64,000 nt of DNA from Pelagibacteraceae bacterium AG-404-P08 (lineage in GTDB: Bacteria > Pseudomonadota > Alphaproteobacteria > HIMB59): contig QCJF01000002.1 of NCBI GenBank assembly GCA_003216195.1, positions 1 to 64,000 on the forward strand. Direction: 5' to 3'. Shown in pieces: positions 1-64,000 of the stretch. The translations under genes and the position numbers were made by a program. The notes below the pieces were generated by a model, which saw only the letters and a list, made by a program, of their open reading frames with translations, was not told the DNA's origin and did not search any database. Positions within the stretch are counted from its first letter, which is position 1, and each line of letters opens with the position of its first letter.

Positions 1-593
1 TCATATGTTCATTTTTTGCTTATGCCTTAACGTGGATGAAATTTTATGGAAGAGATATTTTATTGGCTAGTATAATTGCATCATTAGTTGTTCCACTACA
101 AATGTCATTGATACCTATACTAACTGTTTATAATGACTTTGGTGCTTTATTTGGAGTAGCTGCAAAGTCTTATCCAGGAATTTGGATGGCTCATACTGGA
201 TTTGGACTGGCATCTACAACTTTTTTATTATGGAATTTTTTAAAAACTCTACCAAGTGAAATGATGGAGGCAGCTAAAGTTGATGGTGCGACACACTATG
301 ATACTTTTCTAAAAATTGTTGTTCCATTGTCGATCCCAGCTTTTGCATCTATTTTTATTTTGCAATTTTTATGGGTATGGAATGATTTATTAGTTGGTTT
401 AGTTTTCCTAGATAAACATCCAAGTGAAATCATTCTTACTGCAAAATTAAAAGAATTACTTGGTTCTAGAGGAGAAAATTGGGAGATACTTACTACAGGA
501 GCGTTTGTCTCAATGACAGTGCCGTTATTTATTTTCTTTTCATTACAAAGATACTTTATAAGAGGACTTGTTGCAGGATCAATAAAAGGATGA
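1..593 (+). CDS. Sugar ABC transporter permease, MalG-type (5' partial)
   Basis: Inner-membrane permease of a CUT1-type sugar importer, truncated by the left edge of the window. The reading frame is open from base 3 and stays in frame through the internal ATG at 36, so the true start lies upstream. The visible part has several hydrophobic segments and the EAA loop that docks to the ATPase (EAAKVDGA, about residues 79-86 counted from the ATG at 36), followed by the usual LKIVVPLSIPA helix. The C-terminus (IRGLVAGSIKG) is typical of MalG-like subunits. It lies 12 nt before a GH4 glycosidase and upstream of two MalK-type ATPases, so it probably imports a glycoside hydrolysed by the neighbouring enzymes. 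The substrate cannot be read from the sequence. Confidence 0.9.
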   Translation, partial: ICSFFAYALTWMKFYGRDILLASIIASLVVPLQMSLIPILTVYNDFGALFGVAAKSYPGIWMAHTGFGLASTTFLLWNFLKTLPSEMMEAAKVDGATHYDTFLKIVVPLSIPAFASIFILQFLWVWNDLLVGLVFLDKHPSEIILTAKLKELLGSRGENWEILTTGAFVSMTVPLFIFFSLQRYFIRGLVAGSIKG

Positions 594-605
594 GAAGGTA
601 CATTA

Positions 606-1922
606 ATGAGTAATAAAATAGTAATTGTAGGCGCGGGTAGTACTAACTTTGGTTTAGGACTTGTTGGAGATTTTTTTAAATCTAAAATTCTCAGTGGATC
701 AACTTTAGTGCTTCATGATATTAATTCTAAAACTTTAAAAAACACTCATAAAATCGCAAACGACTATAAAGAAAAACTTGGTGTTAACTTTAAAATTGTG
801 TCGACAACTTCAAGAGCTGAGGCGCTTCAAGAAGCTAATTTTTGCCTAATCTCCATAGAAGTGGGAAATAGATTTGACCTCTGGGAGCAAGATTGGAAAA
901 TTCCCCTTCAGTACGGCATCAAACAAGTCTACGGAGAAAACGGAGGTCCTGGTGGTCTCTTTCATGCAATGCGTCAAATTCCAGAAATTATTAAAATTTG
1001 TGAAGATATAGAGAAAATTTGTCCAGAAGCATTTATATTTAGTTATTCCAATCCTATGCAAAGAATATGTCATGCATTAACAACACGTTTTCCAAGTTTG
1101 AAAATAACAGGCTTGTGTCATGAAATTGCTTCTATGAGTCGACAACTTCCAACTTTAATGGAAACAACTTTAGAAAATATTGAGTTTGAGGCAGGAGGTT
1201 TAAATCATTTTAGTATTTTATTAAGAGCAAAATATAAAGACTCAGGTGAAGATGGATATCCACTTATTAAAAAAAATTTTGATGATTATTATTCTAAATT
1301 AGTTAATGATCATGAGGGTTTTTATTCAAATCCGGGAGCAGAAAGAGGCTTGTTTTTTGAACTCTTCAAACAATACGGATATTTACCAATTACTACAGAC
1401 AGTCATTTAGGAGAGTATTTATCTTGGGCATACAGTGTTGTTGATCATGATGGTATTTTGGATTTTTATGATAAATATAAAAAAAGATGTTTATCTTTTT
1501 ATTCAAATGATGGTTATGATCAATTTTTTGATATGAGTCACCCTGAGCCTCATGAAAGGGCAATACCAATTATTGAAAGTATAGTCGATGACTCCAACAT
1601 GCTAGAACATGCCGTAAATATTAAAAACGACAATTTTATAAAGTGTTTACCAAATGATATAGTGGTAGAAGTACCAGCAACAATTAATAAAACAGGTGTT
1701 CACGGTAAAGCACTTGAGGATTATCCTAATTCTTTTGGAGCTCTACTTAACTCACAAGTAGGAACCATTCAATTAACAACAAATGCAATTTTGAATAAAT
1801 CAAAACAAGTAGCTAAATATGCTCTTCTAGCTGACCCAGTAGTTGGAAATTCAAATGCAGTTGAGTCTTTGCTTGATACAATGATTGAATTTCAAAAAGA
1901 ATATTTAGGGTATTTAAATTAA
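606..1922 (+). CDS. GH4 family NAD-dependent alpha-glycosidase (alpha-glucosidase-type signature)
   Basis: Glycoside hydrolase family 4 enzymes cleave glycosides by an oxidation-elimination-addition route using NAD+ and Mn2+. The 438-aa protein begins with a Rossmann GAGSTNFG motif (residues 9-16). It has the SNP motif (148-150), the family metal-site signature CHE (171-173) and GLNH (198-201). As I recall, GH4 subgroups are told apart by this signature: CHE in alpha-glucosidases (AglA type), CHS in alpha-galactosidases and CN in phospho-glycosidases. That points to a non-phosphorylated alpha-glucoside here. It follows an ABC permease by 12 nt and precedes a flavoenzyme, consistent with a sugar-uptake operon. 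Galacturonide or another glycoside remains possible. Confidence 0.85.
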   Translation: MSNKIVIVGAGSTNFGLGLVGDFFKSKILSGSTLVLHDINSKTLKNTHKIANDYKEKLGVNFKIVSTTSRAEALQEANFCLISIEVGNRFDLWEQDWKIPLQYGIKQVYGENGGPGGLFHAMRQIPEIIKICEDIEKICPEAFIFSYSNPMQRICHALTTRFPSLKITGLCHEIASMSRQLPTLMETTLENIEFEAGGLNHFSILLRAKYKDSGEDGYPLIKKNFDDYYSKLVNDHEGFYSNPGAERGLFFELFKQYGYLPITTDSHLGEYLSWAYSVVDHDGILDFYDKYKKRCLSFYSNDGYDQFFDMSHPEPHERAIPIIESIVDDSNMLEHAVNIKNDNFIKCLPNDIVVEVPATINKTGVHGKALEDYPNSFGALLNSQVGTIQLTTNAILNKSKQVAKYALLADPVVGNSNAVESLLDTMIEFQKEYLGYLN

Positions 1923-1934
1923 GAAATAGTAAAA

Positions 1935-3089
1935 ATGTTCAAGACTATCAATAACTGCAACAATGTTAATGATTTTAGAAAGTTAGCAAAACAAAAACTG
2001 CCTAGTCCTATTTTTCATTATATTGATGGAGGAGCTGATGATGAAGTTACCTATGAAAGAAATACTCGAGCTTACGAAGACTGTGATTTAATTCCAAATG
2101 TTTTAAGTGGAATTAAAGAAATTGACATGAGCACTACTGTGTTAGGACAAAGATTAGAAATGCCAATTTATTGTGCCCCAACAGCACTTCAAAGGCTTTT
2201 TCATTACGAGGGAGAAATTGGTGTAGGAAAAGCAGCAGAAAAATTTGGAACTATGTTTGGAGTTTCCTCTTTAGGTACAGCAAGTATTGAAGAAATTTCT
2301 AAAACAATCTCCTCACCGAAGTTATTTCAACTGTATGTACACAAAGATCAAGGCTTAAATAAAAGTTTAATTGAGTCTTGTAAAGAATTTAAATTTGATG
2401 CACTAGCTGTAACTGTAGACACTGCTGTTGGTGGCAATAGAGAAAGAGATTTAAACACAGGCTTTACAATCCCAATGGATTTATCATTTAAAAGTTTTAT
2501 GAGTTTCGTTTCTCATCCTTCTTGGGCGTATAATTATTTTACAAAACCCAAATGGGAATTGAGTAATTTAAAAAAACATATATCTGAAGGTACAAATGTT
2601 ATGACAAGTGTTGGAGATTATTTCACTAAAATGCTTGATACCTCTTTAGACTGGAAAGGTATAGAAAAAATTAATAAACATTGGGGTGGTCAATTTGCTT
2701 TAAAAGGCATTATGTCTGTTGAAGACGCAAAAAAGGCTATCGATGTTGGTGCATCAGCAATCATGTTATCGAATCATGGAGGAAGACAACTTGATGGTTC
2801 AAGATCTCCGTTTGATCAATTATCTGAAATTGTCGATGCAGTTGGAGATAAAATAGATGTAATTTGTGAAGGGGGCATAAGAAGAGGGACCCATATCTTA
2901 AAAGCACTATCTTTAGGTGCAAAGGCTTGCTCTGGGGGTAGAATGTATCTATATGCATTAGCTGTTGGAGGACAAAAAGGGGTAGAAAGAGCTTTAGGTA
3001 ATTTAAAAAAAGAGATAGAAAGAGATATGATTTTAATGGGTGTTTCTAATATTAATCAACTATCCAGGAAAAATATAAGATTTCGATGA
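1935..3089 (+). CDS. FMN-dependent alpha-hydroxy-acid dehydrogenase (LldD / glycolate-oxidase family)
   Basis: A 384-aa FMN TIM-barrel enzyme of the L-lactate dehydrogenase/glycolate oxidase family, which oxidises L-2-hydroxyacids to 2-oxoacids. The N-terminal FHYIDGGADDE segment (about residues 28-38), a QLYVHKD strand and the catalytic loop SNHGGRQLDGS (about 279-289) carrying the active-site His and substrate-binding Arg are all present. The GGIRRGTHILKAL phosphate-binding stretch is also intact. The usual substrate is L-lactate, but the gene sits between a GH4 glycosidase and a MalK-type ATPase in a sugar cluster. A sugar-derived hydroxyacid is therefore also possible. Start ATG at 1935 lies 12 nt after the GH4 stop. 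Confidence 0.88.
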   Translation: MFKTINNCNNVNDFRKLAKQKLPSPIFHYIDGGADDEVTYERNTRAYEDCDLIPNVLSGIKEIDMSTTVLGQRLEMPIYCAPTALQRLFHYEGEIGVGKAAEKFGTMFGVSSLGTASIEEISKTISSPKLFQLYVHKDQGLNKSLIESCKEFKFDALAVTVDTAVGGNRERDLNTGFTIPMDLSFKSFMSFVSHPSWAYNYFTKPKWELSNLKKHISEGTNVMTSVGDYFTKMLDTSLDWKGIEKINKHWGGQFALKGIMSVEDAKKAIDVGASAIMLSNHGGRQLDGSRSPFDQLSEIVDAVGDKIDVICEGGIRRGTHILKALSLGAKACSGGRMYLYALAVGGQKGVERALGNLKKEIERDMILMGVSNINQLSRKNIRFR

Positions 3090-3128
3090 ATGATTTTATA
3101 ACTATAAATAATGTGATGACTAATTAAA

Positions 3129-4205
3129 ATGGCTTCTATTAACATTAAATCCCTTAATAAATTTTACGGCAAAACGCATGTAATAAAGGATTTTTCTTTG
3201 GAAATTAAAGATCAATCTTTTACAACTTTAGTTGGCCCTTCTGGCTGTGGTAAGTCAACTTTGCTTAGGATGATCGCAGGTTTGGAGGAAGTAAACTCCG
3301 GAACCATTTCAATAAATGACAAGCAAGTTAATGACTTATCGCCTAAAGATAGAAATATTGCCATGGTATTTCAATCTTATGCTTTATACCCGCATATGAC
3401 TGTTTTTGATAACATGGCTTTTGGTTTAAAATTAGAAAAGAAATCCAATGAAGAAATTAATGAGCGAGTTTTAGATGCTGCAAAAACACTTCAGATCCAA
3501 GATTATTTAAAGCGCAAGCCTAAACAATTATCAGGTGGTCAACGACAACGCGTTGCTATTGGAAGAGCTATCACAAGAAAACCTCAGGTTTTTCTCTTTG
3601 ATGAACCACTATCTAACTTGGATGCTGCTTTAAGAGTTCAAATGAGAATTGAATTAGCAAAACTACATGAACAACTTAATACTACAATGATTTATGTTAC
3701 TCATGATCAAACTGAAGCGATGACACTATCAAATGAAATTGTTGTGTTAGATGAAGGAGAGATTTCTCAACAAGGAAATCCTATAGAGCTTTATAATAAT
3801 CCCAAAAACTTATTTGTTGCAGGTTTTATTGGATCTCCAAAAATGAATTTCATAAATTCTAAAGTTTTATCAAAAGATAAGAGCAAAATTGAAATAAGTG
3901 TATTAGGATCGAATATCACATTTCCAAGAAAAATTAATACATATGATGAAAATGATATTATCTTTGGAATAAGACCTGAGGATATTACTATTACAGATGG
4001 CTCAGATTATGATTTTCAAGGTAAAGCCTATGTTGTAGAAAAATTAGGGTCAAACACATTTATTTATTTAGATAACGAAGGTGACCCTATAGTAATTGAA
4101 GCATCGGGCGATAGCGCAATAAAAGTTGGTGACGGTGTTAAAATAAAATTTGATTTGAACAAAACAAATTTATTTAATTCTAAAAATAACTTTAGAATTG
4201 ATTAA
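3129..4205 (+). CDS. Sugar ABC transporter ATP-binding protein (MalK/UgpC family), copy 1
   Basis: Cytoplasmic ATPase of a CUT1 sugar importer, 358 aa. It has Walker [10 protein letters not shown] (about residues 37-45), a Q-loop in [12 protein letters not shown], the signature LSGGQRQR, Walker [13 protein letters not shown] and the H-loop VTHDQTEA, followed by a C-terminal TOBE-type regulatory domain (GIRPEDI). It is one of two closely related MalK copies in this cluster, separated by a GH1 gene. The alpha-galactoside transporter at 16563-19617 has no ATPase of its own and could use this one. Its stop overlaps the TTG start of the next gene by 8 nt, suggesting translational coupling. Confidence 0.95.
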   Translation: MASINIKSLNKFYGKTHVIKDFSLEIKDQSFTTLVGPSGCGKSTLLRMIAGLEEVNSGTISINDKQVNDLSPKDRNIAMVFQSYALYPHMTVFDNMAFGLKLEKKSNEEINERVLDAAKTLQIQDYLKRKPKQLSGGQRQRVAIGRAITRKPQVFLFDEPLSNLDAALRVQMRIELAKLHEQLNTTMIYVTHDQTEAMTLSNEIVVLDEGEISQQGNPIELYNNPKNLFVAGFIGSPKMNFINSKVLSKDKSKIEISVLGSNITFPRKINTYDENDIIFGIRPEDITITDGSDYDFQGKAYVVEKLGSNTFIYLDNEGDPIVIEASGDSAIKVGDGVKIKFDLNKTNLFNSKNNFRID

Positions 4206-5520
4206 TTTATCTGACTTACAAAACTTTCCTAAAGATTTTAAGTTTGGAGTTGCTACCTCTTCTTATCAGATTGAGGGAAACAATTACGGGGATTGTGGTA
4301 AATCTATATGGGATGACTTTGCTAAAAGAAAATTAAGTGGCATAGATGGCAAAAATGCCTGTAATCATATTAAATATTTTAAAGAAGATATAAAACTCAT
4401 AAAAGAAGCGGGTTTTAAAGCCTATCGTTTCTCATTTGCATGGCCTAGATTATTTCCAGACAATGACAAGGATGCAAATTTAAAAGGTCTAGATTTTTAT
4501 AAAAGGTTGTTGGATGAGATAAATAATTCGGAATTAGAGGCGTTTCCAACAATTTATCATTGGGATCTCCCATTACGATTTCAAGAAATGAAAGGTTGGG
4601 AAAATCAGGAAACCTGTAAACGTTTTGGTGATTTATCTTTTTTCATTTCAAAAACATATGGTGATCAATTTGAAAATATATCTACAATTAATGAACCTTG
4701 GTGTGTTTCTTGGTTAAGTCACTATCTTGGAGAGCATGCACCAGGTATTAAAAATATCCAATCAGCTGCCAAGACTATGCATAATATTTTATTTGCGCAC
4801 TCGCAATCTGTTGAAGCATTAAGGTCCTGTAATACTCATCGGATTGGGATAGTTCTAAATAATCAGTTTGGTCAATCTATAGATAGTGATGAAGAAAATA
4901 TTAATGCAACAAAACTCTTTGATGAAATTCATAATAGATGGTTTTCCGATGCAATCTTTAAAGGTAAATATCCGGAATTAGCTTTATCAATCTTAGAAAA
5001 ATACCTACCAGAAAATTATAAAACACAATTAGAATTAATATCTTCGCCAATTGATTGGATAGGATTGAATTATTACACCCGCTCTTTAATAAAATATAAA
5101 AAATCAGAAGATGGTGTTAATTATGAGTGTAATAGTGGAACATTAAAAAAAACAGATATGGGATGGGAATTATATCCTGAGGGATTGAACTACTTTATTA
5201 AAAGAATTCATAAAGAATATGATAATAAAATTCCAATATATATTACTGAAAATGGGATGGCAAATAACGACAAACCAACTTCAAATGGAGAGGTTTATGA
5301 TGAAGATCGAATAGAATTTTTTAATTTACATTTTAAACAAATATTAAGCTGTTTGAATGAAGGTTATTCTGTTAAGGGATATTTTGCTTGGTCATTGCTT
5401 GATAATTATGAATGGGCATTTGGCTACTCTAAGAGATTTGGATTGGTCTATGTTGATTTCGATAACTTTAAACGAATTCCAAAAAAATCTTATTATGAAT
5501 TCTCAAAGTATTTAGCCTAA
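4198..5520 (+). CDS. GH1 beta-glucosidase / beta-galactosidase
   Basis: A 440-aa glycoside hydrolase family 1 enzyme that hydrolyses beta-glucosides or beta-galactosides by a retaining mechanism. The N-terminal family signature FKFGVATSSYQIEG lies at residues 14-27. The acid/base Glu is in TINEPW (E166) and the nucleophile in YITENG (E351); both are intact. The length matches the family. No signal peptide is seen, so it should act in the cytoplasm on imported disaccharides. The start is TTG, overlapping the upstream ATPase by 8 nt. It lies between the two MalK copies, supporting a role in imported oligosaccharide breakdown. Confidence 0.93.
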   Translation: MINLSDLQNFPKDFKFGVATSSYQIEGNNYGDCGKSIWDDFAKRKLSGIDGKNACNHIKYFKEDIKLIKEAGFKAYRFSFAWPRLFPDNDKDANLKGLDFYKRLLDEINNSELEAFPTIYHWDLPLRFQEMKGWENQETCKRFGDLSFFISKTYGDQFENISTINEPWCVSWLSHYLGEHAPGIKNIQSAAKTMHNILFAHSQSVEALRSCNTHRIGIVLNNQFGQSIDSDEENINATKLFDEIHNRWFSDAIFKGKYPELALSILEKYLPENYKTQLELISSPIDWIGLNYYTRSLIKYKKSEDGVNYECNSGTLKKTDMGWELYPEGLNYFIKRIHKEYDNKIPIYITENGMANNDKPTSNGEVYDEDRIEFFNLHFKQILSCLNEGYSVKGYFAWSLLDNYEWAFGYSKRFGLVYVDFDNFKRIPKKSYYEFSKYLA

Positions 5521-5580
5521 ATTAAAACTATAGTCACTGATGTATATTTAAACAAAAAATGCTAAAGTTTTCAGGGTATT

Positions 5581-6612
5581 ATGGCTAATTTAAACCTTAA
5601 AAGTGTAAAAAAAACTTATGATAAAACTGAAGTGATACATGGTGTAGACCTTGATATCAACTCTGGTGAATTCATTGTTTTTGTTGGGCCATCTGGTTGT
5701 GGTAAGTCTACACTCCTTAGAATGATAGCCGGGCTAGAAGACATAACAGAAGGAGAAATATCTATAGGTGGAGAGGTTGTAAATAAAATTATTGCAGCAG
5801 AGCGAGGTGTTGCAATGGTTTTCCAGTCATATGCCCTGTATCCTCACATGACGGTTTTTGAAAATATGTCATTTGCTTTAAAGCAAGCTAAGACTCCTAT
5901 TGATGAAATCAAAAGTAGAGTTTTAGAGGCAGCAAAAATTTTGCAAATTGAGAGTTTATTTGAAAGACTACCTAAACAATTATCAGGTGGTCAACGACAA
6001 CGTGTTGCGATTGGAAGAGCAATAGTGAGAAATCCAAAAGTATTTTTATTTGATGAACCTTTATCTAATTTAGATGCAGCACTACGGGTTCAAACTAGAA
6101 TAGAAATAGCTAAGCTTCATAATCAATTAGCAGCAACTATGATTTATGTAACACATGACCAAGTTGAAGCAATGACTTTAGCAGATAGAATTGTTGTAAT
6201 TAATGAGGGAATTATTGAACAAGTTGGAACACCTATTGAACTTTACAACTCCCCAAAAAATCAATTTGTAGCTGAGTTTATTGGTTCTCCAAAAATGAAT
6301 ATGATAAATTTAAAGGATGGACATAAATTAAATATGACTAATTTAAATATTCCAAGTAGAGCATCCAAAATAGGAATTAGACCTGAACATCTCAATGTGT
6401 CAAATGATAACTCTAGCAAACTCAAAGGGACTATAAGACATATAGAGAATTTAGGTGAGCACTTATTATGTTACATTAACTTGGAAAAGAATAATGAGAT
6501 CACGGCTAAACTTGATGTAAATAGTAGAATCAAAATTAATGAAATTATTCATCTAGATTGGCATAAAAATCACCAGCATTTTTTTGACACCTCAGGTTTT
6601 TTAATCGACTAA
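5581..6612 (+). CDS. Sugar ABC transporter ATP-binding protein (MalK/UgpC family), copy 2
   Basis: Second CUT1-type ATPase in the cluster, 343 aa. Walker [10 protein letters not shown], the Q-loop, LSGGQRQR, Walker [13 protein letters not shown] and H-loop VTHDQVEA are intact, with a shorter C-terminal TOBE region (GIRPEHL). It is a paralogue of the ATPase at 3129-4205. A 32-nt stretch around the signature motif is identical in the two genes (3519-3550 and 5971-6002), suggesting recent duplication or gene conversion. There is a 60-nt gap after the GH1 gene and a 2-nt gap before the GH42 gene. No permeases lie beside it, so it may energise permeases encoded elsewhere. Confidence 0.95.
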
Positions 6613-6614
6613 AG

Positions 6615-8564
6615 ATGTCTAAGAGTCCCGAATTAGGGGTATGTTATTACCCAGAGCATTGGCCTGAAGAAATGTGGATCACCGATGCTCAGAATATGAT
6701 CAAAAATGGTATCAGTTGGGTGAGAATTGCTGAATTTGCATGGTCTCGGATCGAGCCAAGTTCCGGCGTTTTTGACTGGAATTGGCTGGATAAGATTGTC
6801 GATATATTAGGAAGTAATGGTTTAAAGATTGTAATGTGCACTCCAACTGCAACTCCTCCTAAATGGTTGGTTGATCAAATGCCAGATATGGTTGCCATAG
6901 ATGAAAATGGTCAGGCTAGAAAATTTGGATCTCGAAGACACTATTCCTTTTCTCATATTGGTTATCAAAAAGAAAGTCAGCGCATAACTAAAGCAGTAGC
7001 AGAGAGATATGGACAAAATAATTTTGTGAAAGCTTGGCAAACGGATAATGAGTTTGGATGCCATGAAACTACATACTCTTGGTGCCTGTCTACTTTGCGA
7101 GAGTTTAGAATTTGGCTTGAAAAAAAATATCAAAACATAGATGATTTAAATAAATCTTGGGGTAATGTTTTTTGGTCTATGGAGTATCGCTCCTTTGAGG
7201 AAATCGAACTTCCTAACTTAACAGTTACTGAGGCAAATCCTTCTCATAATTTTGATTTTCGAAAGTTTTGCTCGGACCAAGTAAAAAATTTCAATTACCA
7301 ACAGGTGAAGATATTAAATGATTACTCTCCTGGAAGGCCCATTAGTCATAACTTTATGGGCCACTTTACAGAATTTGATCATCGGGAAATATGTAAAGAT
7401 TTAAATATTGCTGCTTGGGACAGTTATCCTTTAGGCTTTCTTCAAAACATGCAAACTATCGCAAGAGGAGATAAAAAACTTCTTGAGGATTGTTACAATA
7501 TTGGTGATCCTGATTTTCAATCTTACCATCATGACCTATATCGAGGGATGGGTCGTCTTTGGATAATGGAACAACAACCTGGTCCAGTTAATTGGGCTAG
7601 ATATAATCCTATTCCAATAGCTGGTGCTGTGAGGATGTGGACATGGGAGGCATTTGCTCACGACGCTGAGGTTGTAAGTTATTTTCGTTGGAGACAAGCA
7701 CCATTTGCCCAAGAACAAATGCATGCGGGACTAATGTACCGTAATAATACACCAGCAATCGGTAGTCACGAGGTCATGCAAGTAAGTAATGAGATACAAA
7801 TGCTCAATTTACCAGAAACACAAAAATCCGAAATTGCGTTATTGCATGATTATGAGGCCTGTTGGATAACTGAGCTAGATGGACAAACAGAAGATTTCCA
7901 TTACACGCGCCTGATGATCGATTTTTATAAATCAGTCAGAGTTAATAGTGGCTCTTTGGACATTGTTGGAAAAAAAGCTGATTTTACTGGTTATAAACTA
8001 ATTATAGTTCCCTCTTTTGTGCATCTTGAAACTGACACTTTTAAAAAAATGGTTTCTTCTGGAGCAAAAATTTTAGCTGGTCCTAGAACAGGAATAAAAA
8101 ATAGAAATTTTCAAATTCCTGAAAACTTAAGCCTAGAGGGACTTGGTTATAAAGTTAAAAGAGTAGATGCACTGCCCTATGAACTTCCTGTAGAAGTAGA
8201 ATGGAAAGGACAGAAGGGAAAGTTACACGTCTGGAGAGAACAAGGAGACAGCTCAGGCATATCTGAAGGTAAATCAGAAGACGGCTTTCCTGTTATCACT
8301 AGCGGGAACCAAGGAAGTTATTTGTGTGGATGGCCAGATGAGGCCTTGTTAAGTTCAATAATGAAAGAACAAATGACTATGGCAGGTTTAAAACCGATTA
8401 CACTTCCGGAATATTTAAGAGTAAGGCAAAGAGGTGATCTATTATTTTTTACTAATTATGGTAAAAAAAATGTTGATATACCTGACGCTTTTCAAGGAGA
8501 AATTCTCTTAGGATCAAAAAACATGAAACAAACAGATGTAACTATTTTAAAAATTAATAAATAA
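6615..8564 (+). CDS. GH42 beta-galactosidase
   Basis: A 649-aa glycoside hydrolase family 42 enzyme that releases galactose from beta-galactosides. The N-terminus GVCYYPEHWPEEMW (residues 8-21) is typical. The acid/base Glu lies in WQTDNEFGCH (N145-E146) and the nucleophile in LWIMEQQPG (E319). A trimerisation/glutamine-amidotransferase-like domain and a small C-terminal beta domain follow, matching usual GH42 length. No signal peptide is present, so it is probably intracellular. It starts 2 nt after a MalK-type ATPase and ends this plus-strand sugar cluster. Galactose released here could enter the galK/galT/galE pathway encoded at 13099-20689. Confidence 0.93.
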   Translation: MSKSPELGVCYYPEHWPEEMWITDAQNMIKNGISWVRIAEFAWSRIEPSSGVFDWNWLDKIVDILGSNGLKIVMCTPTATPPKWLVDQMPDMVAIDENGQARKFGSRRHYSFSHIGYQKESQRITKAVAERYGQNNFVKAWQTDNEFGCHETTYSWCLSTLREFRIWLEKKYQNIDDLNKSWGNVFWSMEYRSFEEIELPNLTVTEANPSHNFDFRKFCSDQVKNFNYQQVKILNDYSPGRPISHNFMGHFTEFDHREICKDLNIAAWDSYPLGFLQNMQTIARGDKKLLEDCYNIGDPDFQSYHHDLYRGMGRLWIMEQQPGPVNWARYNPIPIAGAVRMWTWEAFAHDAEVVSYFRWRQAPFAQEQMHAGLMYRNNTPAIGSHEVMQVSNEIQMLNLPETQKSEIALLHDYEACWITELDGQTEDFHYTRLMIDFYKSVRVNSGSLDIVGKKADFTGYKLIIVPSFVHLETDTFKKMVSSGAKILAGPRTGIKNRNFQIPENLSLEGLGYKVKRVDALPYELPVEVEWKGQKGKLHVWREQGDSSGISEGKSEDGFPVITSGNQGSYLCGWPDEALLSSIMKEQMTMAGLKPITLPEYLRVRQRGDLLFFTNYGKKNVDIPDAFQGEILLGSKNMKQTDVTILKINK

Positions 8565-8567
8565 AAA

Positions 8568-9299
8568 TTATCTTATGCTTCTTCCACCATCTACAGGAAT
8601 TGTCAATCCTGTCATAAAAGTTGAAGCTTCACTTGCAAGAAAATAAATTACACTTGCGACTTCTACTGGTTTCCCAATCCTTCCAATAGGATGGTTATCT
8701 CGCATCCTTTTTTCAAATTCCTTCTTTGTTAAATCCTTTTTAAAAGAGGCTAGCATTGGAGTATCAATTGCACCAGGAGCAACAGCGTTAACTCTAATAT
8801 TGAAATTGGACAAGTCTAAAGCCAAGGATGCCGTAAAAGATACTATCGCACTTTTTGATGTTGCATAAGCCAACATATTTTTTGCTCCTCTAATACTATT
8901 TATTGAAGCTATATTCACTATGGAAGATTTCTTACTTTTTTTAAGCAATGGCAATGCATGTTTGCAAGCCAAAAAGGTTCCAGTCACATTGTTATCAAAG
9001 TGATAAGTCCATTCACTCATCGAGGTTGACTCTAAATTTCCGCTTAATCTAACACCGGCACTATTAACTAAAACGTCAATTTTTCCGTACTTTTTTTTGA
9101 TAGTGTTGGATAAACTTTTCCAATTAGAATTATTGGTTATATCTATTTGATAGTATTCAATGTCTTTAATTTTGTTGTTAATTTTTTTGAGTGAAGTTCC
9201 TATTACTATGTAACCATTATTGGCAAATATTTTAGAAGTACTTTTGCCAATACCAGATTCAGCCCCGGTTATCAGAACAATTTTTTTTTTTGAAATCAA
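8568..9299 (-). CDS. Short-chain dehydrogenase/reductase (SDR)
   Basis: A 243-aa classical SDR. The cofactor motif TGAESGIG is at residues 11-18, NSAG at about 79-82, and the catalytic YATSK at Y145-K149. The C-terminus ends in a GLTIPVDGG motif. The substrate is unknown; such enzymes often oxidise or reduce sugar or cyclitol hydroxyls. It starts 2 nt downstream of the iolD-type gene on the same strand, so the two are probably cotranscribed and act on related polyols or ketones. It converges with the GH42 gene, separated by 3 nt. Confidence 0.85.
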   Translation of the reverse strand: MISKKKIVLITGAESGIGKSTSKIFANNGYIVIGTSLKKINNKIKDIEYYQIDITNNSNWKSLSNTIKKKYGKIDVLVNSAGVRLSGNLESTSMSEWTYHFDNNVTGTFLACKHALPLLKKSKKSSIVNIASINSIRGAKNMLAYATSKSAIVSFTASLALDLSNFNIRVNAVAPGAIDTPMLASFKKDLTKKEFEKRMRDNHPIGRIGKPVEVASVIYFLASEASTFMTGLTIPVDGGRSIR

Positions 9300-9301
9300 G
9301 A

Positions 9302-11146
9302 TTAAACGCCTTTACGTTGTTTACTCTTTCCCGATTCAAAGTCATCTAATGCTTTTTTATTTTCTTCAGTTATTGGATTTTGAAGTGTTGGGCTTTCCCA
9401 AAAAGCTGTCCCATCTAACCATTCATAGCCATGAGTCTTTATAGCTATGACATATGTTTTATCAGACTCTTTCGCTCTTTTGAAAGCAGCCTCTAACTCT
9501 GAGGTCGAACTTACTGTCTCAGCATTAGCTCCCATGCTTTTAGCATGGTTTTCAAAATCTACGAATTTTAGATTGGTAGCTCTTGCAGCACGAAGATTAC
9601 AAATGTATTCCTTACCTCCTTTAGCTAATTGAAGACGATTGATAACCATATGTCCGCCATTATCACAAATAATAATAATTAGTTTTTGATCATAGAGAAC
9701 TGAACTATATATATCGCTATTATTAAGTAGATATGAACCATCTCCAACAAATACAACGACATCTTGATCGGGTTTAGCCATTTTAATTCCTAGCGCTCCT
9801 GATATTTCATATCCCATACAGCTAAAACCCCATTCAGTCTCAAAGGTGTTAAGTTCCTTTGGCTTCCAAACTTGAACGACCTCTCCAACAAGGCCTCCGG
9901 CTGCTGTTACCACGATATCACTTGGATCTGAATTTCTGTAAATTGCCCCAACTGCATGAGCGTAAGATGGTTCTTCTTGATTTGTGGGGCCACTTTGTTT
10001 TGCAACATATGCTTCCCATTCATCTCTCTCTTTAATTGCTCTTTGATACCAAGTATCAGGAGCTCTCCAATCACCAAGGGCCTCCGATAGTTGTAGCAAT
10101 CCCACTTTTGCATCACTAATAACAGGAGCGGCTAAATGCTTAGTAGTATCATAACGGGCTGTATTAACTGAGATTAGTTTAAAATTAGGATTTTCGAAAT
10201 TTGCCCATGAACCTGTCGTAAAATCTGCAAGTTTTGTACCAACAGCTAGAGCTAAATCAGTGTCTTTAGATAAGTTGTTGGACGAACCCTCTCCTAGAGC
10301 CCCAATAGCACTAATGTAATAAGGGTCATCTTTGGTCATACAACCAATTCCCATCACAGTTGAAGTTACGGGGATGTTGTGTTTTTTTGCAAAATTAGAA
10401 AGTGTTTGTTCTGCCTCAGAATATAGAACACCTCCCCCTGAAATTATTACAGGTTGTTTTGAATTTTTTAATTTATCAGCTGCTTCTTTAATTTGATTTG
10501 GATCAGGGTAAATTCTTCTTATCTGATGGATTTTTTCTTCAAAAAAAACCTCAGGATAATCAAAAGACTCCCCTTGAACATCTTGAGACATAGCAATCGT
10601 AGCAGGACCACAGTCTGATGGGTCAAGCATTACTTGAATTGCTTGAGGAAGAGATGCAAGAATTTGCTCTGGTCTAGTAATCCTGTCAAAATATTTGGAC
10701 ACAGACTTAAAGGTATCATTTGCAGTTTCTATTGGAGAGTTGAAATTTTCAACTTGTTGTAATACAGGGTCAGGAAATCGGCTTGCAAATGTATCTCCTG
10801 GAAGAAGTAGTATTGGAAGACGATTACTCATAGCTACTGCTGCCGCTGTTACCATATTTGTAGCTCCAGGACCAACAGATGAGGTAGCAATAAAAATTTG
10901 CTTTCTTCTCATAGCTCGTGCATAGCCAATACCAGTCAATGCCATGCTTTGTTCATGATGCCCTCTATAACCTGGGAGGTCTGACTGAAATTCTTCCATT
11001 GCTTGGCCTAGACAAGCAACATTACCATGCCCATAAATTGCAAATGCTCCAGGAAATAATGGTGCTTTTTGACCATCAATAATAGTTTTTTGTGCAATTA
11101 AATATTTAAAGAGTGCATGTGCACAAGATAATTTGATGGTTTTCAT
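9302..11146 (-). CDS. iolD: ThDP-dependent IolD-like hydrolase (trihydroxycyclohexanedione acylhydrolase family)
   Basis: IolD opens the ring of 3D-(3,5/4)-trihydroxycyclohexane-1,2-dione in myo-inositol catabolism. The 614-aa protein resembles Bacillus IolD along its length: an N-terminal ThDP pyrimidine domain with GHGNV and the catalytic Glu in HHEQ (E65), a central domain, and a ThDP motif beginning GDGSYLLNN (468-476). The frame stays open upstream to 11344, but the start chosen is the ATG at 11146, which has a strong GGAGG ribosome site (11151-11155) and matches the family N-terminus. No other iol gene is in the window, so the substrate could be another cyclic or acyloin-type diketone. 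An SDR gene follows. Confidence 0.78.
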   Translation of the reverse strand: MKTIKLSCAHALFKYLIAQKTIIDGQKAPLFPGAFAIYGHGNVACLGQAMEEFQSDLPGYRGHHEQSMALTGIGYARAMRRKQIFIATSSVGPGATNMVTAAAVAMSNRLPILLLPGDTFASRFPDPVLQQVENFNSPIETANDTFKSVSKYFDRITRPEQILASLPQAIQVMLDPSDCGPATIAMSQDVQGESFDYPEVFFEEKIHQIRRIYPDPNQIKEAADKLKNSKQPVIISGGGVLYSEAEQTLSNFAKKHNIPVTSTVMGIGCMTKDDPYYISAIGALGEGSSNNLSKDTDLALAVGTKLADFTTGSWANFENPNFKLISVNTARYDTTKHLAAPVISDAKVGLLQLSEALGDWRAPDTWYQRAIKERDEWEAYVAKQSGPTNQEEPSYAHAVGAIYRNSDPSDIVVTAAGGLVGEVVQVWKPKELNTFETEWGFSCMGYEISGALGIKMAKPDQDVVVFVGDGSYLLNNSDIYSSVLYDQKLIIIICDNGGHMVINRLQLAKGGKEYICNLRAARATNLKFVDFENHAKSMGANAETVSSTSELEAAFKRAKESDKTYVIAIKTHGYEWLDGTAFWESPTLQNPITEENKKALDDFESGKSKQRKGV

Positions 11147-11172
11147 TATTCCTCCAAAAACTAAACCTATAA

Positions 11173-11182
11173 TAGATCTTAC
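11173..11182 (-). promoter_or_regulatory. Recurrent GTAMGATCTA element upstream of the iolD-like gene
   Basis: Read on the minus strand the site is GTAAGATCTA, 26 nt upstream of the chosen start codon. Nearly identical sequences precede the alpha-galactoside binding protein (19641-19650) and the DapA-family gene (29674-29683) at similar distances. It could be a shared -10 element (TAAGAT/TACGAT) or an operator half-site; the sequence alone does not decide. Confidence 0.35.
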
Positions 11183-11220
11183 ATGATAGAAAAATAATTT
11201 GAATGAAAAACCTTTTAAAA

Positions 11221-11248
11221 TTGACACTTTTTTGACATAACTTTTAAT
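11221..11248 (+). promoter_or_regulatory. Candidate sigma-70 promoter for the 2-hydroxyacid dehydrogenase
   Basis: TTGACA at 11221-11226 and TTTAAT at 11243-11248 are 16 nt apart, in the gap between the divergent iolD-like gene and the dehydrogenase starting at 11260. Transcription would begin only a few bases before the ATG, giving an almost leaderless mRNA. In such AT-rich DNA the -10 match is weak evidence; the -35 match is good. Confidence 0.45.
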
Positions 11249-11259
11249 CAGAGAGTAAA

Positions 11260-12222
11260 ATGAAAATTGCAATATTAGGTACAGTTCATCCAAAAGGGTT
11301 AGAGTTTTTAAAAGAAAATGAGCTAGAAATAGTTGAGGTAACAAATTTTAACAAACAAAACCTACAAGAGGAATTAAAGTTTATTGATGCAATCCTACTA
11401 AGAACATCAAGGTTGGATAAAGATATTTTAGAACATTGTAAAAAATTAAAAATTATTTCAAGACATGGTGTTGGTTATGACAATGTTGATTTAGATTATT
11501 TAAATAAGAAAAAAATTGCTCTTTGTATTACATCAACATCTAATGCCGTAAGTGTTGCTGAGCATGTAATGTCATTCTTTTTGTATTTAACGAAAAATTT
11601 GTCTCTATCTGATAAATTAGTGAAAGGGGGGAATTTTACTCAAAGGTCTGAACTGCCAAACTTTTTTGAATTATATAAAAAAAAATTACTTATAGCTGGT
11701 TTTGGCAGAATAGGAAAAGAAGTTGCAAAGAGATGTCTCGGTTTTGATATGGAAGTATATGTTTATGATCCATTTTTAAATAATGATTTAATAAAAAAAA
11801 GTGGCTGTATACCCATAGAAAAAAATGATGGTTTAGCACTAGCAGATTTTGTTAGCATACATTTACCGTTAAATGAAGATACAAAAAATTTTATATCGCA
11901 AACAGAATTAGATCTTATGAAAAAAAAAACAATTCTAGTAAATACATCTAGGGGTGGGATAGTAAATGAAAATGATTTATATCAAGCACTTAGCTCAAAA
12001 AAAATCTTAGGTGCAGGAATGGATGTATTTGTCACTGAACCTCCAGAATCTAATCATCCTTTTTTTAAGTTAAATAATATTTTATTAACGCCACATAATG
12101 CTGCATTAACTTTGGAATGCAGAGAGAGAATGTCTCTAGAGGCCTCACAAAATATATTCTACTATTTAAAAAATATGACGAAATTAAATATGGAAAATTT
12201 AGTTAATAAGAAATTTCTTTAA
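11260..12222 (+). CDS. D-2-hydroxyacid dehydrogenase (SerA-like family)
   Basis: A 320-aa NAD-dependent D-isomer-specific 2-hydroxyacid dehydrogenase of the phosphoglycerate dehydrogenase family. The NAD-binding GFGRIG motif is at 147-152, followed by a YDP acidic turn. The catalytic triad is visible as Arg in NTSRGGIVN (R231), Glu in VTEPP (E260) and His in TPHNAAL (H279). There is no C-terminal ACT domain, so it is less likely to be the biosynthetic SerA and more likely a catabolic hydroxyacid dehydrogenase or hydroxypyruvate reductase. It is divergent from the iolD-like gene with a shared 113-nt intergenic region, which suggests related metabolism. Confidence 0.85.
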   Translation: MKIAILGTVHPKGLEFLKENELEIVEVTNFNKQNLQEELKFIDAILLRTSRLDKDILEHCKKLKIISRHGVGYDNVDLDYLNKKKIALCITSTSNAVSVAEHVMSFFLYLTKNLSLSDKLVKGGNFTQRSELPNFFELYKKKLLIAGFGRIGKEVAKRCLGFDMEVYVYDPFLNNDLIKKSGCIPIEKNDGLALADFVSIHLPLNEDTKNFISQTELDLMKKKTILVNTSRGGIVNENDLYQALSSKKILGAGMDVFVTEPPESNHPFFKLNNILLTPHNAALTLECRERMSLEASQNIFYYLKNMTKLNMENLVNKKFL

Positions 12223-12224
12223 AA

Positions 12225-13097
12225 TCAAATATCAGCTAAAAGTTGAGCACGCCCTTGAGTGCTAGTTTCAATTTTATGAAGATTTCCACCTTCATTATCA
12301 CTAGTCGGATCTGCTCTTAAAGATGTAATGTAAAGAGTGTTTAAATTAGCACCACCAAATGTTACACATGTGGGCGTATTGGTTGGAAGACTAATTTTTT
12401 CTATAATTGTTTCATCTTTTGTATCAACACAAATAATACATTTCCCTCTGACTCTTGCTGACCAATAATTATTATCTTTGTCTACAGTGGCTCCATCGGG
12501 TTCGCCGACATTTTTAAAGATCATATTTGCTTCTAATTCATAAAACTTATTAAAATTTTTAGTGTACTCGAATTTTTGTATTCGACCAGTTGGGGTGTCG
12601 GCAAAATACATGATATTTTCGTTTTCTGAAAAGGCTATTCCATTAGAAACTGTGATGTTCGACAAAAGGTGTGTTAAAGATAAATTTGGTGCGAGTCTAT
12701 AGAGATTTGCAATTGGCTTTCTTTTTGCTTTATCCGGATCTTCATTATAAGTACCAAATACTATGCCTCCATAAGGATCCACTTTTGCATCATTAATTCG
12801 AGTTTGATTATTTGTTATTTCAACTTCGCATATTTTTTCAAATGAAGAAAAATTTTTATCAGAAATAGCAATAAAATTGGGAAATCCAATAATAAAGCCT
12901 TCTCTTTTCCTTGGAAGAATAAACCCCGCCCTGTCAGGTAAATTAAATGTAAAGCTTTGATTATTACCATCAAGCATCCAAGCCTTTTTTGCTTCTATGT
13001 CTGTCCAGACTAAGCAGTTATATCTAGGGTCCCAAAAACAGCTTTCACCAAGTAAATTTTCGCATTTAAGAATTGTTGAAACTTTTGCTTTATTCAT
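12225..13097 (-). CDS. SMP-30/gluconolactonase family sugar lactonase
   Basis: A 290-aa six-bladed beta-propeller lactonase of the SMP-30/regucalcin family, which hydrolyses sugar lactones using a divalent metal. The metal-binding residues typical of the family are visible: Glu in LGESCFWD near residue 17, Asn/Asp in RINDAKVDPYGG (about 103-114), Asn in SNGIAFS (about 156-162) and Asp in GEPDGATVD (about 197-205). It is the last gene of the alpha-galactoside operon, 1 nt after galK. It may open a galactono- or related lactone, but its link to the Leloir pathway is not obvious. It converges with the dehydrogenase at 11260-12222. Confidence 0.85.
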   Translation of the reverse strand: MNKAKVSTILKCENLLGESCFWDPRYNCLVWTDIEAKKAWMLDGNNQSFTFNLPDRAGFILPRKREGFIIGFPNFIAISDKNFSSFEKICEVEITNNQTRINDAKVDPYGGIVFGTYNEDPDKAKRKPIANLYRLAPNLSLTHLLSNITVSNGIAFSENENIMYFADTPTGRIQKFEYTKNFNKFYELEANMIFKNVGEPDGATVDKDNNYWSARVRGKCIICVDTKDETIIEKISLPTNTPTCVTFGGANLNTLYITSLRADPTSDNEGGNLHKIETSTQGRAQLLADI

Positions 13098-13098
13098 T

Positions 13099-14184
13099 TT
13101 AACTAGGTGTAATATTTTTTCCTATATTAGTGACTAAATAGGATTTAGGACAATGTTCTAATATTTCGTTGATAATTTCATTTCTTCGAGTATTTGACGA
13201 CAATACTACAGTACAACCACCAAATCCTGCGCCTGTAAGTCTTGCACCTAAAGCACCGTGTGACTGAGCTGTTTTAACGATTTGGTTTAATTCAGGACTA
13301 GAAATTTCATAATCTTCGTCCATAGAAATATGACTTTCGTTCATTAAATTTCCAAATGCCTGGGCATTATTATTTTTTAAAAATTGTACAGCCTTTTGTA
13401 CTCGAGCATTTTCAGTAATAACATGTCTAGCTCTTCTATAAATTTTAGGATCATTAATAACATTTAAATCAGAAATTTTCGCATGACGTAATGACGAGAC
13501 ATTAAGACATTTAGTAGCTATTTCTGTTTCTCTTTTTCTTTCATTATACAAACCTTCTGAAAGTTTCCGAGTACTTCCAGAATGAATAATTATGAAAGTA
13601 TAATCTCTAAAGACAGGCACTATTTCTGTATTCAAATTTTCACAATCCAAGTATAGAGCTTGACCAAATTTAGATTTTGATGACGACATTTGATCCATTA
13701 TTCCACAAAAAGTTCCTATAAAATGATGTTCTATCAGTTGCCCTATTTTTGCTATTCTTGTTTCTGAGAGTTCAAGTCCTACCATTTGACATAAGGCCCT
13801 TAACAGTGCTATTTCAAATGCGGCTGACGATGATAATCCAGAACCTGTTGGAATACTAGAGGTTACTGCGATATCTATACCTCTAATTAGTTGCCCTTCC
13901 TTTGCCATATAATATAAAGCTCCTCTGACAAAATCTATCCAGGTTCCATCAATATTTGAGTCAGATAATACAGTTTTTTCACCAAATTCATCAGATATAC
14001 CAACAATTTTACTATCTAATCGAGGACTCAGACTTACTTCAATTTTCTGTTCGATTAATGTGGGAAGTACGAAACCTTTATTATAATCGGTGTGTTCACC
14101 TATTAAGTTCACTCTTCCATGTGCCTCTGATGATGATACAGCAGAATAGTGAAAGTGCTGCTTGAATAAAGATTGACTATTCAT
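13099..14184 (-). CDS. galK: Galactokinase
   Basis: Phosphorylates alpha-D-galactose to galactose-1-phosphate, the first Leloir step, in the cytoplasm. The 361-aa GHMP kinase has the galactokinase signature GRVNLIGEHTDYNKGFVLP (about residues 24-42), the ATP-binding loop PTGSGLSSSAA (about 112-122), and the C-terminal GARLTGAGFGGC motif. The catalytic Asp lies in the CGIMDQMSS segment. It overlaps the end of galT by 8 nt and is followed 1 nt later by the SMP-30 gene, so galT-galK-lactonase look translationally coupled. In this operon it would use galactose released by the adjacent alpha-galactosidase. Confidence 0.95.
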   Translation of the reverse strand: MNSQSLFKQHFHYSAVSSSEAHGRVNLIGEHTDYNKGFVLPTLIEQKIEVSLSPRLDSKIVGISDEFGEKTVLSDSNIDGTWIDFVRGALYYMAKEGQLIRGIDIAVTSSIPTGSGLSSSAAFEIALLRALCQMVGLELSETRIAKIGQLIEHHFIGTFCGIMDQMSSSKSKFGQALYLDCENLNTEIVPVFRDYTFIIIHSGSTRKLSEGLYNERKRETEIATKCLNVSSLRHAKISDLNVINDPKIYRRARHVITENARVQKAVQFLKNNNAQAFGNLMNESHISMDEDYEISSPELNQIVKTAQSHGALGARLTGAGFGGCTVVLSSNTRRNEIINEILEHCPKSYLVTNIGKNITPS

Positions 14185-15235
14185 CAGGTAGCTCTTCGCC
14201 TCTAAGTATACGAGCTGAGCGTTCTGGAGGAAGGTCTACTAAAAAAAACCCTGTAATTTGCTCAACACCTGCTAAATATTTTAATTTCGTTTTTGATCTT
14301 CGAATAGGTTGAAAGCAGATATGAAAATGGTAAGAATTCTCATAACCTTTAGGAGATAGCTGCCATGCAAGAGTATACGGCATAGGATCATCAAATACTT
14401 TGTCTAAACTTTTAGAGGCATCAAGCATAAGTTCAGCAAGATCTTTTTGCTCATTTTCTGAAAGTTCAAAAATATTAGATGTCCTTCGGTAAGGTGCTAT
14501 CCAAATTTCAAAGGGGTATCTAGCCCAACGAGGCACAAAGGATATAGCAGAAGAATTTTTATTTAAAATTAATTCTTTAGGAATATTCGATAAATATTTT
14601 TCGAAAGGATTTGATTTTTGTACTATAGCTTGCCTTTTAATAAATTCTGGAGTATGTCCAAAACTATATATTTGCCCATGAGGATGATCTAAAGTTACGC
14701 CAATTTCTTTTCCTTTGTTTTCAAATGGTAAAACAAATTCAATTTTTGAATTATTATATAATTCCTCAGTGCGGTTAGATAGTGCTTGAATAATTAGCTC
14801 AATTCTCTCGATAGGTAACTTAGAGAACTCATCATTATGTTTTGAACTATAAGAGATTACATCACAAGTTCCTACTGCCTGATTAGTTTCTACTTCTAAA
14901 TGAGGTATATCAGACTCGACTAATTTGAATGAGCTAAAACGATTTGTAAAGATTGCAACTTCATATTGGTCAACAGGAATGTCACTCGGTGCTTCATCAT
15001 TTATCATTGGACATAACGGACATTCAAGGGCCTTAGGTAAAAAGGTTCTGTTTTGTCTTGATGTTGAGTATCCTACCCACTCAGAGCGAGTTGGGTGGTA
15101 CCTAAGATGAGTTTTGTTATCAGAGATTGGAGGTAAGCCTTCAAAAACTTTGTAATTTATGGGATTTTGACTAAATAAAATAAGTTCTTTTCCATCACCC
15201 CTATCAATTCTTTTTATTGATAGATTAGTCATCAT
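14177..15235 (-). CDS. galT: Galactose-1-phosphate uridylyltransferase
   Basis: Exchanges UMP between UDP-glucose and galactose-1-phosphate. The 352-aa HIT-superfamily protein has the active-site motif HPHGQ (nucleophilic His in LDHPHGQIYSFGH), a CPLCP zinc-type motif near the N-terminus (about residues 73-77), and the late FHICFQP segment. The start is an ATGATGA arrangement: the ATG at 15235 (or 15232) overlaps the TGA stop of the upstream GH4 gene, which indicates coupled translation. It lies between alpha-galactosidase and galK in the minus-strand operon, giving an unambiguous Leloir context together with galE at 19712-20689. Confidence 0.95.
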   Translation of the reverse strand: MMTNLSIKRIDRGDGKELILFSQNPINYKVFEGLPPISDNKTHLRYHPTRSEWVGYSTSRQNRTFLPKALECPLCPMINDEAPSDIPVDQYEVAIFTNRFSSFKLVESDIPHLEVETNQAVGTCDVISYSSKHNDEFSKLPIERIELIIQALSNRTEELYNNSKIEFVLPFENKGKEIGVTLDHPHGQIYSFGHTPEFIKRQAIVQKSNPFEKYLSNIPKELILNKNSSAISFVPRWARYPFEIWIAPYRRTSNIFELSENEQKDLAELMLDASKSLDKVFDDPMPYTLAWQLSPKGYENSYHFHICFQPIRRSKTKLKYLAGVEQITGFFLVDLPPERSARILRGEELPDE

Positions 15236-16560
15236 TTGAAAACAGGTAACATTGAGCCATGAGCGTCAAGTAGTTCATCAACCATTTTCCAAATTTGATC
15301 TAAATTAAGTTCACCAGCGGTATGTGGATCTAGCATGGCAGCATGATAAATACTCTCTTTCTTAAGAGTTTTAAGAGCTTCAACTGTTAATTGTTGAACA
15401 TTAATATTGGTCTGAATTAGATTTGCTAAGTGCATAGGTAATGGTGGTACTGATTGTGGAGTGAGGTCATTTTTTTGAACAGCACAGGGAACTTCAACGC
15501 AGCAATTGTTAGGTAGATTAGGTATGAAATTTTTATTAAGAACATTACCATAAAAAGTGTCTTGATTTCCTGTTACCATTGATAAAATTATTCTCGAAGC
15601 ATACTCGATAGATTTATTATACTCTTTTTGAGGTTTGCTAATTAACTCTTTTTCCTGGATTTCCCATTCTTGAATTTGTTTTTTACAGCGACGAATGTAT
15701 TCATTAATTGGGATATCAAATTTTGAAATTAATTCTTTTTGGTGATTTTTAATAAACCAAGGAGTATATTCTGCGAAATGTTCCGATGATTCTGTAACAA
15801 AATAACCAAGTCTTTTCAATACTTCATATCTTACGTGATTTGAACAACCATCCCAATTGGTGCCAAAGTTCCCTTCTTCTCCTGCCTTAAAAATTTTAGG
15901 GTAAAGATCTTCCGTTAAACCATTTTCTAATTTTTTTTCAAACTTTGTAAAAAATGACATATGATTTATTCCGGAGCACTCATATTGAATTTTGCTTAAA
16001 TCTTCATTTATGTCTCTCGCTAAATCAGCAGCTGTACCTTGGACAGAATGACAAAGTCCTACATATTGAAGCTCAGGAACAAAGTCTGAGAGAGCTAGAC
16101 AATTGATTGCCATAGGATTTACATATTGAAGCATCCATGCTTTAGGGCATTGTTCTATTATATCTTTGGCAATTTCAACTAAAACAGGTGCTGTTCTCAA
16201 CCCGCGCATAATGCCTCCAATACCTATTGTGTCTGCAATTGTTTGATGAAGTCCATACTTGGCTGGTATTTCAAAATCAATAACAGTTGAGGGTTCATAA
16301 CCTCCAACCTGTATCATAACTATAACAAAATCAGCGCCTTTAAGAGCCTCTTTTCTATCTAACATAGTTTTTATTGATGCCGGAGCTTTTAGCGACTTAC
16401 ATATATTATCAGCAACTATTTGTGATGTTTTTAATCTTTTTGGGTCTATATCATGTAAGGCTATATCAAACGAATTTAATTCTGGTTCAAGTAAAATATC
16501 TGCCAAAATACTTTTCATGAAGACAGTGCTGCCTGCACCTATAAAAGTAATTTTAGCCAA
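15232..16560 (-). CDS. melA: GH4 alpha-galactosidase
   Basis: A 442-aa NAD- and Mn2+-dependent glycosidase of family GH4. The Rossmann motif GAGSTVF is at residues 8-14, the catalytic signature CHSV at 170-173 and GINH at 197-200. The CHS signature marks the alpha-galactosidase (MelA) subgroup, unlike the CHE form in the GH4 enzyme at 606-1922. Its position supports this: it follows a binding protein and two permeases and directly precedes galT and galK. It should release galactose from imported alpha-galactosides such as melibiose, galactosylglycerol or raffinose-type sugars. The exact substrate is not determinable from sequence. Confidence 0.9.
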   Translation of the reverse strand: MAKITFIGAGSTVFMKSILADILLEPELNSFDIALHDIDPKRLKTSQIVADNICKSLKAPASIKTMLDRKEALKGADFVIVMIQVGGYEPSTVIDFEIPAKYGLHQTIADTIGIGGIMRGLRTAPVLVEIAKDIIEQCPKAWMLQYVNPMAINCLALSDFVPELQYVGLCHSVQGTAADLARDINEDLSKIQYECSGINHMSFFTKFEKKLENGLTEDLYPKIFKAGEEGNFGTNWDGCSNHVRYEVLKRLGYFVTESSEHFAEYTPWFIKNHQKELISKFDIPINEYIRRCKKQIQEWEIQEKELISKPQKEYNKSIEYASRIILSMVTGNQDTFYGNVLNKNFIPNLPNNCCVEVPCAVQKNDLTPQSVPPLPMHLANLIQTNINVQQLTVEALKTLKKESIYHAAMLDPHTAGELNLDQIWKMVDELLDAHGSMLPVFK

Positions 16561-16562
16561 TT

Positions 16563-17414
16563 CTATCCCTTACTAGCGCCAAGTGTAAGACCAGCAATAA
16601 AATGTTTTTGCATTAGAAAAAACATTATCACAGGAGGAACTGCTGCAATTATTGATCCAGCAGATAAAAGATGATAGACAGTAACCCATTGACCATTTAG
16701 AGATTTCAAACCTGCAGTAATTGGCATTGCGTGTTGTCCTTGAATTAAAACAGTTGCCCAAAAAAAATCATTCCAAATAAATGTAAATATTAACACAGAC
16801 AATGCAGCGATAGCCGGTCTTGTAAGGGGAACCACTATCTTCAAGAATATATTAAACTCCGAAGTACCATCAATCCTTGCGGCCTCAAATAACTCATTTG
16901 GTAAAGCTTTAATAAAATTTCTCATAAATAAAGTACAAAAGCCAGTTTGAAAGGCAACATGAAATAAAACTAAACCTGTAACTGTATCATACAAACCCAT
17001 TTGGAAAGTCAGGTCTCGAACTGGTATCATTAAAATTTGAAAGGGAACAAAATTTCCAGCGATAAATGTGAAAAAGATAAAAAGATTTGCTTTAAACTTA
17101 TATGATGCTAAAGCAAAACCTGTCATACAGCTTATAGCAACAGCACCTATTACAGTAGGAATGGTTATTTTAAAACTATTAATTATGTAAGACAACATTG
17201 GGGTATTTTGAAATACATCTTTAATGTTACTAAATAATAAAAATTCACTAGGTATGCCCCAATAATTTCCTGCGGTGATATCTCCTAGACCTCTAATTGA
17301 AGTAAGCATAATCCCTATTAGAGGGATCAACCAAATGAACAAAGATACAGGCACAAGTATTTTGTATGAAATCCTGTTAATTAAAGGTCTTTTTTGAATT
17401 GGTATGGGAAACAT
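16563..17414 (-). CDS. Sugar ABC transporter permease, MalG-type
   Basis: A 283-aa inner-membrane permease with about six hydrophobic helices. The EAA loop for ATPase docking reads FEAARIDGT followed by FNIFLKIVVPLTRPA (about residues 185-210). The C-terminus HFIAGLTLGASKG is typical of the MalG side of CUT1 heterodimers. It lies 1 nt... directly downstream of the MalF-type permease and 2 nt before the alpha-galactosidase gene, so it almost certainly imports alpha-galactosides. No ATPase gene is in this operon; one of the MalK copies at 3129 or 5581 may serve. Confidence 0.95.
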   Translation of the reverse strand: MFPIPIQKRPLINRISYKILVPVSLFIWLIPLIGIMLTSIRGLGDITAGNYWGIPSEFLLFSNIKDVFQNTPMLSYIINSFKITIPTVIGAVAISCMTGFALASYKFKANLFIFFTFIAGNFVPFQILMIPVRDLTFQMGLYDTVTGLVLFHVAFQTGFCTLFMRNFIKALPNELFEAARIDGTSEFNIFLKIVVPLTRPAIAALSVLIFTFIWNDFFWATVLIQGQHAMPITAGLKSLNGQWVTVYHLLSAGSIIAAVPPVIMFFLMQKHFIAGLTLGASKG

Positions 17415-18332
17415 TTAAAGTCCTTTTTTCTCACTTTGATACATCCGATAAATAAAAAATAATATATAGAACATCATTATGGTGAATAAAACTGCTGCAA
17501 TAGCTGAACCATAACCCATTCTATATCCATATTCGCTTAAAGCAGTTTCAAACATATAATAGGCTAAAACATTAGTTGAACCATATGGGCCACCTTGTGT
17601 CATGATAGCAACCATGTCAAAACTTCTCAAGGATCCGATCACAGTTACAACAATTGCTAGAAAAGTGGCTGGCTTCAATTGAGGTAAGATAATATTTTTA
17701 AATAAAGAGAAACCTTTTGCACCATCCATTCTGCCTGCCTCAATTTGATCTGTATTAAGATTGTTTAAGCCCGTTAAATACAAGATCATACAATATGCAA
17801 TTTGTGGGTAAATTCCTGCAAAGATAATTCCATAGGTAGCAAAATTCTCATCTGCTAATATGGCATAATTACTGAGACCTAATTTATCTAAAAAAGGCCC
17901 AATAACACCTCTTGGATTGTAAAACCATGAAAATATAATTCCGATAACAACTTGGGAAATTACAAAAGGGAAAAAGAAAAGAGATTTGATAAGTCTTATA
18001 CCAAAAATAGTTTGATTTAAAAATATTGCTAAGCCTAATCCTATTGGAACAGCTAACATAAATAAGATTAACCACTTAAGATTATTCATTAACGAAATAT
18101 AAAAATACTCGTCGTCCAATAATTCTATATAGTTTGATAATCCAACATAAATTGCTGGAGATAGCCCGTCCCATTGTAATAAAGAAATATATAAAGAATT
18201 AAAAATTGGCCAGATTACATATACTAAAAATAGTAATAAACCTGGAAATAAAAAAATCCATGGTGTTAACCTTTGTTGATTAAGTTTCCACCATGATGAC
18301 TTTCTATATGTAATTTGTGTTGAATCAGGCAC
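17415..18332 (-). CDS. Sugar ABC transporter permease, MalF-type
   Basis: A 305-aa inner-membrane permease. The N-terminal helix (PWIFLFPGLLLFLVYVIWP) and periplasmic loop YVGLSNYIELL are classic for MalF/UgpA-like subunits. The EAA loop is EAGRMDGAKG followed by LFKNIILPQLKPA (about residues 197-220). It pairs with the adjoining MalG-type permease, whose start abuts its stop. An intercistronic hairpin at 18343-18363 separates it from the binding-protein gene, which should allow the binding protein to be made in excess. Confidence 0.95.
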   Translation of the reverse strand: MPDSTQITYRKSSWWKLNQQRLTPWIFLFPGLLLFLVYVIWPIFNSLYISLLQWDGLSPAIYVGLSNYIELLDDEYFYISLMNNLKWLILFMLAVPIGLGLAIFLNQTIFGIRLIKSLFFFPFVISQVVIGIIFSWFYNPRGVIGPFLDKLGLSNYAILADENFATYGIIFAGIYPQIAYCMILYLTGLNNLNTDQIEAGRMDGAKGFSLFKNIILPQLKPATFLAIVVTVIGSLRSFDMVAIMTQGGPYGSTNVLAYYMFETALSEYGYRMGYGSAIAAVLFTIMMFYILFFIYRMYQSEKKGL

Positions 18333-18342
18333 GTTAAGAAAT

Positions 18343-18363
18343 GGGGTGGTTGAAAACCACCCC
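18343..18363 (-). terminator. Intercistronic GC-rich hairpin after the binding-protein gene
   Basis: A perfect 9-bp inverted repeat (GGGGTGGTT / AACCACCCC) with a 3-nt loop sits in the 43-nt gap between binding protein and permease. On the minus strand it is followed only by a short, broken T run. It is therefore more likely a partial terminator or 3'-end stabiliser than a full terminator. Such hairpins let binding protein exceed permease. Confidence 0.7.
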
Positions 18364-18375
18364 TATTGAAATTGA

Positions 18376-19617
18376 TTATTTATAAACTCTTTGGCGTACT
18401 TTTTCTAAACGCTCAAGAATTTTATCTCTTCTATCAGGATTAACCATATATTCTTGAAAACCCTTCATTCCTTCAGAGGCCATTTCGGCTGGAGCATCCC
18501 TGTCGTAGAATTGCGCCATTGCATATGCGTTATTTAACATATTCAAACCTGCTTCTAAAAATGGATCTGGATCAACTTTAGAGCCACTATTGACTGGCAG
18601 TTGTCCTAGAGTCTTATTCATCTCCTCTTGAACATCTGCTCTGCTTAAAAAGATCAAGAATCTTTTAGCATCTGTCTTATTTTTGGCTCCAGATGCAATG
18701 TGCATCGTATCCGTTGGTGCCTCTTCAGCCATAGGAACACCAGGAGTAATTTCTGGGAATTGGAAAAATCCGAGGTTATCATTTGTTAATCCACCCTCTT
18801 TGAATAATGCAACTGAGAAGTTCCCCATAACATACATCGCCGCCTCTCCATTAATCATTGGAGGAATTGCTTCTTGCCAAGCAAGTGAGGCATGATTTTC
18901 GAGAAAATATCCTGGTTTAACTAACTCATCCCACTTGTCAAATACAGCATGCACTCTAGGGTCAGTGTAAGGTATTTCACCTTTTGTCAAAGCCATGTGG
19001 AACTCATAACCATTTGTTCTTAAATTTAAATAGTCAAAGACACCTGCTGTTGTCCAAAGATACTTTGATCCAATCGTAATTGGTGTAACACCTGCGGCTT
19101 TCAATGTTGCGCAGGCAGCAACAAATTCATCCCAAGTTGTTGGTACTGAAATTCCGTTGGCCTCAAAAATATCTTTTCTGTAATAAACACCCCACTGGTA
19201 ATAGGTGTATGGAATACCCCACTGTTTGCCACCAATAGTCATTGGTTTCTTAGCGTGAGACATACCCTCTGTTAAGTTTCCATCAACCCATCCAGTATCT
19301 GACCAGATATCTGATACATCCTCAACAAGTCCTGCTCTAACAAATGGAAGCATTCTGTTTCCTGCATACCAATTGAAAACATCAGGGGGACTTGTAGTTA
19401 AAAAATTTCTAATTGCTTGTTTGTATCCCTCATGATCAAAGTTATTAACTTCAATTGTAACGTCAGGATTTTCCTCTTGGAATTTATTAAAAGCCCATTC
19501 AAACGCTGCTTTAGGAGCTGGATCAGTTAAATCGGTATTAATGACTAATGTTCCTGCGAATGAAGAAGAAAACCCCATAGCTAAAATAGCTGTTAAAGTA
19601 GCTATGATTTTTTTCAT
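18376..19617 (-). CDS. Sugar ABC transporter periplasmic binding protein (alpha-galactoside operon)
   Basis: A 413-aa extracellular solute-binding protein of the MalE/UgpB-like family. A signal peptide covers roughly residues 1-21 (MKKIIATL, then a hydrophobic core ending in SSSFAG). The mature part has typical motifs: WAFNKFQEENPDV, PPDVFNWYAGN and a WGIPYTYYQWGVYYRKD stretch that lines the cleft. It heads the operon of two permeases, alpha-galactosidase, galT, galK and lactonase, so an alpha-galactoside ligand is inferred. The start at 19617 has a GGAGGA ribosome site just upstream (about 19622-19627). Confidence 0.93.
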   Translation of the reverse strand: MKKIIATLTAILAMGFSSSFAGTLVINTDLTDPAPKAAFEWAFNKFQEENPDVTIEVNNFDHEGYKQAIRNFLTTSPPDVFNWYAGNRMLPFVRAGLVEDVSDIWSDTGWVDGNLTEGMSHAKKPMTIGGKQWGIPYTYYQWGVYYRKDIFEANGISVPTTWDEFVAACATLKAAGVTPITIGSKYLWTTAGVFDYLNLRTNGYEFHMALTKGEIPYTDPRVHAVFDKWDELVKPGYFLENHASLAWQEAIPPMINGEAAMYVMGNFSVALFKEGGLTNDNLGFFQFPEITPGVPMAEEAPTDTMHIASGAKNKTDAKRFLIFLSRADVQEEMNKTLGQLPVNSGSKVDPDPFLEAGLNMLNNAYAMAQFYDRDAPAEMASEGMKGFQEYMVNPDRRDKILERLEKVRQRVYK

Positions 19618-19640
19618 TTTATCCTCCTACTAATCTAAAT

Positions 19641-19650
19641 TAGATCGTAC
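19641..19650 (-). promoter_or_regulatory. Recurrent GTAMGATCTA element upstream of the alpha-galactoside binding protein
   Basis: On the minus strand the site reads GTACGATCTA, 23 nt upstream of the start codon. The 11-mer TTAGATCGTAC (plus-strand reading) occurs identically upstream of the DapA-family gene. Immediately next to it, ATCTAA-A-TTAGAT (19633-19645) forms a short palindrome that could bind a repressor. No regulator gene is adjacent. Confidence 0.4.
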
Positions 19651-19711
19651 TTAATTAAGCAATCTTATTATTACAATAAAATAAATCTATTGATACAGTA
19701 AAATAGCCAAT

Positions 19712-20689
19712 TTATTGGATTTTAAGTTTTTTTTCCCAATTCCATGCTGTTTTGACAATTGTTTCTAAGTCGGAGTATTTTGGGTTCCAATTTAATATAT
19801 TAGTTATTTTCTTATTATCAGCAATCAACTGTGCTGGGTCACCTTTTCTTCTTGCTAAGATCTTAACGGGGATATCAACTTTAGTAATTTCTTTGGTCAT
19901 CTGAATAATTTGCTTAACACTAAAACCCTTACTGTTACCGATGTTAAAGACCTGAGATTTATTTGTATTAACTAAATTCTCCATAGCAAGCATATGAGCT
20001 TCTACTATGTCCATCACATGAACATAATCTCTCACACAAGTGCCATCTTGGGTAGGATAATCATCGCCAAAAATTTCAATATGTTTTTTTCTTCCAGAAG
20101 CAACTTGAAGTACAAGAGGTATTAAATGTGTTTCTGGTTTGTGCATTTCACCTATAGAGCCATCGAGATGAGCGCCACAAGCATTGAAGTACCTTAGTGA
20201 CATATATTTTAAATCACAAGACTCCTCATAGCTTTTTAAGGCATTTTCAACTTCTGCTTTTGTATCACCATATGGATTTACTGGGTTAAAAGGATGTAAT
20301 TCGGTTACTGGAATATGTTCTGGTTCTCCATAGACAGCTGCAGATGAAGAGAATATGAATTTATTAATTTTTAAATCTTTCATACACTCAAGTAGATTAA
20401 TTGTATTGATGACATTATTTTGTTGATACTTTTTTGGATTTTTATAAGACTCCTCAACATTAATAGATGCTGCGAAATGCATTACAAGATCGTAGTTTTG
20501 TTCTGACAAAATTTTATAAACTGTTTGCTTGTCTAATAAGTCACAAACATAAAGTTTATAATTTTGAGCGTTCTCTTTTTGTCCACTTGATAGATTATCG
20601 AGAATTTCTATTTCATAATTTGTTTCTTTAAAACGTTTCAACATATGCGATCCTATATATCCAACACCACCTACAACTAAAATTTTCAT
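19712..20689 (-). CDS. galE: UDP-glucose 4-epimerase
   Basis: Interconverts UDP-galactose and UDP-glucose using tightly bound NAD, completing the Leloir pathway. The 325-aa SDR-extended protein has GGVGYIGSH (residues 7-15), a SSSAAVYG strand, the catalytic Y-G-D-T-K motif (NPYGDTK), and the RYFNACGA stretch typical of GalE. The DGTCVRDYVHV segment is also conserved. It lies 94 nt upstream of the binding protein that leads the alpha-galactoside operon, on the same strand, so readthrough is possible but not certain. It may also supply UDP-galactose for surface polysaccharide. Confidence 0.95.
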   Translation of the reverse strand: MKILVVGGVGYIGSHMLKRFKETNYEIEILDNLSSGQKENAQNYKLYVCDLLDKQTVYKILSEQNYDLVMHFAASINVEESYKNPKKYQQNNVINTINLLECMKDLKINKFIFSSSAAVYGEPEHIPVTELHPFNPVNPYGDTKAEVENALKSYEESCDLKYMSLRYFNACGAHLDGSIGEMHKPETHLIPLVLQVASGRKKHIEIFGDDYPTQDGTCVRDYVHVMDIVEAHMLAMENLVNTNKSQVFNIGNSKGFSVKQIIQMTKEITKVDIPVKILARRKGDPAQLIADNKKITNILNWNPKYSDLETIVKTAWNWEKKLKIQ

Positions 20690-20751
20690 ATTTTAATTTT
20701 ATACTGATAGCAGAAATAATTCATAGTAATTATGTCTTTTATATAATTGTC

Positions 20752-21054
20752 TTAATTAATATTTTGGACACAGTTTTCTAATATCGGAGGTAGAAAATCA
20801 AAATTATTAGACCAAGCATAATGTATTTCTGTTTTCATAAATTCAATATCTTCCAATGGGAAATGTCCATCATCATATTTATTAAGTAACTCTTGCTTAT
20901 TTAAAAGCATTTTCTTAGAAGTTTTTTCATCTTTCATCGATAAAAAAAAATCAGCAGCTAACTCATAAGTTGCGACACAAATAATTTCGTCCTCATTATA
21001 GGCGTGTAAACTATTATAAAGGAGCATGAGGATTAAAAACAAAATTTTTCGCAT
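20752..21054 (-). CDS. Small secreted protein of unknown function
   Basis: A 100-aa protein I do not recognise. Residues 1-18 form a clear signal peptide (MRKILFLILMLLYNSLHA), followed by a short soluble domain with two cysteines (C27 in EIICVATYE and one near the C-terminus in ENCVQNIN), which could form a disulfide in the periplasm. It starts 20 nt after the PQQ-type sugar dehydrogenase gene on the same strand and is probably cotranscribed. No catalytic motif is seen, and its function is open. Confidence 0.65.
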   Translation of the reverse strand: MRKILFLILMLLYNSLHAYNEDEIICVATYELAADFFLSMKDEKTSKKMLLNKQELLNKYDDGHFPLEDIEFMKTEIHYAWSNNFDFLPPILENCVQNIN

Positions 21055-21074
21055 TATTTGAAGATAAATTAAAC

Positions 21075-22148
21075 TTATGGTTTTAAAACAAATAAATTTG
21101 AGTCAGTCTCATCAGCTATAATGTAAATATTTCCTGATTTATCTATTTCCATATCTCTAACTCTTCCTATTTTATCTTTGAATATAATTTCTTCTTTTAT
21201 GAAATTATTATTTTTTCTATGCAATATAGACAAGTATCGAAATTTTAATGAAGAAACTAAAAGCGAGTCTTGCCACTCAGGGAAAGCCTTTCCTCTGTAG
21301 AATTTAATTCCACTTACAGCAATTGAAGGCACCCAAATAAAATCAGGCTTTAAAAAACCAGGCTCCCATGCATTACCATCACCTACTTTAGTTCCTGAAT
21401 AATTAGTTCCACCCCAGCCAATTTTTTTCCATCCAAAATTAGAGCCACTCACTACTTGTCCTATAAAGTCTCCTCCTTTTGGACCATGGTTGGATATGAA
21501 AATTGAATTGGTTAAAGGATCTAATGTCATTCCTTGAGGATTTCTAACACCAATTTGAAATAACTCAGGCAACCATTCTTTTTTTATTGTAAAAGGATTA
21601 TTTTTAGGAATTTCTCCATTCTTATTTATTCTGATTATTGAACCAATTGAATTTGAAGGATCTTGAGCAATCATACCTTTTCCTCTTTCACCAATACTAA
21701 CAAATAAGTGGTTATCAAAAATTTCTATTCTTGATCCAAAATGCTTACCATTATCAAAATAGGGCAAAGCCTCATATAATAATTTCTCATTTATAAGCTT
21801 ATTATCTTTAAGCTCAGCTCGATACACTGCAGTCGTATATTTTTGTCCCTTCTTAATTGAGCAAGTTATCCATACAAAATTGTTTTCAGTGACAATATCG
21901 AGCAACCCCCCTTGACCAAAAAAAATTGAGGGAATTTTGTGTGATATTTCAGTTTGAGTTAAATTTTTAACATTAACCCTAATAATTTCACCAGTTTTTT
22001 GTGTTATTAATAGCTCTTCTGAGCTAATCCAGCTCATACCCCATGGAAAATTTAATTCAATGGGAGTTTTTTCTAAGACAAATGAGTTTGCACTTAAATT
22101 AAATAAAAAAAAAATTGAAATTAAATATATGAGTATTTTCTTAATCAA
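21075..22148 (-). CDS. PQQ-dependent aldose sugar dehydrogenase-like protein (Asd/YliI family)
   Basis: A 357-aa secreted beta-propeller of the glucose/sorbosone dehydrogenase family. Residues 1-22 are a signal peptide. Family marks are LNFPWGMSWISSEELLITQKTG near the N-terminus, IGVRNPQGMTLDP (about 202-214), SNHGPKGGD (about 221-229) with the catalytic-type His, and the C-terminal RVRDMEIDKSGNIYI. These enzymes oxidise aldoses in the periplasm using PQQ. I see no PQQ synthesis genes in the window, so cofactor would have to come from elsewhere in the genome or outside. The gene follows ferredoxin-NADP reductase by 11 nt. Confidence 0.85.
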   Translation of the reverse strand: MIKKILIYLISIFFLFNLSANSFVLEKTPIELNFPWGMSWISSEELLITQKTGEIIRVNVKNLTQTEISHKIPSIFFGQGGLLDIVTENNFVWITCSIKKGQKYTTAVYRAELKDNKLINEKLLYEALPYFDNGKHFGSRIEIFDNHLFVSIGERGKGMIAQDPSNSIGSIIRINKNGEIPKNNPFTIKKEWLPELFQIGVRNPQGMTLDPLTNSIFISNHGPKGGDFIGQVVSGSNFGWKKIGWGGTNYSGTKVGDGNAWEPGFLKPDFIWVPSIAVSGIKFYRGKAFPEWQDSLLVSSLKFRYLSILHRKNNNFIKEEIIFKDKIGRVRDMEIDKSGNIYIIADETDSNLFVLKP

Positions 22149-22159
22149 CTTGTTTGAGA

Positions 22160-23194
22160 TTACTTAACACCAAGTTTTTTTTGTAAATCGCTCGAAGAAG
22201 TAGTGTATCTAAAAACGTACTTTTTATCAGTATGACAATACTCAAACATTTTTTTTGCTGCAAGAGCAGCCTCATGAAATCCACTCAATATCAATTTCAA
22301 TTTACCTGGATAAATACAGATATCTCCCACAGCAAAGATTCTTGGTATCGAGGTTTCAAAATTTTCTGTGTTAACAGAAATTAGGTTCTTTTCTAAGTTT
22401 AACCCCCACTCTGCAATTGGTCCTAATTCAATTTTTAAACCAAAAAATGGGAATATTGCATCAATGTCATCAAGTAATTTGCCATCATCAAGAGTCACTG
22501 TTACTTTGCCATTTTCATTAAGAGAAACTTTCTCAAGACTTCCCATGTTAAAATTTACTTTACCCTTATCAACCAATGACATAACTTTATTTACAGAGTC
22601 TTGAACACCTTTAAATTCTTTTCTTCTATGAACTAATGATACTTTTTTAGCTATGCCTTGAAAACCCATAACATAATCTAATGCGGAGTCACCGCCACCT
22701 ATAATTAAAATATTTTTATCTTGAAAGTCAGTTCTTTTTTTGACTGAATAAAAAATATTTTTATCTTCTAGTTGATCAGCCCCCTCTGCTGGAAGTTTTC
22801 TTGGAACAAAACTACCTGCTCCAGCAGCTATGACGACAGATTTACACTTAATTGAGGTGCCTTTATCTGTTTCTACTGAAATATCATTTTCATTAATTTC
22901 AATCTTCGAAGTTAACTGATTTAAATGATAAGAGGGATTAAAAGGCTCAGCTTGTTTAATTAAATCATCAGTTAACTCTTGGCCTGTGATTGCCGGTCTA
23001 CTTGGAATATCATATAAGTTTTTATCAGGATAAAGCTCAGCACATTGTCCCCCAATCTTGTCTAGATTGTCAATAAGATGAGATTTCATATCTAAAAGAC
23101 CCAGCTCAAATACTTGGAAGAGACCACATGGCCCTGCCCCAATTATGACTACATCTGTTTCGTGACTGGATCCTGGATTTACAATATTATTCAT
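22160..23194 (-). CDS. Ferredoxin--NADP+ reductase, type 2 (TrxB-like)
   Basis: A 344-aa flavoprotein of the thioredoxin-reductase-like ferredoxin/flavodoxin-NADP reductase family, common in alphaproteobacteria. The FAD motif GAGPCGLF is at residues 18-25, followed by GGQCAELYPDK, and the NADPH motif GGGDSALD (about 165-172). It lacks the CxxC redox pair of true thioredoxin reductases. The C-terminus has the GDICIYPGKLKLILSGFHEA segment typical of this group. It is likely to reduce ferredoxin for the Rieske oxygenase nearby or general metabolism; the first is an inference from proximity. It diverges from the rhodanese gene. Confidence 0.9.
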   Translation of the reverse strand: MNNIVNPGSSHETDVVIIGAGPCGLFQVFELGLLDMKSHLIDNLDKIGGQCAELYPDKNLYDIPSRPAITGQELTDDLIKQAEPFNPSYHLNQLTSKIEINENDISVETDKGTSIKCKSVVIAAGAGSFVPRKLPAEGADQLEDKNIFYSVKKRTDFQDKNILIIGGGDSALDYVMGFQGIAKKVSLVHRRKEFKGVQDSVNKVMSLVDKGKVNFNMGSLEKVSLNENGKVTVTLDDGKLLDDIDAIFPFFGLKIELGPIAEWGLNLEKNLISVNTENFETSIPRIFAVGDICIYPGKLKLILSGFHEAALAAKKMFEYCHTDKKYVFRYTTSSSDLQKKLGVK

Positions 23195-23273
23195 GTCTTA
23201 TATTATAGTAATATATTAAATTTAAGATCAAACAGTTATATATTATCAATAATTAATGAGGAGGAATGAACAA

Positions 23274-23657
23274 ATGAAGACTTTTCCAGAGCTTTTAGAA
23301 GAAGCAAATGCTGAAATCAAATCAGTGAGTGCAGAAGAATTAAAACAACAATTAGATAATGAAGAAATTATCCTTGTTGATGTACGCTCAAAAGATGTCA
23401 TCGAGGCTGAGGGTCAAATAGAAGGGTCAATTCATGTTCCAAGAGATATGCTAGAATTTCACGCTGATCAAAGACCAGACAACCCTCTTAGAAAAGAAGA
23501 GCTTAATCCTGAAAAAAAAATTGTCGTTTATTGTGGTGTGGGCGGTCAAGGAACTTTGTCTACTAAAACTCTTCAAGATATGGGTTATAGTGATGTGTCT
23601 AATCTCACAGGTGGAACGAAAGCTTGGGTTAAAGCAGGATTTAATTTAAAAAAATAA
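23274..23657 (+). CDS. Rhodanese-like sulfurtransferase domain protein
   Basis: A single rhodanese domain of about 127 aa with the catalytic Cys in YCGVGGQG and the upstream LVDVRSKDVIEAEGQIEGSIHVPR core. The frame is open from an ATG at 23256. I chose the ATG at 23274 because the first ATG lies inside a strong GAGGAGG ribosome site (23258-23264) that sits 9 nt before the second. Rhodanese domains move sulfur or act as phosphatases or binding domains; the partner is unknown. It stands alone on the plus strand between two minus-strand groups. Confidence 0.88.
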   Translation: MKTFPELLEEANAEIKSVSAEELKQQLDNEEIILVDVRSKDVIEAEGQIEGSIHVPRDMLEFHADQRPDNPLRKEELNPEKKIVVYCGVGGQGTLSTKTLQDMGYSDVSNLTGGTKAWVKAGFNLKK

Positions 23658-23689
23658 ATTATTGTAATTTTTGAAACGTGAAAATTAGC

Positions 23690-24778
23690 TTAATTAATTT
23701 TTATAACAATCTTGCCTATAAATTTTTTTTCTAAAAATTTTTTTTGAGCTTTTTGAATATCTATTAAAGGAAAAGATTTAGCTACTAAAGGCTTTATTTG
23801 ACCCTCCTCTATGTAACGAATAACGTTTTCAAAAACATATGGATCATTTACTGTAGCACCATAAAAAGTGAGGTCTTTTAAATAAAGACTTCTTAAATCT
23901 AGATCTACAACGGGGCCTGCTATGGCACCAGAGACTATATACTTTCCTCCAGGTTTTAAGATATCCAATAGTTGGGGCCAACAACTGCCTCCTACTAAGT
24001 CGAGTACAGCATCCACAGAATTTTTTCCAAGCACTTTCAATAAGTCATCATCTCGGTTTACTGTATGATTGGCACCTAGGGCTTTGAGATCTGAGGCTTT
24101 GTGAGATGAGCATTGAGCTATAATGCTGGCACCTCGAATTTTTGCTAGTTGGATAGCAGCAGAGCCCACTCCGCCTGAAGCACCTGTAATTAAAATCTTT
24201 TCATTTTTAATATTGGCACGACATAGCATTCCCTCAGCAGTAGAATAAGAAATAGGTATTGATGCTAATTCAATATCTGACCAGTTGCAATTAACAGGAT
24301 ACGCCTCTTTAGCTAATGTAACACAATACTGAGCAAACCCCCCGTCTATCTCTGAGCCTACTGTCTGCATTGCAAATGGGTTATTAGAGTTTGGCGAGTT
24401 TTGCATGGACCGAACTATTACTCTACTGCCAATACATTTGGGTTCAACGCCTTCACCAACTTGTACTACACGACCACAAATATCACCTCCTTGAATTCTA
24501 GGAAATTGCAAAGGGGCCCCTGTCCATGACGCATCTTCACCGTTAAATTCAACTAAACCCTTTTCTCCAGTTGAATTAGTATCACTTGTAACCCTTTTAG
24601 AATACCAACCTAAACGAGTATTGATATCGGTGTTATTAACACCTGCACCATTAACTTTAATAAGCACCTCTCCAGACTTAGGCGTAGGTACTGGGATGTC
24701 TTCTTTGTACACAAGTTTTTCTAAACCTCCGTGTCCTGTTAAATAGACACCAGACATTTTTTTGGGTATATCGCTCAT
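23690..24778 (-). CDS. MDR-family zinc-independent alcohol dehydrogenase / quinone oxidoreductase
   Basis: A medium-chain dehydrogenase/reductase of about 362 aa. The N-terminal GroES-like part has GEVLIKVNGAGVNNTDIN, and the NADPH-binding motif is TGASGGVGSAAIQLAK (about 200-215). The classical structural-zinc cysteines are not apparent, so it resembles the quinone-oxidoreductase branch. The frame can also start at a TTG at 24781, but the ATG at 24778 is preferred. It follows the Rieske oxygenase gene almost without a gap and is the last gene in this betaine-type cluster. It might reduce an enone or acryloyl-type product, but it does not look like AcuI. Confidence 0.85.
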   Translation of the reverse strand: MSDIPKKMSGVYLTGHGGLEKLVYKEDIPVPTPKSGEVLIKVNGAGVNNTDINTRLGWYSKRVTSDTNSTGEKGLVEFNGEDASWTGAPLQFPRIQGGDICGRVVQVGEGVEPKCIGSRVIVRSMQNSPNSNNPFAMQTVGSEIDGGFAQYCVTLAKEAYPVNCNWSDIELASIPISYSTAEGMLCRANIKNEKILITGASGGVGSAAIQLAKIRGASIIAQCSSHKASDLKALGANHTVNRDDDLLKVLGKNSVDAVLDLVGGSCWPQLLDILKPGGKYIVSGAIAGPVVDLDLRSLYLKDLTFYGATVNDPYVFENVIRYIEEGQIKPLVAKSFPLIDIQKAQKKFLEKKFIGKIVIKIN

Positions 24779-24781
24779 CAA

Positions 24782-25975
24782 TTATATGGCGCTTAGTATT
24801 TTTTTAGCATACCAATCGTGAAAGACATGAGTGGGTTCATCCATTACTGGTGAAAACCTCCCACCATCAAAACCTTTAGCGTAACGTCCTCTTTGCATTC
24901 CCTCTACCACAAAAATATCCTCCTCAAATACAGTCTTCCAAAGATTTGCATTTTCTTTTCGAGTTTGTTGATATTCATCCCCTAACATAGATGGATCAGA
25001 ATAGTATAGTTCAATATGCTCTTTAATTCTATTTGGGGCCAAGGGTTCTATAATTAGGTTGAAAACATGATCTTTTTGAACACCTAAAATTAAGTTTGGA
25101 AACAAAACTATATATTCTCCTTTAGTCTTCCACTCAGATCCTAGGTTTTTAAATTCTTTAAAATATTTTCCAGTTGTATATCGAGGAATATATTTATTAC
25201 TAATTTGTCCTGCGTAATGGCCGTATTCAACGATATTTTCATGGTCTTCTAATTTAGAATAGCTATTAAGGCCTGGATGAATCCAAGGGAGGTGATAAGA
25301 CTCTAAGTAATTCTCTACCGCTAATTTCCAATTTGTTTGAACATCTAGACTAAAAGAAGAGTCCTTCATATCTGAATGCATGGGTTGATCAAAAACAGAC
25401 CAGCGATCTAATAGGGGTTTGTGGACTTCTTCAAAGGGTGGTGCTATTCCATTGGGGTTGACGAAAATAACATCTCTCCAGATATGTGATCGAACTTCAA
25501 TCAATGATAATTCCATTTTATCTATCTTTGTGTGATAGTTATAGCCTGGACCACCAATATGAGGAGTGGCTACAACTTCTCCAGTTTGTTTATAACACCA
25601 CGAATGGTAAGGACAACGAATGGCACCTTTTAAAATTGAAGGCTCTTCAATAAGAGTCATACCTCGATGACGACATACATTTTGAAAAACACGAATTTTT
25701 TGATCATGAGTACTTCGGATTAAGAAAAGGGGATTTTTGAAATAATTAACAGGTTTTACCGATCCAGGTTGAGGGAGGTCTTTTACAAACCCAACAGCAA
25801 ACCAACCTTTATTAAATAATTGTTCGCCCTCCATTTCAAAGCACTCTGGTCTGACATAATAATCATTAGGTACACCACGTGCCTCATGGATAGGTTTAAT
25901 GCATTTTTCTAATTCATTACGATGAGGTATGAAGATTTTTTCAATTAAACTTTTATCGACTCCGTCTTGTTTCAT
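24782..25975 (-). CDS. Rieske non-heme iron oxygenase, alpha subunit (candidate betaine N-demethylase)
   Basis: A 397-aa Rieske oxygenase. The [2Fe-2S] site is CRHRGM with CPYHSW (C-x-H-x17-C-x2-H, around residues 100-123). The mononuclear iron site is formed by two His in YLESYHLPWIHPG (about 220-232) and a later Asp. The closest recognised relatives are monooxygenases acting on choline, carnitine, glycine betaine or stachydrine, which hydroxylate N-methyl groups and release formaldehyde. Context supports an N-methylated substrate: the cluster also encodes a BHMT-like methyltransferase and an enolase-superfamily enzyme. No reductase partner is adjacent; the ferredoxin-NADP reductase at 22160-23194 is a candidate. 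Confidence 0.88.
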   Translation of the reverse strand: MKQDGVDKSLIEKIFIPHRNELEKCIKPIHEARGVPNDYYVRPECFEMEGEQLFNKGWFAVGFVKDLPQPGSVKPVNYFKNPLFLIRSTHDQKIRVFQNVCRHRGMTLIEEPSILKGAIRCPYHSWCYKQTGEVVATPHIGGPGYNYHTKIDKMELSLIEVRSHIWRDVIFVNPNGIAPPFEEVHKPLLDRWSVFDQPMHSDMKDSSFSLDVQTNWKLAVENYLESYHLPWIHPGLNSYSKLEDHENIVEYGHYAGQISNKYIPRYTTGKYFKEFKNLGSEWKTKGEYIVLFPNLILGVQKDHVFNLIIEPLAPNRIKEHIELYYSDPSMLGDEYQQTRKENANLWKTVFEEDIFVVEGMQRGRYAKGFDGGRFSPVMDEPTHVFHDWYAKKILSAI

Positions 25976-26018
25976 GATGTAACCAATCCCAATAAAATTC
26001 TAGATTAATTTGCTAATT

Positions 26019-27122
26019 TTAAAAAGAAAATATGGGAGAGCCAAATAAAGTTTCATCAATAACAACCCCTAATCCTGAACCTTCAGGAACACTGATATGA
26101 CCCTGAATAATTTTTATGCCATTATCTCTGTCATAATTTCCTTCAATATAAGGTGCGGCTAGCCAGGCACCCTCAAGTAAATTTTCTTTAACAGTTGAAG
26201 CTACATGGGCACAGGCTGCTGCTATGATATCCCCACCCCAACTATCATCACAGGTGTGAGGTAAACCAGAGTTCTCACATATATCTCGAAATATTTTCAT
26301 AGGCTCTAAGCCACCAATTCTGGTAACTTTCATCCCAAATCCATCAACAATCCCTCTATCTACAACACTGCGAACAACTTTTAGAGAAGTACTATTCTCA
26401 TCCATATAAAGAGAGTGGTTAATTTGAGTTTTAATTTGTTGAAGATCTTCAATGGTATCACATGGTTGCTCCATCACAAAAGGAACATCTGAGCACTCTC
26501 GACTTACTTGAATAGCTTCCTCAGTACTCCAGCCTCTATTTGCATCTACTGCCATTCGTATATTCTTACCTTCTATGGACTCCCAGACTTTTTTAATTGT
26601 TTCTATATCACTCTCAATAGGCTTTCCTCCTACTTTGATTTGGATTCGAGGATAACCCTCTAAAATTTTTTCTCTAACTACTCTTAATACTTCATCTGTT
26701 GAGCCCACACCTGTCGCATAATAAGAGGGGACTTTTTTTCGTAAGGCACCTCCTAGAAGTGAAGAAACACTAACTCCTAAAATTTTCCCTAGAGCATCAT
26801 ATGATGCTATATCAATCGCAGCTTTAGCATAATTATGACCATTCAAAAGAGAGTCCATTTTGGCATGAATAACTTTGGGTTCAATGGAACACCCAATGAG
26901 CCCTGGAGCCATTTCTTCTAAAGCTGCCCTAGCTCCTTTAGCATGAGCTTCGGCATAGGTTGGTCCAACAGGGCATGTCTCACCCCAGCCTATTTGACCT
27001 GACTTGGTAATTATTTTTACTAGTGTTGTATCTAAAGAATAAACTTTTGCGTTAGCCATAGAGTAAGGGCCATTCTTTACAGGTAGATCAAGTTTGAAAA
27101 TATGGATCTCGGCAATTTCCAT
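26019..27122 (-). CDS. Enolase-superfamily enzyme (MLE subgroup; candidate hydroxyproline-betaine epimerase or hydroxyproline dehydratase)
   Basis: A 367-aa mandelate racemase/muconate lactonising enzyme family protein. Metal ligands are visible as Asp in AVDANRGW, Glu in VMEQPCD and Asp in LYMDENS. A catalytic Lys lies in IQIKVGG (second Lys of the KxK motif; the first is Gln) and a Lys on the other face in GMKVTRIGG. Two-Lys members catalyse 1,1-proton transfer or racemisation, such as 4-hydroxyproline-betaine 2-epimerase (HpbD), or dehydration of cis-3-hydroxyproline. Neighbouring Rieske, FAD amine oxidase, DapA-family and ALDH genes favour the HpbD-type pathway. The substrate assignment is an inference. 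Confidence 0.85.
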   Translation of the reverse strand: MEIAEIHIFKLDLPVKNGPYSMANAKVYSLDTTLVKIITKSGQIGWGETCPVGPTYAEAHAKGARAALEEMAPGLIGCSIEPKVIHAKMDSLLNGHNYAKAAIDIASYDALGKILGVSVSSLLGGALRKKVPSYYATGVGSTDEVLRVVREKILEGYPRIQIKVGGKPIESDIETIKKVWESIEGKNIRMAVDANRGWSTEEAIQVSRECSDVPFVMEQPCDTIEDLQQIKTQINHSLYMDENSTSLKVVRSVVDRGIVDGFGMKVTRIGGLEPMKIFRDICENSGLPHTCDDSWGGDIIAAACAHVASTVKENLLEGAWLAAPYIEGNYDRDNGIKIIQGHISVPEGSGLGVVIDETLFGSPIFSF

Positions 27123-27129
27123 ATAATTT

Positions 27130-27210
27130 TTATTTTTTGTTATAAAGCATTAAAGGTATAGCCAAAATTGCACCAAAAATTCCTAATCGAAGCCAGGTCT
27201 CTAAGTTCAC
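27130..27210 (-). CDS. Tiny membrane protein ORF, 26 aa, unknown function
   Basis: A reading frame too short for routine gene callers. It begins with a GTG that overlaps the TGA stop of the ALDH gene (GTGA), a classic coupling arrangement, and ends 7 nt before the ATG of the enolase-superfamily gene. The 26-aa product is MNLETWLRLG, then the hydrophobic IFGAILAIPLMLY and a positively charged NKK tail. This looks like a single membrane helix with an N-terminal amphipathic part. It fills an otherwise unusual 84-nt gap. It may be a small subunit or regulator of an adjacent enzyme, or a chance ORF. Confidence 0.45.
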   Translation of the reverse strand: MNLETWLRLGIFGAILAIPLMLYNKK

Positions 27211-28673
27211 TTTAAGTCAATCCAGATGGTCTTAAGTTCACAATACTGATCATGTGCTGCTAATGATTTATCCCTGCCCCCAAAGCCGGAGAGTTTATAA
27301 CCTCCAAAAGGAGTGGTGATATCACCCTCACCGTAACAATTAACAGCTACAGTCCCAGCCTTAATTTTTCTTGCTGCTACATGAGCTGTTTTGTTAGAAC
27401 TAGTAAAAACAGAGGCGGCCAATCCGTATTTATTTTGATTGGCAAGGGCTATGGCTTCTTCCGAGTTATTAAAGGTTGTGATCCCTAAGACAGGTCCAAA
27501 AACTTCTTCAGAAAATATAGTATTATCAGGCTTTACGTCATCAAATATGGTTGGCTGAACAAAAAATCCACCTGAGTCCTCTCTAGTTCTTCTACCTCCA
27601 ATAACTAATTTATTTTTATCCTGGTTAGCTTGATCAATAAAACCCATGACCTTGTCTAAATGTGCTTGTTCAATCATAGGGCCGATCTTTGTTGTAGCAT
27701 CTAAGGGGTCTCCCACTACCCATTCTTTGGATTTCTCGACGATTAATTCTAACAATTGATCTTTGATTGATTGATGGACAAGTAAACGGGAATTTGAAGA
27801 ACAGTTTTCTCCCATATTCCAGAATATAGAATTGGTGGCATGGTCTGCAGCTGTATCTAAATCTTCAGTATCTTCCATGACAATAAAGGGATTTTTTCCA
27901 CCACATTCCAATAAAACTCTTTTCAGGTTAGTATCGGCAGAGTAGCGAAGAAACATTCGCCCAGTTTCAGTAGAACCAGTAAAAGCAACACAGTCAACAT
28001 CAAGATGCTCACCTAGCATTTTTCCCACTGTTTCACCAAAACCGCAAACAACATTTATAACACCATCGGGAATACCAGCCTCTACAGCAAGCTCTCCAAT
28101 TCGAATAGTTGAGAGAGATGTTTGTTCAGCAGGTTTCAGAACCACTGTATTTCCTGTTGCAAGAATGGGGCCAAGTTTCCACGCAGCCATCATTGCAGGG
28201 AAATTCCAAGGTAGAATAGCCGCGACAACACCCATCGGCTCTCTGACAATCATCGAGAGAACACTTGGGTCGCTTGGAGAAATTTGATCATACAGCTTAT
28301 CAATAGCTTCGGCGTGCCAGCGAATAGTATTAATTGTTTCTGGCATATCTATTTCTAAACAATCAGTTATTGGCTTGCCTGCTTCCATAGCTTCCATCAT
28401 CGCTAACTCTTCTGCATGAGCCTCTATGACTGTTGCAAATCTCAATAAAACTTTTTTCCTTTCAGAAGGTGCCATCTTAGACCAAGGGCCCTCTTCAAAA
28501 GCTTTTCTTGCTGCGGACACAGCTTTATTAACATCTTCACCTGAAGCCTCAGCGATACTTGCTAAAACCTTTCCATTGGCAGGATTAATCGTTTCAAATG
28601 TTTTGCCTTCAGATCCAGGAAGAGGTCTACCTCCTATGATCAATTGTGTTGAAAAATCAACCGTTTTGGACAT
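27207..28673 (-). CDS. NAD(P)-dependent aldehyde dehydrogenase (PuuC-like)
   Basis: A 488-aa aldehyde dehydrogenase. The catalytic Cys lies in NMGENCSSNSR (about residue 304), the general-base Glu in LLECGGKNP (about 270), and the cofactor loop in FTGSTETGR. The PFGGYKLSGFGGRDKSLAAHDQYCELKTIWI C-terminal region resembles gamma-glutamyl-aminobutyraldehyde dehydrogenase (PuuC). In this cluster, following a DapA-family gene and preceding an enolase-superfamily gene, an alternative substrate is alpha-ketoglutarate semialdehyde from hydroxyproline breakdown. The sequence does not separate these options. Confidence 0.92.
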   Translation of the reverse strand: MSKTVDFSTQLIIGGRPLPGSEGKTFETINPANGKVLASIAEASGEDVNKAVSAARKAFEEGPWSKMAPSERKKVLLRFATVIEAHAEELAMMEAMEAGKPITDCLEIDMPETINTIRWHAEAIDKLYDQISPSDPSVLSMIVREPMGVVAAILPWNFPAMMAAWKLGPILATGNTVVLKPAEQTSLSTIRIGELAVEAGIPDGVINVVCGFGETVGKMLGEHLDVDCVAFTGSTETGRMFLRYSADTNLKRVLLECGGKNPFIVMEDTEDLDTAADHATNSIFWNMGENCSSNSRLLVHQSIKDQLLELIVEKSKEWVVGDPLDATTKIGPMIEQAHLDKVMGFIDQANQDKNKLVIGGRRTREDSGGFFVQPTIFDDVKPDNTIFSEEVFGPVLGITTFNNSEEAIALANQNKYGLAASVFTSSNKTAHVAARKIKAGTVAVNCYGEGDITTPFGGYKLSGFGGRDKSLAAHDQYCELKTIWIDLK

Positions 28674-28687
28674 TAATCACTCCTTAA

Positions 28688-29653
28688 TTAGTTCCTTTTA
28701 ATTGAAGACTGGATTAACCAATCTTTCTCTTCCTGCCAATCTCTCCAAACCAATCTATTATTAGTAGTATGGTTGATTGGTAGTTTTGACATGGCAATTC
28801 TTAGATCATGGCGTGCGGGTGCTGCTACATTTGGTAGAGGTTTACGGGGTGGTCCCATGTCTCTGCCTGATAAATTTGCTGCTGCTTTAATTCCTGTAAG
28901 GTAGTCTACCTCGTGTCTATTTCCACCCAGCCATAAGCAAACAGGCTCCATCAATTTCCATAAATCCATAGCTTCTAAATATTTTTTTTCTTCGATTAAA
29001 TTAAATAATTTAACACATTCATGAGGCATAAAATTTACCGCTCCCCAAATCATTCCAGTACAACCGCTCATTAATGCAAATGGGGCAAAGGAGTCAATAC
29101 CGCAGAAAACTCTACCTCCTGTCTTGATAAATTTTTGTAAATTTAAAAAGTCTCCAGAACTATCCTTAATATAATCTAAATTTTCTATTGCTAATAATTT
29201 ACGATAAGTGTCTTCAGAGAGTGGTGCAGCTTGTTGCGGGACATTGTACATCACGATAGGAACTCTCACTGCTTTTGCTATAGCCTCATAGTGATAAATT
29301 ACTCCACGTTCTGAGGGTGGTTCCAAAAAAGGAGGCATAACCATTATTGCAGTTGCACCTGCATCTTCTGCAGCCCTTGCTTTGTTGATACACTCGGTAG
29401 TACTTAGAGCAGTAGTTTGTGCTATAGTATTACACCTACCATTAATATGTTTAACACCCTCTGTAATTAAGGTTTGTTTCTCATCATCTGTTAGATAAGC
29501 GTATTCACCGGTGCCAGAACATAAGACTAAACCATGTACACCCGCTTCTAATAAGTCATCGATATGAGAGTGGTAACGCTTTAGATCTATTCCTTCTCCA
29601 CTCTCTTGAAATGGGGTACACATAGCTCCATAAATACCTTTCAAAATAGTCAC
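28688..29653 (-). CDS. DapA/NAL-superfamily lyase (dihydrodipicolinate synthase family)
   Basis: A 321-aa TIM-barrel lyase that forms a Schiff base with a 2-oxoacid. The active-site Tyr is in VPIVMYNVPQQ (about residues 132-142) and the Schiff-base Lys in YIKDSSGDF (about 161-169). The N-terminal GIYGAMCTPF and GTGEYAYL motifs are typical. The housekeeping enzyme DapA is smaller and normally not in such a cluster. Family members with catabolic roles include pyrroline-4-hydroxy-2-carboxylate deaminase, which would place it between the FAD oxidase and the ALDH in a hydroxyproline-type pathway. The neighbouring genes are in that order. Confidence 0.9.
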   Translation of the reverse strand: MTILKGIYGAMCTPFQESGEGIDLKRYHSHIDDLLEAGVHGLVLCSGTGEYAYLTDDEKQTLITEGVKHINGRCNTIAQTTALSTTECINKARAAEDAGATAIMVMPPFLEPPSERGVIYHYEAIAKAVRVPIVMYNVPQQAAPLSEDTYRKLLAIENLDYIKDSSGDFLNLQKFIKTGGRVFCGIDSFAPFALMSGCTGMIWGAVNFMPHECVKLFNLIEEKKYLEAMDLWKLMEPVCLWLGGNRHEVDYLTGIKAAANLSGRDMGPPRKPLPNVAAPARHDLRIAMSKLPINHTTNNRLVWRDWQEEKDWLIQSSIKRN

Positions 29654-29673
29654 TTTCCCTAAGTCTCCTTATT

Positions 29674-29683
29674 TAGATCGTAC
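29674..29683 (-). promoter_or_regulatory. Recurrent GTAMGATCTA element upstream of the DapA-family gene
   Basis: On the minus strand the site is GTACGATCTA, 20 nt before the start codon of the DapA-family gene. Its plus-strand 11-mer TTAGATCGTAC is identical to that upstream of the alpha-galactoside binding protein. Its presence inside the cluster suggests an internal promoter or operator between the FAD oxidase gene and this gene. Confidence 0.35.
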
Positions 29684-29711
29684 AATGTATCATAGTTGGA
29701 AATCATTTCTT

Positions 29712-31049
29712 TTATAAATCCCTTCCAGCAGTCATTTCTCGAGACTTAATTCTTAAATTGGCACCTATTTGTGTTAAAAAATTAGTTGGCAAAAGACTAG
29801 GTTTTTCAATATTTTCATACTTATCAAGCTGAGATGAATTTGATTTACAAGCCTTATCAATAATAAATTTTCCAGCTAAAGTTCCTTTGACAGTTCCTAG
29901 ACCATTAGAGCAACATGCTGAGAAAAGATTTTCGTCTAACTCACCAAAAGCAGGTGCGCCGTTTAAAGAAAGACAAACCCGTCCTCCCCAGCTAAATTCA
30001 AAAGGTATGTCATGTAAATTAGGAAATCGCTCTATAAAACTCTTACGGTGTTTTTTACATGAATTTTCGAAATCAGAATTAAGCGATACAAGATTTTGAC
30101 GACATCTCCAAGTATTCCTAATAAGAAGTCTGGATTGTTTTTCACTAACCTTAATTTTTCTAACAGTAGTTCCAATTGGATTTGAGGATGTCAAACCCCA
30201 TGAAGGATCACCTTTTAAAATACTATTGTCAAATTTTCTACTAAGAGAGGAATAAGTAAAAATATGTATAAGTTGATTTTTGTAGAAACCAAAATTAGTT
30301 ATGTGACCATTAACTGCAAAAATAATATTTTTAGTTATAATTTTTCCATTAGAAGTTCGCGCTTCCCAAGTATTACGTTTTTTTTCAATTTTTTTAATTG
30401 GGCTATTTTGGAAAACTTTGATTTTATCACTAAGTCTTTCAACAATCCTTTTTATATATTCTGCAGGCTGAATTAAAATTGTTCCAGGAGTATAAATTCC
30501 TTGCTCATAATAGTTAGATCCTGTGATATCAGATAATTGTTTAGAATCCAAAGACTCATAGTCCTCTCCTAGCGCCTCTAACTGTTTCTTGTAGTCTTTA
30601 TTAAATGAAATACCTTTTGGTGTTGCTGCACCATTCAGCTTACCTATTTTATTGTATACATTTTGTGGAATATCATACTCCTCAACCATTTGAGAAGAAA
30701 ATTCGATAGCTTCTCTATGAAGAGAAATTGTGTCCTTGTCTTTTTTAATAGAACTCAAATAATCACCTTTTGCATTTATGTTATGAGGAACATCAATCAT
30801 GAAACCACTATTTTGACCGGCTGCACCTTCACCAATACCAATAGCATCTATAAGAATTATCTTGTCACCACTTCGCAGTTCAGTGAGCCTTTTTGCTGCA
30901 GATATTCCTGCAAAGCCACTGCCTATTACAAGCCAGTCACAGATGATATCTCGATCAAGAAAAGGAGCGCTATATTGGCTATTACTTATTTTTAACCAGC
31001 CATTTTGACCTATTTCTGAGGGAAATCTGTTAGATGAGTAAGCTGTCAA
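29712..31049 (-). CDS. FAD-dependent amine/D-amino-acid oxidase family protein (PuuB/DAO-like)
   Basis: A 445-aa flavoprotein of the D-amino-acid oxidase superfamily. The FAD motif is VIGSGFAGISAAKRL (about residues 41-55) with an acidic strand end (LIDAIGIGEGAAGQNSG), where the GAAGQNSG region matches PuuB-like enzymes. The C-terminal SNGLGTVKGTLAGK closes the FAD site. It oxidises a C-N bond to an imine. In this cluster, candidate substrates are cis-4-hydroxy-D-proline, an N-methyl amino acid or a gamma-glutamyl amine. It is 17 nt downstream of the BHMT-like gene and precedes the DapA-family lyase. Confidence 0.85.
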   Translation of the reverse strand: MTAYSSNRFPSEIGQNGWLKISNSQYSAPFLDRDIICDWLVIGSGFAGISAAKRLTELRSGDKIILIDAIGIGEGAAGQNSGFMIDVPHNINAKGDYLSSIKKDKDTISLHREAIEFSSQMVEEYDIPQNVYNKIGKLNGAATPKGISFNKDYKKQLEALGEDYESLDSKQLSDITGSNYYEQGIYTPGTILIQPAEYIKRIVERLSDKIKVFQNSPIKKIEKKRNTWEARTSNGKIITKNIIFAVNGHITNFGFYKNQLIHIFTYSSLSRKFDNSILKGDPSWGLTSSNPIGTTVRKIKVSEKQSRLLIRNTWRCRQNLVSLNSDFENSCKKHRKSFIERFPNLHDIPFEFSWGGRVCLSLNGAPAFGELDENLFSACCSNGLGTVKGTLAGKFIIDKACKSNSSQLDKYENIEKPSLLPTNFLTQIGANLRIKSREMTAGRDL

Positions 31050-31066
31050 GATAGTCTAAATAGTTT

Positions 31067-32137
31067 TCACCCTTTAGGTAACCACTTTGCTTCAGCTTTG
31101 TATTTATCTTGATGCTTGGTGTTAATGCTACTTAGGGTTTTATCTGTTCCTAAAATAAAATGTTTGCTCATATCGGGGTAGTATTTGTAAGAAATGGGTT
31201 TACGGCCTAATGCAACAGCCATCTCTCTTACATGGTGCGGGGCTGCCCCACAACAGACTCCAATGAAATTAATATTTTTACTTTGGCAGTCTTTAGCAAA
31301 CTCAGCCATCTCATATCTATTACAATAAAGATTATCAATACCAACAGGAAAAGGTCTATTGTCTGGAATACAATTACAACCCTCATCTGGTAAGGAAAAC
31401 CAAACAGGAAATTCATCTGTAGTTCTTACAGGAACTGGTAACCCTGATACATGACAAGATACTTTTTCTCGGATTTTGATTAAGTGCTTCATTGTGTGAT
31501 AAGGTCCTCGAAAACAATTTAAACCAACAACATCTGCGCCATTATCTTCAAATTTTTTACAAGCATCTTCAGGAGTGTCGTCATCCCTAGTTAAATCATT
31601 TGCTGGGATAGCTAAATTTACAACGGCAATTAAACCTGCCTCTTTTATTTTTTTCAGTGCAATCAAAGCCTCACCGGTCCATTGGATTGTTTCAGCTATG
31701 ATAAAATCCACTCCAGCATCCTTAGCCCAACCAATTTGCTCCTCATACATTTTTTCAACTTCAATTAATATACCTTTATCACTCGGATCATATATATTTG
31801 TGTTAGCCACATCTCCAGCTACCATTAAGTCTAATTCTGGAAATTCTGCAGCAGCATTTTTTGCTATTTTAAGGGCATTTGATTGAAGAGGTTCAAGTAA
31901 TTCCTCTTTGCCAATTAATCTGAGTTTTTCACGATGTCCATAATAAGTAAATGCTTGAACAACATCGCTACCTGCTCGAATAAATTCTCGGTGAAGTTGA
32001 GTAACAACTTCTGGGTGTTCTAATACAACTTCAGGGACAAAAGCTCCTGCTTGTAAGTAACCTCTTTTTTCCATTTCAAATAAATAGCCCTCTGCACAAA
32101 GAACTGGGCCCTTATCTAATCTCTGAACTAGATCCAT
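31067..32137 (-). CDS. Betaine/homocysteine S-methyltransferase family protein (BHMT-like)
   Basis: A 356-aa Zn-dependent TIM barrel that transfers a methyl group from a methylated donor to homocysteine. The N-terminal LDKGPVLCAEGYLFEME replaces the usual G-D/A-M-G-T entry. The Zn ligands are Cys in VGLNCFRGP and the CC pair in IGVCCGAAP (about 290-298). A FTYYGHREKL segment matches the betaine:homocysteine branch. It leads the minus-strand cluster with an FAD amine oxidase, DapA-family lyase, ALDH, enolase-superfamily enzyme and Rieske oxygenase. This suggests the first methyl of a betaine substrate is saved as methionine. Start ATG at 32137 has a GGAGG-like site. Confidence 0.88.
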   Translation of the reverse strand: MDLVQRLDKGPVLCAEGYLFEMEKRGYLQAGAFVPEVVLEHPEVVTQLHREFIRAGSDVVQAFTYYGHREKLRLIGKEELLEPLQSNALKIAKNAAAEFPELDLMVAGDVANTNIYDPSDKGILIEVEKMYEEQIGWAKDAGVDFIIAETIQWTGEALIALKKIKEAGLIAVVNLAIPANDLTRDDDTPEDACKKFEDNGADVVGLNCFRGPYHTMKHLIKIREKVSCHVSGLPVPVRTTDEFPVWFSLPDEGCNCIPDNRPFPVGIDNLYCNRYEMAEFAKDCQSKNINFIGVCCGAAPHHVREMAVALGRKPISYKYYPDMSKHFILGTDKTLSSINTKHQDKYKAEAKWLPKG

Positions 32138-32233
32138 ATAATTTTTTCCTCCAAATTATTAAAACTCTATTATGGAAATAAATGTATTTCTAGTTTAAAA
32201 AAATACTTAGGTAGTTAGGAGAGGAGAGAAAAG

Positions 32234-33346
32234 GTGGGGGCTAAAAAATCAGATTTTTTCGACTCAAGAGACAAATATCTATCCTTTGTAAATTCTACTA
32301 ATGAAAAAAGTAGAATAGCTTTTGAACTAGCTAAATACCTTAAAAAATCAAAAATTACTAAAGATGCTTTCAGAATTTTCGATGCTGGAACAGGAGATGG
32401 CTCAGTTATCTGTACATTGCTATCTGCTGTTCATGACAAATTCCCTGAAGATCCAATTATAGTTGTTGGAAAAGAAATTAGTATTGATGATATTAACAGT
32501 CTTTTAAATTATCTAGGTTATAGATTTTTTGAACATAAGAATTTAGTTTTCTGTATTACGAATGCATCCTACAGAGAAATCAATGATAATAGATTCACAG
32601 ATTGCAAGTTAATTAAAAAAGAATTAGTTGGGAATTCGAGCTTCAGTTTTAATCAGCAACTCATGAATATGGGTGAAGTCATCAGAAAAAACTGGGACAT
32701 AAAAGAAGATACATCTTCAACCATATTGAGACCGAGGCAAAAGACACTGATGGTTATTTATAGAAAGGATCAAAAAATTTCATTAAAGCATTTGATACCA
32801 AGAAAATTAGAGAGTATTCCAAAGTTTTATGACTATATAATTGCATCTCAAGCTTTCAGGCTAAGGTCTCCTTACGACAGAACACTTAAGCTAGTACTTA
32901 TTCCATTATTAAAAATGTTAGATGTAAAAGGTCAGCTATTTTTTATTTATTCATCTGGAAATGATTTTTCAAAAAAGCTTCTCAAATTATTCTTTCCAAA
33001 AATTAATCCCTATCAATTTAGTGATCCTAAAAAATTTGTAGAAAGCCTGAATAAAAAAATACCTCATTTTAGAAAAAAATTTAAAGTGTCCACATCTTCA
33101 TTTTTATTTTCATTTATAAACCTATCATTATCCTCTAAGAAAAAATTTTCACCGATGAACTCTCTTGGATTATGGAATGCTATCACCTATGTTGGTCAAA
33201 TATCCGAAAATGAACAAAAAAGTATAAAAATAAGTATTAATTTCCTTGATAAAATTAGCAATAGTGCAAAAAAACTTAAATTGCAATTTAGTGATCATCT
33301 TTTAAGGTTTGAAAAGAATAATTTTAAAAGTCATTTAGATGAGTAA
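32234..33346 (+). CDS. Putative SAM-dependent methyltransferase of unknown specificity
   Basis: A 370-aa protein I cannot assign to a named family. It has a class I methyltransferase motif I, FDAGTGDGSV (about residues 49-58), followed by a second strand ending VVGKEIS with an acidic residue. A second half follows with LLKMLDVKGQLFFIYSSG, resembling the post-IV strand. The start is GTG at 32234 with AGGAGAGG upstream. Its stop overlaps the DddP start by 8 nt, so the two are translationally coupled. A role in methylating or modifying a DMSP-related compound is possible, but nothing in the sequence shows it. Confidence 0.6.
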   Translation: MGAKKSDFFDSRDKYLSFVNSTNEKSRIAFELAKYLKKSKITKDAFRIFDAGTGDGSVICTLLSAVHDKFPEDPIIVVGKEISIDDINSLLNYLGYRFFEHKNLVFCITNASYREINDNRFTDCKLIKKELVGNSSFSFNQQLMNMGEVIRKNWDIKEDTSSTILRPRQKTLMVIYRKDQKISLKHLIPRKLESIPKFYDYIIASQAFRLRSPYDRTLKLVLIPLLKMLDVKGQLFFIYSSGNDFSKKLLKLFFPKINPYQFSDPKKFVESLNKKIPHFRKKFKVSTSSFLFSFINLSLSSKKKFSPMNSLGLWNAITYVGQISENEQKSIKISINFLDKISNSAKKLKLQFSDHLLRFEKNNFKSHLDE

Positions 33347-34625
33347 TTTTACAAGTAAATTTGCTGACCGTAAAATTGGCCCAAAGTTTTTCGAAACAAT
33401 TAACCAAAATTTTGAAAATCAAGTTTACAAACCTAGACTCTACGAAGAAAAAATAGACTTCGACCGTTTACGTATGTACCGACTCAATAGAGTTTTAGAA
33501 CAACTACGATTAAATAATGTTGGTGCTTGCATATTATTTGATCCGATCAATATAAGGTATGCAACCGACAGTAGAAATATGAGTTTATTTACAATGCATG
33601 AACTTGTGCGATTTGTATTTATTTCTGCAGAGGGAAAAGTAATACTATTTGATTACCCAAAGAGCGAACATCTTTCAGAACATTTATGCACGATTGATGA
33701 GATTCGAGCTGTTGATAGTTGGGATTTTTTTTCAGCAAATAATTTTGTTGATAAAAATGCAAAAAAATGGGCTGGCACCGTTCAAGGTTTAATGAGAGAG
33801 CATTCACCTGATAATAATTGCCTTGCAATAGATGTTTCCGATCCAGTTGGAATACAAATGTTACTTAAACAGTTTAATGTTAAACTAGTGAACGCCCAAA
33901 AGTACATTGAGCTTGCAAGATCTATTAAATCTAATGATGAGTTAATTTGCATGAAAGCTTCTATTGAGACTGCTGAAAAAGGAATGTGGCTAATGAAAGA
34001 TAAACTTCAAGCAGGTATGACAGAAGAGGAACTTTGGTCATACATGCATAAAGTCAATATTGAAAATGGTGGGGAATGGTTTGAGACTCGTCTTTTAGTA
34101 TCTGGACCACGAACAAATCCTTGGCTTCAAGAATGCAGTAACAGAGTTATTGAATCTGGAGATTTAGTTGCTTTTGACACAGATATGGTTGGACCGTACG
34201 GTTACTGTGCTGATATCTCCCGAACCTTTGTTGAGGGCAATCGTCTAAATGATGAACAAAAAAGGCTCTACTCAATGTCTTTAGAGCATATTAATCATAA
34301 CAAATCCCTAATTAAAGCTGGTGTAAATTTTAGAGAATTTGCAGAAAAATCCTGGAAATTGCCTAATAATTGCTACGATAATCATTATCCATGCATCATT
34401 CATGGTGTCGGTCTTTGTGATGAATGGCCACTTGTTGCTTACCCAAATAGAGATTTTAGCAATGCGGATTACTCTGCCAATTTTGAGGAAAATATGACTA
34501 TCTGTGTAGAGAGTTATATTGGTGAAATTGGCGGTAAAGAAGGAATTAAACTTGAGGATCAGTTCGTTGTAACCAAAGATGGCTTGAGGCAACTAAGCTC
34601 ATTTCCTTATGAGATAGATATCTAA
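33339..34625 (+). CDS. dddP: DMSP lyase, DddP family (M24 peptidase fold)
   Basis: Cleaves dimethylsulfoniopropionate to dimethyl sulfide and acrylate. The 428-aa protein has an N-terminal creatinase-like domain with FDPINIRYATDS (68-78) and the signature GGEWFETRLLVSGPRTNPW (244-262). The metal and catalytic residues fit DddP as I recall from Ruegeria: D280, D282, D292, H355, D361, E391 and E406 keep the same spacing as D295, D297, D307, H371, D377, E406 and E421. The HGVGLCDEWPLVAYP motif, with Asp six residues after His, separates it from ordinary M24 peptidases. It overlaps an unknown methyltransferase gene and precedes an SMR-like gene by 1 nt. Confidence 0.9.
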   Translation: MSNFTSKFADRKIGPKFFETINQNFENQVYKPRLYEEKIDFDRLRMYRLNRVLEQLRLNNVGACILFDPINIRYATDSRNMSLFTMHELVRFVFISAEGKVILFDYPKSEHLSEHLCTIDEIRAVDSWDFFSANNFVDKNAKKWAGTVQGLMREHSPDNNCLAIDVSDPVGIQMLLKQFNVKLVNAQKYIELARSIKSNDELICMKASIETAEKGMWLMKDKLQAGMTEEELWSYMHKVNIENGGEWFETRLLVSGPRTNPWLQECSNRVIESGDLVAFDTDMVGPYGYCADISRTFVEGNRLNDEQKRLYSMSLEHINHNKSLIKAGVNFREFAEKSWKLPNNCYDNHYPCIIHGVGLCDEWPLVAYPNRDFSNADYSANFEENMTICVESYIGEIGGKEGIKLEDQFVVTKDGLRQLSSFPYEIDI

Positions 34626-34626
34626 A

Positions 34627-34947
34627 TTGATTGGATATTTTTATTTAGCTGCAGCAGTTTTCTTTGGGATACTTTCAAATAATTTTGCAAAAATATCAAA
34701 TGGATACGAGAAATTCATACCAACTTCACTAAGTGCTATCTCCATAGTAATCGCTGTCTTTTTTATTTCTAAGGTAATGAAGTTTTTGCCAATGGGAATT
34801 GCCTATGCCTCTTATGCTGGTTTAGTGATTTTTGGAACTTTCATATTAAGTATAATTAAGTTTGGTCAGAGTCCAAACTTATTTGGAATACTTGGTTGCG
34901 GGCTAATTATACTTGGTATTGTTATGGTAAACGCTCTAGGTAAATAA
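34627..34947 (+). CDS. SMR/EmrE-like small membrane protein lacking the essential Glu14
   Basis: A 106-aa protein with four hydrophobic helices that aligns without gaps to EmrE over the first 60 residues: Y4, A10, K22 and the GIAYA motif (57-61) are shared. The proton- and drug-binding Glu14 of EmrE is Gly14 here, and Trp63 is Tyr63. It is therefore unlikely to be a classical proton-coupled multidrug exporter. The TTG start lies 1 nt after the DddP stop, so it is probably coupled with it. It may move a DMSP-related or quaternary compound, but this is an inference. It converges with the permease at 34948. Confidence 0.8.
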   Translation: MIGYFYLAAAVFFGILSNNFAKISNGYEKFIPTSLSAISIVIAVFFISKVMKFLPMGIAYASYAGLVIFGTFILSIIKFGQSPNLFGILGCGLIILGIVMVNALGK

Positions 34948-35841
34948 TTACTTCATTCCAGTCATAGTGATACCTTCAACAAATCTTTTTTGAGCAACTA
35001 TGAAAGCCACAATGAGTGGAATGGTAACAGTAACAATCGACGCCATCATGGGTCCAAATTCATCACTATCAATTCCGCCTCTAAATTCTCTTATACCAAG
35101 TGGTGGTGTAAATAAATCACGATTACCTGTGATAACAATCCTAGGCCAAAAATAATCATTCCAGTGAGCAACAACTGAGAAAATTGCAAAAGCTAGTAAC
35201 GCTGGTATAGCTACAGGAAGCATAACTTTCCAAACAATAGAATATTCTCCCATACCATCCATCCTTGCAGCATCAATTAGTTCATCTGGTACTGTCATAA
35301 AAAATTGCCGCATTAGAAAAATTCCAAACACAGATATCGTCCACGGTATTATTAAGGCTGCATAGGTATCCACTAGTCCAGCTTTTGCTAACATGACATA
35401 CAACGGTAAAGCGATTGCATGCACAGGTATTAATAAACAGAACAGAACCATCGAAAAGACAAATTCCCTGCCTTTAAACCTGAGCTTGGCTAGTGCATAA
35501 GAACATGGAAGTGCAATCAATACCTGTATTAAAAAGATTGAAACAGTCACAATCAAACCGTTCATTAAATACCTTGGAATAGGGGCTTTTTTGAATGCAA
35601 ACCAGAAATTGTATTTATAAGGTCGCATTGTACATACTTCTTCGGTATATCCGTGCTTAGTACAAACTGGGAATGTTTGAATCTCCTGTGCTCCGACTAA
35701 ACCTCCAGATATTGACTGAATTTCTTGTTGAGATTTAAGTGACATTGAAACCATCATATAGAATGGGATCAACACAATTAATGCTCCAATGATGAGCAGT
35801 CCATGCTTCCATGACTCTCCAATATAATGTCTAGCTAACAT
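34948..35841 (-). CDS. ABC transporter permease, MalG/UgpE-type (phosphonate cluster)
   Basis: A 297-aa inner-membrane permease. The EAA loop is DAARMDGMGE with VWKVMLPVAIPAL. Between the first helix and the next segment, about residues 38-77, is an extracytoplasmic insertion containing two cysteines (VCTKHGYTEEVC). I chose the ATG at 35841 with an AAAAGGG site upstream; the frame also allows a TTG at 35865 that would overlap the previous gene. It forms a transporter with the MalF-type permease and the ATPase just upstream. The cognate binding protein is probably the one at 40867-42102. Confidence 0.93.
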   Translation of the reverse strand: MLARHYIGESWKHGLLIIGALIVLIPFYMMVSMSLKSQQEIQSISGGLVGAQEIQTFPVCTKHGYTEEVCTMRPYKYNFWFAFKKAPIPRYLMNGLIVTVSIFLIQVLIALPCSYALAKLRFKGREFVFSMVLFCLLIPVHAIALPLYVMLAKAGLVDTYAALIIPWTISVFGIFLMRQFFMTVPDELIDAARMDGMGEYSIVWKVMLPVAIPALLAFAIFSVVAHWNDYFWPRIVITGNRDLFTPPLGIREFRGGIDSDEFGPMMASIVTVTIPLIVAFIVAQKRFVEGITMTGMK

Positions 35842-35842
35842 T

Positions 35843-36799
35843 TTAGTAATGTACCCTTTTCTCAATCACATATCTTTGGAAGAATGTTAGCAAGATTATA
35901 AAAATTATAAACACAACAGTAATCGCTGCACCAATACTTGTAATATTTTGTTGAATTGCTTTTTCAAAAATTGCATACATCATTACATATGTTGTTTTGG
36001 CAGGACCGCCTTTTGTAAGAATTTCAATTGTGTCAAATACTTGAAATGACCTTATTGTCGTGATGGTAACCACAAAAAGAGTTGTAGGACCTAACATTGG
36101 CCAAGTTACAAGTTTAAATTGTTCCCAAGTTGACTGAGCACCATCCATTTCTGCAGCATGATACAATTCTCTTGGTATGCTTGTTAAACCAGCTAAGTAT
36201 AACACCATATTAAATCCAAAGGCTTGCCATACTCCAATAAAACAAATTGTCCAAATCGCTGTTTTTTTATCTTTGAGCCAATACGGGAAATCCATATTGT
36301 TAGCACAAGCAACACTGTACCAACTGTCCTCGGAACTAACCCACGGTAGCCAATGAAAACCTAAAATAAATTCTCTAATACCTCCGCATCCATTGGCAAG
36401 AAAAGAATTTATTATTCCAAGAGTTGGGTGAAGAGTAAATTCCCAAGCAATAGCCATTGCCAATAAAGTAGCCATCACCGGAAGAAAGAAAATTGTTTTA
36501 TAAATATCAGCTCCAAATCGAAGAGAGTTGAGCATAATGGCTGCAACTAAACCTAATACCACTGAAACAGGGACAACGATTAACACGTAAGTTGCCGTTG
36601 ATATAATCATTTTTATGTAGGTTTTTCTGGAGAACATTTTTTCATAATTCTCCATACCTACCCATTCGAAACTAGAATTACCAAGATTGTAATTAGTAAA
36701 AGAGATACCTCCAGCTAAAAAAATTGGAAGTATTAATATGACAATCATTAGTATGATTGCAGGCCAAACAAACCAAATATGTGCTTTAGAGTGGTGCAT
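35843..36799 (-). CDS. ABC transporter permease, MalF/UgpA-type (phosphonate cluster)
   Basis: A 318-aa inner-membrane permease with an N-terminal FVWPAIILMIVILILPIF helix, a WVGMENYEKMF loop and the EAA motif HAAEMDGAQSTWEQFKLV. An extracytoplasmic insertion at about residues 135-177 contains two cysteines (ANGCGG and VACANN), unusual beside the simpler permeases of the alpha-galactoside operon. It lies 2 nt after the ATPase gene and is followed by the MalG-type permease. Genome context ties the transporter to the divergent phnA-phnY-binding-protein genes. Confidence 0.93.
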   Translation of the reverse strand: MHHSKAHIWFVWPAIILMIVILILPIFLAGGISFTNYNLGNSSFEWVGMENYEKMFSRKTYIKMIISTATYVLIVVPVSVVLGLVAAIMLNSLRFGADIYKTIFFLPVMATLLAMAIAWEFTLHPTLGIINSFLANGCGGIREFILGFHWLPWVSSEDSWYSVACANNMDFPYWLKDKKTAIWTICFIGVWQAFGFNMVLYLAGLTSIPRELYHAAEMDGAQSTWEQFKLVTWPMLGPTTLFVVTITTIRSFQVFDTIEILTKGGPAKTTYVMMYAIFEKAIQQNITSIGAAITVVFIIFIILLTFFQRYVIEKRVHY

Positions 36800-36801
36800 A
36801 C

Positions 36802-37920
36802 TTATCTAACACGCTCACCAGATGTTTCAAAAAGCATAGCCTCTGAATGAGAGGGGCTTATTTTAACTGTTTCCCCATTTGAAATCAGTCCAGCTTGTGG
36901 TGAGCCTCTGACTATGATCTTAGAGTCAGATTGATCAACTTGAACATGGTAAAATATATCAGAACCAAGGTTTTCTCTGTATGAAACTGTAGCCTCAAAT
37001 ACAGGTTTGTTTGGGTCTTTTGTAATTTCTAAATGTTCTGGTCTCACAGCAACTAAAGCTTTTTGACTATTAGTTTTAAATTTTCTTTCAAGCTTAATAC
37101 CCATAAATTCAACAGAACCATCAGAGATAATTTGAGCAGCAAATGTGTTAATCTTTGGGCTGCCAACAAATTCTGCAACCTTTAAAGATGATGGATTATT
37201 ATAAACCTCACTTGGAGTATCAAGTTGCAAAAGTTCCCCATCAATCATTACCGCCATTCGAGTTGACATTGTAAGTGCTTCAGCTTGATCATGAGTCACA
37301 TAAATGAAAGTGGTCTTTAAAGAATTATGAAGCTCAGATAGTTCAGATCTCATATGAACTCTTAGTGCAGCATCAAGATTTGATAAAGGTTCATCCATTA
37401 AGAACGCTACTGGTTCTCTTACCATCGCTCTTCCTAGCGCCGCTCTTTGTCTTTGACCTCCAGATAGTTGACCTGGCTTCCTATCAAGTAGTTCTGTTAT
37501 TTTTAAAGTTTCAGATGTTTTGAAAACAAGGTCATCAATTGATTTCTTTTTTTCTTTTCTACTTGGTACAAAATTACCAATAAGAGGCAACCTCTCTACA
37601 AAACTATAGTCTCTTAATTTCAAAGGTGTTTCTAGATTTTTTCTGACAGTCAGGTGTGGGTAAAGAGCGTAAGATTGGAAAACCATTGCTAAGTCTCTCT
37701 TGCTAGCTCTAGTGCTGTTAACATTCTTATCATCAATAATTACATCGCCACTATTTTGTTGTTCCAATCCGGCAATAATTTTTAACAAAGTGGATTTGCC
37801 GCAACCGGACGGACCGACTAATGTTAAAAATTCACCATCTTGGATATCAAGGCTTAGCTGTTTAAGCACCTCAGTTGAGCCAAATGACTTATTGATGTTC
37901 TTTAAAGAAATTGTCCCCAT
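36802..37920 (-). CDS. ABC transporter ATP-binding protein, MalK/UgpC family (phosphonate cluster)
   Basis: A 372-aa ATPase with Walker [10 protein letters not shown] (36-44), a Q-loop in FQSYALYPH (81-89), LSGGQRQR (152-159), Walker [13 protein letters not shown] (172-183), an H-loop VTHDQAEA, and a TOBE C-terminus (VRPEHLEI). An insertion of about 23 residues (104-126, containing PLIGNFVPSRKEKKK) lies in the helical domain; I recall similar inserts in one UgpC subgroup. It is the first gene of the minus-strand transporter operon and is divergent from phnA across a 136-nt region that holds a candidate operator. Confidence 0.94.
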   Translation of the reverse strand: MGTISLKNINKSFGSTEVLKQLSLDIQDGEFLTLVGPSGCGKSTLLKIIAGLEQQNSGDVIIDDKNVNSTRASKRDLAMVFQSYALYPHLTVRKNLETPLKLRDYSFVERLPLIGNFVPSRKEKKKSIDDLVFKTSETLKITELLDRKPGQLSGGQRQRAALGRAMVREPVAFLMDEPLSNLDAALRVHMRSELSELHNSLKTTFIYVTHDQAEALTMSTRMAVMIDGELLQLDTPSEVYNNPSSLKVAEFVGSPKINTFAAQIISDGSVEFMGIKLERKFKTNSQKALVAVRPEHLEITKDPNKPVFEATVSYRENLGSDIFYHVQVDQSDSKIIVRGSPQAGLISNGETVKISPSHSEAMLFETSGERVR

Positions 37921-37976
37921 CTATTTTTATTCCTCAACACTAAAATAGTTCTGATTAAGACATTTTAAAAGTAAAT

Positions 37977-38005
37977 TTGTAAAATTTATGTTAAAACTTT
38001 ATGAA
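37977..38005 (+). promoter_or_regulatory. Candidate promoter for phnA
   Basis: TTGTAA at 37977-37982 and TATGAA at 38000-38005 are 17 nt apart, in the divergent gap before phnA. The -10 overlaps the start of the inverted repeat at 38003-38034. Both hexamers are imperfect and the region is very AT-rich, so the call is tentative. Confidence 0.35.
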
Positions 38006-38034
38006 CAAATTTTAGATTAATCGAAAGTTTGTTC
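38003..38034. promoter_or_regulatory. Inverted repeat, candidate operator between transporter and phnA
   Basis: Perfect 7-bp arms GAACAAA (38003-38009) and TTTGTTC (38028-38034) are separated by 18 nt, just upstream of the phnA start in the divergent intergenic region. The spacing would suit a dimeric repressor or activator. No regulator gene is adjacent and I do not see a convincing Pho box. Confidence 0.4.
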
Positions 38035-38056
38035 TTTATTGAGGGCAATAGTAATT

Positions 38057-39292
38057 ATGATTGATAAAATTGAAATAAACAAAAGACAATACAATAAATC
38101 ACTCTCTTCAACTGTAGTAGTTATATGCCTTGATGGTAGTCAAAAAGAGTATATTGATATCGCCTCTTCAAAAGGATTGACACCAAATCTTGATAAAATA
38201 CTGGAAAATGGCCAATATCTGATGGCTAACAGTGCTATTCCCAGTTTTACAAACCCTAACAACATTTCGATAGTCACAGGTCAGCCTAGTGATGTTCATG
38301 GAATAAGTGGTAATTTCTTTTATACCCCATCAACTGGTGAAGAAGTGATGATGAATGATCCACAGTATTTAAGAGCTCCAACTATTTTTGAGAAATATTA
38401 TAATGAAGGTTATAAAATAGCAGTAATCACTGCAAAGGACAAATTAAGAACTCTTTTAGGTAATGGTTTAAGATTTAATGAAGGAAGAGCAATCTGTTTT
38501 TCATCAGAAAAATCAGATCAGGCCACTCTCAGTGAAAATGGTATTGAGAATATTAATGAATGGATTGGAATGAAAGTACCTGAAGTATATTCTCAAGATC
38601 TATCAGAATTTGTTATGGCAGCTGGGGTAAAATTACTTGAGGAATTTAATCCTGACATTATGTATTTATCTACAACTGACTTTATTCAACACAAATATGC
38701 ACCTGGAGATAAAGAAGCAAATGATTTTTATCAGATGTTTGATAGGTATGTCAGTAAAATTTGTAGTAATGGGAATTCGGTTGTCATCACTGCAGATCAT
38801 GGAATGAAGTCTAAAGCAAATATTAATGGAGAACCTAATGCCATCTTCCTTCAAGATTATTTAGATGATCAAATGGGTAAAGATGAGGCTAAAGTAATAC
38901 TTCCAATTACTGATCCTTATGTAGTTCATCATGGTTCACTGGGATCGTTTGCCACTATATATGTAAAAGATAAATCAAAAATTGATGAAACAATTAGCAA
39001 AATATCATCAATTAAAGAAATTGAAGTAGTTGTTAAACAAGAAGAAGCATGCAGAGAATATAGGCTACCTTCAGATAGAATAGGTGATATCGTATGCATG
39101 TCATCTGAAGATATGACAATTGGTACCTCAAAAGCTAATCATGATCTTTCAAAATTAAAGGAGCCCCTTAGATCTCATGGAGGTCATCATGAAAGAGAAG
39201 TTCCCTTTATTTCTAATAAAAAACTAAACATTGCCAAAGATCAAAGTTTAAATAACTATGATGCATTTTTTTATGCTATTAATGGAGCATAA
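38057..39292 (+). CDS. phnA: Phosphonoacetate hydrolase
   Basis: Hydrolyses the C-P bond of phosphonoacetate to acetate and phosphate. The 411-aa alkaline phosphatase-superfamily protein keeps every catalytic and Zn residue that I recall from Sinorhizobium PhnA with a constant offset of three: D26, T65 (nucleophile), D208, H212, D247, H248 and H374 match D29, T68, D211, H215, D250, H251 and H377. I chose the ATG at 38057 because it matches the family N-terminus and has a GAGGG site; the frame can start at a TTG at 38039. It is 2 nt before phnY, so the pair forms an operon. Confidence 0.93.
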
Positions 39293-39294
39293 TC

Positions 39295-40734
39295 ATGACT
39301 GATAAAATAATTAATGAGGGTATGAGGATTGGTGGAAAAACTGTTCACACCGATAACAAGATTGATGTTATCTATCCCTTCACAGGTAAAGTTATAGGCA
39401 CAGTACCAGCTGGCACAGCAGAACATGCTCAAAATGCCTTTGATATTGCTGCAAATTATAAACCTAATTTATCTAGATATGATCGTCAAAAAATACTTCA
39501 AAAGACTGCTGAAACACTTGTTGAGAGAAAAGAACAAATCTCTGATCTAATTTCACTTGAGTCCGGGCTATCGAAACAAGATACGCTTTATGAAGTTGGT
39601 AGGGCCTTTGATGTATTTTCTCTTACTGCTCAGCTTTGTATCCAGGATGATGGAGAAATTTATTCTTGTGATTTAACACCTCATGGAAAGCAAAGAAAAA
39701 TATTTACAATTAGAGAACCGCTTAACACAATATCTGCAATCACTCCATTTAATCATCCTTTAAATATGGTTGCTCACAAAATAGCTCCATCAATAGCAAC
39801 TAACAACTGTACTGTTTGTAAACAAACTGAATTGACCCCTTTAACAGCTATGCTGCTAGCAGATATTTTATATGAATGTGGCCTTCCTCCAGAAATGTTT
39901 TCAATTTTAACAGGATGGCCTGAAGACATTGGGAATGAAGTAATTAAAAATAAAAATATAGATTTAATTACTTTTACAGGAAGCGTTGGTGTTGGAAAAC
40001 TAATAGCTGAAAATGCAGGTTACAAAAGAACTGTTTTAGAGTTAGGTGGAAACGACCCTTTAATAGTTTTGAGTGACTTAGATGATGATGATTTAAATAA
40101 AGCAGCTGATCTAGCAATCATGGGAGCAACAAAAAACTCTGGTCAAAGATGCACTGCTGTAAAAAGAATATTAGTTCAAGAATCAGTAGCTGATAAATTT
40201 GTTGAGCTTGCTTTGGAAAAAGCAAAAGCAATAAAATTTGGTGATCCCATGGATGTTAACAATCAGTTGGGTACAGTAATTAATAAAGAGGCAGCAAGTA
40301 TGTTTAATGACAGAGTAAATAAAGCTGAACAGGATGGTGCAAAAATTCTTTATAACCCTGGGGTCCAAGAAGCTCTTGTGCCACCAATTTTTATAGACAA
40401 CGTTAATTATAAATCAGAACTTGTTGTTGAAGAAACCTTTGGTCCAATTGTGCCTGTCATTAGAGTTCCCAATGATGATGAAAAAGTAATGGAAATTTCA
40501 AATTCAACGGCGTTTGGTTTGTCATCAGGTGTTTGTAGTAACGATTTTAGAAGAATTAAAAAATACATAAGCGGTCTTAATGTGGGCACGGTTAATATTT
40601 GGGAAGTGCCCGGTTACAGAATTGAGATGTCACCTTTTGGCGGAATAAAAGACTCAGGATTAGGCTATAAAGAGGGTGTAATAGAGGCTATGAAAAGTTA
40701 CACAAATGTAAAAACCTTCTCATTACCTTGGTAA
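39295..40734 (+). CDS. phnY: Phosphonoacetaldehyde dehydrogenase
   Basis: Oxidises phosphonoacetaldehyde to phosphonoacetate with NAD+. The 479-aa ALDH has the general base Glu in LELGGNDP (E249), the catalytic Cys in [11 protein letters not shown] (C286) and a FTGSVGVG cofactor loop. Its length is close to that of Sinorhizobium PhnY (about 485 aa). The identity rests mostly on its 2-nt linkage to phnA, because ALDHs are hard to separate by motif. Phosphonoacetaldehyde is normally supplied by the transaminase PhnW from 2-aminoethylphosphonate, but no phnW is in this window. The iron alcohol dehydrogenase at 43259 is an alternative source. Confidence 0.88.
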
Positions 40735-40866
40735 TTAATAGCGTTTAAGAATTATTCACAGATTTTTTCTCTAACATACTGATTATTTCTACTTTGCTTT
40801 AAAAATTTAACATATTCTTAATATTAAGGATTTAATAATTAATTATTATTATTTTAAGGAGGGACT

Positions 40867-42102
40867 ATGAAAAAAGTAATCTTAGGATTTTTTGCATCAG
40901 TTTTCGCATACAACGCTAATGCGGTAGAAATTGAATTTGCATATCCTTATTCAGGTTTGTTCGATGTGACATACCAGGCAATTATGCCAGAGTTTGAAAA
41001 AGCTCATCCTGACATTAAAGTTAAGTTCAGAGCAACTTATGAAAACTATGAAGATGCTACTGCTACTATACTAAGAGAGTCAACATCAGGAAACTTACCT
41101 GATATCACCATGCAAGGTCTTAATAGACAAGCACCTTTAGTAGACAAAGGTATCGCTTTATCTTTAGAGCCTTTCATTGCTAATGAGCCAGATTTTGCAA
41201 AAGACGGTTATCATGAAGCTATGTTGAGCTTATCTACCTTCGGAGGAGAGGTTTATGGCTTACCATTTTCAGTATCAACTCCGGTTGGTTACTACAACAT
41301 GGATCTTTTAGCAAGTGCTGGTGTTAGCAGCATTCCATCAAATTGGGATGAGGTCATTGACGCTTGTAATAAATTAGAAGCTGCAGGACACGGTACACTT
41401 TACTTTGGATGGAATATTACAGGTAACTGGTTCCATCAAGCTCTAATGCATAGCCAAAATGTTCCAATGGTTAAAGATGGAGCTGTTAATATGGGAGGAG
41501 ATGCTGGTCTAAAAACTTTAGAGCAAATGAAAGATATCATGGGTGGCTGTAACATGCCTAACTATTCTATTGCTGACGGACAAGCTGCGTTTAACGCAGG
41601 TACTATTGGTATGATGTTTTGGAGTACAAGTAGTTTAGGCTCTGTTGAAGCTGCAAAAGCTGACTTTGAACTAAAGACTGCGCCTTTTCCAGGAATACCT
41701 GGTGTTAATGGTGGAACTCCAGCTAGACTACCTGCCGGTGGTAACGCAGCGATGTTAGTTACTACTTCAGATGATCCTGAAAGAGTACAAGCGGCATGGA
41801 CATTTTTAAAGTTTATCACATCAGGTGTAGGAGCAGCTGCTGTTGCAGAAACAACAGGTTACGTTCCTCCTAACAAAGCTGCAAATGACCTGTTAGGTGA
41901 TTTTTATGATGCAAACCCCAACAAGTTAACTGCTGTTAATCAGCTGCCTTTGTTAGCTGATTGGTTCGCATATCCTGGAGAAAACGGTCTTGCTGTGACT
42001 CAGGTAATCTATGACTATACTGAGACCATTGCTACAGGTGATGCCGACGACATGGCCGATCTTCAGGAAGAAATGATGGAGGAAATTGAAGACTTAATGT
42101 AG
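40867..42102 (+). CDS. ABC transporter periplasmic binding protein, UgpB-like (phosphonate cluster)
   Basis: A 411-aa solute-binding protein with a signal peptide covering about residues 1-19 (MKKVILGFF ending in NANAVE). The mature part resembles UgpB-type CUT1 proteins: FEKAHPDIKVKF, ESTSGNLPDITMQG and YGLPFSVSTPVGYYN. The C-terminus is strongly acidic. It has a strong AAGGAGGG ribosome site (about 40856-40863). It follows phnY by 132 nt and is the likely partner of the divergent permeases and ATPase at 34948-37920. The UgpB family binds glycerol-3-phosphate or sugars, so a phosphonate ester or glycan is plausible; this is an inference. A strong terminator follows. Confidence 0.92.
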   Translation: MKKVILGFFASVFAYNANAVEIEFAYPYSGLFDVTYQAIMPEFEKAHPDIKVKFRATYENYEDATATILRESTSGNLPDITMQGLNRQAPLVDKGIALSLEPFIANEPDFAKDGYHEAMLSLSTFGGEVYGLPFSVSTPVGYYNMDLLASAGVSSIPSNWDEVIDACNKLEAAGHGTLYFGWNITGNWFHQALMHSQNVPMVKDGAVNMGGDAGLKTLEQMKDIMGGCNMPNYSIADGQAAFNAGTIGMMFWSTSSLGSVEAAKADFELKTAPFPGIPGVNGGTPARLPAGGNAAMLVTTSDDPERVQAAWTFLKFITSGVGAAAVAETTGYVPPNKAANDLLGDFYDANPNKLTAVNQLPLLADWFAYPGENGLAVTQVIYDYTETIATGDADDMADLQEEMMEEIEDLM

Positions 42103-42135
42103 GTCTTTTCAATTCCGTTTATCATTAGATTTTTA

Positions 42136-42168
42136 AACAGCAGCTATTATACTAGCTGCTGTTTTTTT
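42136..42168 (+). terminator. Rho-independent terminator abutting the next start codon
   Basis: A perfect 11-bp stem (AACAGCAGCTA at 42136-42146 and TAGCTGCTGTT at 42153-42163) with a 6-nt loop is followed by a T run to 42168. It lies 34 nt after the binding-protein stop. The ATG of the MetE-like gene begins at 42171, only 2 nt past the T run, so the terminator also sits where the ribosome site for that gene should be. Confidence 0.88.
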
Positions 42169-42170
42169 AA

Positions 42171-43253
42171 ATGAGCATCAAAACTACAACCATTGGAGCT
42201 TATCCAAAACCTAATTACACACCTATAAGAGATTGGTTTCTCCAAGATAAATCTGATGAAGAAAAAAAACAATCCAAGGGATTGTTGTCTAATTGGGATC
42301 CCAAAAGTGATGACCATAAAGTATATGAAGAGAAAGATGACGAAAAAGAAAAACTATTCTTAAAAGCCACTGAAGAGGTAATTCTTGATCAAACAAGTAG
42401 CGGAATAGATATCCCCACAGATGGTGAAGTAAGGCGAGAAAACTATATTTTTTATCAATTGAGATTTTTTAATGGGGTAAGCTTTGAACATTTAACGACT
42501 AAATCAGTCAGGAAAGGAGCTTTTGAAGCAACACTCCCAACAATTACAAGTAAAGTTTCAAATAAATCATTACGATTAGTAGATGATTGGAAATCTGCAC
42601 AGCAGTTTACTAATAACCCAGTGAAAATAACTATACCTGGTCCTATGACAATAACTGACTCCATTGCTGATGACTATTATAATGATCCCAAAAAAATGGG
42701 TTATGATCTAGCTTTATGTATTAGTAATGAAGTTAAGGCTCTATCCGAAGCTGGTTGTCAATACATTCAAATTGATGAACCAGTGTTCGCCAGAAAACCA
42801 GAAGAAACTCACGATTATGGTATGGAAAACTTAGAAAGAGCAATGCATGGAATACTAAAAGAAACTCAAAAAGCTTGTCATATTTGCTGCGGTTATCCTA
42901 ACTCTCTTGACTCAGAACACTACAAAAAAGCAGACCTAGATGCATATGATAAAATTGCTGACTTAGTTGAAGACTCTAGTATAGACGAAGTTTCTTTGGA
43001 AGACTCTCACCGACCTTTAGATTTAAAATTATTAGAAAAATTTAAAAAAACCAAAGTTATTATGGGTTTGATTGATGTAGCTAAAAGTCGTATGGAAAGT
43101 GTCGAGGAAATTCAAAAAAGGATCAGAGAAGTTCTTGAGCATATTGATGAGGAAAGATTAATTGCTGCTCCTGATTGTGGTCTAGGGTTTTTTGATAGAA
43201 ATCAAGCAAAACAAAAAATGCAAATTCTCTCAAAAGCTGTTAAAAATCTCTAA
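42171..43253 (+). CDS. Core-MetE-like cobalamin-independent methyltransferase
   Basis: A 360-aa homologue of the C-terminal catalytic domain of MetE. It starts with TTTIGAYPKP (5-14). Zn ligands appear as His and Cys in CHICCG (H237, C239), an acidic residue in SLED (about E277) and Cys in PDCGLGF (C336). It lacks the N-terminal MetE domain, so the methyl donor need not be methyl-folate. Family members without it can use other donors. It lies between the phosphonate-cluster binding protein and an iron alcohol dehydrogenase, hinting at a methylated phosphonate, but the substrate is unknown. No normal ribosome site precedes the ATG. Confidence 0.82.
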   Translation: MSIKTTTIGAYPKPNYTPIRDWFLQDKSDEEKKQSKGLLSNWDPKSDDHKVYEEKDDEKEKLFLKATEEVILDQTSSGIDIPTDGEVRRENYIFYQLRFFNGVSFEHLTTKSVRKGAFEATLPTITSKVSNKSLRLVDDWKSAQQFTNNPVKITIPGPMTITDSIADDYYNDPKKMGYDLALCISNEVKALSEAGCQYIQIDEPVFARKPEETHDYGMENLERAMHGILKETQKACHICCGYPNSLDSEHYKKADLDAYDKIADLVEDSSIDEVSLEDSHRPLDLKLLEKFKKTKVIMGLIDVAKSRMESVEEIQKRIREVLEHIDEERLIAAPDCGLGFFDRNQAKQKMQILSKAVKNL

Positions 43254-43258
43254 ATCTT

Positions 43259-44371
43259 ATGTGGGAATATTATAATCCGGTAAATGTTATTTTTGGTTCG
43301 GAAAAATTTAGTGAAATTGAACATATAATAAGTAATCGAAAGTACATTCTTGTTACCCATCCTGATGATAACTTTGATACGTACAGAGAGTTTTTTAACA
43401 ATTTATCAAATAAGCCTCTAGAAATCTTTGATGATGTTCAACCAAATCCAGACTATCAAGATTTAATTTCTGCAGGGGAAAAATTTTCAAAAATAGAAAG
43501 TCAAATTGATACAGTTGTTGCTCTTGGAGGCGGCTCTGTCATGGATACGGCCAAATTACTTGCAGCTTTTAAAGGTGAAAATAAATATTTAAATGATTTT
43601 GTAAGAAATAAAAAATCAGCTTACGTTCAAGATCCAAAAAAAATTATAGCTATACCTACTACTTCGGGCACATCGAGTGAACTTACGTGTTGGGCTACAG
43701 TCTGGGATAAAGAATATAAAAGTAAATTTTCATTAGCAGATAAATCTTTATATCCTGAAATATCAGTTATTGACCCTAAGTTAATGATCAACAAGCCAAA
43801 AAATCTGACTATTTCTACTGGTCTTGATGCATTGTCCCACTCCTTAGAAAGCATTTGGAATGTAAACTCAAATCCGATTTCAACATTTCATGGAATTGCA
43901 GGTGCTCAAACCGTGATCGATACACTTCCAAAACTTGTAAATGATTTAAAAAACATAGAGTTGAGAACTTTAATGGCTAAAGCTTGTGTTCATGCAGGTC
44001 TAGCTTTTTCAAATACTAAAACTGCAATAGCACATAATATTTCATACCCGATAACAATTAATTTTAATGTTCCACATGGAATAGCTTGTTCTTTTACTTT
44101 GCCGACAATAATGAGGAGTCTGATTGGCCAAGATGAAAAAACAGAAAAATCCCTAGAAAAAATTTATAATGTCGATCTCATTGAGAGTTCAAAAAGACTA
44201 TCTGAGACATTGAGAATTCTTGAAGCACCATTAAATTTAAATGAAATTGGAATACCAAAAATTGAATGGGATAAATATGTTGAGGATGCTTTTCAAGGTG
44301 AAAGGGGAAAAAATTTCATTGGAAATAAAATCTCATTTGATAAAGCGTGTTCTGAGATGAATTTCTTCTAA
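43259..44371 (+). CDS. Iron-containing alcohol dehydrogenase, phosphonate-associated type
   Basis: A 370-aa group III alcohol dehydrogenase. It has the NAD motif GGGSVMDTAK (90-99), TTSGTSSELT (134-143), and metal ligands D190 and H194 in STGLDALSHS and H259 in TAIAHNIS. H273 is in VPHGIAC; the fourth usual ligand position, ten residues on, is T283 instead of His. The SELTCWATVWD stretch resembles the phosphonate-linked branch that interconverts phosphonoacetaldehyde and 2-hydroxyethylphosphonate. Beside phnA and phnY, oxidation of hydroxyethylphosphonate to phosphonoacetaldehyde is a coherent but unproven role. It starts 5 nt after the MetE-like gene and ends overlapping trxA by 4 nt. Confidence 0.88.
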   Translation: MWEYYNPVNVIFGSEKFSEIEHIISNRKYILVTHPDDNFDTYREFFNNLSNKPLEIFDDVQPNPDYQDLISAGEKFSKIESQIDTVVALGGGSVMDTAKLLAAFKGENKYLNDFVRNKKSAYVQDPKKIIAIPTTSGTSSELTCWATVWDKEYKSKFSLADKSLYPEISVIDPKLMINKPKNLTISTGLDALSHSLESIWNVNSNPISTFHGIAGAQTVIDTLPKLVNDLKNIELRTLMAKACVHAGLAFSNTKTAIAHNISYPITINFNVPHGIACSFTLPTIMRSLIGQDEKTEKSLEKIYNVDLIESSKRLSETLRILEAPLNLNEIGIPKIEWDKYVEDAFQGERGKNFIGNKISFDKACSEMNFF

Positions 44372-44694
44372 AGTTTACTGTTAATCCAACTTCTTAAGTC
44401 CGCTTCTGAGCCTAAGCCAATCTTTGCATCAGCCATTGATCCATCTTTAAAGAGTATCATTGTGGGTATACTCCTGATACTAAAGTTTGCTGGTGCTTGA
44501 GGATTTTCATCTATATTAATTTTTTTTATAGATATCTTATCGCCCATTTCAGAGGCTAAATTATCCAAAATAGGAGCAATAGCCTTACATGGACCACACC
44601 ACTCAGCCCAAAAATCTACCAAAACAGGCTTATCTTTTGATCCTTCAAGAACTTTTTGATTAAATTCATCGTCATTTATTTGTTCAACTGTCAT
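44368..44694 (-). CDS. trxA: Thioredoxin
   Basis: A 108-aa thioredoxin, a general cytosolic disulfide reductant. The active site is WAEWCGPCKAIAP (about residues 28-40), with the cis-Pro in IRSIPTMILF. Length and motif are standard. It is the last gene of a minus-strand group with murU and amgK. In many alphaproteobacteria addA and addB lie between murU and trxA; here they are absent and the gap is 19 nt. It converges with the iron alcohol dehydrogenase with a 4-nt overlap. Confidence 0.95.
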   Translation of the reverse strand: MTVEQINDDEFNQKVLEGSKDKPVLVDFWAEWCGPCKAIAPILDNLASEMGDKISIKKINIDENPQAPANFSIRSIPTMILFKDGSMADAKIGLGSEADLRSWINSKL

Positions 44695-44713
44695 ATGTTT
44701 AATATGGTTATTT

Positions 44714-45355
44714 TTATTTGTATTTCAAATACTCATCTTTAGTCCCAACATGAGCATTGATTTTAGTAGTCTCATATCCATAGATTTTTTCATTTAACGA
44801 ACAATCTTTCCAAAAGTCTTGAATGTTAAAAATTTCAGGGTAAGGATGCAAAGAGTTTTTTCTAATAATATGACAACCTTGAAATGAAGTATTGCATAGT
44901 TTTGATGGAAAGTTAATAAGCCCTTCATTATTTACTTCAAGATCAAAATTATTATTTTTAGAATTTATAAGAAGGACACTATCAAAACTTTTATTTTCAT
45001 CAAAAAATTTAATTGATTTTTCTAATTCATTTTCAAAGGACTGGTCCCATAAGTTATCTGTATTTAGAATTACTGTATCGTTTGTTTGTATGTTTTTTAT
45101 ACCACCTCCTGTTCCTAAGATAGTTTCTTCATAAGAAATTGTAATATCAGGGTAATTTTCAGAGATAAATCTTTCTAACATATTATGTTTATAGTGGGTA
45201 TTGATATAAATTTTATCAAATGACATGTTTTTAATGAGATCGATTGCATAGCTAATAAGTGTTTTATTTTTTATTTTTAATAAGGGTTTAGGGATATCTT
45301 TGGTTAAGTTATCCATTCGCATTCCATAACCTGCAGCTAATATTAGAGCGTCCAT
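44714..45355 (-). CDS. murU: Sugar-1-phosphate nucleotidyltransferase (MurU-like)
   Basis: A 213-aa nucleotidyltransferase of the GT-A fold. The N-terminal LILAAGYGMRMDNLTKDIPKPLL motif (residues 4-26) binds the NTP, and the metal-binding Asp is in VILNTDNLWD. It is close in length and context to MurU, which transfers UMP to N-acetylmuramic acid-1-phosphate in cell-wall recycling. The upstream amgK-like kinase supports this: the AmgK/MurU pair bypasses the de novo UDP-MurNAc route. A mannose-1-phosphate guanylyltransferase is a less likely reading. It abuts the amgK gene with no gap. Confidence 0.78.
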   Translation of the reverse strand: MDALILAAGYGMRMDNLTKDIPKPLLKIKNKTLISYAIDLIKNMSFDKIYINTHYKHNMLERFISENYPDITISYEETILGTGGGIKNIQTNDTVILNTDNLWDQSFENELEKSIKFFDENKSFDSVLLINSKNNNFDLEVNNEGLINFPSKLCNTSFQGCHIIRKNSLHPYPEIFNIQDFWKDCSLNEKIYGYETTKINAHVGTKDEYLKYK

Positions 45356-46324
45356 TTAACTTGTTTTGTTATATATCTCCATAAATATTTCTCTTAAATC
45401 CCAAAGTCTTAAATATTCGACATGTTTAAATATTTGAGCCCATGTATTTTTTCTAAAGACTTTAAGATATTTTGGTTTTCCAGCATTATATAATTGCACC
45501 CAATTACCAAGAATTCTCAGATTACGTAAAAGACTAATCATATGAATGTCTATCCTAAGCTGCTTGAGATTAAGTTTCATTCTTCTTGCATAAAGCTTCA
45601 ATAATTTATCTTCGACTTTGGTAGAATAAGATCTCCTAGCATCAAAAATCAATGAAGAAATATCTAATAATGGATGGTTGTAGTGAGTATCTTGATGATC
45701 AATAACATAAACTTTTTGATTGTAATAAATTAAATTATCTAAAAAAAAATCACCGTGAGTTAAAGTTGGTTTAAATTTTCTATATTTTTCAGTACTTTTT
45801 TTCAGAGATACTTTCACAAGTTTATTGAGATAAAAACCAATTTGGATCTTGTGATCATAGTGGTCAATAAAAGTCTCAATACCGTTCAATGCATCCTTTA
45901 GTAAATTATTTTGTGATTTTACTTGAACGCCTGAAAACTTTTTCTTGGGTTTTTGAAGATTTGTAAGAGCTCTCACAGCCAATGGAAGTATTTTTTTAAT
46001 TTGTGGTTTTTGGAAATATTTTGATGCATTTGCAATAGGGAAATAATCCATGATTACAAACTTATATAAATTACTTTGGTCAATTATTTTTGGTGTATTA
46101 ACATTTTGTGAAATTAAAATATCAGTTGCTTTAATATATTTTTGATAATCGCTAGGTTTATTTAAAAAAGAGAGGACAAGTAATGATTGATTTGCTGTTT
46201 TACATAATTTGAAAATTTTTTCTGATGCATCAGACTTGAAATTTAAAAAGCCCCCTATTTTAAAATTTTTATTTTGAAGGTGGTTTTTTATTTTGATTAG
46301 ATTTATTTTATTTTGTGAAGCCAT
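45356..46324 (-). CDS. amgK: Aminoglycoside-phosphotransferase-fold kinase (AmgK-like)
   Basis: A 322-aa kinase-like protein with the Brenner motif THGDFFLDNLIY (HGDxxxxN) and the metal-binding DHQDTHYNHP motif. It has the choline/aminoglycoside kinase fold. In this gene order (tsaE, kinase, nucleotidyltransferase) it corresponds to AmgK, which phosphorylates N-acetylmuramic acid and N-acetylglucosamine at C1 in peptidoglycan recycling. It has many Lys residues, as expected in an AT-rich genome. It overlaps tsaE by 22 nt, suggesting coupling. Confidence 0.78.
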   Translation of the reverse strand: MASQNKINLIKIKNHLQNKNFKIGGFLNFKSDASEKIFKLCKTANQSLLVLSFLNKPSDYQKYIKATDILISQNVNTPKIIDQSNLYKFVIMDYFPIANASKYFQKPQIKKILPLAVRALTNLQKPKKKFSGVQVKSQNNLLKDALNGIETFIDHYDHKIQIGFYLNKLVKVSLKKSTEKYRKFKPTLTHGDFFLDNLIYYNQKVYVIDHQDTHYNHPLLDISSLIFDARRSYSTKVEDKLLKLYARRMKLNLKQLRIDIHMISLLRNLRILGNWVQLYNAGKPKYLKVFRKNTWAQIFKHVEYLRLWDLREIFMEIYNKTS

Positions 46325-46752
46325 TTTTTATTACTTGATTTTATCTCTATATTTCTTTTCTCACCAGTAACCGAAATATTAATAGATAAAGCCATATGAT
46401 TATATCTTTTAATAAGATTTTCTAATGGCCACTCAATAAGAACACAATTATCATTAAAATACTCATCCAAATCTAGTTTGTTATTTTGAACTTGATAAAA
46501 ATCAAAGTGAATAATATTAAACTTATTAAAATTGTAAACATGTTCTCTTTGATACGTGGGGCTCCCTTGGAAGGAAAAAGTTTTTTTTTCTGACTTGCTA
46601 ATTTCACTTAAGATATATCTGATTAGAGTTGTCTTACCAGAACCGGCCTCTCCCTCAAAAAAAATAATCTGGTTTTTAGAAATAGACCTAGATATTTTTC
46701 TAGCTAAAGGTTTTAACTCAATTTCATTTGAGACTGCAAATCTCAAACTCAA
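46303..46752 (-). CDS. tsaE: tRNA threonylcarbamoyladenosine biosynthesis ATPase
   Basis: A 149-aa P-loop ATPase needed for t6A37 modification of tRNAs, working with TsaB and TsaD. Walker A is GEAGSGKTT (about residues 34-42), and the later HFDFYQV and IEWPLEN segments are typical. The start appears to be TTG at 46752, which abuts the metK stop; another TTG six bases on is possible. It overlaps the amgK start by 22 nt. No TsaB or TsaD gene lies in the window. Confidence 0.88.
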   Translation of the reverse strand: MSLRFAVSNEIELKPLARKISRSISKNQIIFFEGEAGSGKTTLIRYILSEISKSEKKTFSFQGSPTYQREHVYNFNKFNIIHFDFYQVQNNKLDLDEYFNDNCVLIEWPLENLIKRYNHMALSINISVTGEKRNIEIKSSNKKWLHKIK

Positions 46753-47925
46753 TTAAGCTAGCGATTTGAAATCGGACACTAAATCTAGAGCTTCCCATGA
46801 AAAAGCTCCTGAAGAGCTGTCATGTGTTCTACCAAAGTGACCGTAAGCTGCTGTTTGTTCGTAAATTGGCTTGTTTAACTGTAATTTCTCTCTGATTCCT
46901 CTTGGAGAAAGATTCATGATGTCAGGTATCGCAGACTCAATTTTTGCTTCATCTATTTTATTAGTGCCTTGAGTATTCACATAAATTGACAATGGTTTGG
47001 CTACACCAATTGCATAAGACAACTGGATAGTACACTGATCACATAAACCAGCAGCAACAATATTTTTTGCTAAGTATCGTGAAGCATAAGCAGCAGAGCG
47101 ATCGACTTTTGTAGGATCTTTTCCTGAGAAAGCCCCTCCACCGTGAGGTGCTGCACCACCATAGGTGTCGACAATAATTTTTCTTCCTGTTAATCCCGTA
47201 TCACCATCTGGTCCTCCGATCACAAAATTACCTGTTGGATTAACGTAGTATTCTTTATCATCTAAATTTTTTAATAACTCTTCAGGGATAGACTCTTTTA
47301 ATGCTGGGTTTACTATTTCTTTAACATCAGCAGGAGACAATCCATCAGCATGTTGTGTTGATATAACAACAGATGTAACTGCACTTGGTTTACCATCAAC
47401 GTATTTAAGAGTTACCTGGCTCTTTGAGTCAGGCTCTAATCCTTTTAAGCTGCCGTCTTTTCTTCCCTTAGCCATTATCTCTAAAATTTTATGAGAATAA
47501 AAAATTGGTGCCGGCATCAGTTCAGGTGTTTCCGTACAAGCGTATCCAAACATAATTCCTTGGTCACCCGCCCCCTCGTCTTTGTCAGATGATGAGTCTA
47601 CACCCATTGCAATATCTGCGGATTGTCCGTGAAGTAAATATTGGATATCTGCGGTTTGCCAATGAAAACCATCTTGCTCATAGCCAATGTCTTTTATGCA
47701 CTCCCTTACTTTTGAAATAATTTCATCTTTGTCTTCTTGGACTGGTCCTCTTACTTCACCAGATAAAACAACTTTGTTGGTTGTAGTTAATGTTTCACAA
47801 GCGACTCTAGCAAATGGGTCTTTGGAGATAAAATGATCGACAACTGCATCAGAAATTCGATCAGAAACTTTATCTGGGTGTCCCTCAGACACTGACTCAG
47901 ATGTAAAAATATAATTTTTTCTCAT
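46753..47925 (-). CDS. metK: S-adenosylmethionine synthase
   Basis: Makes S-adenosylmethionine from ATP and methionine. The protein of about 390 aa has the [16 protein letters not shown] entry motif, [13 protein letters not shown] and the [19 protein letters not shown] loop, all standard. The frame is open from 47970, but the ATG at 47925 ([11 protein letters not shown]) matches the family N-terminus and begins 1 nt after the ahcY stop. It lies in an adenosine kinase-ahcY-metK series, so SAM use and recycling genes are together. I see no SAM riboswitch in the short gaps. Confidence 0.96.
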
Positions 47926-47926
47926 T

Positions 47927-49207
47927 TTAGTACCTATATGTATCTTTCTTAAATGGACCTTGTTGCTCAACTCCTAAATAATCGCTTTGTTCCTTGGACA
48001 TTTCAGTCAGTTTAGCACCAACTTTTTGTAAATGAAACATTGCAACCATTTCATCTAGTTTTTTAGGAAGGACATAGACTTTATTTTCATAGTTTTTGTA
48101 ATTCTCCCAAATTTCGATTTGAGCTAAAACCTGATTTGAGAATGATGCACTCATCACAAAACTAGGATGGCCAGTGGCATTACCTAGGTTCACTAACCTT
48201 CCCTTTGAAAGAATTATTAGCTTCTTACCATCCGGAAATGTTACTTGGTCAACTTGAGGTTTTATCTCTTCCCATTTATAGTTTTGCAAATCATCTATTT
48301 GAATTTCATTATCAAAGTGTCCGATATTACAGACAATTGCTCGGTCTTTCATTTCTCTCATATGGTCTTGGGTAATGATATCTTTGTTGCCTGTTGCAGT
48401 TACAAATATATCAGCATACTTACATGCATCATCCATAGTGACAACCTCATAGCCTTCCATTGCTGCTTGAAGTGCACAAATAGGATCAACTTCTGTTACT
48501 TGAACTCTAGCCCCGGCCCCTCTTAATGAAGCAGCACTACCTTTTCCAACATCTCCAAACCCAGCAACAACTGCAACTTTACCAGCCATCATTACATCAG
48601 TTCCTCTTCGAATACCGTCTACTAAACTCTCCTTACAACCGTATAAATTATCAAATTTACTTTTTGTTACCGAGTCATTCACATTTATAGCAGGAACTTG
48701 AAGAGTTCCTTTAGATGCCATTTGCTCTAAACGAAGAACGCCTGTGGTAGTTTCTTCAGATAGTCCCCTAACATTTTTTAATAGTTCAGGGTACTTCTCG
48801 TGCATTCGAAGTGTTAAGTCTCCACCATCGTCTAGTATCATATTAGGCTCCCACCCATCTGCCTCAATTGTTTGATCAATACACCACCAAAATTCCTCTT
48901 CATTCATACCCTTCCAGGCAAAAACAGGTGTACCGCTTTGAGCAATCGCAGCAGCTGCATGATCTTGAGTAGAGTAAATGTTACAAGAGCTCCATCGACA
49001 TTTGGCGCCAAGTGCTACAAGTGTTTCGATTAAGACAGCAGTTTGGATAGTCATGTGAAGGCAACCCATAATATTGGCTCCAGCCAACGGTTTTGACTCT
49101 CCATATTGTTCACGAATAGCCATTAATCCTGGCATTTCAGTTTCTGCTATTTCAATTTCTTGTCTCCCGAATTCATGTTGGGAAATATCTTTTACTTTGT
49201 AATCCAC
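47927..49207 (-). CDS. ahcY: Adenosylhomocysteinase
   Basis: Hydrolyses S-adenosylhomocysteine to adenosine and homocysteine, using bound NAD. The 426-aa protein has [19 protein letters not shown], the [15 protein letters not shown] stretch, the NAD motif GFGDVGKG and the GHFDNEIQ motif. The C-terminus KKDTYRY is standard for bacterial enzymes. It sits between the adenosine kinase gene upstream and metK downstream, so the product adenosine and homocysteine can be recycled together. A strong AAGGAGGG-type ribosome site lies upstream of 49207. Confidence 0.96.
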
Positions 49208-49262
49208 TTAACCCTCCTTTTAGATAGACTATTTAAAATAAAATATGATTTATTCTTCATTA

Positions 49263-50213
49263 TCAAGCTCTTTTTATCCTTGGTCCCAACTGCTGAATAA
49301 CTTCTTCAGCCTTTCTATTACCATTTTTAAGCGCTTTATCGACAGGTTTTCCAGATAAGTAAAAATCTAAAAATCCTGCAGCAAAATTATCTCCTGCACC
49401 TGTTGTGTCCAGAACATTTTCTATTTTTTGAGCAGATTGATGTTTTACATCGTCTTCAAAAAAATAATATGCGCCCTCAGCACCAGAGGTCATAACAATT
49501 TTTTTTCCAAAATTTTTAAAAAAAGAACTCACATCTGCCATTGAATCAGATTGTGTAAACATCTTTGCTTCATCAAAATTACAAAAAACTAAATCTACAT
49601 TATCAGTTATAAAATTTTTTAATTCATCTCTGTGTCGATCAACACAAAAGGGGTCTGACAATGAAAGAGATATTTCTATGTTTTTTGATTTTGCAATATC
49701 TGAAAATTTTTTGAGTGTTTTTTTTGTTAGTTCATGATCCCAAAGATATGACTCCATGTACACATGATCAATTGAATTGAGTATGTCTTCATTAACTTCT
49801 TCTGGATTTAATTGTGATCCTATACCAATGTGTGTAGCCATGGTTCTTTCACCATCGGGTGAAACTAAAATATTACAACAGCCAGTTGGAAGATCTGTTT
49901 TATTGGAGACACCTTTAAACGCAATATTTTCTTTTTGTAAATCTTGAACAAAAGCATTTCCATACTCATCATCATTGACCTTGCCGTAAAAACTTGCCTC
50001 ATGAGAACCAAAGTTTAATTCATGGATAGTATTACATACTGATCCACCCGAAGTAATTAATGGATTATCGAAATTTGACCTAATTTCCTTAATTTGAGAC
50101 TCCTCAATCAATGTCATAGAGCCTTTAGTTAATTTCAAATTATTGATGACACTGTCCTCTACCTGGCATATGACATCAACCAAAGCTGTTCCTACCCCTA
50201 GAATTTTTTTCAC
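49263..50213 (-). CDS. PfkB-family kinase, probable adenosine kinase
   Basis: A PfkB-family sugar/nucleoside kinase of about 316 aa. The N-terminal GVGTALVDVICQVED, GGSVCNTIHEL and the C-terminal anion-hole/catalytic motif DTTGAGDNFAAGF (catalytic Asp in GAGD) are clear. Its adjacency to ahcY favours adenosine kinase, which would convert adenosine from AhcY to AMP. I chose a GTG at 50213 because VKKILGVGTALVDV matches the family start. The frame continues to an ATG at 50309, but that N-terminal extension does not resemble the family. GTG at 50216 is also possible. Confidence 0.83.
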   Translation of the reverse strand: MKKILGVGTALVDVICQVEDSVINNLKLTKGSMTLIEESQIKEIRSNFDNPLITSGGSVCNTIHELNFGSHEASFYGKVNDDEYGNAFVQDLQKENIAFKGVSNKTDLPTGCCNILVSPDGERTMATHIGIGSQLNPEEVNEDILNSIDHVYMESYLWDHELTKKTLKKFSDIAKSKNIEISLSLSDPFCVDRHRDELKNFITDNVDLVFCNFDEAKMFTQSDSMADVSSFFKNFGKKIVMTSGAEGAYYFFEDDVKHQSAQKIENVLDTTGAGDNFAAGFLDFYLSGKPVDKALKNGNRKAEEVIQQLGPRIKRA

Positions 50214-50488
50214 CACATGAAAGTAAGGAATTTTAAACAGAGATCTATTAAAAAATCCTGAATTCCTTGAGAAAGTTGAACATAAATGTGAATTGTTTTT
50301 GATGTGCAAAATGCGAATCAGGTCAGAATCAGGGCTATTAAAAATGGACCTAAATAATATTTTTTAAGAGATATTCGTAGTTTTGGAAAATTTGATAAAA
50401 ACCTGTGAATATTTTCAAATTACTTGTTAATTGAATCTTTAATTTCCAATTGAATTTATTGGCTTTTCAGAATTTAATACAAAATAAA

Positions 50489-50518
50489 TTGACTAAGATT
50501 GTCTGTAGATTGTATAGT
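50489..50518 (+). promoter_or_regulatory. Candidate nrdA promoter
   Basis: TTGACT at 50489-50494 and TATAGT at 50513-50518, 18 nt apart, lie 66 nt before the nrdA start. The first candidate NrdR box overlaps the spacer and -10 and the second lies just downstream of the expected transcription start. This is the arrangement expected for NrdR repression. Confidence 0.55.
50500..50515 (+). promoter_or_regulatory. Candidate NrdR box 1 (degenerate)
   Basis: A 16-mer that matches the NrdR consensus (acaCwAtATaTwGtgt, as I recall) at roughly ten positions. It is centred 32 nt, three helical turns, from the better second box. It overlaps the candidate -10. The assignment depends on the second box. 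Confidence 0.4.
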
Positions 50519-50531
50519 CACTAGGCAATAA

Positions 50532-50547
50532 ACACTACATCTAGTGA
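50532..50547 (+). promoter_or_regulatory. Candidate NrdR box 2
   Basis: ACACTACATCTAGTGA closely fits the NrdR palindrome consensus, with CACTA and TAGTG arms around a 4-nt centre. It lies 36 nt before the nrdA start. NrdR represses ribonucleotide reductase operons. The nrdR gene is not in the window. Confidence 0.65.
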
Positions 50548-50583
50548 TTATTCAAAAAAGTATACTTAAACTTGGTAGGAAGA

Positions 50584-53322
50584 ATGGAAACAAATAACGC
50601 AGAATCAATTGAAAATTCAACAAAAAACACAGTTATAAATAAGCAAAACGAAGAAATAAACCTGCTAAGTCTCAGTGTTGTTAGGCGTGATGGATCGATA
50701 ACACCTTTTAAATCTGACAAAATTGCAAATGCTATAAGAAAAGCATTTTTGGCACAAACTGATCTTCGTGATAGCAAACAAATTGACAAAAATGTTTCAA
50801 TGTTAACTGAAACAGTCACCTCAGCTCTGACTAGACGTATTGCAAACGGTGATATGATTCATATCGAGGATATCCAAGACCAAGTGGAATTGGCCCTCAT
50901 GAGAGGTGAGCATCATAAAGTAGCTCGCGCCTATGTACTCTATAGAGAACAAAGAGCTAACCAACGTTATAAGACTGCTCAACTAAATGAACAAATTGGT
51001 GCCAAAGTATCCACAATGGCTGTTACCAAAAGAGATGGTAACAAAGAGGACATCTCTTTAGAAAAAATTACAAATCGTATCTCTATTTTGTCAAACGGTT
51101 TAGAGATAGATCCTATTACAATTGCTCAGAAGGCAATCCAAGGTCTTTACGATGGTATCACAACAAATGAAATTGATACTTACCTAGCAGAAACAGCTGC
51201 TGCTCTGACAGTAGAACATCCCGATTACTCATATCTAGCTGGGAGGATAAAAGCTAATGCTCTACATAAAGAAACACCAGGTTTTATTATTGCAACAAAA
51301 AATCTTTATGAGGATGGTTTATTGCGCGATGAATACTATGAAAAAGTAAAAGCTAACGCTGAAGAGATTGAAAAAATTATTGACTACGATCGAGATTATT
51401 ACTTTGATTATTTTGCATTGACTACTTTGTTCAGAGCTTATCTTTTACAATCGAACAATAAAACAGCAGAAAGACCTCAAGATTTATGGATGAGAGTAGC
51501 TTTATGTGTGTCCGGAGATAAGTTTGATTTTTATCAGGTCAAGAAAACATATGACAGCCTATCTCAGGGTTTCTACACACATGCAACCCCCACTCTTTTT
51601 AATAGTGGTTTGAAGATGCAACAATTGTCCTCCTGTTTTCTTATTGGAATGGAAGATGACTCTATCGAAGGAATTTTTAATACTGTAAAAGACTGCGCTT
51701 TAATTTCAAAAACTGCTGGTGGCATTGGCCTTCATGCTCATAACATTAGAGGTGGCGGTAGCCGTATTAAGTCAACCAATGGCAAGTCTAACGGATTGAT
51801 ACCTTTCCTTAAAATTTTTAATGAAACTGCAAGGTCTGTTGATCAGGGCGGAGGCAAAAGAAAGGGCTCTTTTGCTGTCTATTTAGAGCCATGGCATGCA
51901 GATATTGAAGCTTTTTTAGAGCTTAGAAAAAATACGGGAGCTGAAGAATTTAGAGCCAGAGACTTATTCTATGCCTTATGGATCCCTGATTTATTTATGG
52001 AAAGAGTCGAAGAAGATGCCGATTGGACTCTGATGAGTGAACACGAGTGCCCTGGTTTATCAGATACATATGGCAAAGAGTTTGTTGATCTTTACACGAA
52101 ATATGAAAATGAAATGCCTGACTTAAAAAGAATAAAGGCAAGAGCTTTAATGTCTAAAATCATCGAAGCCCAAATTGAAACTGGTCAGCCATACATGCTT
52201 TACAAAGATGCTGTTAATAATAAGTCTAACCAAAAAAATATTGGTGTAATTAAATCTTCTAATCTCTGTGCGGAGATAGTGGAGTATTCTGAAAAAGATG
52301 AAACTGCTGTTTGTAACCTTGCATCAATTGCATTACCAAAATTTGTAACTGATGAAAGTAAATTTGATTATCAAAACTTATATCAAGTTGCAAAACTAGC
52401 GACTAAGAATTTAGATCAAGTTATTGATATAAATTTCTATCCTACTAATAAAACTGAGAACTCAAATAGTCGTCACCGCCCTATTGGTCTTGGTATACAA
52501 GGTTTAGCAGATGTTTATTTTAAAATGAATATTCCTTATGACTCCGTTCAAGCACAAATAATTAATAAACAAATTTTTGAAACAATTTATTTTGGAGCGT
52601 TAGAAGCATCAATGGAGCTTGCTACCGATAAGGGGCCTTACTCTACTTTCAAAGGTTCTCCTCTATCTGAAGGGAAATTTCAATTTGATCTTTGGGGTGT
52701 GAAACCATCAAGTATGTGGGACTGGAAGGGATTAATGGAGAAGATCCAAAAGCACGGTGTTCGAAATTCTTTGACCACTGCATGTATGCCGACAGCCTCC
52801 ACAGGTATTATCCTAGGAAATACTGAAACGTTCCAAGTACAAACATCAAATATTTATAAAAGACAAACTCTCTCAGGTGAATTTTTATTAGTAAATCGTC
52901 ACCTTGTAAAAGAACTTATGAAGAGAAACTTATGGAGCAAAGAATTACGTGATCAAATTATTTTGGAAAATGGCTCTGTACAAAATATTGAAGGATTTCC
53001 TGAAGACTTAAAAGATGTTTATAAAACTGTTTGGGAAACATCTCAAAAAACAGTTATAGATATGGCAGCTGATAGAGCGCCATTTATTGACCAAACCCAA
53101 TCCATGAACTTATGGTTGGCAACACCTACTTTTGGAAAAGTAAACTCCATGCACATGTATGCTTGGAAAAAAGGCTTAAAAACAGGCATGTATTACCTGC
53201 GAAGCCGATCAGCCGTAGACGCAGTTAAAGTAACAGTGTCTTCTGAAAAAAAAGCAAAAGAGTCTTATGTCAAAGAGGCGCAATCTAATGAACCAGAAGA
53301 TTGTGTAACATGTAGTGCGTAA
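50584..53322 (+). CDS. nrdA: Ribonucleoside-diphosphate reductase alpha subunit (class Ia)
   Basis: Reduces ribonucleotides to deoxyribonucleotides. The protein of about 912 aa has two N-terminal ATP-cone-type regulatory repeats (RRDGSITPFKSDKI around residues 31-44, and TKRDGNKEDISLEKI about 150), a (beta/alpha)10 barrel with LSSCFLI, GGIGLHAHNIRG, the radical-site SSNLCAEI and AVCNLASIAL, and a C-terminal CVTC cysteine pair for glutaredoxin. I chose the ATG at 50584 with an AGGAAG site; a TTG at 50572 is also in frame. Two ATP cones are a known feature of some class I enzymes. It precedes nrdB and a glutaredoxin gene. Confidence 0.95.
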   Translation: METNNAESIENSTKNTVINKQNEEINLLSLSVVRRDGSITPFKSDKIANAIRKAFLAQTDLRDSKQIDKNVSMLTETVTSALTRRIANGDMIHIEDIQDQVELALMRGEHHKVARAYVLYREQRANQRYKTAQLNEQIGAKVSTMAVTKRDGNKEDISLEKITNRISILSNGLEIDPITIAQKAIQGLYDGITTNEIDTYLAETAAALTVEHPDYSYLAGRIKANALHKETPGFIIATKNLYEDGLLRDEYYEKVKANAEEIEKIIDYDRDYYFDYFALTTLFRAYLLQSNNKTAERPQDLWMRVALCVSGDKFDFYQVKKTYDSLSQGFYTHATPTLFNSGLKMQQLSSCFLIGMEDDSIEGIFNTVKDCALISKTAGGIGLHAHNIRGGGSRIKSTNGKSNGLIPFLKIFNETARSVDQGGGKRKGSFAVYLEPWHADIEAFLELRKNTGAEEFRARDLFYALWIPDLFMERVEEDADWTLMSEHECPGLSDTYGKEFVDLYTKYENEMPDLKRIKARALMSKIIEAQIETGQPYMLYKDAVNNKSNQKNIGVIKSSNLCAEIVEYSEKDETAVCNLASIALPKFVTDESKFDYQNLYQVAKLATKNLDQVIDINFYPTNKTENSNSRHRPIGLGIQGLADVYFKMNIPYDSVQAQIINKQIFETIYFGALEASMELATDKGPYSTFKGSPLSEGKFQFDLWGVKPSSMWDWKGLMEKIQKHGVRNSLTTACMPTASTGIILGNTETFQVQTSNIYKRQTLSGEFLLVNRHLVKELMKRNLWSKELRDQIILENGSVQNIEGFPEDLKDVYKTVWETSQKTVIDMAADRAPFIDQTQSMNLWLATPTFGKVNSMHMYAWKKGLKTGMYYLRSRSAVDAVKVTVSSEKKAKESYVKEAQSNEPEDCVTCSA

Positions 53323-53355
53323 GATTTTCAATCAATTTAATTTAAGGAGCAAGTC

Positions 53356-54345
53356 ATGATATCTAAAGGATGCAAATCAATTTTCCCTATTCAACACCAA
53401 GAAATTTTCGATCGTTACAAGCAACACGTTCAAGCATTTTGGACGCCTGAGGAAGTGTCTCTTCAAGACGATTTAAGAGATCTAAAAACTCTAGGAGACG
53501 GGGAAATACATTTTATCAAACATGTGCTTGCATTTTTTGCAAATTCAGAGGCAATGATAAATGAAAATCTAGCATCCAGATTTTATAATGAGATTTTAAT
53601 TCCTGAGTCTCGATTGTTTATAACCATGCAAATGCTAAATGAGTCTATTCACGCAGAAATGTATGGTTTACAAATTGAAGCTTATGTAGAGGACCCATCA
53701 GAAAAAGATAAGCTATTTTCTGCTATTCAAAACGTTCCTTGTATTAATAAAAAAGCACAGTGGGTTTCAAAATGGCTGAATGGAAATCAAAATTTATTAA
53801 CACGCTTAATCGCCTTTGGTTTAGTTGAAGGATTATTTTTTGCTGGATCCTTTTGTGCCATTTATTATTTTAGAAAAAGAGGTTTGCTTCCAGGCTTAGC
53901 CTTATCAAATGACTGGATAGCTAGAGATGAAGGAATGCACTTTAGTTTCTCAGCTTTGATGTTTAAAACATTAAGTGAAAAGTTTAATAAAGGAACCTTG
54001 TCAGATGAGGATATTAAATCGATGGATTTAATACCTGGTCCTGTCGCACAGTCTGAGTTCGAAGAAATAGTGAGAGAAGCAGTAGAGTTTGAAAAAGAGT
54101 TTGTTACTGACGCACTTCCTGTTGATCTCATTGGTATGAACAAGGAAATGATGTGTATGTATATTGAAGCTGTTTCAGATCGAATTGCTGATCTTTTTGG
54201 ATTTGAAAGGGTATTTAATACCGAAAATCCATTTGATTTCATGAGAGCTCTTGATGTTCAAAACGTGACTAATTTCTTCGAAAAAAGGGTGTCTGAATAC
54301 CAGCGTCCAACAGATCGTTCTTTGTCTTTTGACGAGTCTTTCTAA
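53356..54345 (+). CDS. nrdB: Ribonucleoside-diphosphate reductase beta subunit
   Basis: A 329-aa ferritin-like protein holding the diiron-tyrosyl radical that starts ribonucleotide reduction. Metal-ligand and radical residues are visible: acidic residues in GDGEIHF and NSEAMINENL, E-x-x-H in NESIHAEMYGL with the radical Tyr three residues further, Glu in LVEGLFFAGS and E-x-x-H in RDEGMHFSFS. All are intact, so it is a tyrosyl-type (Ia/Ib) R2. It has a strong AAGGAG ribosome site. It lies 33 nt after nrdA and directly abuts the glutaredoxin gene. Confidence 0.95.
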   Translation: MISKGCKSIFPIQHQEIFDRYKQHVQAFWTPEEVSLQDDLRDLKTLGDGEIHFIKHVLAFFANSEAMINENLASRFYNEILIPESRLFITMQMLNESIHAEMYGLQIEAYVEDPSEKDKLFSAIQNVPCINKKAQWVSKWLNGNQNLLTRLIAFGLVEGLFFAGSFCAIYYFRKRGLLPGLALSNDWIARDEGMHFSFSALMFKTLSEKFNKGTLSDEDIKSMDLIPGPVAQSEFEEIVREAVEFEKEFVTDALPVDLIGMNKEMMCMYIEAVSDRIADLFGFERVFNTENPFDFMRALDVQNVTNFFEKRVSEYQRPTDRSLSFDESF

Positions 54346-54585
54346 GTGGAAGTCAAAATTTATAGTAAAGACAACTGTATTTTTTGCACTAAAGCCAAGG
54401 CAGTTTTATCCTCACATAACCCCCAAGTATTAATGCTTGATGAGGATTACAGCCGTGATCAGTTTTTTGAAATATTTCCAACCGCCAAAACATTTCCCCA
54501 AATCATAATTAACGGTGAGAAAATTGGTGGCTACCATGAGCTAGAACGTTGGATTGCATTTAATAAACCTGACGATGATTTTTAG
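54346..54585 (+). CDS. Glutaredoxin, probable ribonucleotide-reductase reductant
   Basis: A 79-aa glutaredoxin with CIFC (residues 12-15) as the CxxC active site and the TFPQIIINGEKIGGYHEL glutathione-binding region. It begins with a GTG right after the nrdB stop codon, indicating coupled translation. The likely job is to reduce the C-terminal cysteines of NrdA. It converges with polA, 6 nt away. Confidence 0.93.
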   Translation: MEVKIYSKDNCIFCTKAKAVLSSHNPQVLMLDEDYSRDQFFEIFPTAKTFPQIIINGEKIGGYHELERWIAFNKPDDDF

Positions 54586-54591
54586 TTTTAA

Positions 54592-57270
54592 TTAGTGAGC
54601 TAATCCCCAGTTCAAGCCGCCACCGAAGTCAACTTTTATAGGAGTTTTAAAAGATTTATATTTTTGATGTGATGTTTCCATCAATTTAGTTATTTGCGGG
54701 ATAATATCTTTTTCTTTTTTATGAATTTCAAACAAAAGCTCGTCATGAACTTGAGATGTCATTTTAGATTTACATTTATTTTTCTCTAAATAGCTATGAA
54801 TGTCCAACATTGCAATTTTAATTAACTCAGATGCTGTGCCTTGAATAGGTGCATTGATAGCTTGTCTTTCTGCAAAAGATCGGAGCATAAAATTTTTAGC
54901 ATTAATATCTTTAATGTGAGACTTTCTTCCAAAAAGGTTTTCAACGTAGCCTAGTTTTTTTGCTTTATCGGTAGTTGCTTTCATAAAGTCGCTAATGTTT
55001 GGAAATTTTTGAAAATAGTTATCTATGAAAAGCTTTGCTTCGGCATTACTAACGCCCAACTGTTTAGCTAAACCATATTGGCTAATTCCATAGATTATTC
55101 CAAAATTAATAATCTTGGCCATTCTTCGATCATTAGCATTAATTGTTTTTTTGTTAAAAACTAATTGGCCTGTACTTTGATGAATATCTTGATCCTCTTG
55201 GAAAGCTTTTAATAAATTAGGGTCTTCGCACGCTTCACAAAGCACACGAAGCTCGATTTGGGAGTAATCGAAGCTATATAACTCATGATCTTTTTCTGCA
55301 ATAAATGCTGTTCTAATTTTCTTTCCGATCTCAGTTCTAATAGGGATATTTTGTAAATTAGGTTCAGATGAACTTAATCTGCCCGTAATAGTAGCTGCAA
55401 TATTAAATGTGCTATGAACTCGATCGTTATTATCAGCATGTTCAGCTAAAGAAGATGTATAGGTCGAGACGAGCTTGGAGTATTGACGCCATTGTAGAAT
55501 ATGCGAGGCAATCTCTACTCCCTCAGACTCTAATTGTTCTAAGACTTTGACATTAGTTTGAAAATCTCCTGCTTTTGTTTTTTTTGTTACCTTCACATCA
55601 AGTTTCTTGAAGATTTCGGTAAGTTGCTTTGGCGAACCAATATTGAACTCCTCACCTGCAATTTTGAAAATTTTCTGTTCAATTTTTTCAATTTCTTTAT
55701 TAAGATCTTTTTCCAGTTTTGTTAAAAATTTAAGATCAATCTTACAACCATTGTTTTCAACTTGTTGAAGGACTAAGCTTAATTTTTTATCGATATCAAA
55801 ATATATATAACTATCGGGGGCATCTAATATTTGATCGTGTAATGTCTCATATAATTTATAAGTTGCATAAGCATCATGAGCAGCGTAATTTGTTGCAGAC
55901 TGTAAAGGCACTTCAGAAAAATCTTTATAATTTCTTTTAGACTCATTTTTGATGACATCTTTAAATTTTTCTTTTTCTTCTCCAAAATAATAATAATACA
56001 AATCCTCAAGATTATGTTTTGTTAAACCGTTATTGACAAAAAAAGACATTAACAAGGTATCTTGAAAAGAATTAGTATTTACATTAAAGCGTTTTAAAAT
56101 AACACTATCGTATTTAGCATTATGAAAAATCTTTAAAATTGAAGAATCTTCACATAATAAATTCAGCTCTTTTAATATTTTTTTTTGATCTGTCTCAGAT
56201 ATTTCATTTTCAGGTGATTTAAAAGGTAGGTAATAAGCTTGCTGTGCATTAGATAATGAAATGCCAATGATATTCGCTTCATTGACATCTAAACTATCTG
56301 TCTCTAAATCTATCGCTAAGGTTTTTTCAGATTGAAGAGATTTTAGATATTCGATTATATCTTTTGTCTTAATAAGTGATTCAAATTCTAAGTTTTTTTT
56401 GGCCGCATGCGGTTTTGTTTCATGAGCGCTATTTCTAATTAATGATTTAAATTCATATTTTTTGAAAAAGTCATTAAGTTTAGGTGAGTCTTCAAAATCT
56501 TTTAACTTTTCGATTGTTATAGGTAGTTCAAGATCATTTTTTAAAATTACTAGTTGGTGGCTTATTTTTGCTTTTTCCTCATGATCATGTATCAGATTTT
56601 TAATTCTTTCATTTGATATTTTCTCTTTATTTGCCAGAAGGCCCTCAAAAGAATCAAATTCATTAATTAATTTAGAGGCTGTTTTTGGTCCGATGCCAGG
56701 GACGCCAGGAATATTATCAACACTATCACCAATTAAAGCTTGTACATCTGTAATCTTGTCAGGACCAACACCAAATTTTTCCATTACCTTTGCTTCATCA
56801 ATTTCAATATTTTTCATTGGATCCATGATGCGATTATTAGCTGATAACAATTGAAAAAGGTCTTTGTCTGAACTAAATACTGTGGTGGGTATCTTATTGT
56901 CTTCACCATATTTAACGTAACTTGCTATAACATCATCGGCCTCAAAGTCTTTTTTTTCAATAACATCTAAACCAAACGCATCAATAGCTTCACGAATAAT
57001 ACTAAATTGAGGAATCAAATCTTCTGGTGCCTCGCCACGATTTGCTTTGTATTCAGGAAATAAAGTGTTTCGAAAAGTATTTCTTCCTGCATCAAGAATG
57101 ATTAGTATTTTGTCATTTGGATGCTCTTCAATAAGTCTAAGCATCATATTGCAAAACCCATAAACTGCATTTGTGGGGATGCCCTTAGAATTATTCATTG
57201 GGGGTAAGGCGTAATAAGCTCGGAAGATATATCCGGAACCATCAACAAGTATTAGTCTTGTCTTAGACAT
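54592..57270 (-). CDS. polA: DNA polymerase I
   Basis: An 892-aa polymerase for Okazaki fragment processing and repair. The N-terminal 5'-3' nuclease domain has LVDGSGYIFRAYYA and YKANRGEAPEDL, and GVPGIGPKTA. The 3'-5' exonuclease domain keeps its DLE metal site (AIDLETDSLD) and NAKYD and AAHDA motifs, so proofreading looks active. The polymerase domain has YSFDYSQIELRVL (motif A), RMAKIINFGIIYGIS (O-helix, Phe at the sugar-discriminating position) and QVHDELLFEI (motif C). It converges with nrdAB-grx. RegA follows downstream... on the same strand upstream side, 32 nt away. Confidence 0.96.
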   Translation of the reverse strand: MSKTRLILVDGSGYIFRAYYALPPMNNSKGIPTNAVYGFCNMMLRLIEEHPNDKILIILDAGRNTFRNTLFPEYKANRGEAPEDLIPQFSIIREAIDAFGLDVIEKKDFEADDVIASYVKYGEDNKIPTTVFSSDKDLFQLLSANNRIMDPMKNIEIDEAKVMEKFGVGPDKITDVQALIGDSVDNIPGVPGIGPKTASKLINEFDSFEGLLANKEKISNERIKNLIHDHEEKAKISHQLVILKNDLELPITIEKLKDFEDSPKLNDFFKKYEFKSLIRNSAHETKPHAAKKNLEFESLIKTKDIIEYLKSLQSEKTLAIDLETDSLDVNEANIIGISLSNAQQAYYLPFKSPENEISETDQKKILKELNLLCEDSSILKIFHNAKYDSVILKRFNVNTNSFQDTLLMSFFVNNGLTKHNLEDLYYYYFGEEKEKFKDVIKNESKRNYKDFSEVPLQSATNYAAHDAYATYKLYETLHDQILDAPDSYIYFDIDKKLSLVLQQVENNGCKIDLKFLTKLEKDLNKEIEKIEQKIFKIAGEEFNIGSPKQLTEIFKKLDVKVTKKTKAGDFQTNVKVLEQLESEGVEIASHILQWRQYSKLVSTYTSSLAEHADNNDRVHSTFNIAATITGRLSSSEPNLQNIPIRTEIGKKIRTAFIAEKDHELYSFDYSQIELRVLCEACEDPNLLKAFQEDQDIHQSTGQLVFNKKTINANDRRMAKIINFGIIYGISQYGLAKQLGVSNAEAKLFIDNYFQKFPNISDFMKATTDKAKKLGYVENLFGRKSHIKDINAKNFMLRSFAERQAINAPIQGTASELIKIAMLDIHSYLEKNKCKSKMTSQVHDELLFEIHKKEKDIIPQITKLMETSHQKYKSFKTPIKVDFGGGLNWGLAH

Positions 57271-57302
57271 TTAAGTAGAATAACAAAGATTGTAGTGAGT
57301 TA

Positions 57303-57863
57303 CTATTCTTTAGGAGCGTGCTTATTTAAAATTCTTTGAAGAGTTCTTCTGTGCATTTTTAATCTTCTAGCAGTTTCAGAAACATTACGGTTGCACTGTG
57401 TAAAAACTCTTTGAATATGTTCCCATCTTATTCTATCAGCAGACATAGGGTTTTCAGGTGGTGGGGGCAAGGATGTAGCGGTAGCAGACATTAAAGATTT
57501 TTCGATATCATCTATGTTTGCAGGTTTAGTTAAGTAATCATCAGCACCCAATTTAACAGAGGATACAGCTGTAGCTATGTTGCCATAACTTGTCAACATT
57601 ACTGTCCTACATTCTGGGTTTTGCTCCTTGATCACCTTAATAACATCGAGTCCTGAACCATCACCAAGACGAAGATCAACTATGGCATAATTAAAATTAT
57701 TTCCAGCTAAAACATCTAAAGCCTCTTTTTTTGAAGCTGCTGCTGTTACTGTGAAATCTTTACGTTGAAACGAAGTGGTTAAACGCTCACGAAAGGGTTT
57801 ATCATCCTCAATAATAAAAAGTGTTTTATCTTTGACTAATGTATTTTGCTCTAAATCCGCCAT
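57303..57863 (-). CDS. regA: Redox response regulator, RegA/PrrA/ActR family
   Basis: A 186-aa two-component response regulator. The receiver domain has IIEDDKPF (17-24) and the phosphorylated Asp in IVDLRLGDGS (D63), with Lys in LTKPA. A proline-rich linker (LPPPPENP) leads to a Fis-type HTH ending RRLKMHRRTLQRIL (about 168-181), nearly identical to RegA/ActR. This family controls respiration, redox and often carbon or nitrogen metabolism in alphaproteobacteria. It overlaps the sensor kinase gene by 13 nt and is the only transcriptional regulator recognised in the window. Confidence 0.94.
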   Translation of the reverse strand: MADLEQNTLVKDKTLFIIEDDKPFRERLTTSFQRKDFTVTAAASKKEALDVLAGNNFNYAIVDLRLGDGSGLDVIKVIKEQNPECRTVMLTSYGNIATAVSSVKLGADDYLTKPANIDDIEKSLMSATATSLPPPPENPMSADRIRWEHIQRVFTQCNRNVSETARRLKMHRRTLQRILNKHAPKE

Positions 57864-59095
57864 GTTAAAGTTACTTCTGCTCCATCATTACTTTGTACTA
57901 ATATTTCACCATTTAGATTTTCAATCATTTGTTTTGTTATGAATAGGCCGAGGCCCATATTTACCCCTTTTTCAGGTCTGCTAGAATAGAATGGTTTTCC
58001 AAAATTAGCTATGAACTTCTTATCAAAACCGGGGCCATCATCTCTGATTTTAATTGAATAAGAATTTTTTGATGTCTCTGAGATTACTAATATTTGTCTA
58101 TACGCGAAGCTTATGGCATTTTTTATAATATTATTCATCGCTATGTTCAGTTCGGGTGTGATTTTAATGTTGATATTTTTAGAATTTTCATCAGATCTAT
58201 AATCTAATTTCACAGCTCGATAGTTATTTGAAAATTGATCACATAAAGATTGCACATAGGCATCTAATGACATATTTGTAATTTCAGAAGAGAGTTCTTT
58301 TGACTCTGGGTTTGTTGAGAGCTCTTTTAGTATTTCCTTACACCTGTCTAACTCTAATAATAGAGTTTTAATATCTTTCCCATAATCATCTTTTAATTTC
58401 TGATCTTTTTTTAAATCATCAACAATTAAATTTATGGTATTCAGTGGTGTGCCTAATTCATGAACAGCTGCGGCTGCTAAACCTCCAACTTTTAAAAGCT
58501 CTTTTTCATTTTGAAGTTGTTTACTAGCTAACTCATATGCTTTTTGGGTGCTTTTGTAATTTAATGAAAAGTAATAAAGATAAAAAACTAAAAAAATACT
58601 ACTTATGAATAAAGAAATCATAATAGCTAGGCTGTATGTAAAATTAATATTAGGATGCACAGACAAAGGAAGATTAATATAAAAGTTAAATATCAAAGCA
58701 AAACAAACTAATGCTAAACTTAAGATAATTATTATTCTTTCTATCGTGAGATATGATGCTGCAATAGCAATAGGAGCTAAGATAATAAATATAAAAGGAT
58801 TAGTGTGTCCACCATTTAAAGCAATCAAACTTGAAATTTGAACAATATCAAAACATAAAAATAAGAAGACTTGTTTTTCAGAAATAATTTTATCTCCTTT
58901 ATTTAAATAAAATCCTAAGAGAATACTAGCCATTAAGATAAAAGCTATTATCCAAGAGCTCATTGCTACTGTCTTAGAAATTTCGAAAAAATACTGTGTT
59001 ATAAATAAAGTGGCGGCCTGACCTCCAAAAGCAATTGCACGTATAATTAAAAAATCTGAGGAATTAACAAAAAGAAAGTTTTTTTGATTATTCAA
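57851..59095 (-). CDS. regB: Redox sensor histidine kinase, RegB/PrrB/ActS family
   Basis: A 414-aa membrane sensor kinase. About six hydrophobic helices occupy residues 15-175 and include the quinone-binding motif GGHTNPF (95-101). The phosphorylated His is in AAVHELGTPLN (H212), and the redox-active Cys in LELDRCKEIL (C252) corresponds to the regulatory Cys of RegB. The C-terminal ATPase domain has NNIIKNA, RDDGPGF and MGLGLFI motifs. It overlaps regA and starts immediately downstream of gyrB, whose stop it abuts. It reports electron-transport redox state. Confidence 0.94.
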   Translation of the reverse strand: MNNQKNFLFVNSSDFLIIRAIAFGGQAATLFITQYFFEISKTVAMSSWIIAFILMASILLGFYLNKGDKIISEKQVFLFLCFDIVQISSLIALNGGHTNPFIFIILAPIAIAASYLTIERIIIILSLALVCFALIFNFYINLPLSVHPNINFTYSLAIMISLFISSIFLVFYLYYFSLNYKSTQKAYELASKQLQNEKELLKVGGLAAAAVHELGTPLNTINLIVDDLKKDQKLKDDYGKDIKTLLLELDRCKEILKELSTNPESKELSSEITNMSLDAYVQSLCDQFSNNYRAVKLDYRSDENSKNINIKITPELNIAMNNIIKNAISFAYRQILVISETSKNSYSIKIRDDGPGFDKKFIANFGKPFYSSRPEKGVNMGLGLFITKQMIENLNGEILVQSNDGAEVTLTWRI

Positions 59096-62631
<3,536 letters not shown>

Positions 62632-63741
62632 TTAAACTCTCATAGGCATTAAAATAAATAAACTTGTTGTATCTTTAGGGTCCTTTACTATTACTGGTGA
62701 TGATTGATTTAGTAACTCTAAAATCAAAGTGTCTCCTTCAACAACATCTTGTAAATCCAATATATATTTTGAATTAAAAAGTATTTCAAGACCATCTGCA
62801 GCATAATTTGCTGCAACCTCTTCATCGCCTTTGTTACTGTCAGTGCTTGTGGCCATTATCTTAATGCTATTATTTTCAAATTGTAACTTAACTGTTGGTG
62901 TTTTGTCTTGATTAACAGTTGAGACCCTGTCAATTGCGTTAAAAAAAGGCTCTGCCTCTACTTGTAATAATTTGTCATTTGATACAGGTATGACTTTTTC
63001 ATAATCTGGAAATGTTCCATCTATTAGTTTACTGATTATAATGAAATTATCTGCTTCTAGACTCACTTGAGTGTCAGTACATATTATTTTAACCTTACCT
63101 TCAAAATCACCTAAAATACGGTCTAATTGAAGTATAAATTTTCTTGGGAGTATAATTCCAGATATATTTATGACATTTGTTAGATCTAGCTCTGTTTTAG
63201 CAAGTCTATGGCCATCAGTAGCAACACACCTCAAAGTTGACTTTGGTCCGTTAGTAACAGTATGGAAGTATATACCATTAAGGTAGTATCTCGTCTCTTC
63301 AGCAGATATTGCAAATTTAGTTTTATTAAAAAGCCTTTTAATCTGAGAGATTGTTAGTTCGAATGAGTTTGTCTGTTCTAAAGGAACAAATTTCGGGAAT
63401 TCATCTGCAGTTAATGCATTTAACTCAAAGACTGAGTTATCAGAATTTATTATTAATCTATTTCCCTCTAATTTACATTTTACAATAGAGTTTTTTTTTG
63501 TCTTGCGAATTATATCTGTTAAAATTCTTGAGTTTACAGTTGCTTCGCCATTTTTTGAAGAATCGGTTGATACAAATTCTCTTATGGAAATATCCATATC
63601 TGTCGATCTAATTTCTATTTGGTTATTATCGCATTTTATATAAATGTTAGAAAGAATTGGAATTGTGGATCTACTGTCAACAATTGAACTAACGTGAGTT
63701 AAGACTCTTAAAAAAGCCTCTCGACTTACTCTAAAATCCAT
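62632..63741 (-). CDS. dnaN: DNA polymerase III sliding clamp
   Basis: A 369-aa beta clamp that holds replicative polymerase on DNA. It has three clamp repeats, with typical segments VSSIVDSRSTIPILSNI near residue 16-32, RCVATDGHRLAKTEL (about 171-185), DGTFPDYEKVIP (about 245-256), and the C-terminal VMPMRV-like end (FILMPMRV). Length is standard. It directly abuts dnaA and recF without gaps. Confidence 0.96.
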   Translation of the reverse strand: MDFRVSREAFLRVLTHVSSIVDSRSTIPILSNIYIKCDNNQIEIRSTDMDISIREFVSTDSSKNGEATVNSRILTDIIRKTKKNSIVKCKLEGNRLIINSDNSVFELNALTADEFPKFVPLEQTNSFELTISQIKRLFNKTKFAISAEETRYYLNGIYFHTVTNGPKSTLRCVATDGHRLAKTELDLTNVINISGIILPRKFILQLDRILGDFEGKVKIICTDTQVSLEADNFIIISKLIDGTFPDYEKVIPVSNDKLLQVEAEPFFNAIDRVSTVNQDKTPTVKLQFENNSIKIMATSTDSNKGDEEVAANYAADGLEILFNSKYILDLQDVVEGDTLILELLNQSSPVIVKDPKDTTSLFILMPMRV

Positions 63742-64000
63742 TTAAGAAGTTTGCAATATTCTAGTCAAAAGTTCAATATCTTCTGCTAGGTTAGGATCAT
63801 TTACCATAATTTCTTCGATAGTTTTAATAGCATGAATAACAGTGGTATGATCTCTGCCACCAAATTTTCTACCAATTTCAGGTAAAGATCTTGTGGTAAT
63901 TGACTTAGCTAAATACATTGCAACTTGTCTTGGACGCGCCACAGACCTTGATCTTCTCGGTGAATGCATATCTGAAAGTTTGATGTTGTAATGCTCAACA
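63742..64000 (-). CDS. dnaA: Chromosomal replication initiator DnaA (C-terminal part; truncated by window edge)
   Basis: The last about 85 residues of DnaA, covering domain IV, which binds the 9-mer DnaA boxes. The segment [19 protein letters not shown] leads into the recognition-helix signature [19 protein letters not shown]. The frame is open to the window edge at 64000 (the ATG at 63969 is internal, preceded in frame by [10 protein letters not shown]), so the rest lies beyond. As dnaA-dnaN usually lies by oriC, the origin is probably near, but none is visible here. Confidence 0.95.

Follow-up and report, generated by a model that had tools for sequence, protein, structure and literature searches.

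The closest described system is the hydrolytic 2-AEP pathway through PhnW, PhnY and PhnA, in which the reactions of PhnY and PhnA are established for their families. The Pbf entry enzymes (PbfA, PbfC, PbfD and PbfF) are ancillary enzymes that feed phosphonoacetaldehyde to PhnX or PhnYA from hydroxylated or N-methylated aminophosphonates. 2-Hydroxyethylphosphonate (HEP) is degraded by C–P lyase, which cuts the bond directly and releases ethylene. A class of iron alcohol dehydrogenases (Fe-ADHs), cd08182, is already named HEP dehydrogenase or phosphonoacetaldehyde reductase in the relevant part of PMC5125639, in which the named members, PhpC and FomC, are biosynthetic (phosphinothricin and fosfomycin, respectively). 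Genes for phpC in 2-AEP operons have been proposed to synthesize HEP for cell-surface decoration (PMC9381506; 2022), and the cited section of PMC11366302 (2024) describes a ‘partial 2-AEP degradation pathway’ that consists of phnY and phnA only in 30% of Ca. Nemonibacter. Among importers, the nearest system is UgpBAEC, which takes up glycerol phosphate and glycerophosphodiesters; in Phaeobacter UgpB, two tyrosines and two serines (Y64, Y342, S143 and S266) bind the P–O group (PMC12718374).

The window analysed here is a 64,000-nucleotide stretch of Pelagibacteraceae bacterium AG-404-P08, a member of a marine order of Alphaproteobacteria that is probably HIMB59/AEGEAN-169. Every gene that the original prediction had named was recovered as an open reading frame in its place, with a plus-strand block divergent from a CUT1 importer (Table 1). 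As in the PhnWYA pathway, the cassette has phnY and phnA orthologues above curated cut-offs and the last two reactions are identical, but PhnW is missing, an Fe-ADH stands in the phosphonoacetaldehyde-forming place, and the importer is of the CUT1 type rather than PhnSTUV, AepXVW or PhnCDE. We propose, with a probability of roughly 70%, that this is a self-contained, PhnW-free cassette that mineralizes HEP, probably imported as an ester.

Table 1 Features of the cassette and its edge, in window coordinates
Feature	Coordinates	Strand	Remarks
SMR-type small membrane protein	34627..34947	+	cassette/importer edge; possibly dispensable
CUT1 permease, UgpE-like	34948..35865	-	NF008210 128 bits, cut-off 297; PF00528
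CUT1 permease, UgpA-like	35843..36799	-	NF007852 101 bits, cut-off 335
ABC ATPase, UgpC/MalK-like, TOBE domain	36802..37920	-	NF008653 379.5 bits, cut-off 432; PF08402
Divergent intergenic region, importer versus phnA, 118 bases	37921..38038	.	
phnA, phosphonoacetate hydrolase	38039..39292	+	TIGR02335 above cut-off; catalytic residues retained
phnY, phosphonoacetaldehyde dehydrogenase	39295..40734	+	TIGR03250 above cut-off
UgpB-like solute-binding protein	40867..42102	+	P–O binding Tyr/Ser quartet Y58, S137, S253, Y332
Terminator-like hairpin, 12 pairs, 3' of binding-protein gene	42135..42164	+	weak basis
Core-MetE-like Zn thiol-alkyltransferase, no folate domain	42171..43253	+	PF01717
Phosphonate-type iron alcohol dehydrogenase, proposed HEP dehydrogenase	43259..44371	+	

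Enzymes of the proposed route

In the proposed route, the CUT1 importer and its UgpB-like binding protein would take up a phosphonate, probably an ester of HEP, from which free HEP would be released before oxidation. The Fe-ADH would then convert HEP to phosphonoacetaldehyde with NAD(P)+, a step and a direction suggested by comparison between genomes; PhnY would yield phosphonoacetate, and PhnA would release acetate and phosphate without ethylene. The substrate would be that of the C–P lyase HEP route, but two oxidations and a hydrolysis would replace direct cleavage; none of phnGHIJKLM was present among the 20 window proteins scanned.

The two terminal enzymes are clear in profile searches: TIGR02335 gives 486.9 bits for PhnA (cut-off, 407.55), and TIGR03250 gives 759.9 bits for PhnY (cut-off, 635.65). 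The closest solved structures to PhnA are the phosphonoacetate hydrolases 3szy, 3t02 and 1ei6, and the earlier observation that its catalytic residues lie at a constant offset is borne out, with seven of the seven metal and nucleophile residues (which we take to be D29, T68, D211, H215, D250, H251 and H377) matching at one offset.

The Fe-ADH covers positions 1–354 of the 355 in TIGR03405 (PsrA) and scores 384.7 bits, below the cut-off of 423.7; the name PsrA was not found together with phosphonate terms in the literature searched. It retains the GGGS nucleotide motif, and D190, H194, H259 and H273, presumably the metal ligands, do not vary across the 16 sequences aligned. It shares the superfamily and the reaction pair with PhpC, FomC and cd08182, but we propose the opposite, catabolic direction, and pepM is absent. 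Like the Pbf enzymes, it would feed phosphonoacetaldehyde to a downstream hydrolytic pathway; unlike them, it would use HEP and belongs to an unrelated family.

Importer and binding protein

Both permeases and the ATPase resemble UgpE, UgpA and UgpC, and the cassette importer shares the CUT1 architecture and fold of UgpBAEC, although all of its subunits fall below the NCBIfam cut-offs and the binding protein is about 20% identical to solved UgpB. In a Foldseek search with the binding protein, sugar-binding proteins ranked close behind UgpB. Y58, Y332, S137 and S253 correspond to the P–O binding quartet of UgpB and are the same in all 13 binding proteins compared, whereas the UgpB glycerol contacts E88 and R393 align to G84 and T378 in the same 13. 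UgpB G303 and W188 are retained, and W191 falls in an insertion and has no counterpart. The importer thus looks like one for phosphorus esters and, because the four phosphate contacts are kept and the two glycerol contacts are not, such an ester is favoured over a sugar as cargo, albeit as a weaker inference. The phosphodiesterase genes in importer operons of binding-protein relatives outside the order (described below) point the same way. Of the earlier suggestion of a sugar- or glycerol-linked phosphonate ester, the phosphorus-ester type is supported in part, whereas a glycerol link, given the two replaced contacts, gains no support.

No phosphodiesterase is encoded inside the cassette. A relative occurs in 6 of the 37 genomes of the genus that were sampled, and in 6 of the 14 of those that have the Fe-ADH; in the three such stretches that were read (L290–L292), no phosphonate gene adjoins it. 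The sister family has the phosphodiesterase at 13 of 16 Fe-ADH loci and also at 4 of 8 phnA loci that lack the Fe-ADH.

Distribution and the entry step

The binding-protein, metE and Fe-ADH genes are adjacent in 27 of 30 loci, including that of the window; their grouping is not due to chance. Of the genomes of the genus, 19 have both Fe-ADH and binding protein and 31 have neither, and each of the two is found by itself in a single genome. Five genomes of the genus instead have a divergent phnA–phnY followed by an FAD oxidoreductase and an AEP-type importer, in a stretch that lacks Fe-ADH, CUT1 binding protein and MetE. The FAD oxidoreductase of L064 scores above the TIGR03364 cut-off and the other four are 87–92% identical to it. 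In these relatives, as judged from gene content, entry enzyme and importer have been exchanged together.

The absence of phnW holds beyond the window: the host genome (82% complete) contains no match above the cut-off, and phnW occurs in 0 of 52 genomes of the genus at E ≤ 1e-60, incomplete as these genomes are, whereas phnA is found in 26 of the 52. A phnW gene located elsewhere, which would have spoken against the earlier idea, is thus not seen in this genus. Likewise, pepM is absent from all 95 Fe-ADH carriers of the order, and the single genome with pepM among 162 of the order lacks this Fe-ADH. These two absences argue that the Fe-ADH is the likely source of phosphonoacetaldehyde in the genus and should run oxidatively. 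Together with the swap of entry enzymes and the loci in unrelated bacteria described below, they support the earlier assignment of the Fe-ADH to the phosphonoacetaldehyde-forming step.

Outside the order, 20 Fe-ADH loci have phnC/D/E in 12 cases, phnA in 3, phnX in 3, pepM in 2 and phnW in none; for all 22 loci the counts are 12 for phnC/D/E, 4 for phnA, 3 for phnX, 2 for pepM with aepY and 1 for phnW (in the sister family). Loci L139, L143 and L151 contain none of the enzyme markers. In a tree of 44 Fe-ADHs, the window protein groups with its relatives from the order and L141, but support at its deepest split is low (46/95), and no position could be assigned to the sequence of G112, which forms a very long branch.

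Alternative readings

An Fe-ADH of this kind could work in the reductive direction, like PhpC, and make HEP from phosphonoacetaldehyde for cell-surface decoration. Relatives do lie beside pepM and aepY-like genes at L142 (33% identical), L154 (38%; partial) and, in the same genus, L224 (34%), and comparison with L181, beside phnX at 35%, indicates that identity alone does not tell catabolic relatives from biosynthetic ones. The sister family has phnW in 68 of 75 Fe-ADH genomes and inside the stretch read at 12 of 16 Fe-ADH loci; because phnW accompanies the operon there, that Fe-ADH might be auxiliary or run in the reverse direction. For the genus of the window we consider reduction very improbable: the absence of pepM and phnW leaves a reductase with no known source of phosphonoacetaldehyde, and at six loci outside the order the Fe-ADH adjoins phnA or phnX in stretches without pepM or phnW. 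Only slightly less improbable is that the substrate is AEP or an N-methylated form, with a distant transaminase or FAD oxidase making phosphonoacetaldehyde and the Fe-ADH serving another role. The TIGR03364-family enzymes that fill its place in same-genus relatives would fit, as would a PhnW-like transaminase match in the host genome (102.6 bits; cut-off, 400.8), but matches of similar weakness, none above the cut-off, occur in all 14 control genomes, and the FAD oxidoreductase cluster has its own AEP-type importer and no Fe-ADH. Nor does the window's upstream DAO gene adjoin the cassette in L069, L070, L080 and L081; we rejected it and its BHMT and dapA companions (28688-32137) as part of the system, and these genes also occur without the cassette in L131 and L132.

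The most serious competitor, unlikely but far from negligible, is that the importer and the MetE-like gene constitute a module of their own, which serves a glycerophosphodiester (for example, glycerophosphocholine) or its methyl groups and lies beside an independent phnA–phnY–Fe-ADH module for HEP. Five sister-family loci that were read (and a sixth, G054, by coordinates) keep phnA, phnY and Fe-ADH without the CUT1 importer and MetE, and in the five the binding protein is missing as well. Outside the order, eight of the nine binding-protein relatives read belong to importer operons that end in an SpdA/GpdQ-like phosphodiesterase, and the stretches read contain neither phnA nor phnW nor Fe-ADH. 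Among eight loci with MetE relatives (L276–L283), one has TmpA (L282, above the cut-off) and one carnitine dehydrogenase (L283), both from pathways that yield betaine; L277 has an adjoining AEP-type importer, L278 a PehA-like hydrolase (410.9 bits, below the cut-off of 900), and L276, L279, L280 and L281 no clear phosphonate partner. Against a separate module, the MetE and binding-protein genes sit between phnY and the Fe-ADH gene in the same orientation, with a 5-base gap separating metE from Fe-ADH, and binding protein and Fe-ADH are found together in 85 of 162 genomes and apart in 13, counts that are not corrected for ancestry. The Fisher tests on these counts and on those of the phosphodiesterase in the genus likewise take no account of common descent.

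The fullest form of the HEP reading, a complete route from importer to phosphate for an esterified, possibly methylated HEP, would have the MetE-like enzyme move a methyl or alkyl group to homocysteine; we hold this to be rather unlikely. The enzyme lacks the folate-binding N-terminal domain, as core methionine synthase does, and falls below all NCBIfam MetE cut-offs; H237, C239, E277 and C336, which we presume to be the zinc ligands, are invariant in 14 of 14 sequences. Marine high-molecular-weight organic matter holds phosphonate esters of the kind proposed as substrate here. If this form were correct, ocean HEP would be mineralized without ethylene release, and many catabolic ‘phpC’ genes that are counted as synthesis would represent degradation.

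The HEP cassette itself, if real, would explain a partial 2-AEP pathway in which the last two steps are kept without the usual first enzyme, and is probably what the cited section of PMC11366302 describes. Found in a streamlined oligotroph, an oxidative–hydrolytic route would add a second sink. Some of the Fe-ADH genes scored as phpC in metagenomes may be catabolic, so that phosphonate production may have been overestimated.

Flanks, signals and mobility

Scans for regulatory signals gave 4 Pho-box consensus matches in the window (5.7 expected), none of them in the divergent intergenic region, and 23 promoter sites against 28.5 in shuffles. Hairpins of the class in Table 1 number 5 in the region and 3.8 (s.d. 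1.5) in shuffles, hence the weak basis given there. Carriage by phages found no support: none of seven pattern matches in viral contigs was confirmed as a binding-protein relative; the phage-collection records listed (5 of 16) are 26.8–27.7% identical. The SMR-like frame gives no call at 80 codons in L037, L069, L070, L080 and L225, although in L037 and L070 the DNA itself can be recognized.

On its two sides the cassette borders a DddP-like M24 gene and a thioredoxin gene. We rejected simple insertion at a previously unoccupied site. In the four cassette-free genomes checked for a remnant (L126–L129, out of the eight sites L126–L133), the flanking genes adjoin, but some 50 bases from the 3' terminus of the Fe-ADH gene persist in the spacer, and these sites therefore look like deletions. 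Their right-flank alignments span 105–124 bases at 80–83% identity.

Gene content and layout of the cassette

Open reading frames and profile matches confirmed the gene block of the original prediction as a real observation (see table). The minus strand encodes the importer's two CUT1 permeases and its ATPase of the UgpC/MalK type; on the plus strand phnA and phnY come first, followed by genes for a UgpB-like binding protein, a core-MetE-like enzyme and, last, an iron alcohol dehydrogenase (Fe-ADH). The spacing is tight, with 2 bases between phnA and phnY, 5 bases between metE and the Fe-ADH gene, and 132 bases before and 68 bases after the binding-protein gene. Both PhnA and PhnY score above their curated cut-offs, and PhnA retains all catalytic residues, whose numbers we assume, at a single offset relative to 3szy. 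The nearest family of the Fe-ADH is TIGR03405 (384.7 bits, under the cut-off of 423.7), and the four residues presumed to bind its metal are the same in all 16 aligned sequences.

Near the cassette lies a methyltransferase-like 370-codon gene that matches no named family; its counterpart is found directly 3' of the Fe-ADH gene in the sister family (33–40% identity), and the L043 counterpart matches Methyltransf_31 under the cut-off. A block upstream, made up of dapA-like, DAO and homocysteine methyltransferase genes, is present in some relatives (for example, L071, L131 and L132) and absent in others.

Features of the window and of loci (L-numbers) in other genomes
Feature	Location	Remark
dapA-like, DAO and homocysteine methyltransferase genes	window 28688-32137	upstream
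370-codon gene	window 32234-33346	methyltransferase-like
DddP-like M24 gene	window 33339-34625	one flank of cassette
Cassette	window 34948-44371	
Fe-ADH gene	window 43259-44371	plus strand
Fe-ADH 3' end kept in cassette-free genomes	window about 44317-44368	
Thioredoxin gene	window 44368-44694	other flank of cassette
Counterpart of 370-codon gene	L043:7482-8588	
Second ABC importer and glycerophosphodiester phosphodiesterase-like gene	L044:535-6538	near Fe-ADH operon
Importer, phosphodiesterase and Fe-ADH run	L140:4649-10797	
pepM, aepY-like and PhpC-like Fe-ADH genes	L224:4017-7429	genome G112

The source of phosphonoacetaldehyde

The proposal that the Fe-ADH would supply PhnY and PhnA starting from 2-hydroxyethylphosphonate (HEP) is well supported by genome comparison. 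Our sample of the order comprised 162 genomes: 52 from family f1, all of the window's genus, and 110 from its sister family, f2. The host genome (1.24 Mb, 27 contigs) is 82% complete, and 10 of the 52 f1 genomes reach thresholds of 90% completeness and 5% contamination. The proposal depended on there being no phnW elsewhere in the genome to provide phosphonoacetaldehyde; PhnW (TIGR02326, E ≤ 1e-60) was found in none of the 52 f1 genomes, many of them incomplete, and in 92 of the 110 f2 genomes (91 above the curated cut-off). PepM (TIGR02320) occurs in a single genome of the 162, G112, which has no cassette-type Fe-ADH. With no PhnW or PepM route to phosphonoacetaldehyde found in f1, G112 apart, the Fe-ADH would have one sensible direction only. 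G112, a member of the host genus, carries pepM together with an aepY-like gene and a PhpC-like Fe-ADH (L224), and we regard it as a rare phosphonate producer inside a consumer lineage.

Half of the f1 genomes (26 of 52) have phnA. The Fe-ADH accompanies it in 19 of these; in two (G137 and G146) the contigs stop within the same cassette, and the remaining five (G111, G115, G117, G119 and G127) have a divergent phnA–phnY. One genome, G158, has the Fe-ADH without phnA, on a contig of 3.9 kb. At the five f1 loci with the divergent phnA–phnY (L064–L068), the gene after phnY has 374–378 codons. In L064 it encodes a TIGR03364 FAD oxidoreductase (338.5 bits, cut-off 285.1), which we take to be PbfD, and the locus also holds a phnS2 binding protein of the 2-aminoethylphosphonate (AEP) type, above cut-off; the other four loci encode proteins 87–92% and 81–97% identical to these, respectively. 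PbfC and PbfD are described as converting N-methyl-AEP to phosphonoacetaldehyde (according to passages of PMC10590968). The Fe-ADH, the CUT1 binding protein and MetE have no match in any of these five stretches. Entry enzyme and importer are thus exchanged as a pair while phnA and phnY are retained, which is what an entry-enzyme role of the Fe-ADH would predict.

Two modules in the sister family

The original prediction also called for a search of other genomes for co-occurrence of the Fe-ADH and the importer. Across the order (n = 162; raw counts, kinship ignored), 85 genomes have both the Fe-ADH and the binding protein, 13 have one of the two (the Fe-ADH in 10, the binding protein in 3), and 64 have neither. 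The Fe-ADH is present in 75 of the 110 f2 genomes, and 66 of those 75 encode the binding protein as well. Five of the nine exceptions were read (L044, L048, L049, L050 and L051), and all have phnA–phnY–FeADH without a CUT1 importer of the cassette type, its binding protein or MetE. These loci indicate that phnA–phnY–FeADH is the core, with the importer, binding protein and MetE as a second module. In G054, the distance from phnA to the Fe-ADH gene is enough for phnY and nothing more; in G035, G040 and G058 the Fe-ADH gene lies so close to a contig end that a binding-protein gene would fall beyond the contig.

Because phnW stands alongside the Fe-ADH in f2 (the two share a genome in 68 of 75 cases, and phnW lies inside the stretch at 12 of 16 loci read), the f2 locus probably serves AEP too. 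Near the Fe-ADH operon, three sister-family phn loci (L044, L082 and L083) hold an additional ABC importer as well as a gene resembling double-domain glycerophosphodiester phosphodiesterases, whose L044 copy scores under the curated cut-off.

Fe-ADH relatives beyond the order

A class-wide search with TIGR03405 matched 12 genomes out of 385, the window's genus accounting for two of the 12, and a scan of named genomes gave at least 587 relatives, of which 80 were retained. Partners were sought at 22 loci, within stretches of 5.8 to 19.9 kb: all ten class-search loci from beyond the order, the eleven top-ranked relatives from the scan of named genomes (L144 and L145 among them being f2), and L181, chosen because phnX was seen there. 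Within these stretches, phnC/D/E occur at 12 loci (L134–L138, L141, L146–L149, L152 and L153), phnA at four (L135, L141, L145 and L149), phnX at three (L150, Acinetobacter; L153, Pantoea; L181, Bacillus), pepM with aepY-like genes at two (L142 and L154) and phnW at L145 only; L139, L143 and L151 have no enzyme marker in the stretch. Identity to the window Fe-ADH does not separate phnX from pepM contexts (35% in L181, beside phnX; 38% in L154, beside pepM). In a tree of 44 Fe-ADH sequences the window protein groups with the f2 proteins (100/100) and next with L141 (99/97). The aldehyde dehydrogenase between phnA and the Fe-ADH gene in L141 scores 256 bits against a PhnY cut-off of 635.65, and so by score is not a PhnY.

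The reaction class is already known: cd08182 is listed as 'hydroxyethylphosphonate dehydrogenase or phosphonoacetaldehyde reductase', with the biosynthetic examples phpC and fomC (PMC5125639), so what is new here is the proposed catabolic use. Among the matches listed from open-licence PMC papers, we found none that assigns an Fe-ADH the role of catabolic HEP dehydrogenase. In excerpts of the literature, phpC in 2-AEP operons is read as making HEP from AEP (PMC9381506), and HEP is used by C–P lyase with formation of ethylene (PMC5649143). Thirty per cent of Ca. Nemonibacter, which we infer to be the host genus, are credited with a partial 2-AEP degradation pathway of phnY and phnA only (sections of PMC11366302). 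HIMB59 phosphonate islands detected via phnC, phnD and phnE contain C–P lyase (sections of PMC10734472); a search of that design would miss the Fe-ADH cassette.

Cargo of the importer

Among solved structures, a profile built from 13 binding proteins matched those of UgpB best. In Phaeobacter UgpB the P–O group is held by two Tyr and two Ser, residues common to glycerophosphocholine- and dinucleotide-binding proteins and not to glucose-binding ones (excerpts of PMC12718374). The quartet (Y58, S137, S253 and Y332) is present in 13 of 13 binding proteins, as are counterparts of G303 and W188. Unlike in UgpB, the glycerol-hydroxyl residues E88 and R393 align to G84 and T378 in all 13, and W191 has no counterpart; at about 20% identity, single positions of this alignment could be off. 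The best structural match of an AlphaFold2 model (mean pLDDT 85.9) is Mycobacterium tuberculosis UgpB with glycerophosphocholine; the top ten also hold Escherichia coli and Phaeobacter UgpB, one dinucleotide-binding protein and, at similar scores, two sugar-binding proteins.

Relatives of the binding protein occur in 21 of 357 genomes searched outside the order. Nine of their loci were read (L267–L275), leaving out two better-scoring genomes of an already sampled genus, and eight have the order ATPase–permease–permease–binding protein–phosphodiesterase; no phosphodiesterase was seen on the 5.7 kb contig of L270. The nearest solved relatives of the f2 phosphodiesterase are Rv0805 and 2dxl/2zo9, which we take to be GpdQ. 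These operons and this likeness suggest that the cargo is a phosphate or phosphonate ester, a reading with moderate support. The sugar- or glycerol-linked phosphonate ester originally proposed is partly supported, as a probable phosphorus ester; with two glycerol contacts replaced, the glycerol link is less certain. One gene run in L140 is a candidate glycero-HEP utilisation operon: along with a TIGR03405-type Fe-ADH and a SpdA/GpdQ-like phosphodiesterase it encodes a UgpB-like importer, and the binding protein of that importer has E and R where UgpB contacts glycerol.

The phosphodiesterase is found at 13 of 16 f2 Fe-ADH loci and at 4 of 8 f2 phnA loci without Fe-ADH. A relative occurs in 6 of 37 f1 genomes sampled (6 of 14 with the Fe-ADH, 0 of 23 without), and the three f1 stretches read have no adjoining phosphonate gene.

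The MetE-like enzyme

The MetE-like enzyme has no folate domain, and what we presume to be its zinc ligands and homocysteine-site acids are present in 14 of 14 sequences. It could plausibly take a methyl group off a substrate or product. Eight relatives outside the cassette were examined (L276–L283, with L278 coming from a cassette-free f2 genome). Neighbours include a phnS2-type (AEP-type) importer in L277 (G470), TmpA (2-trimethylaminoethylphosphonate dioxygenase) in L282 (G239) and carnitine dehydrogenase in L283 (G353), the last two above cut-off, and in L278 (G079) a PehA-like hydrolase, under the family cut-off, on the same strand 7 bases away. This recurring core-MetE clade is possibly a demethylase or a betaine-linked methyltransferase.

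Probable loss of the cassette

The M24 and thioredoxin genes are adjacent, with no cassette between them, in four genomes (G125, G135, G153 and G161). The spacer at these sites (L126, L127, L128 and L129) keeps some 50 bases from the 3' end of the Fe-ADH gene, most likely a deletion scar left in lineages that lost the cassette.
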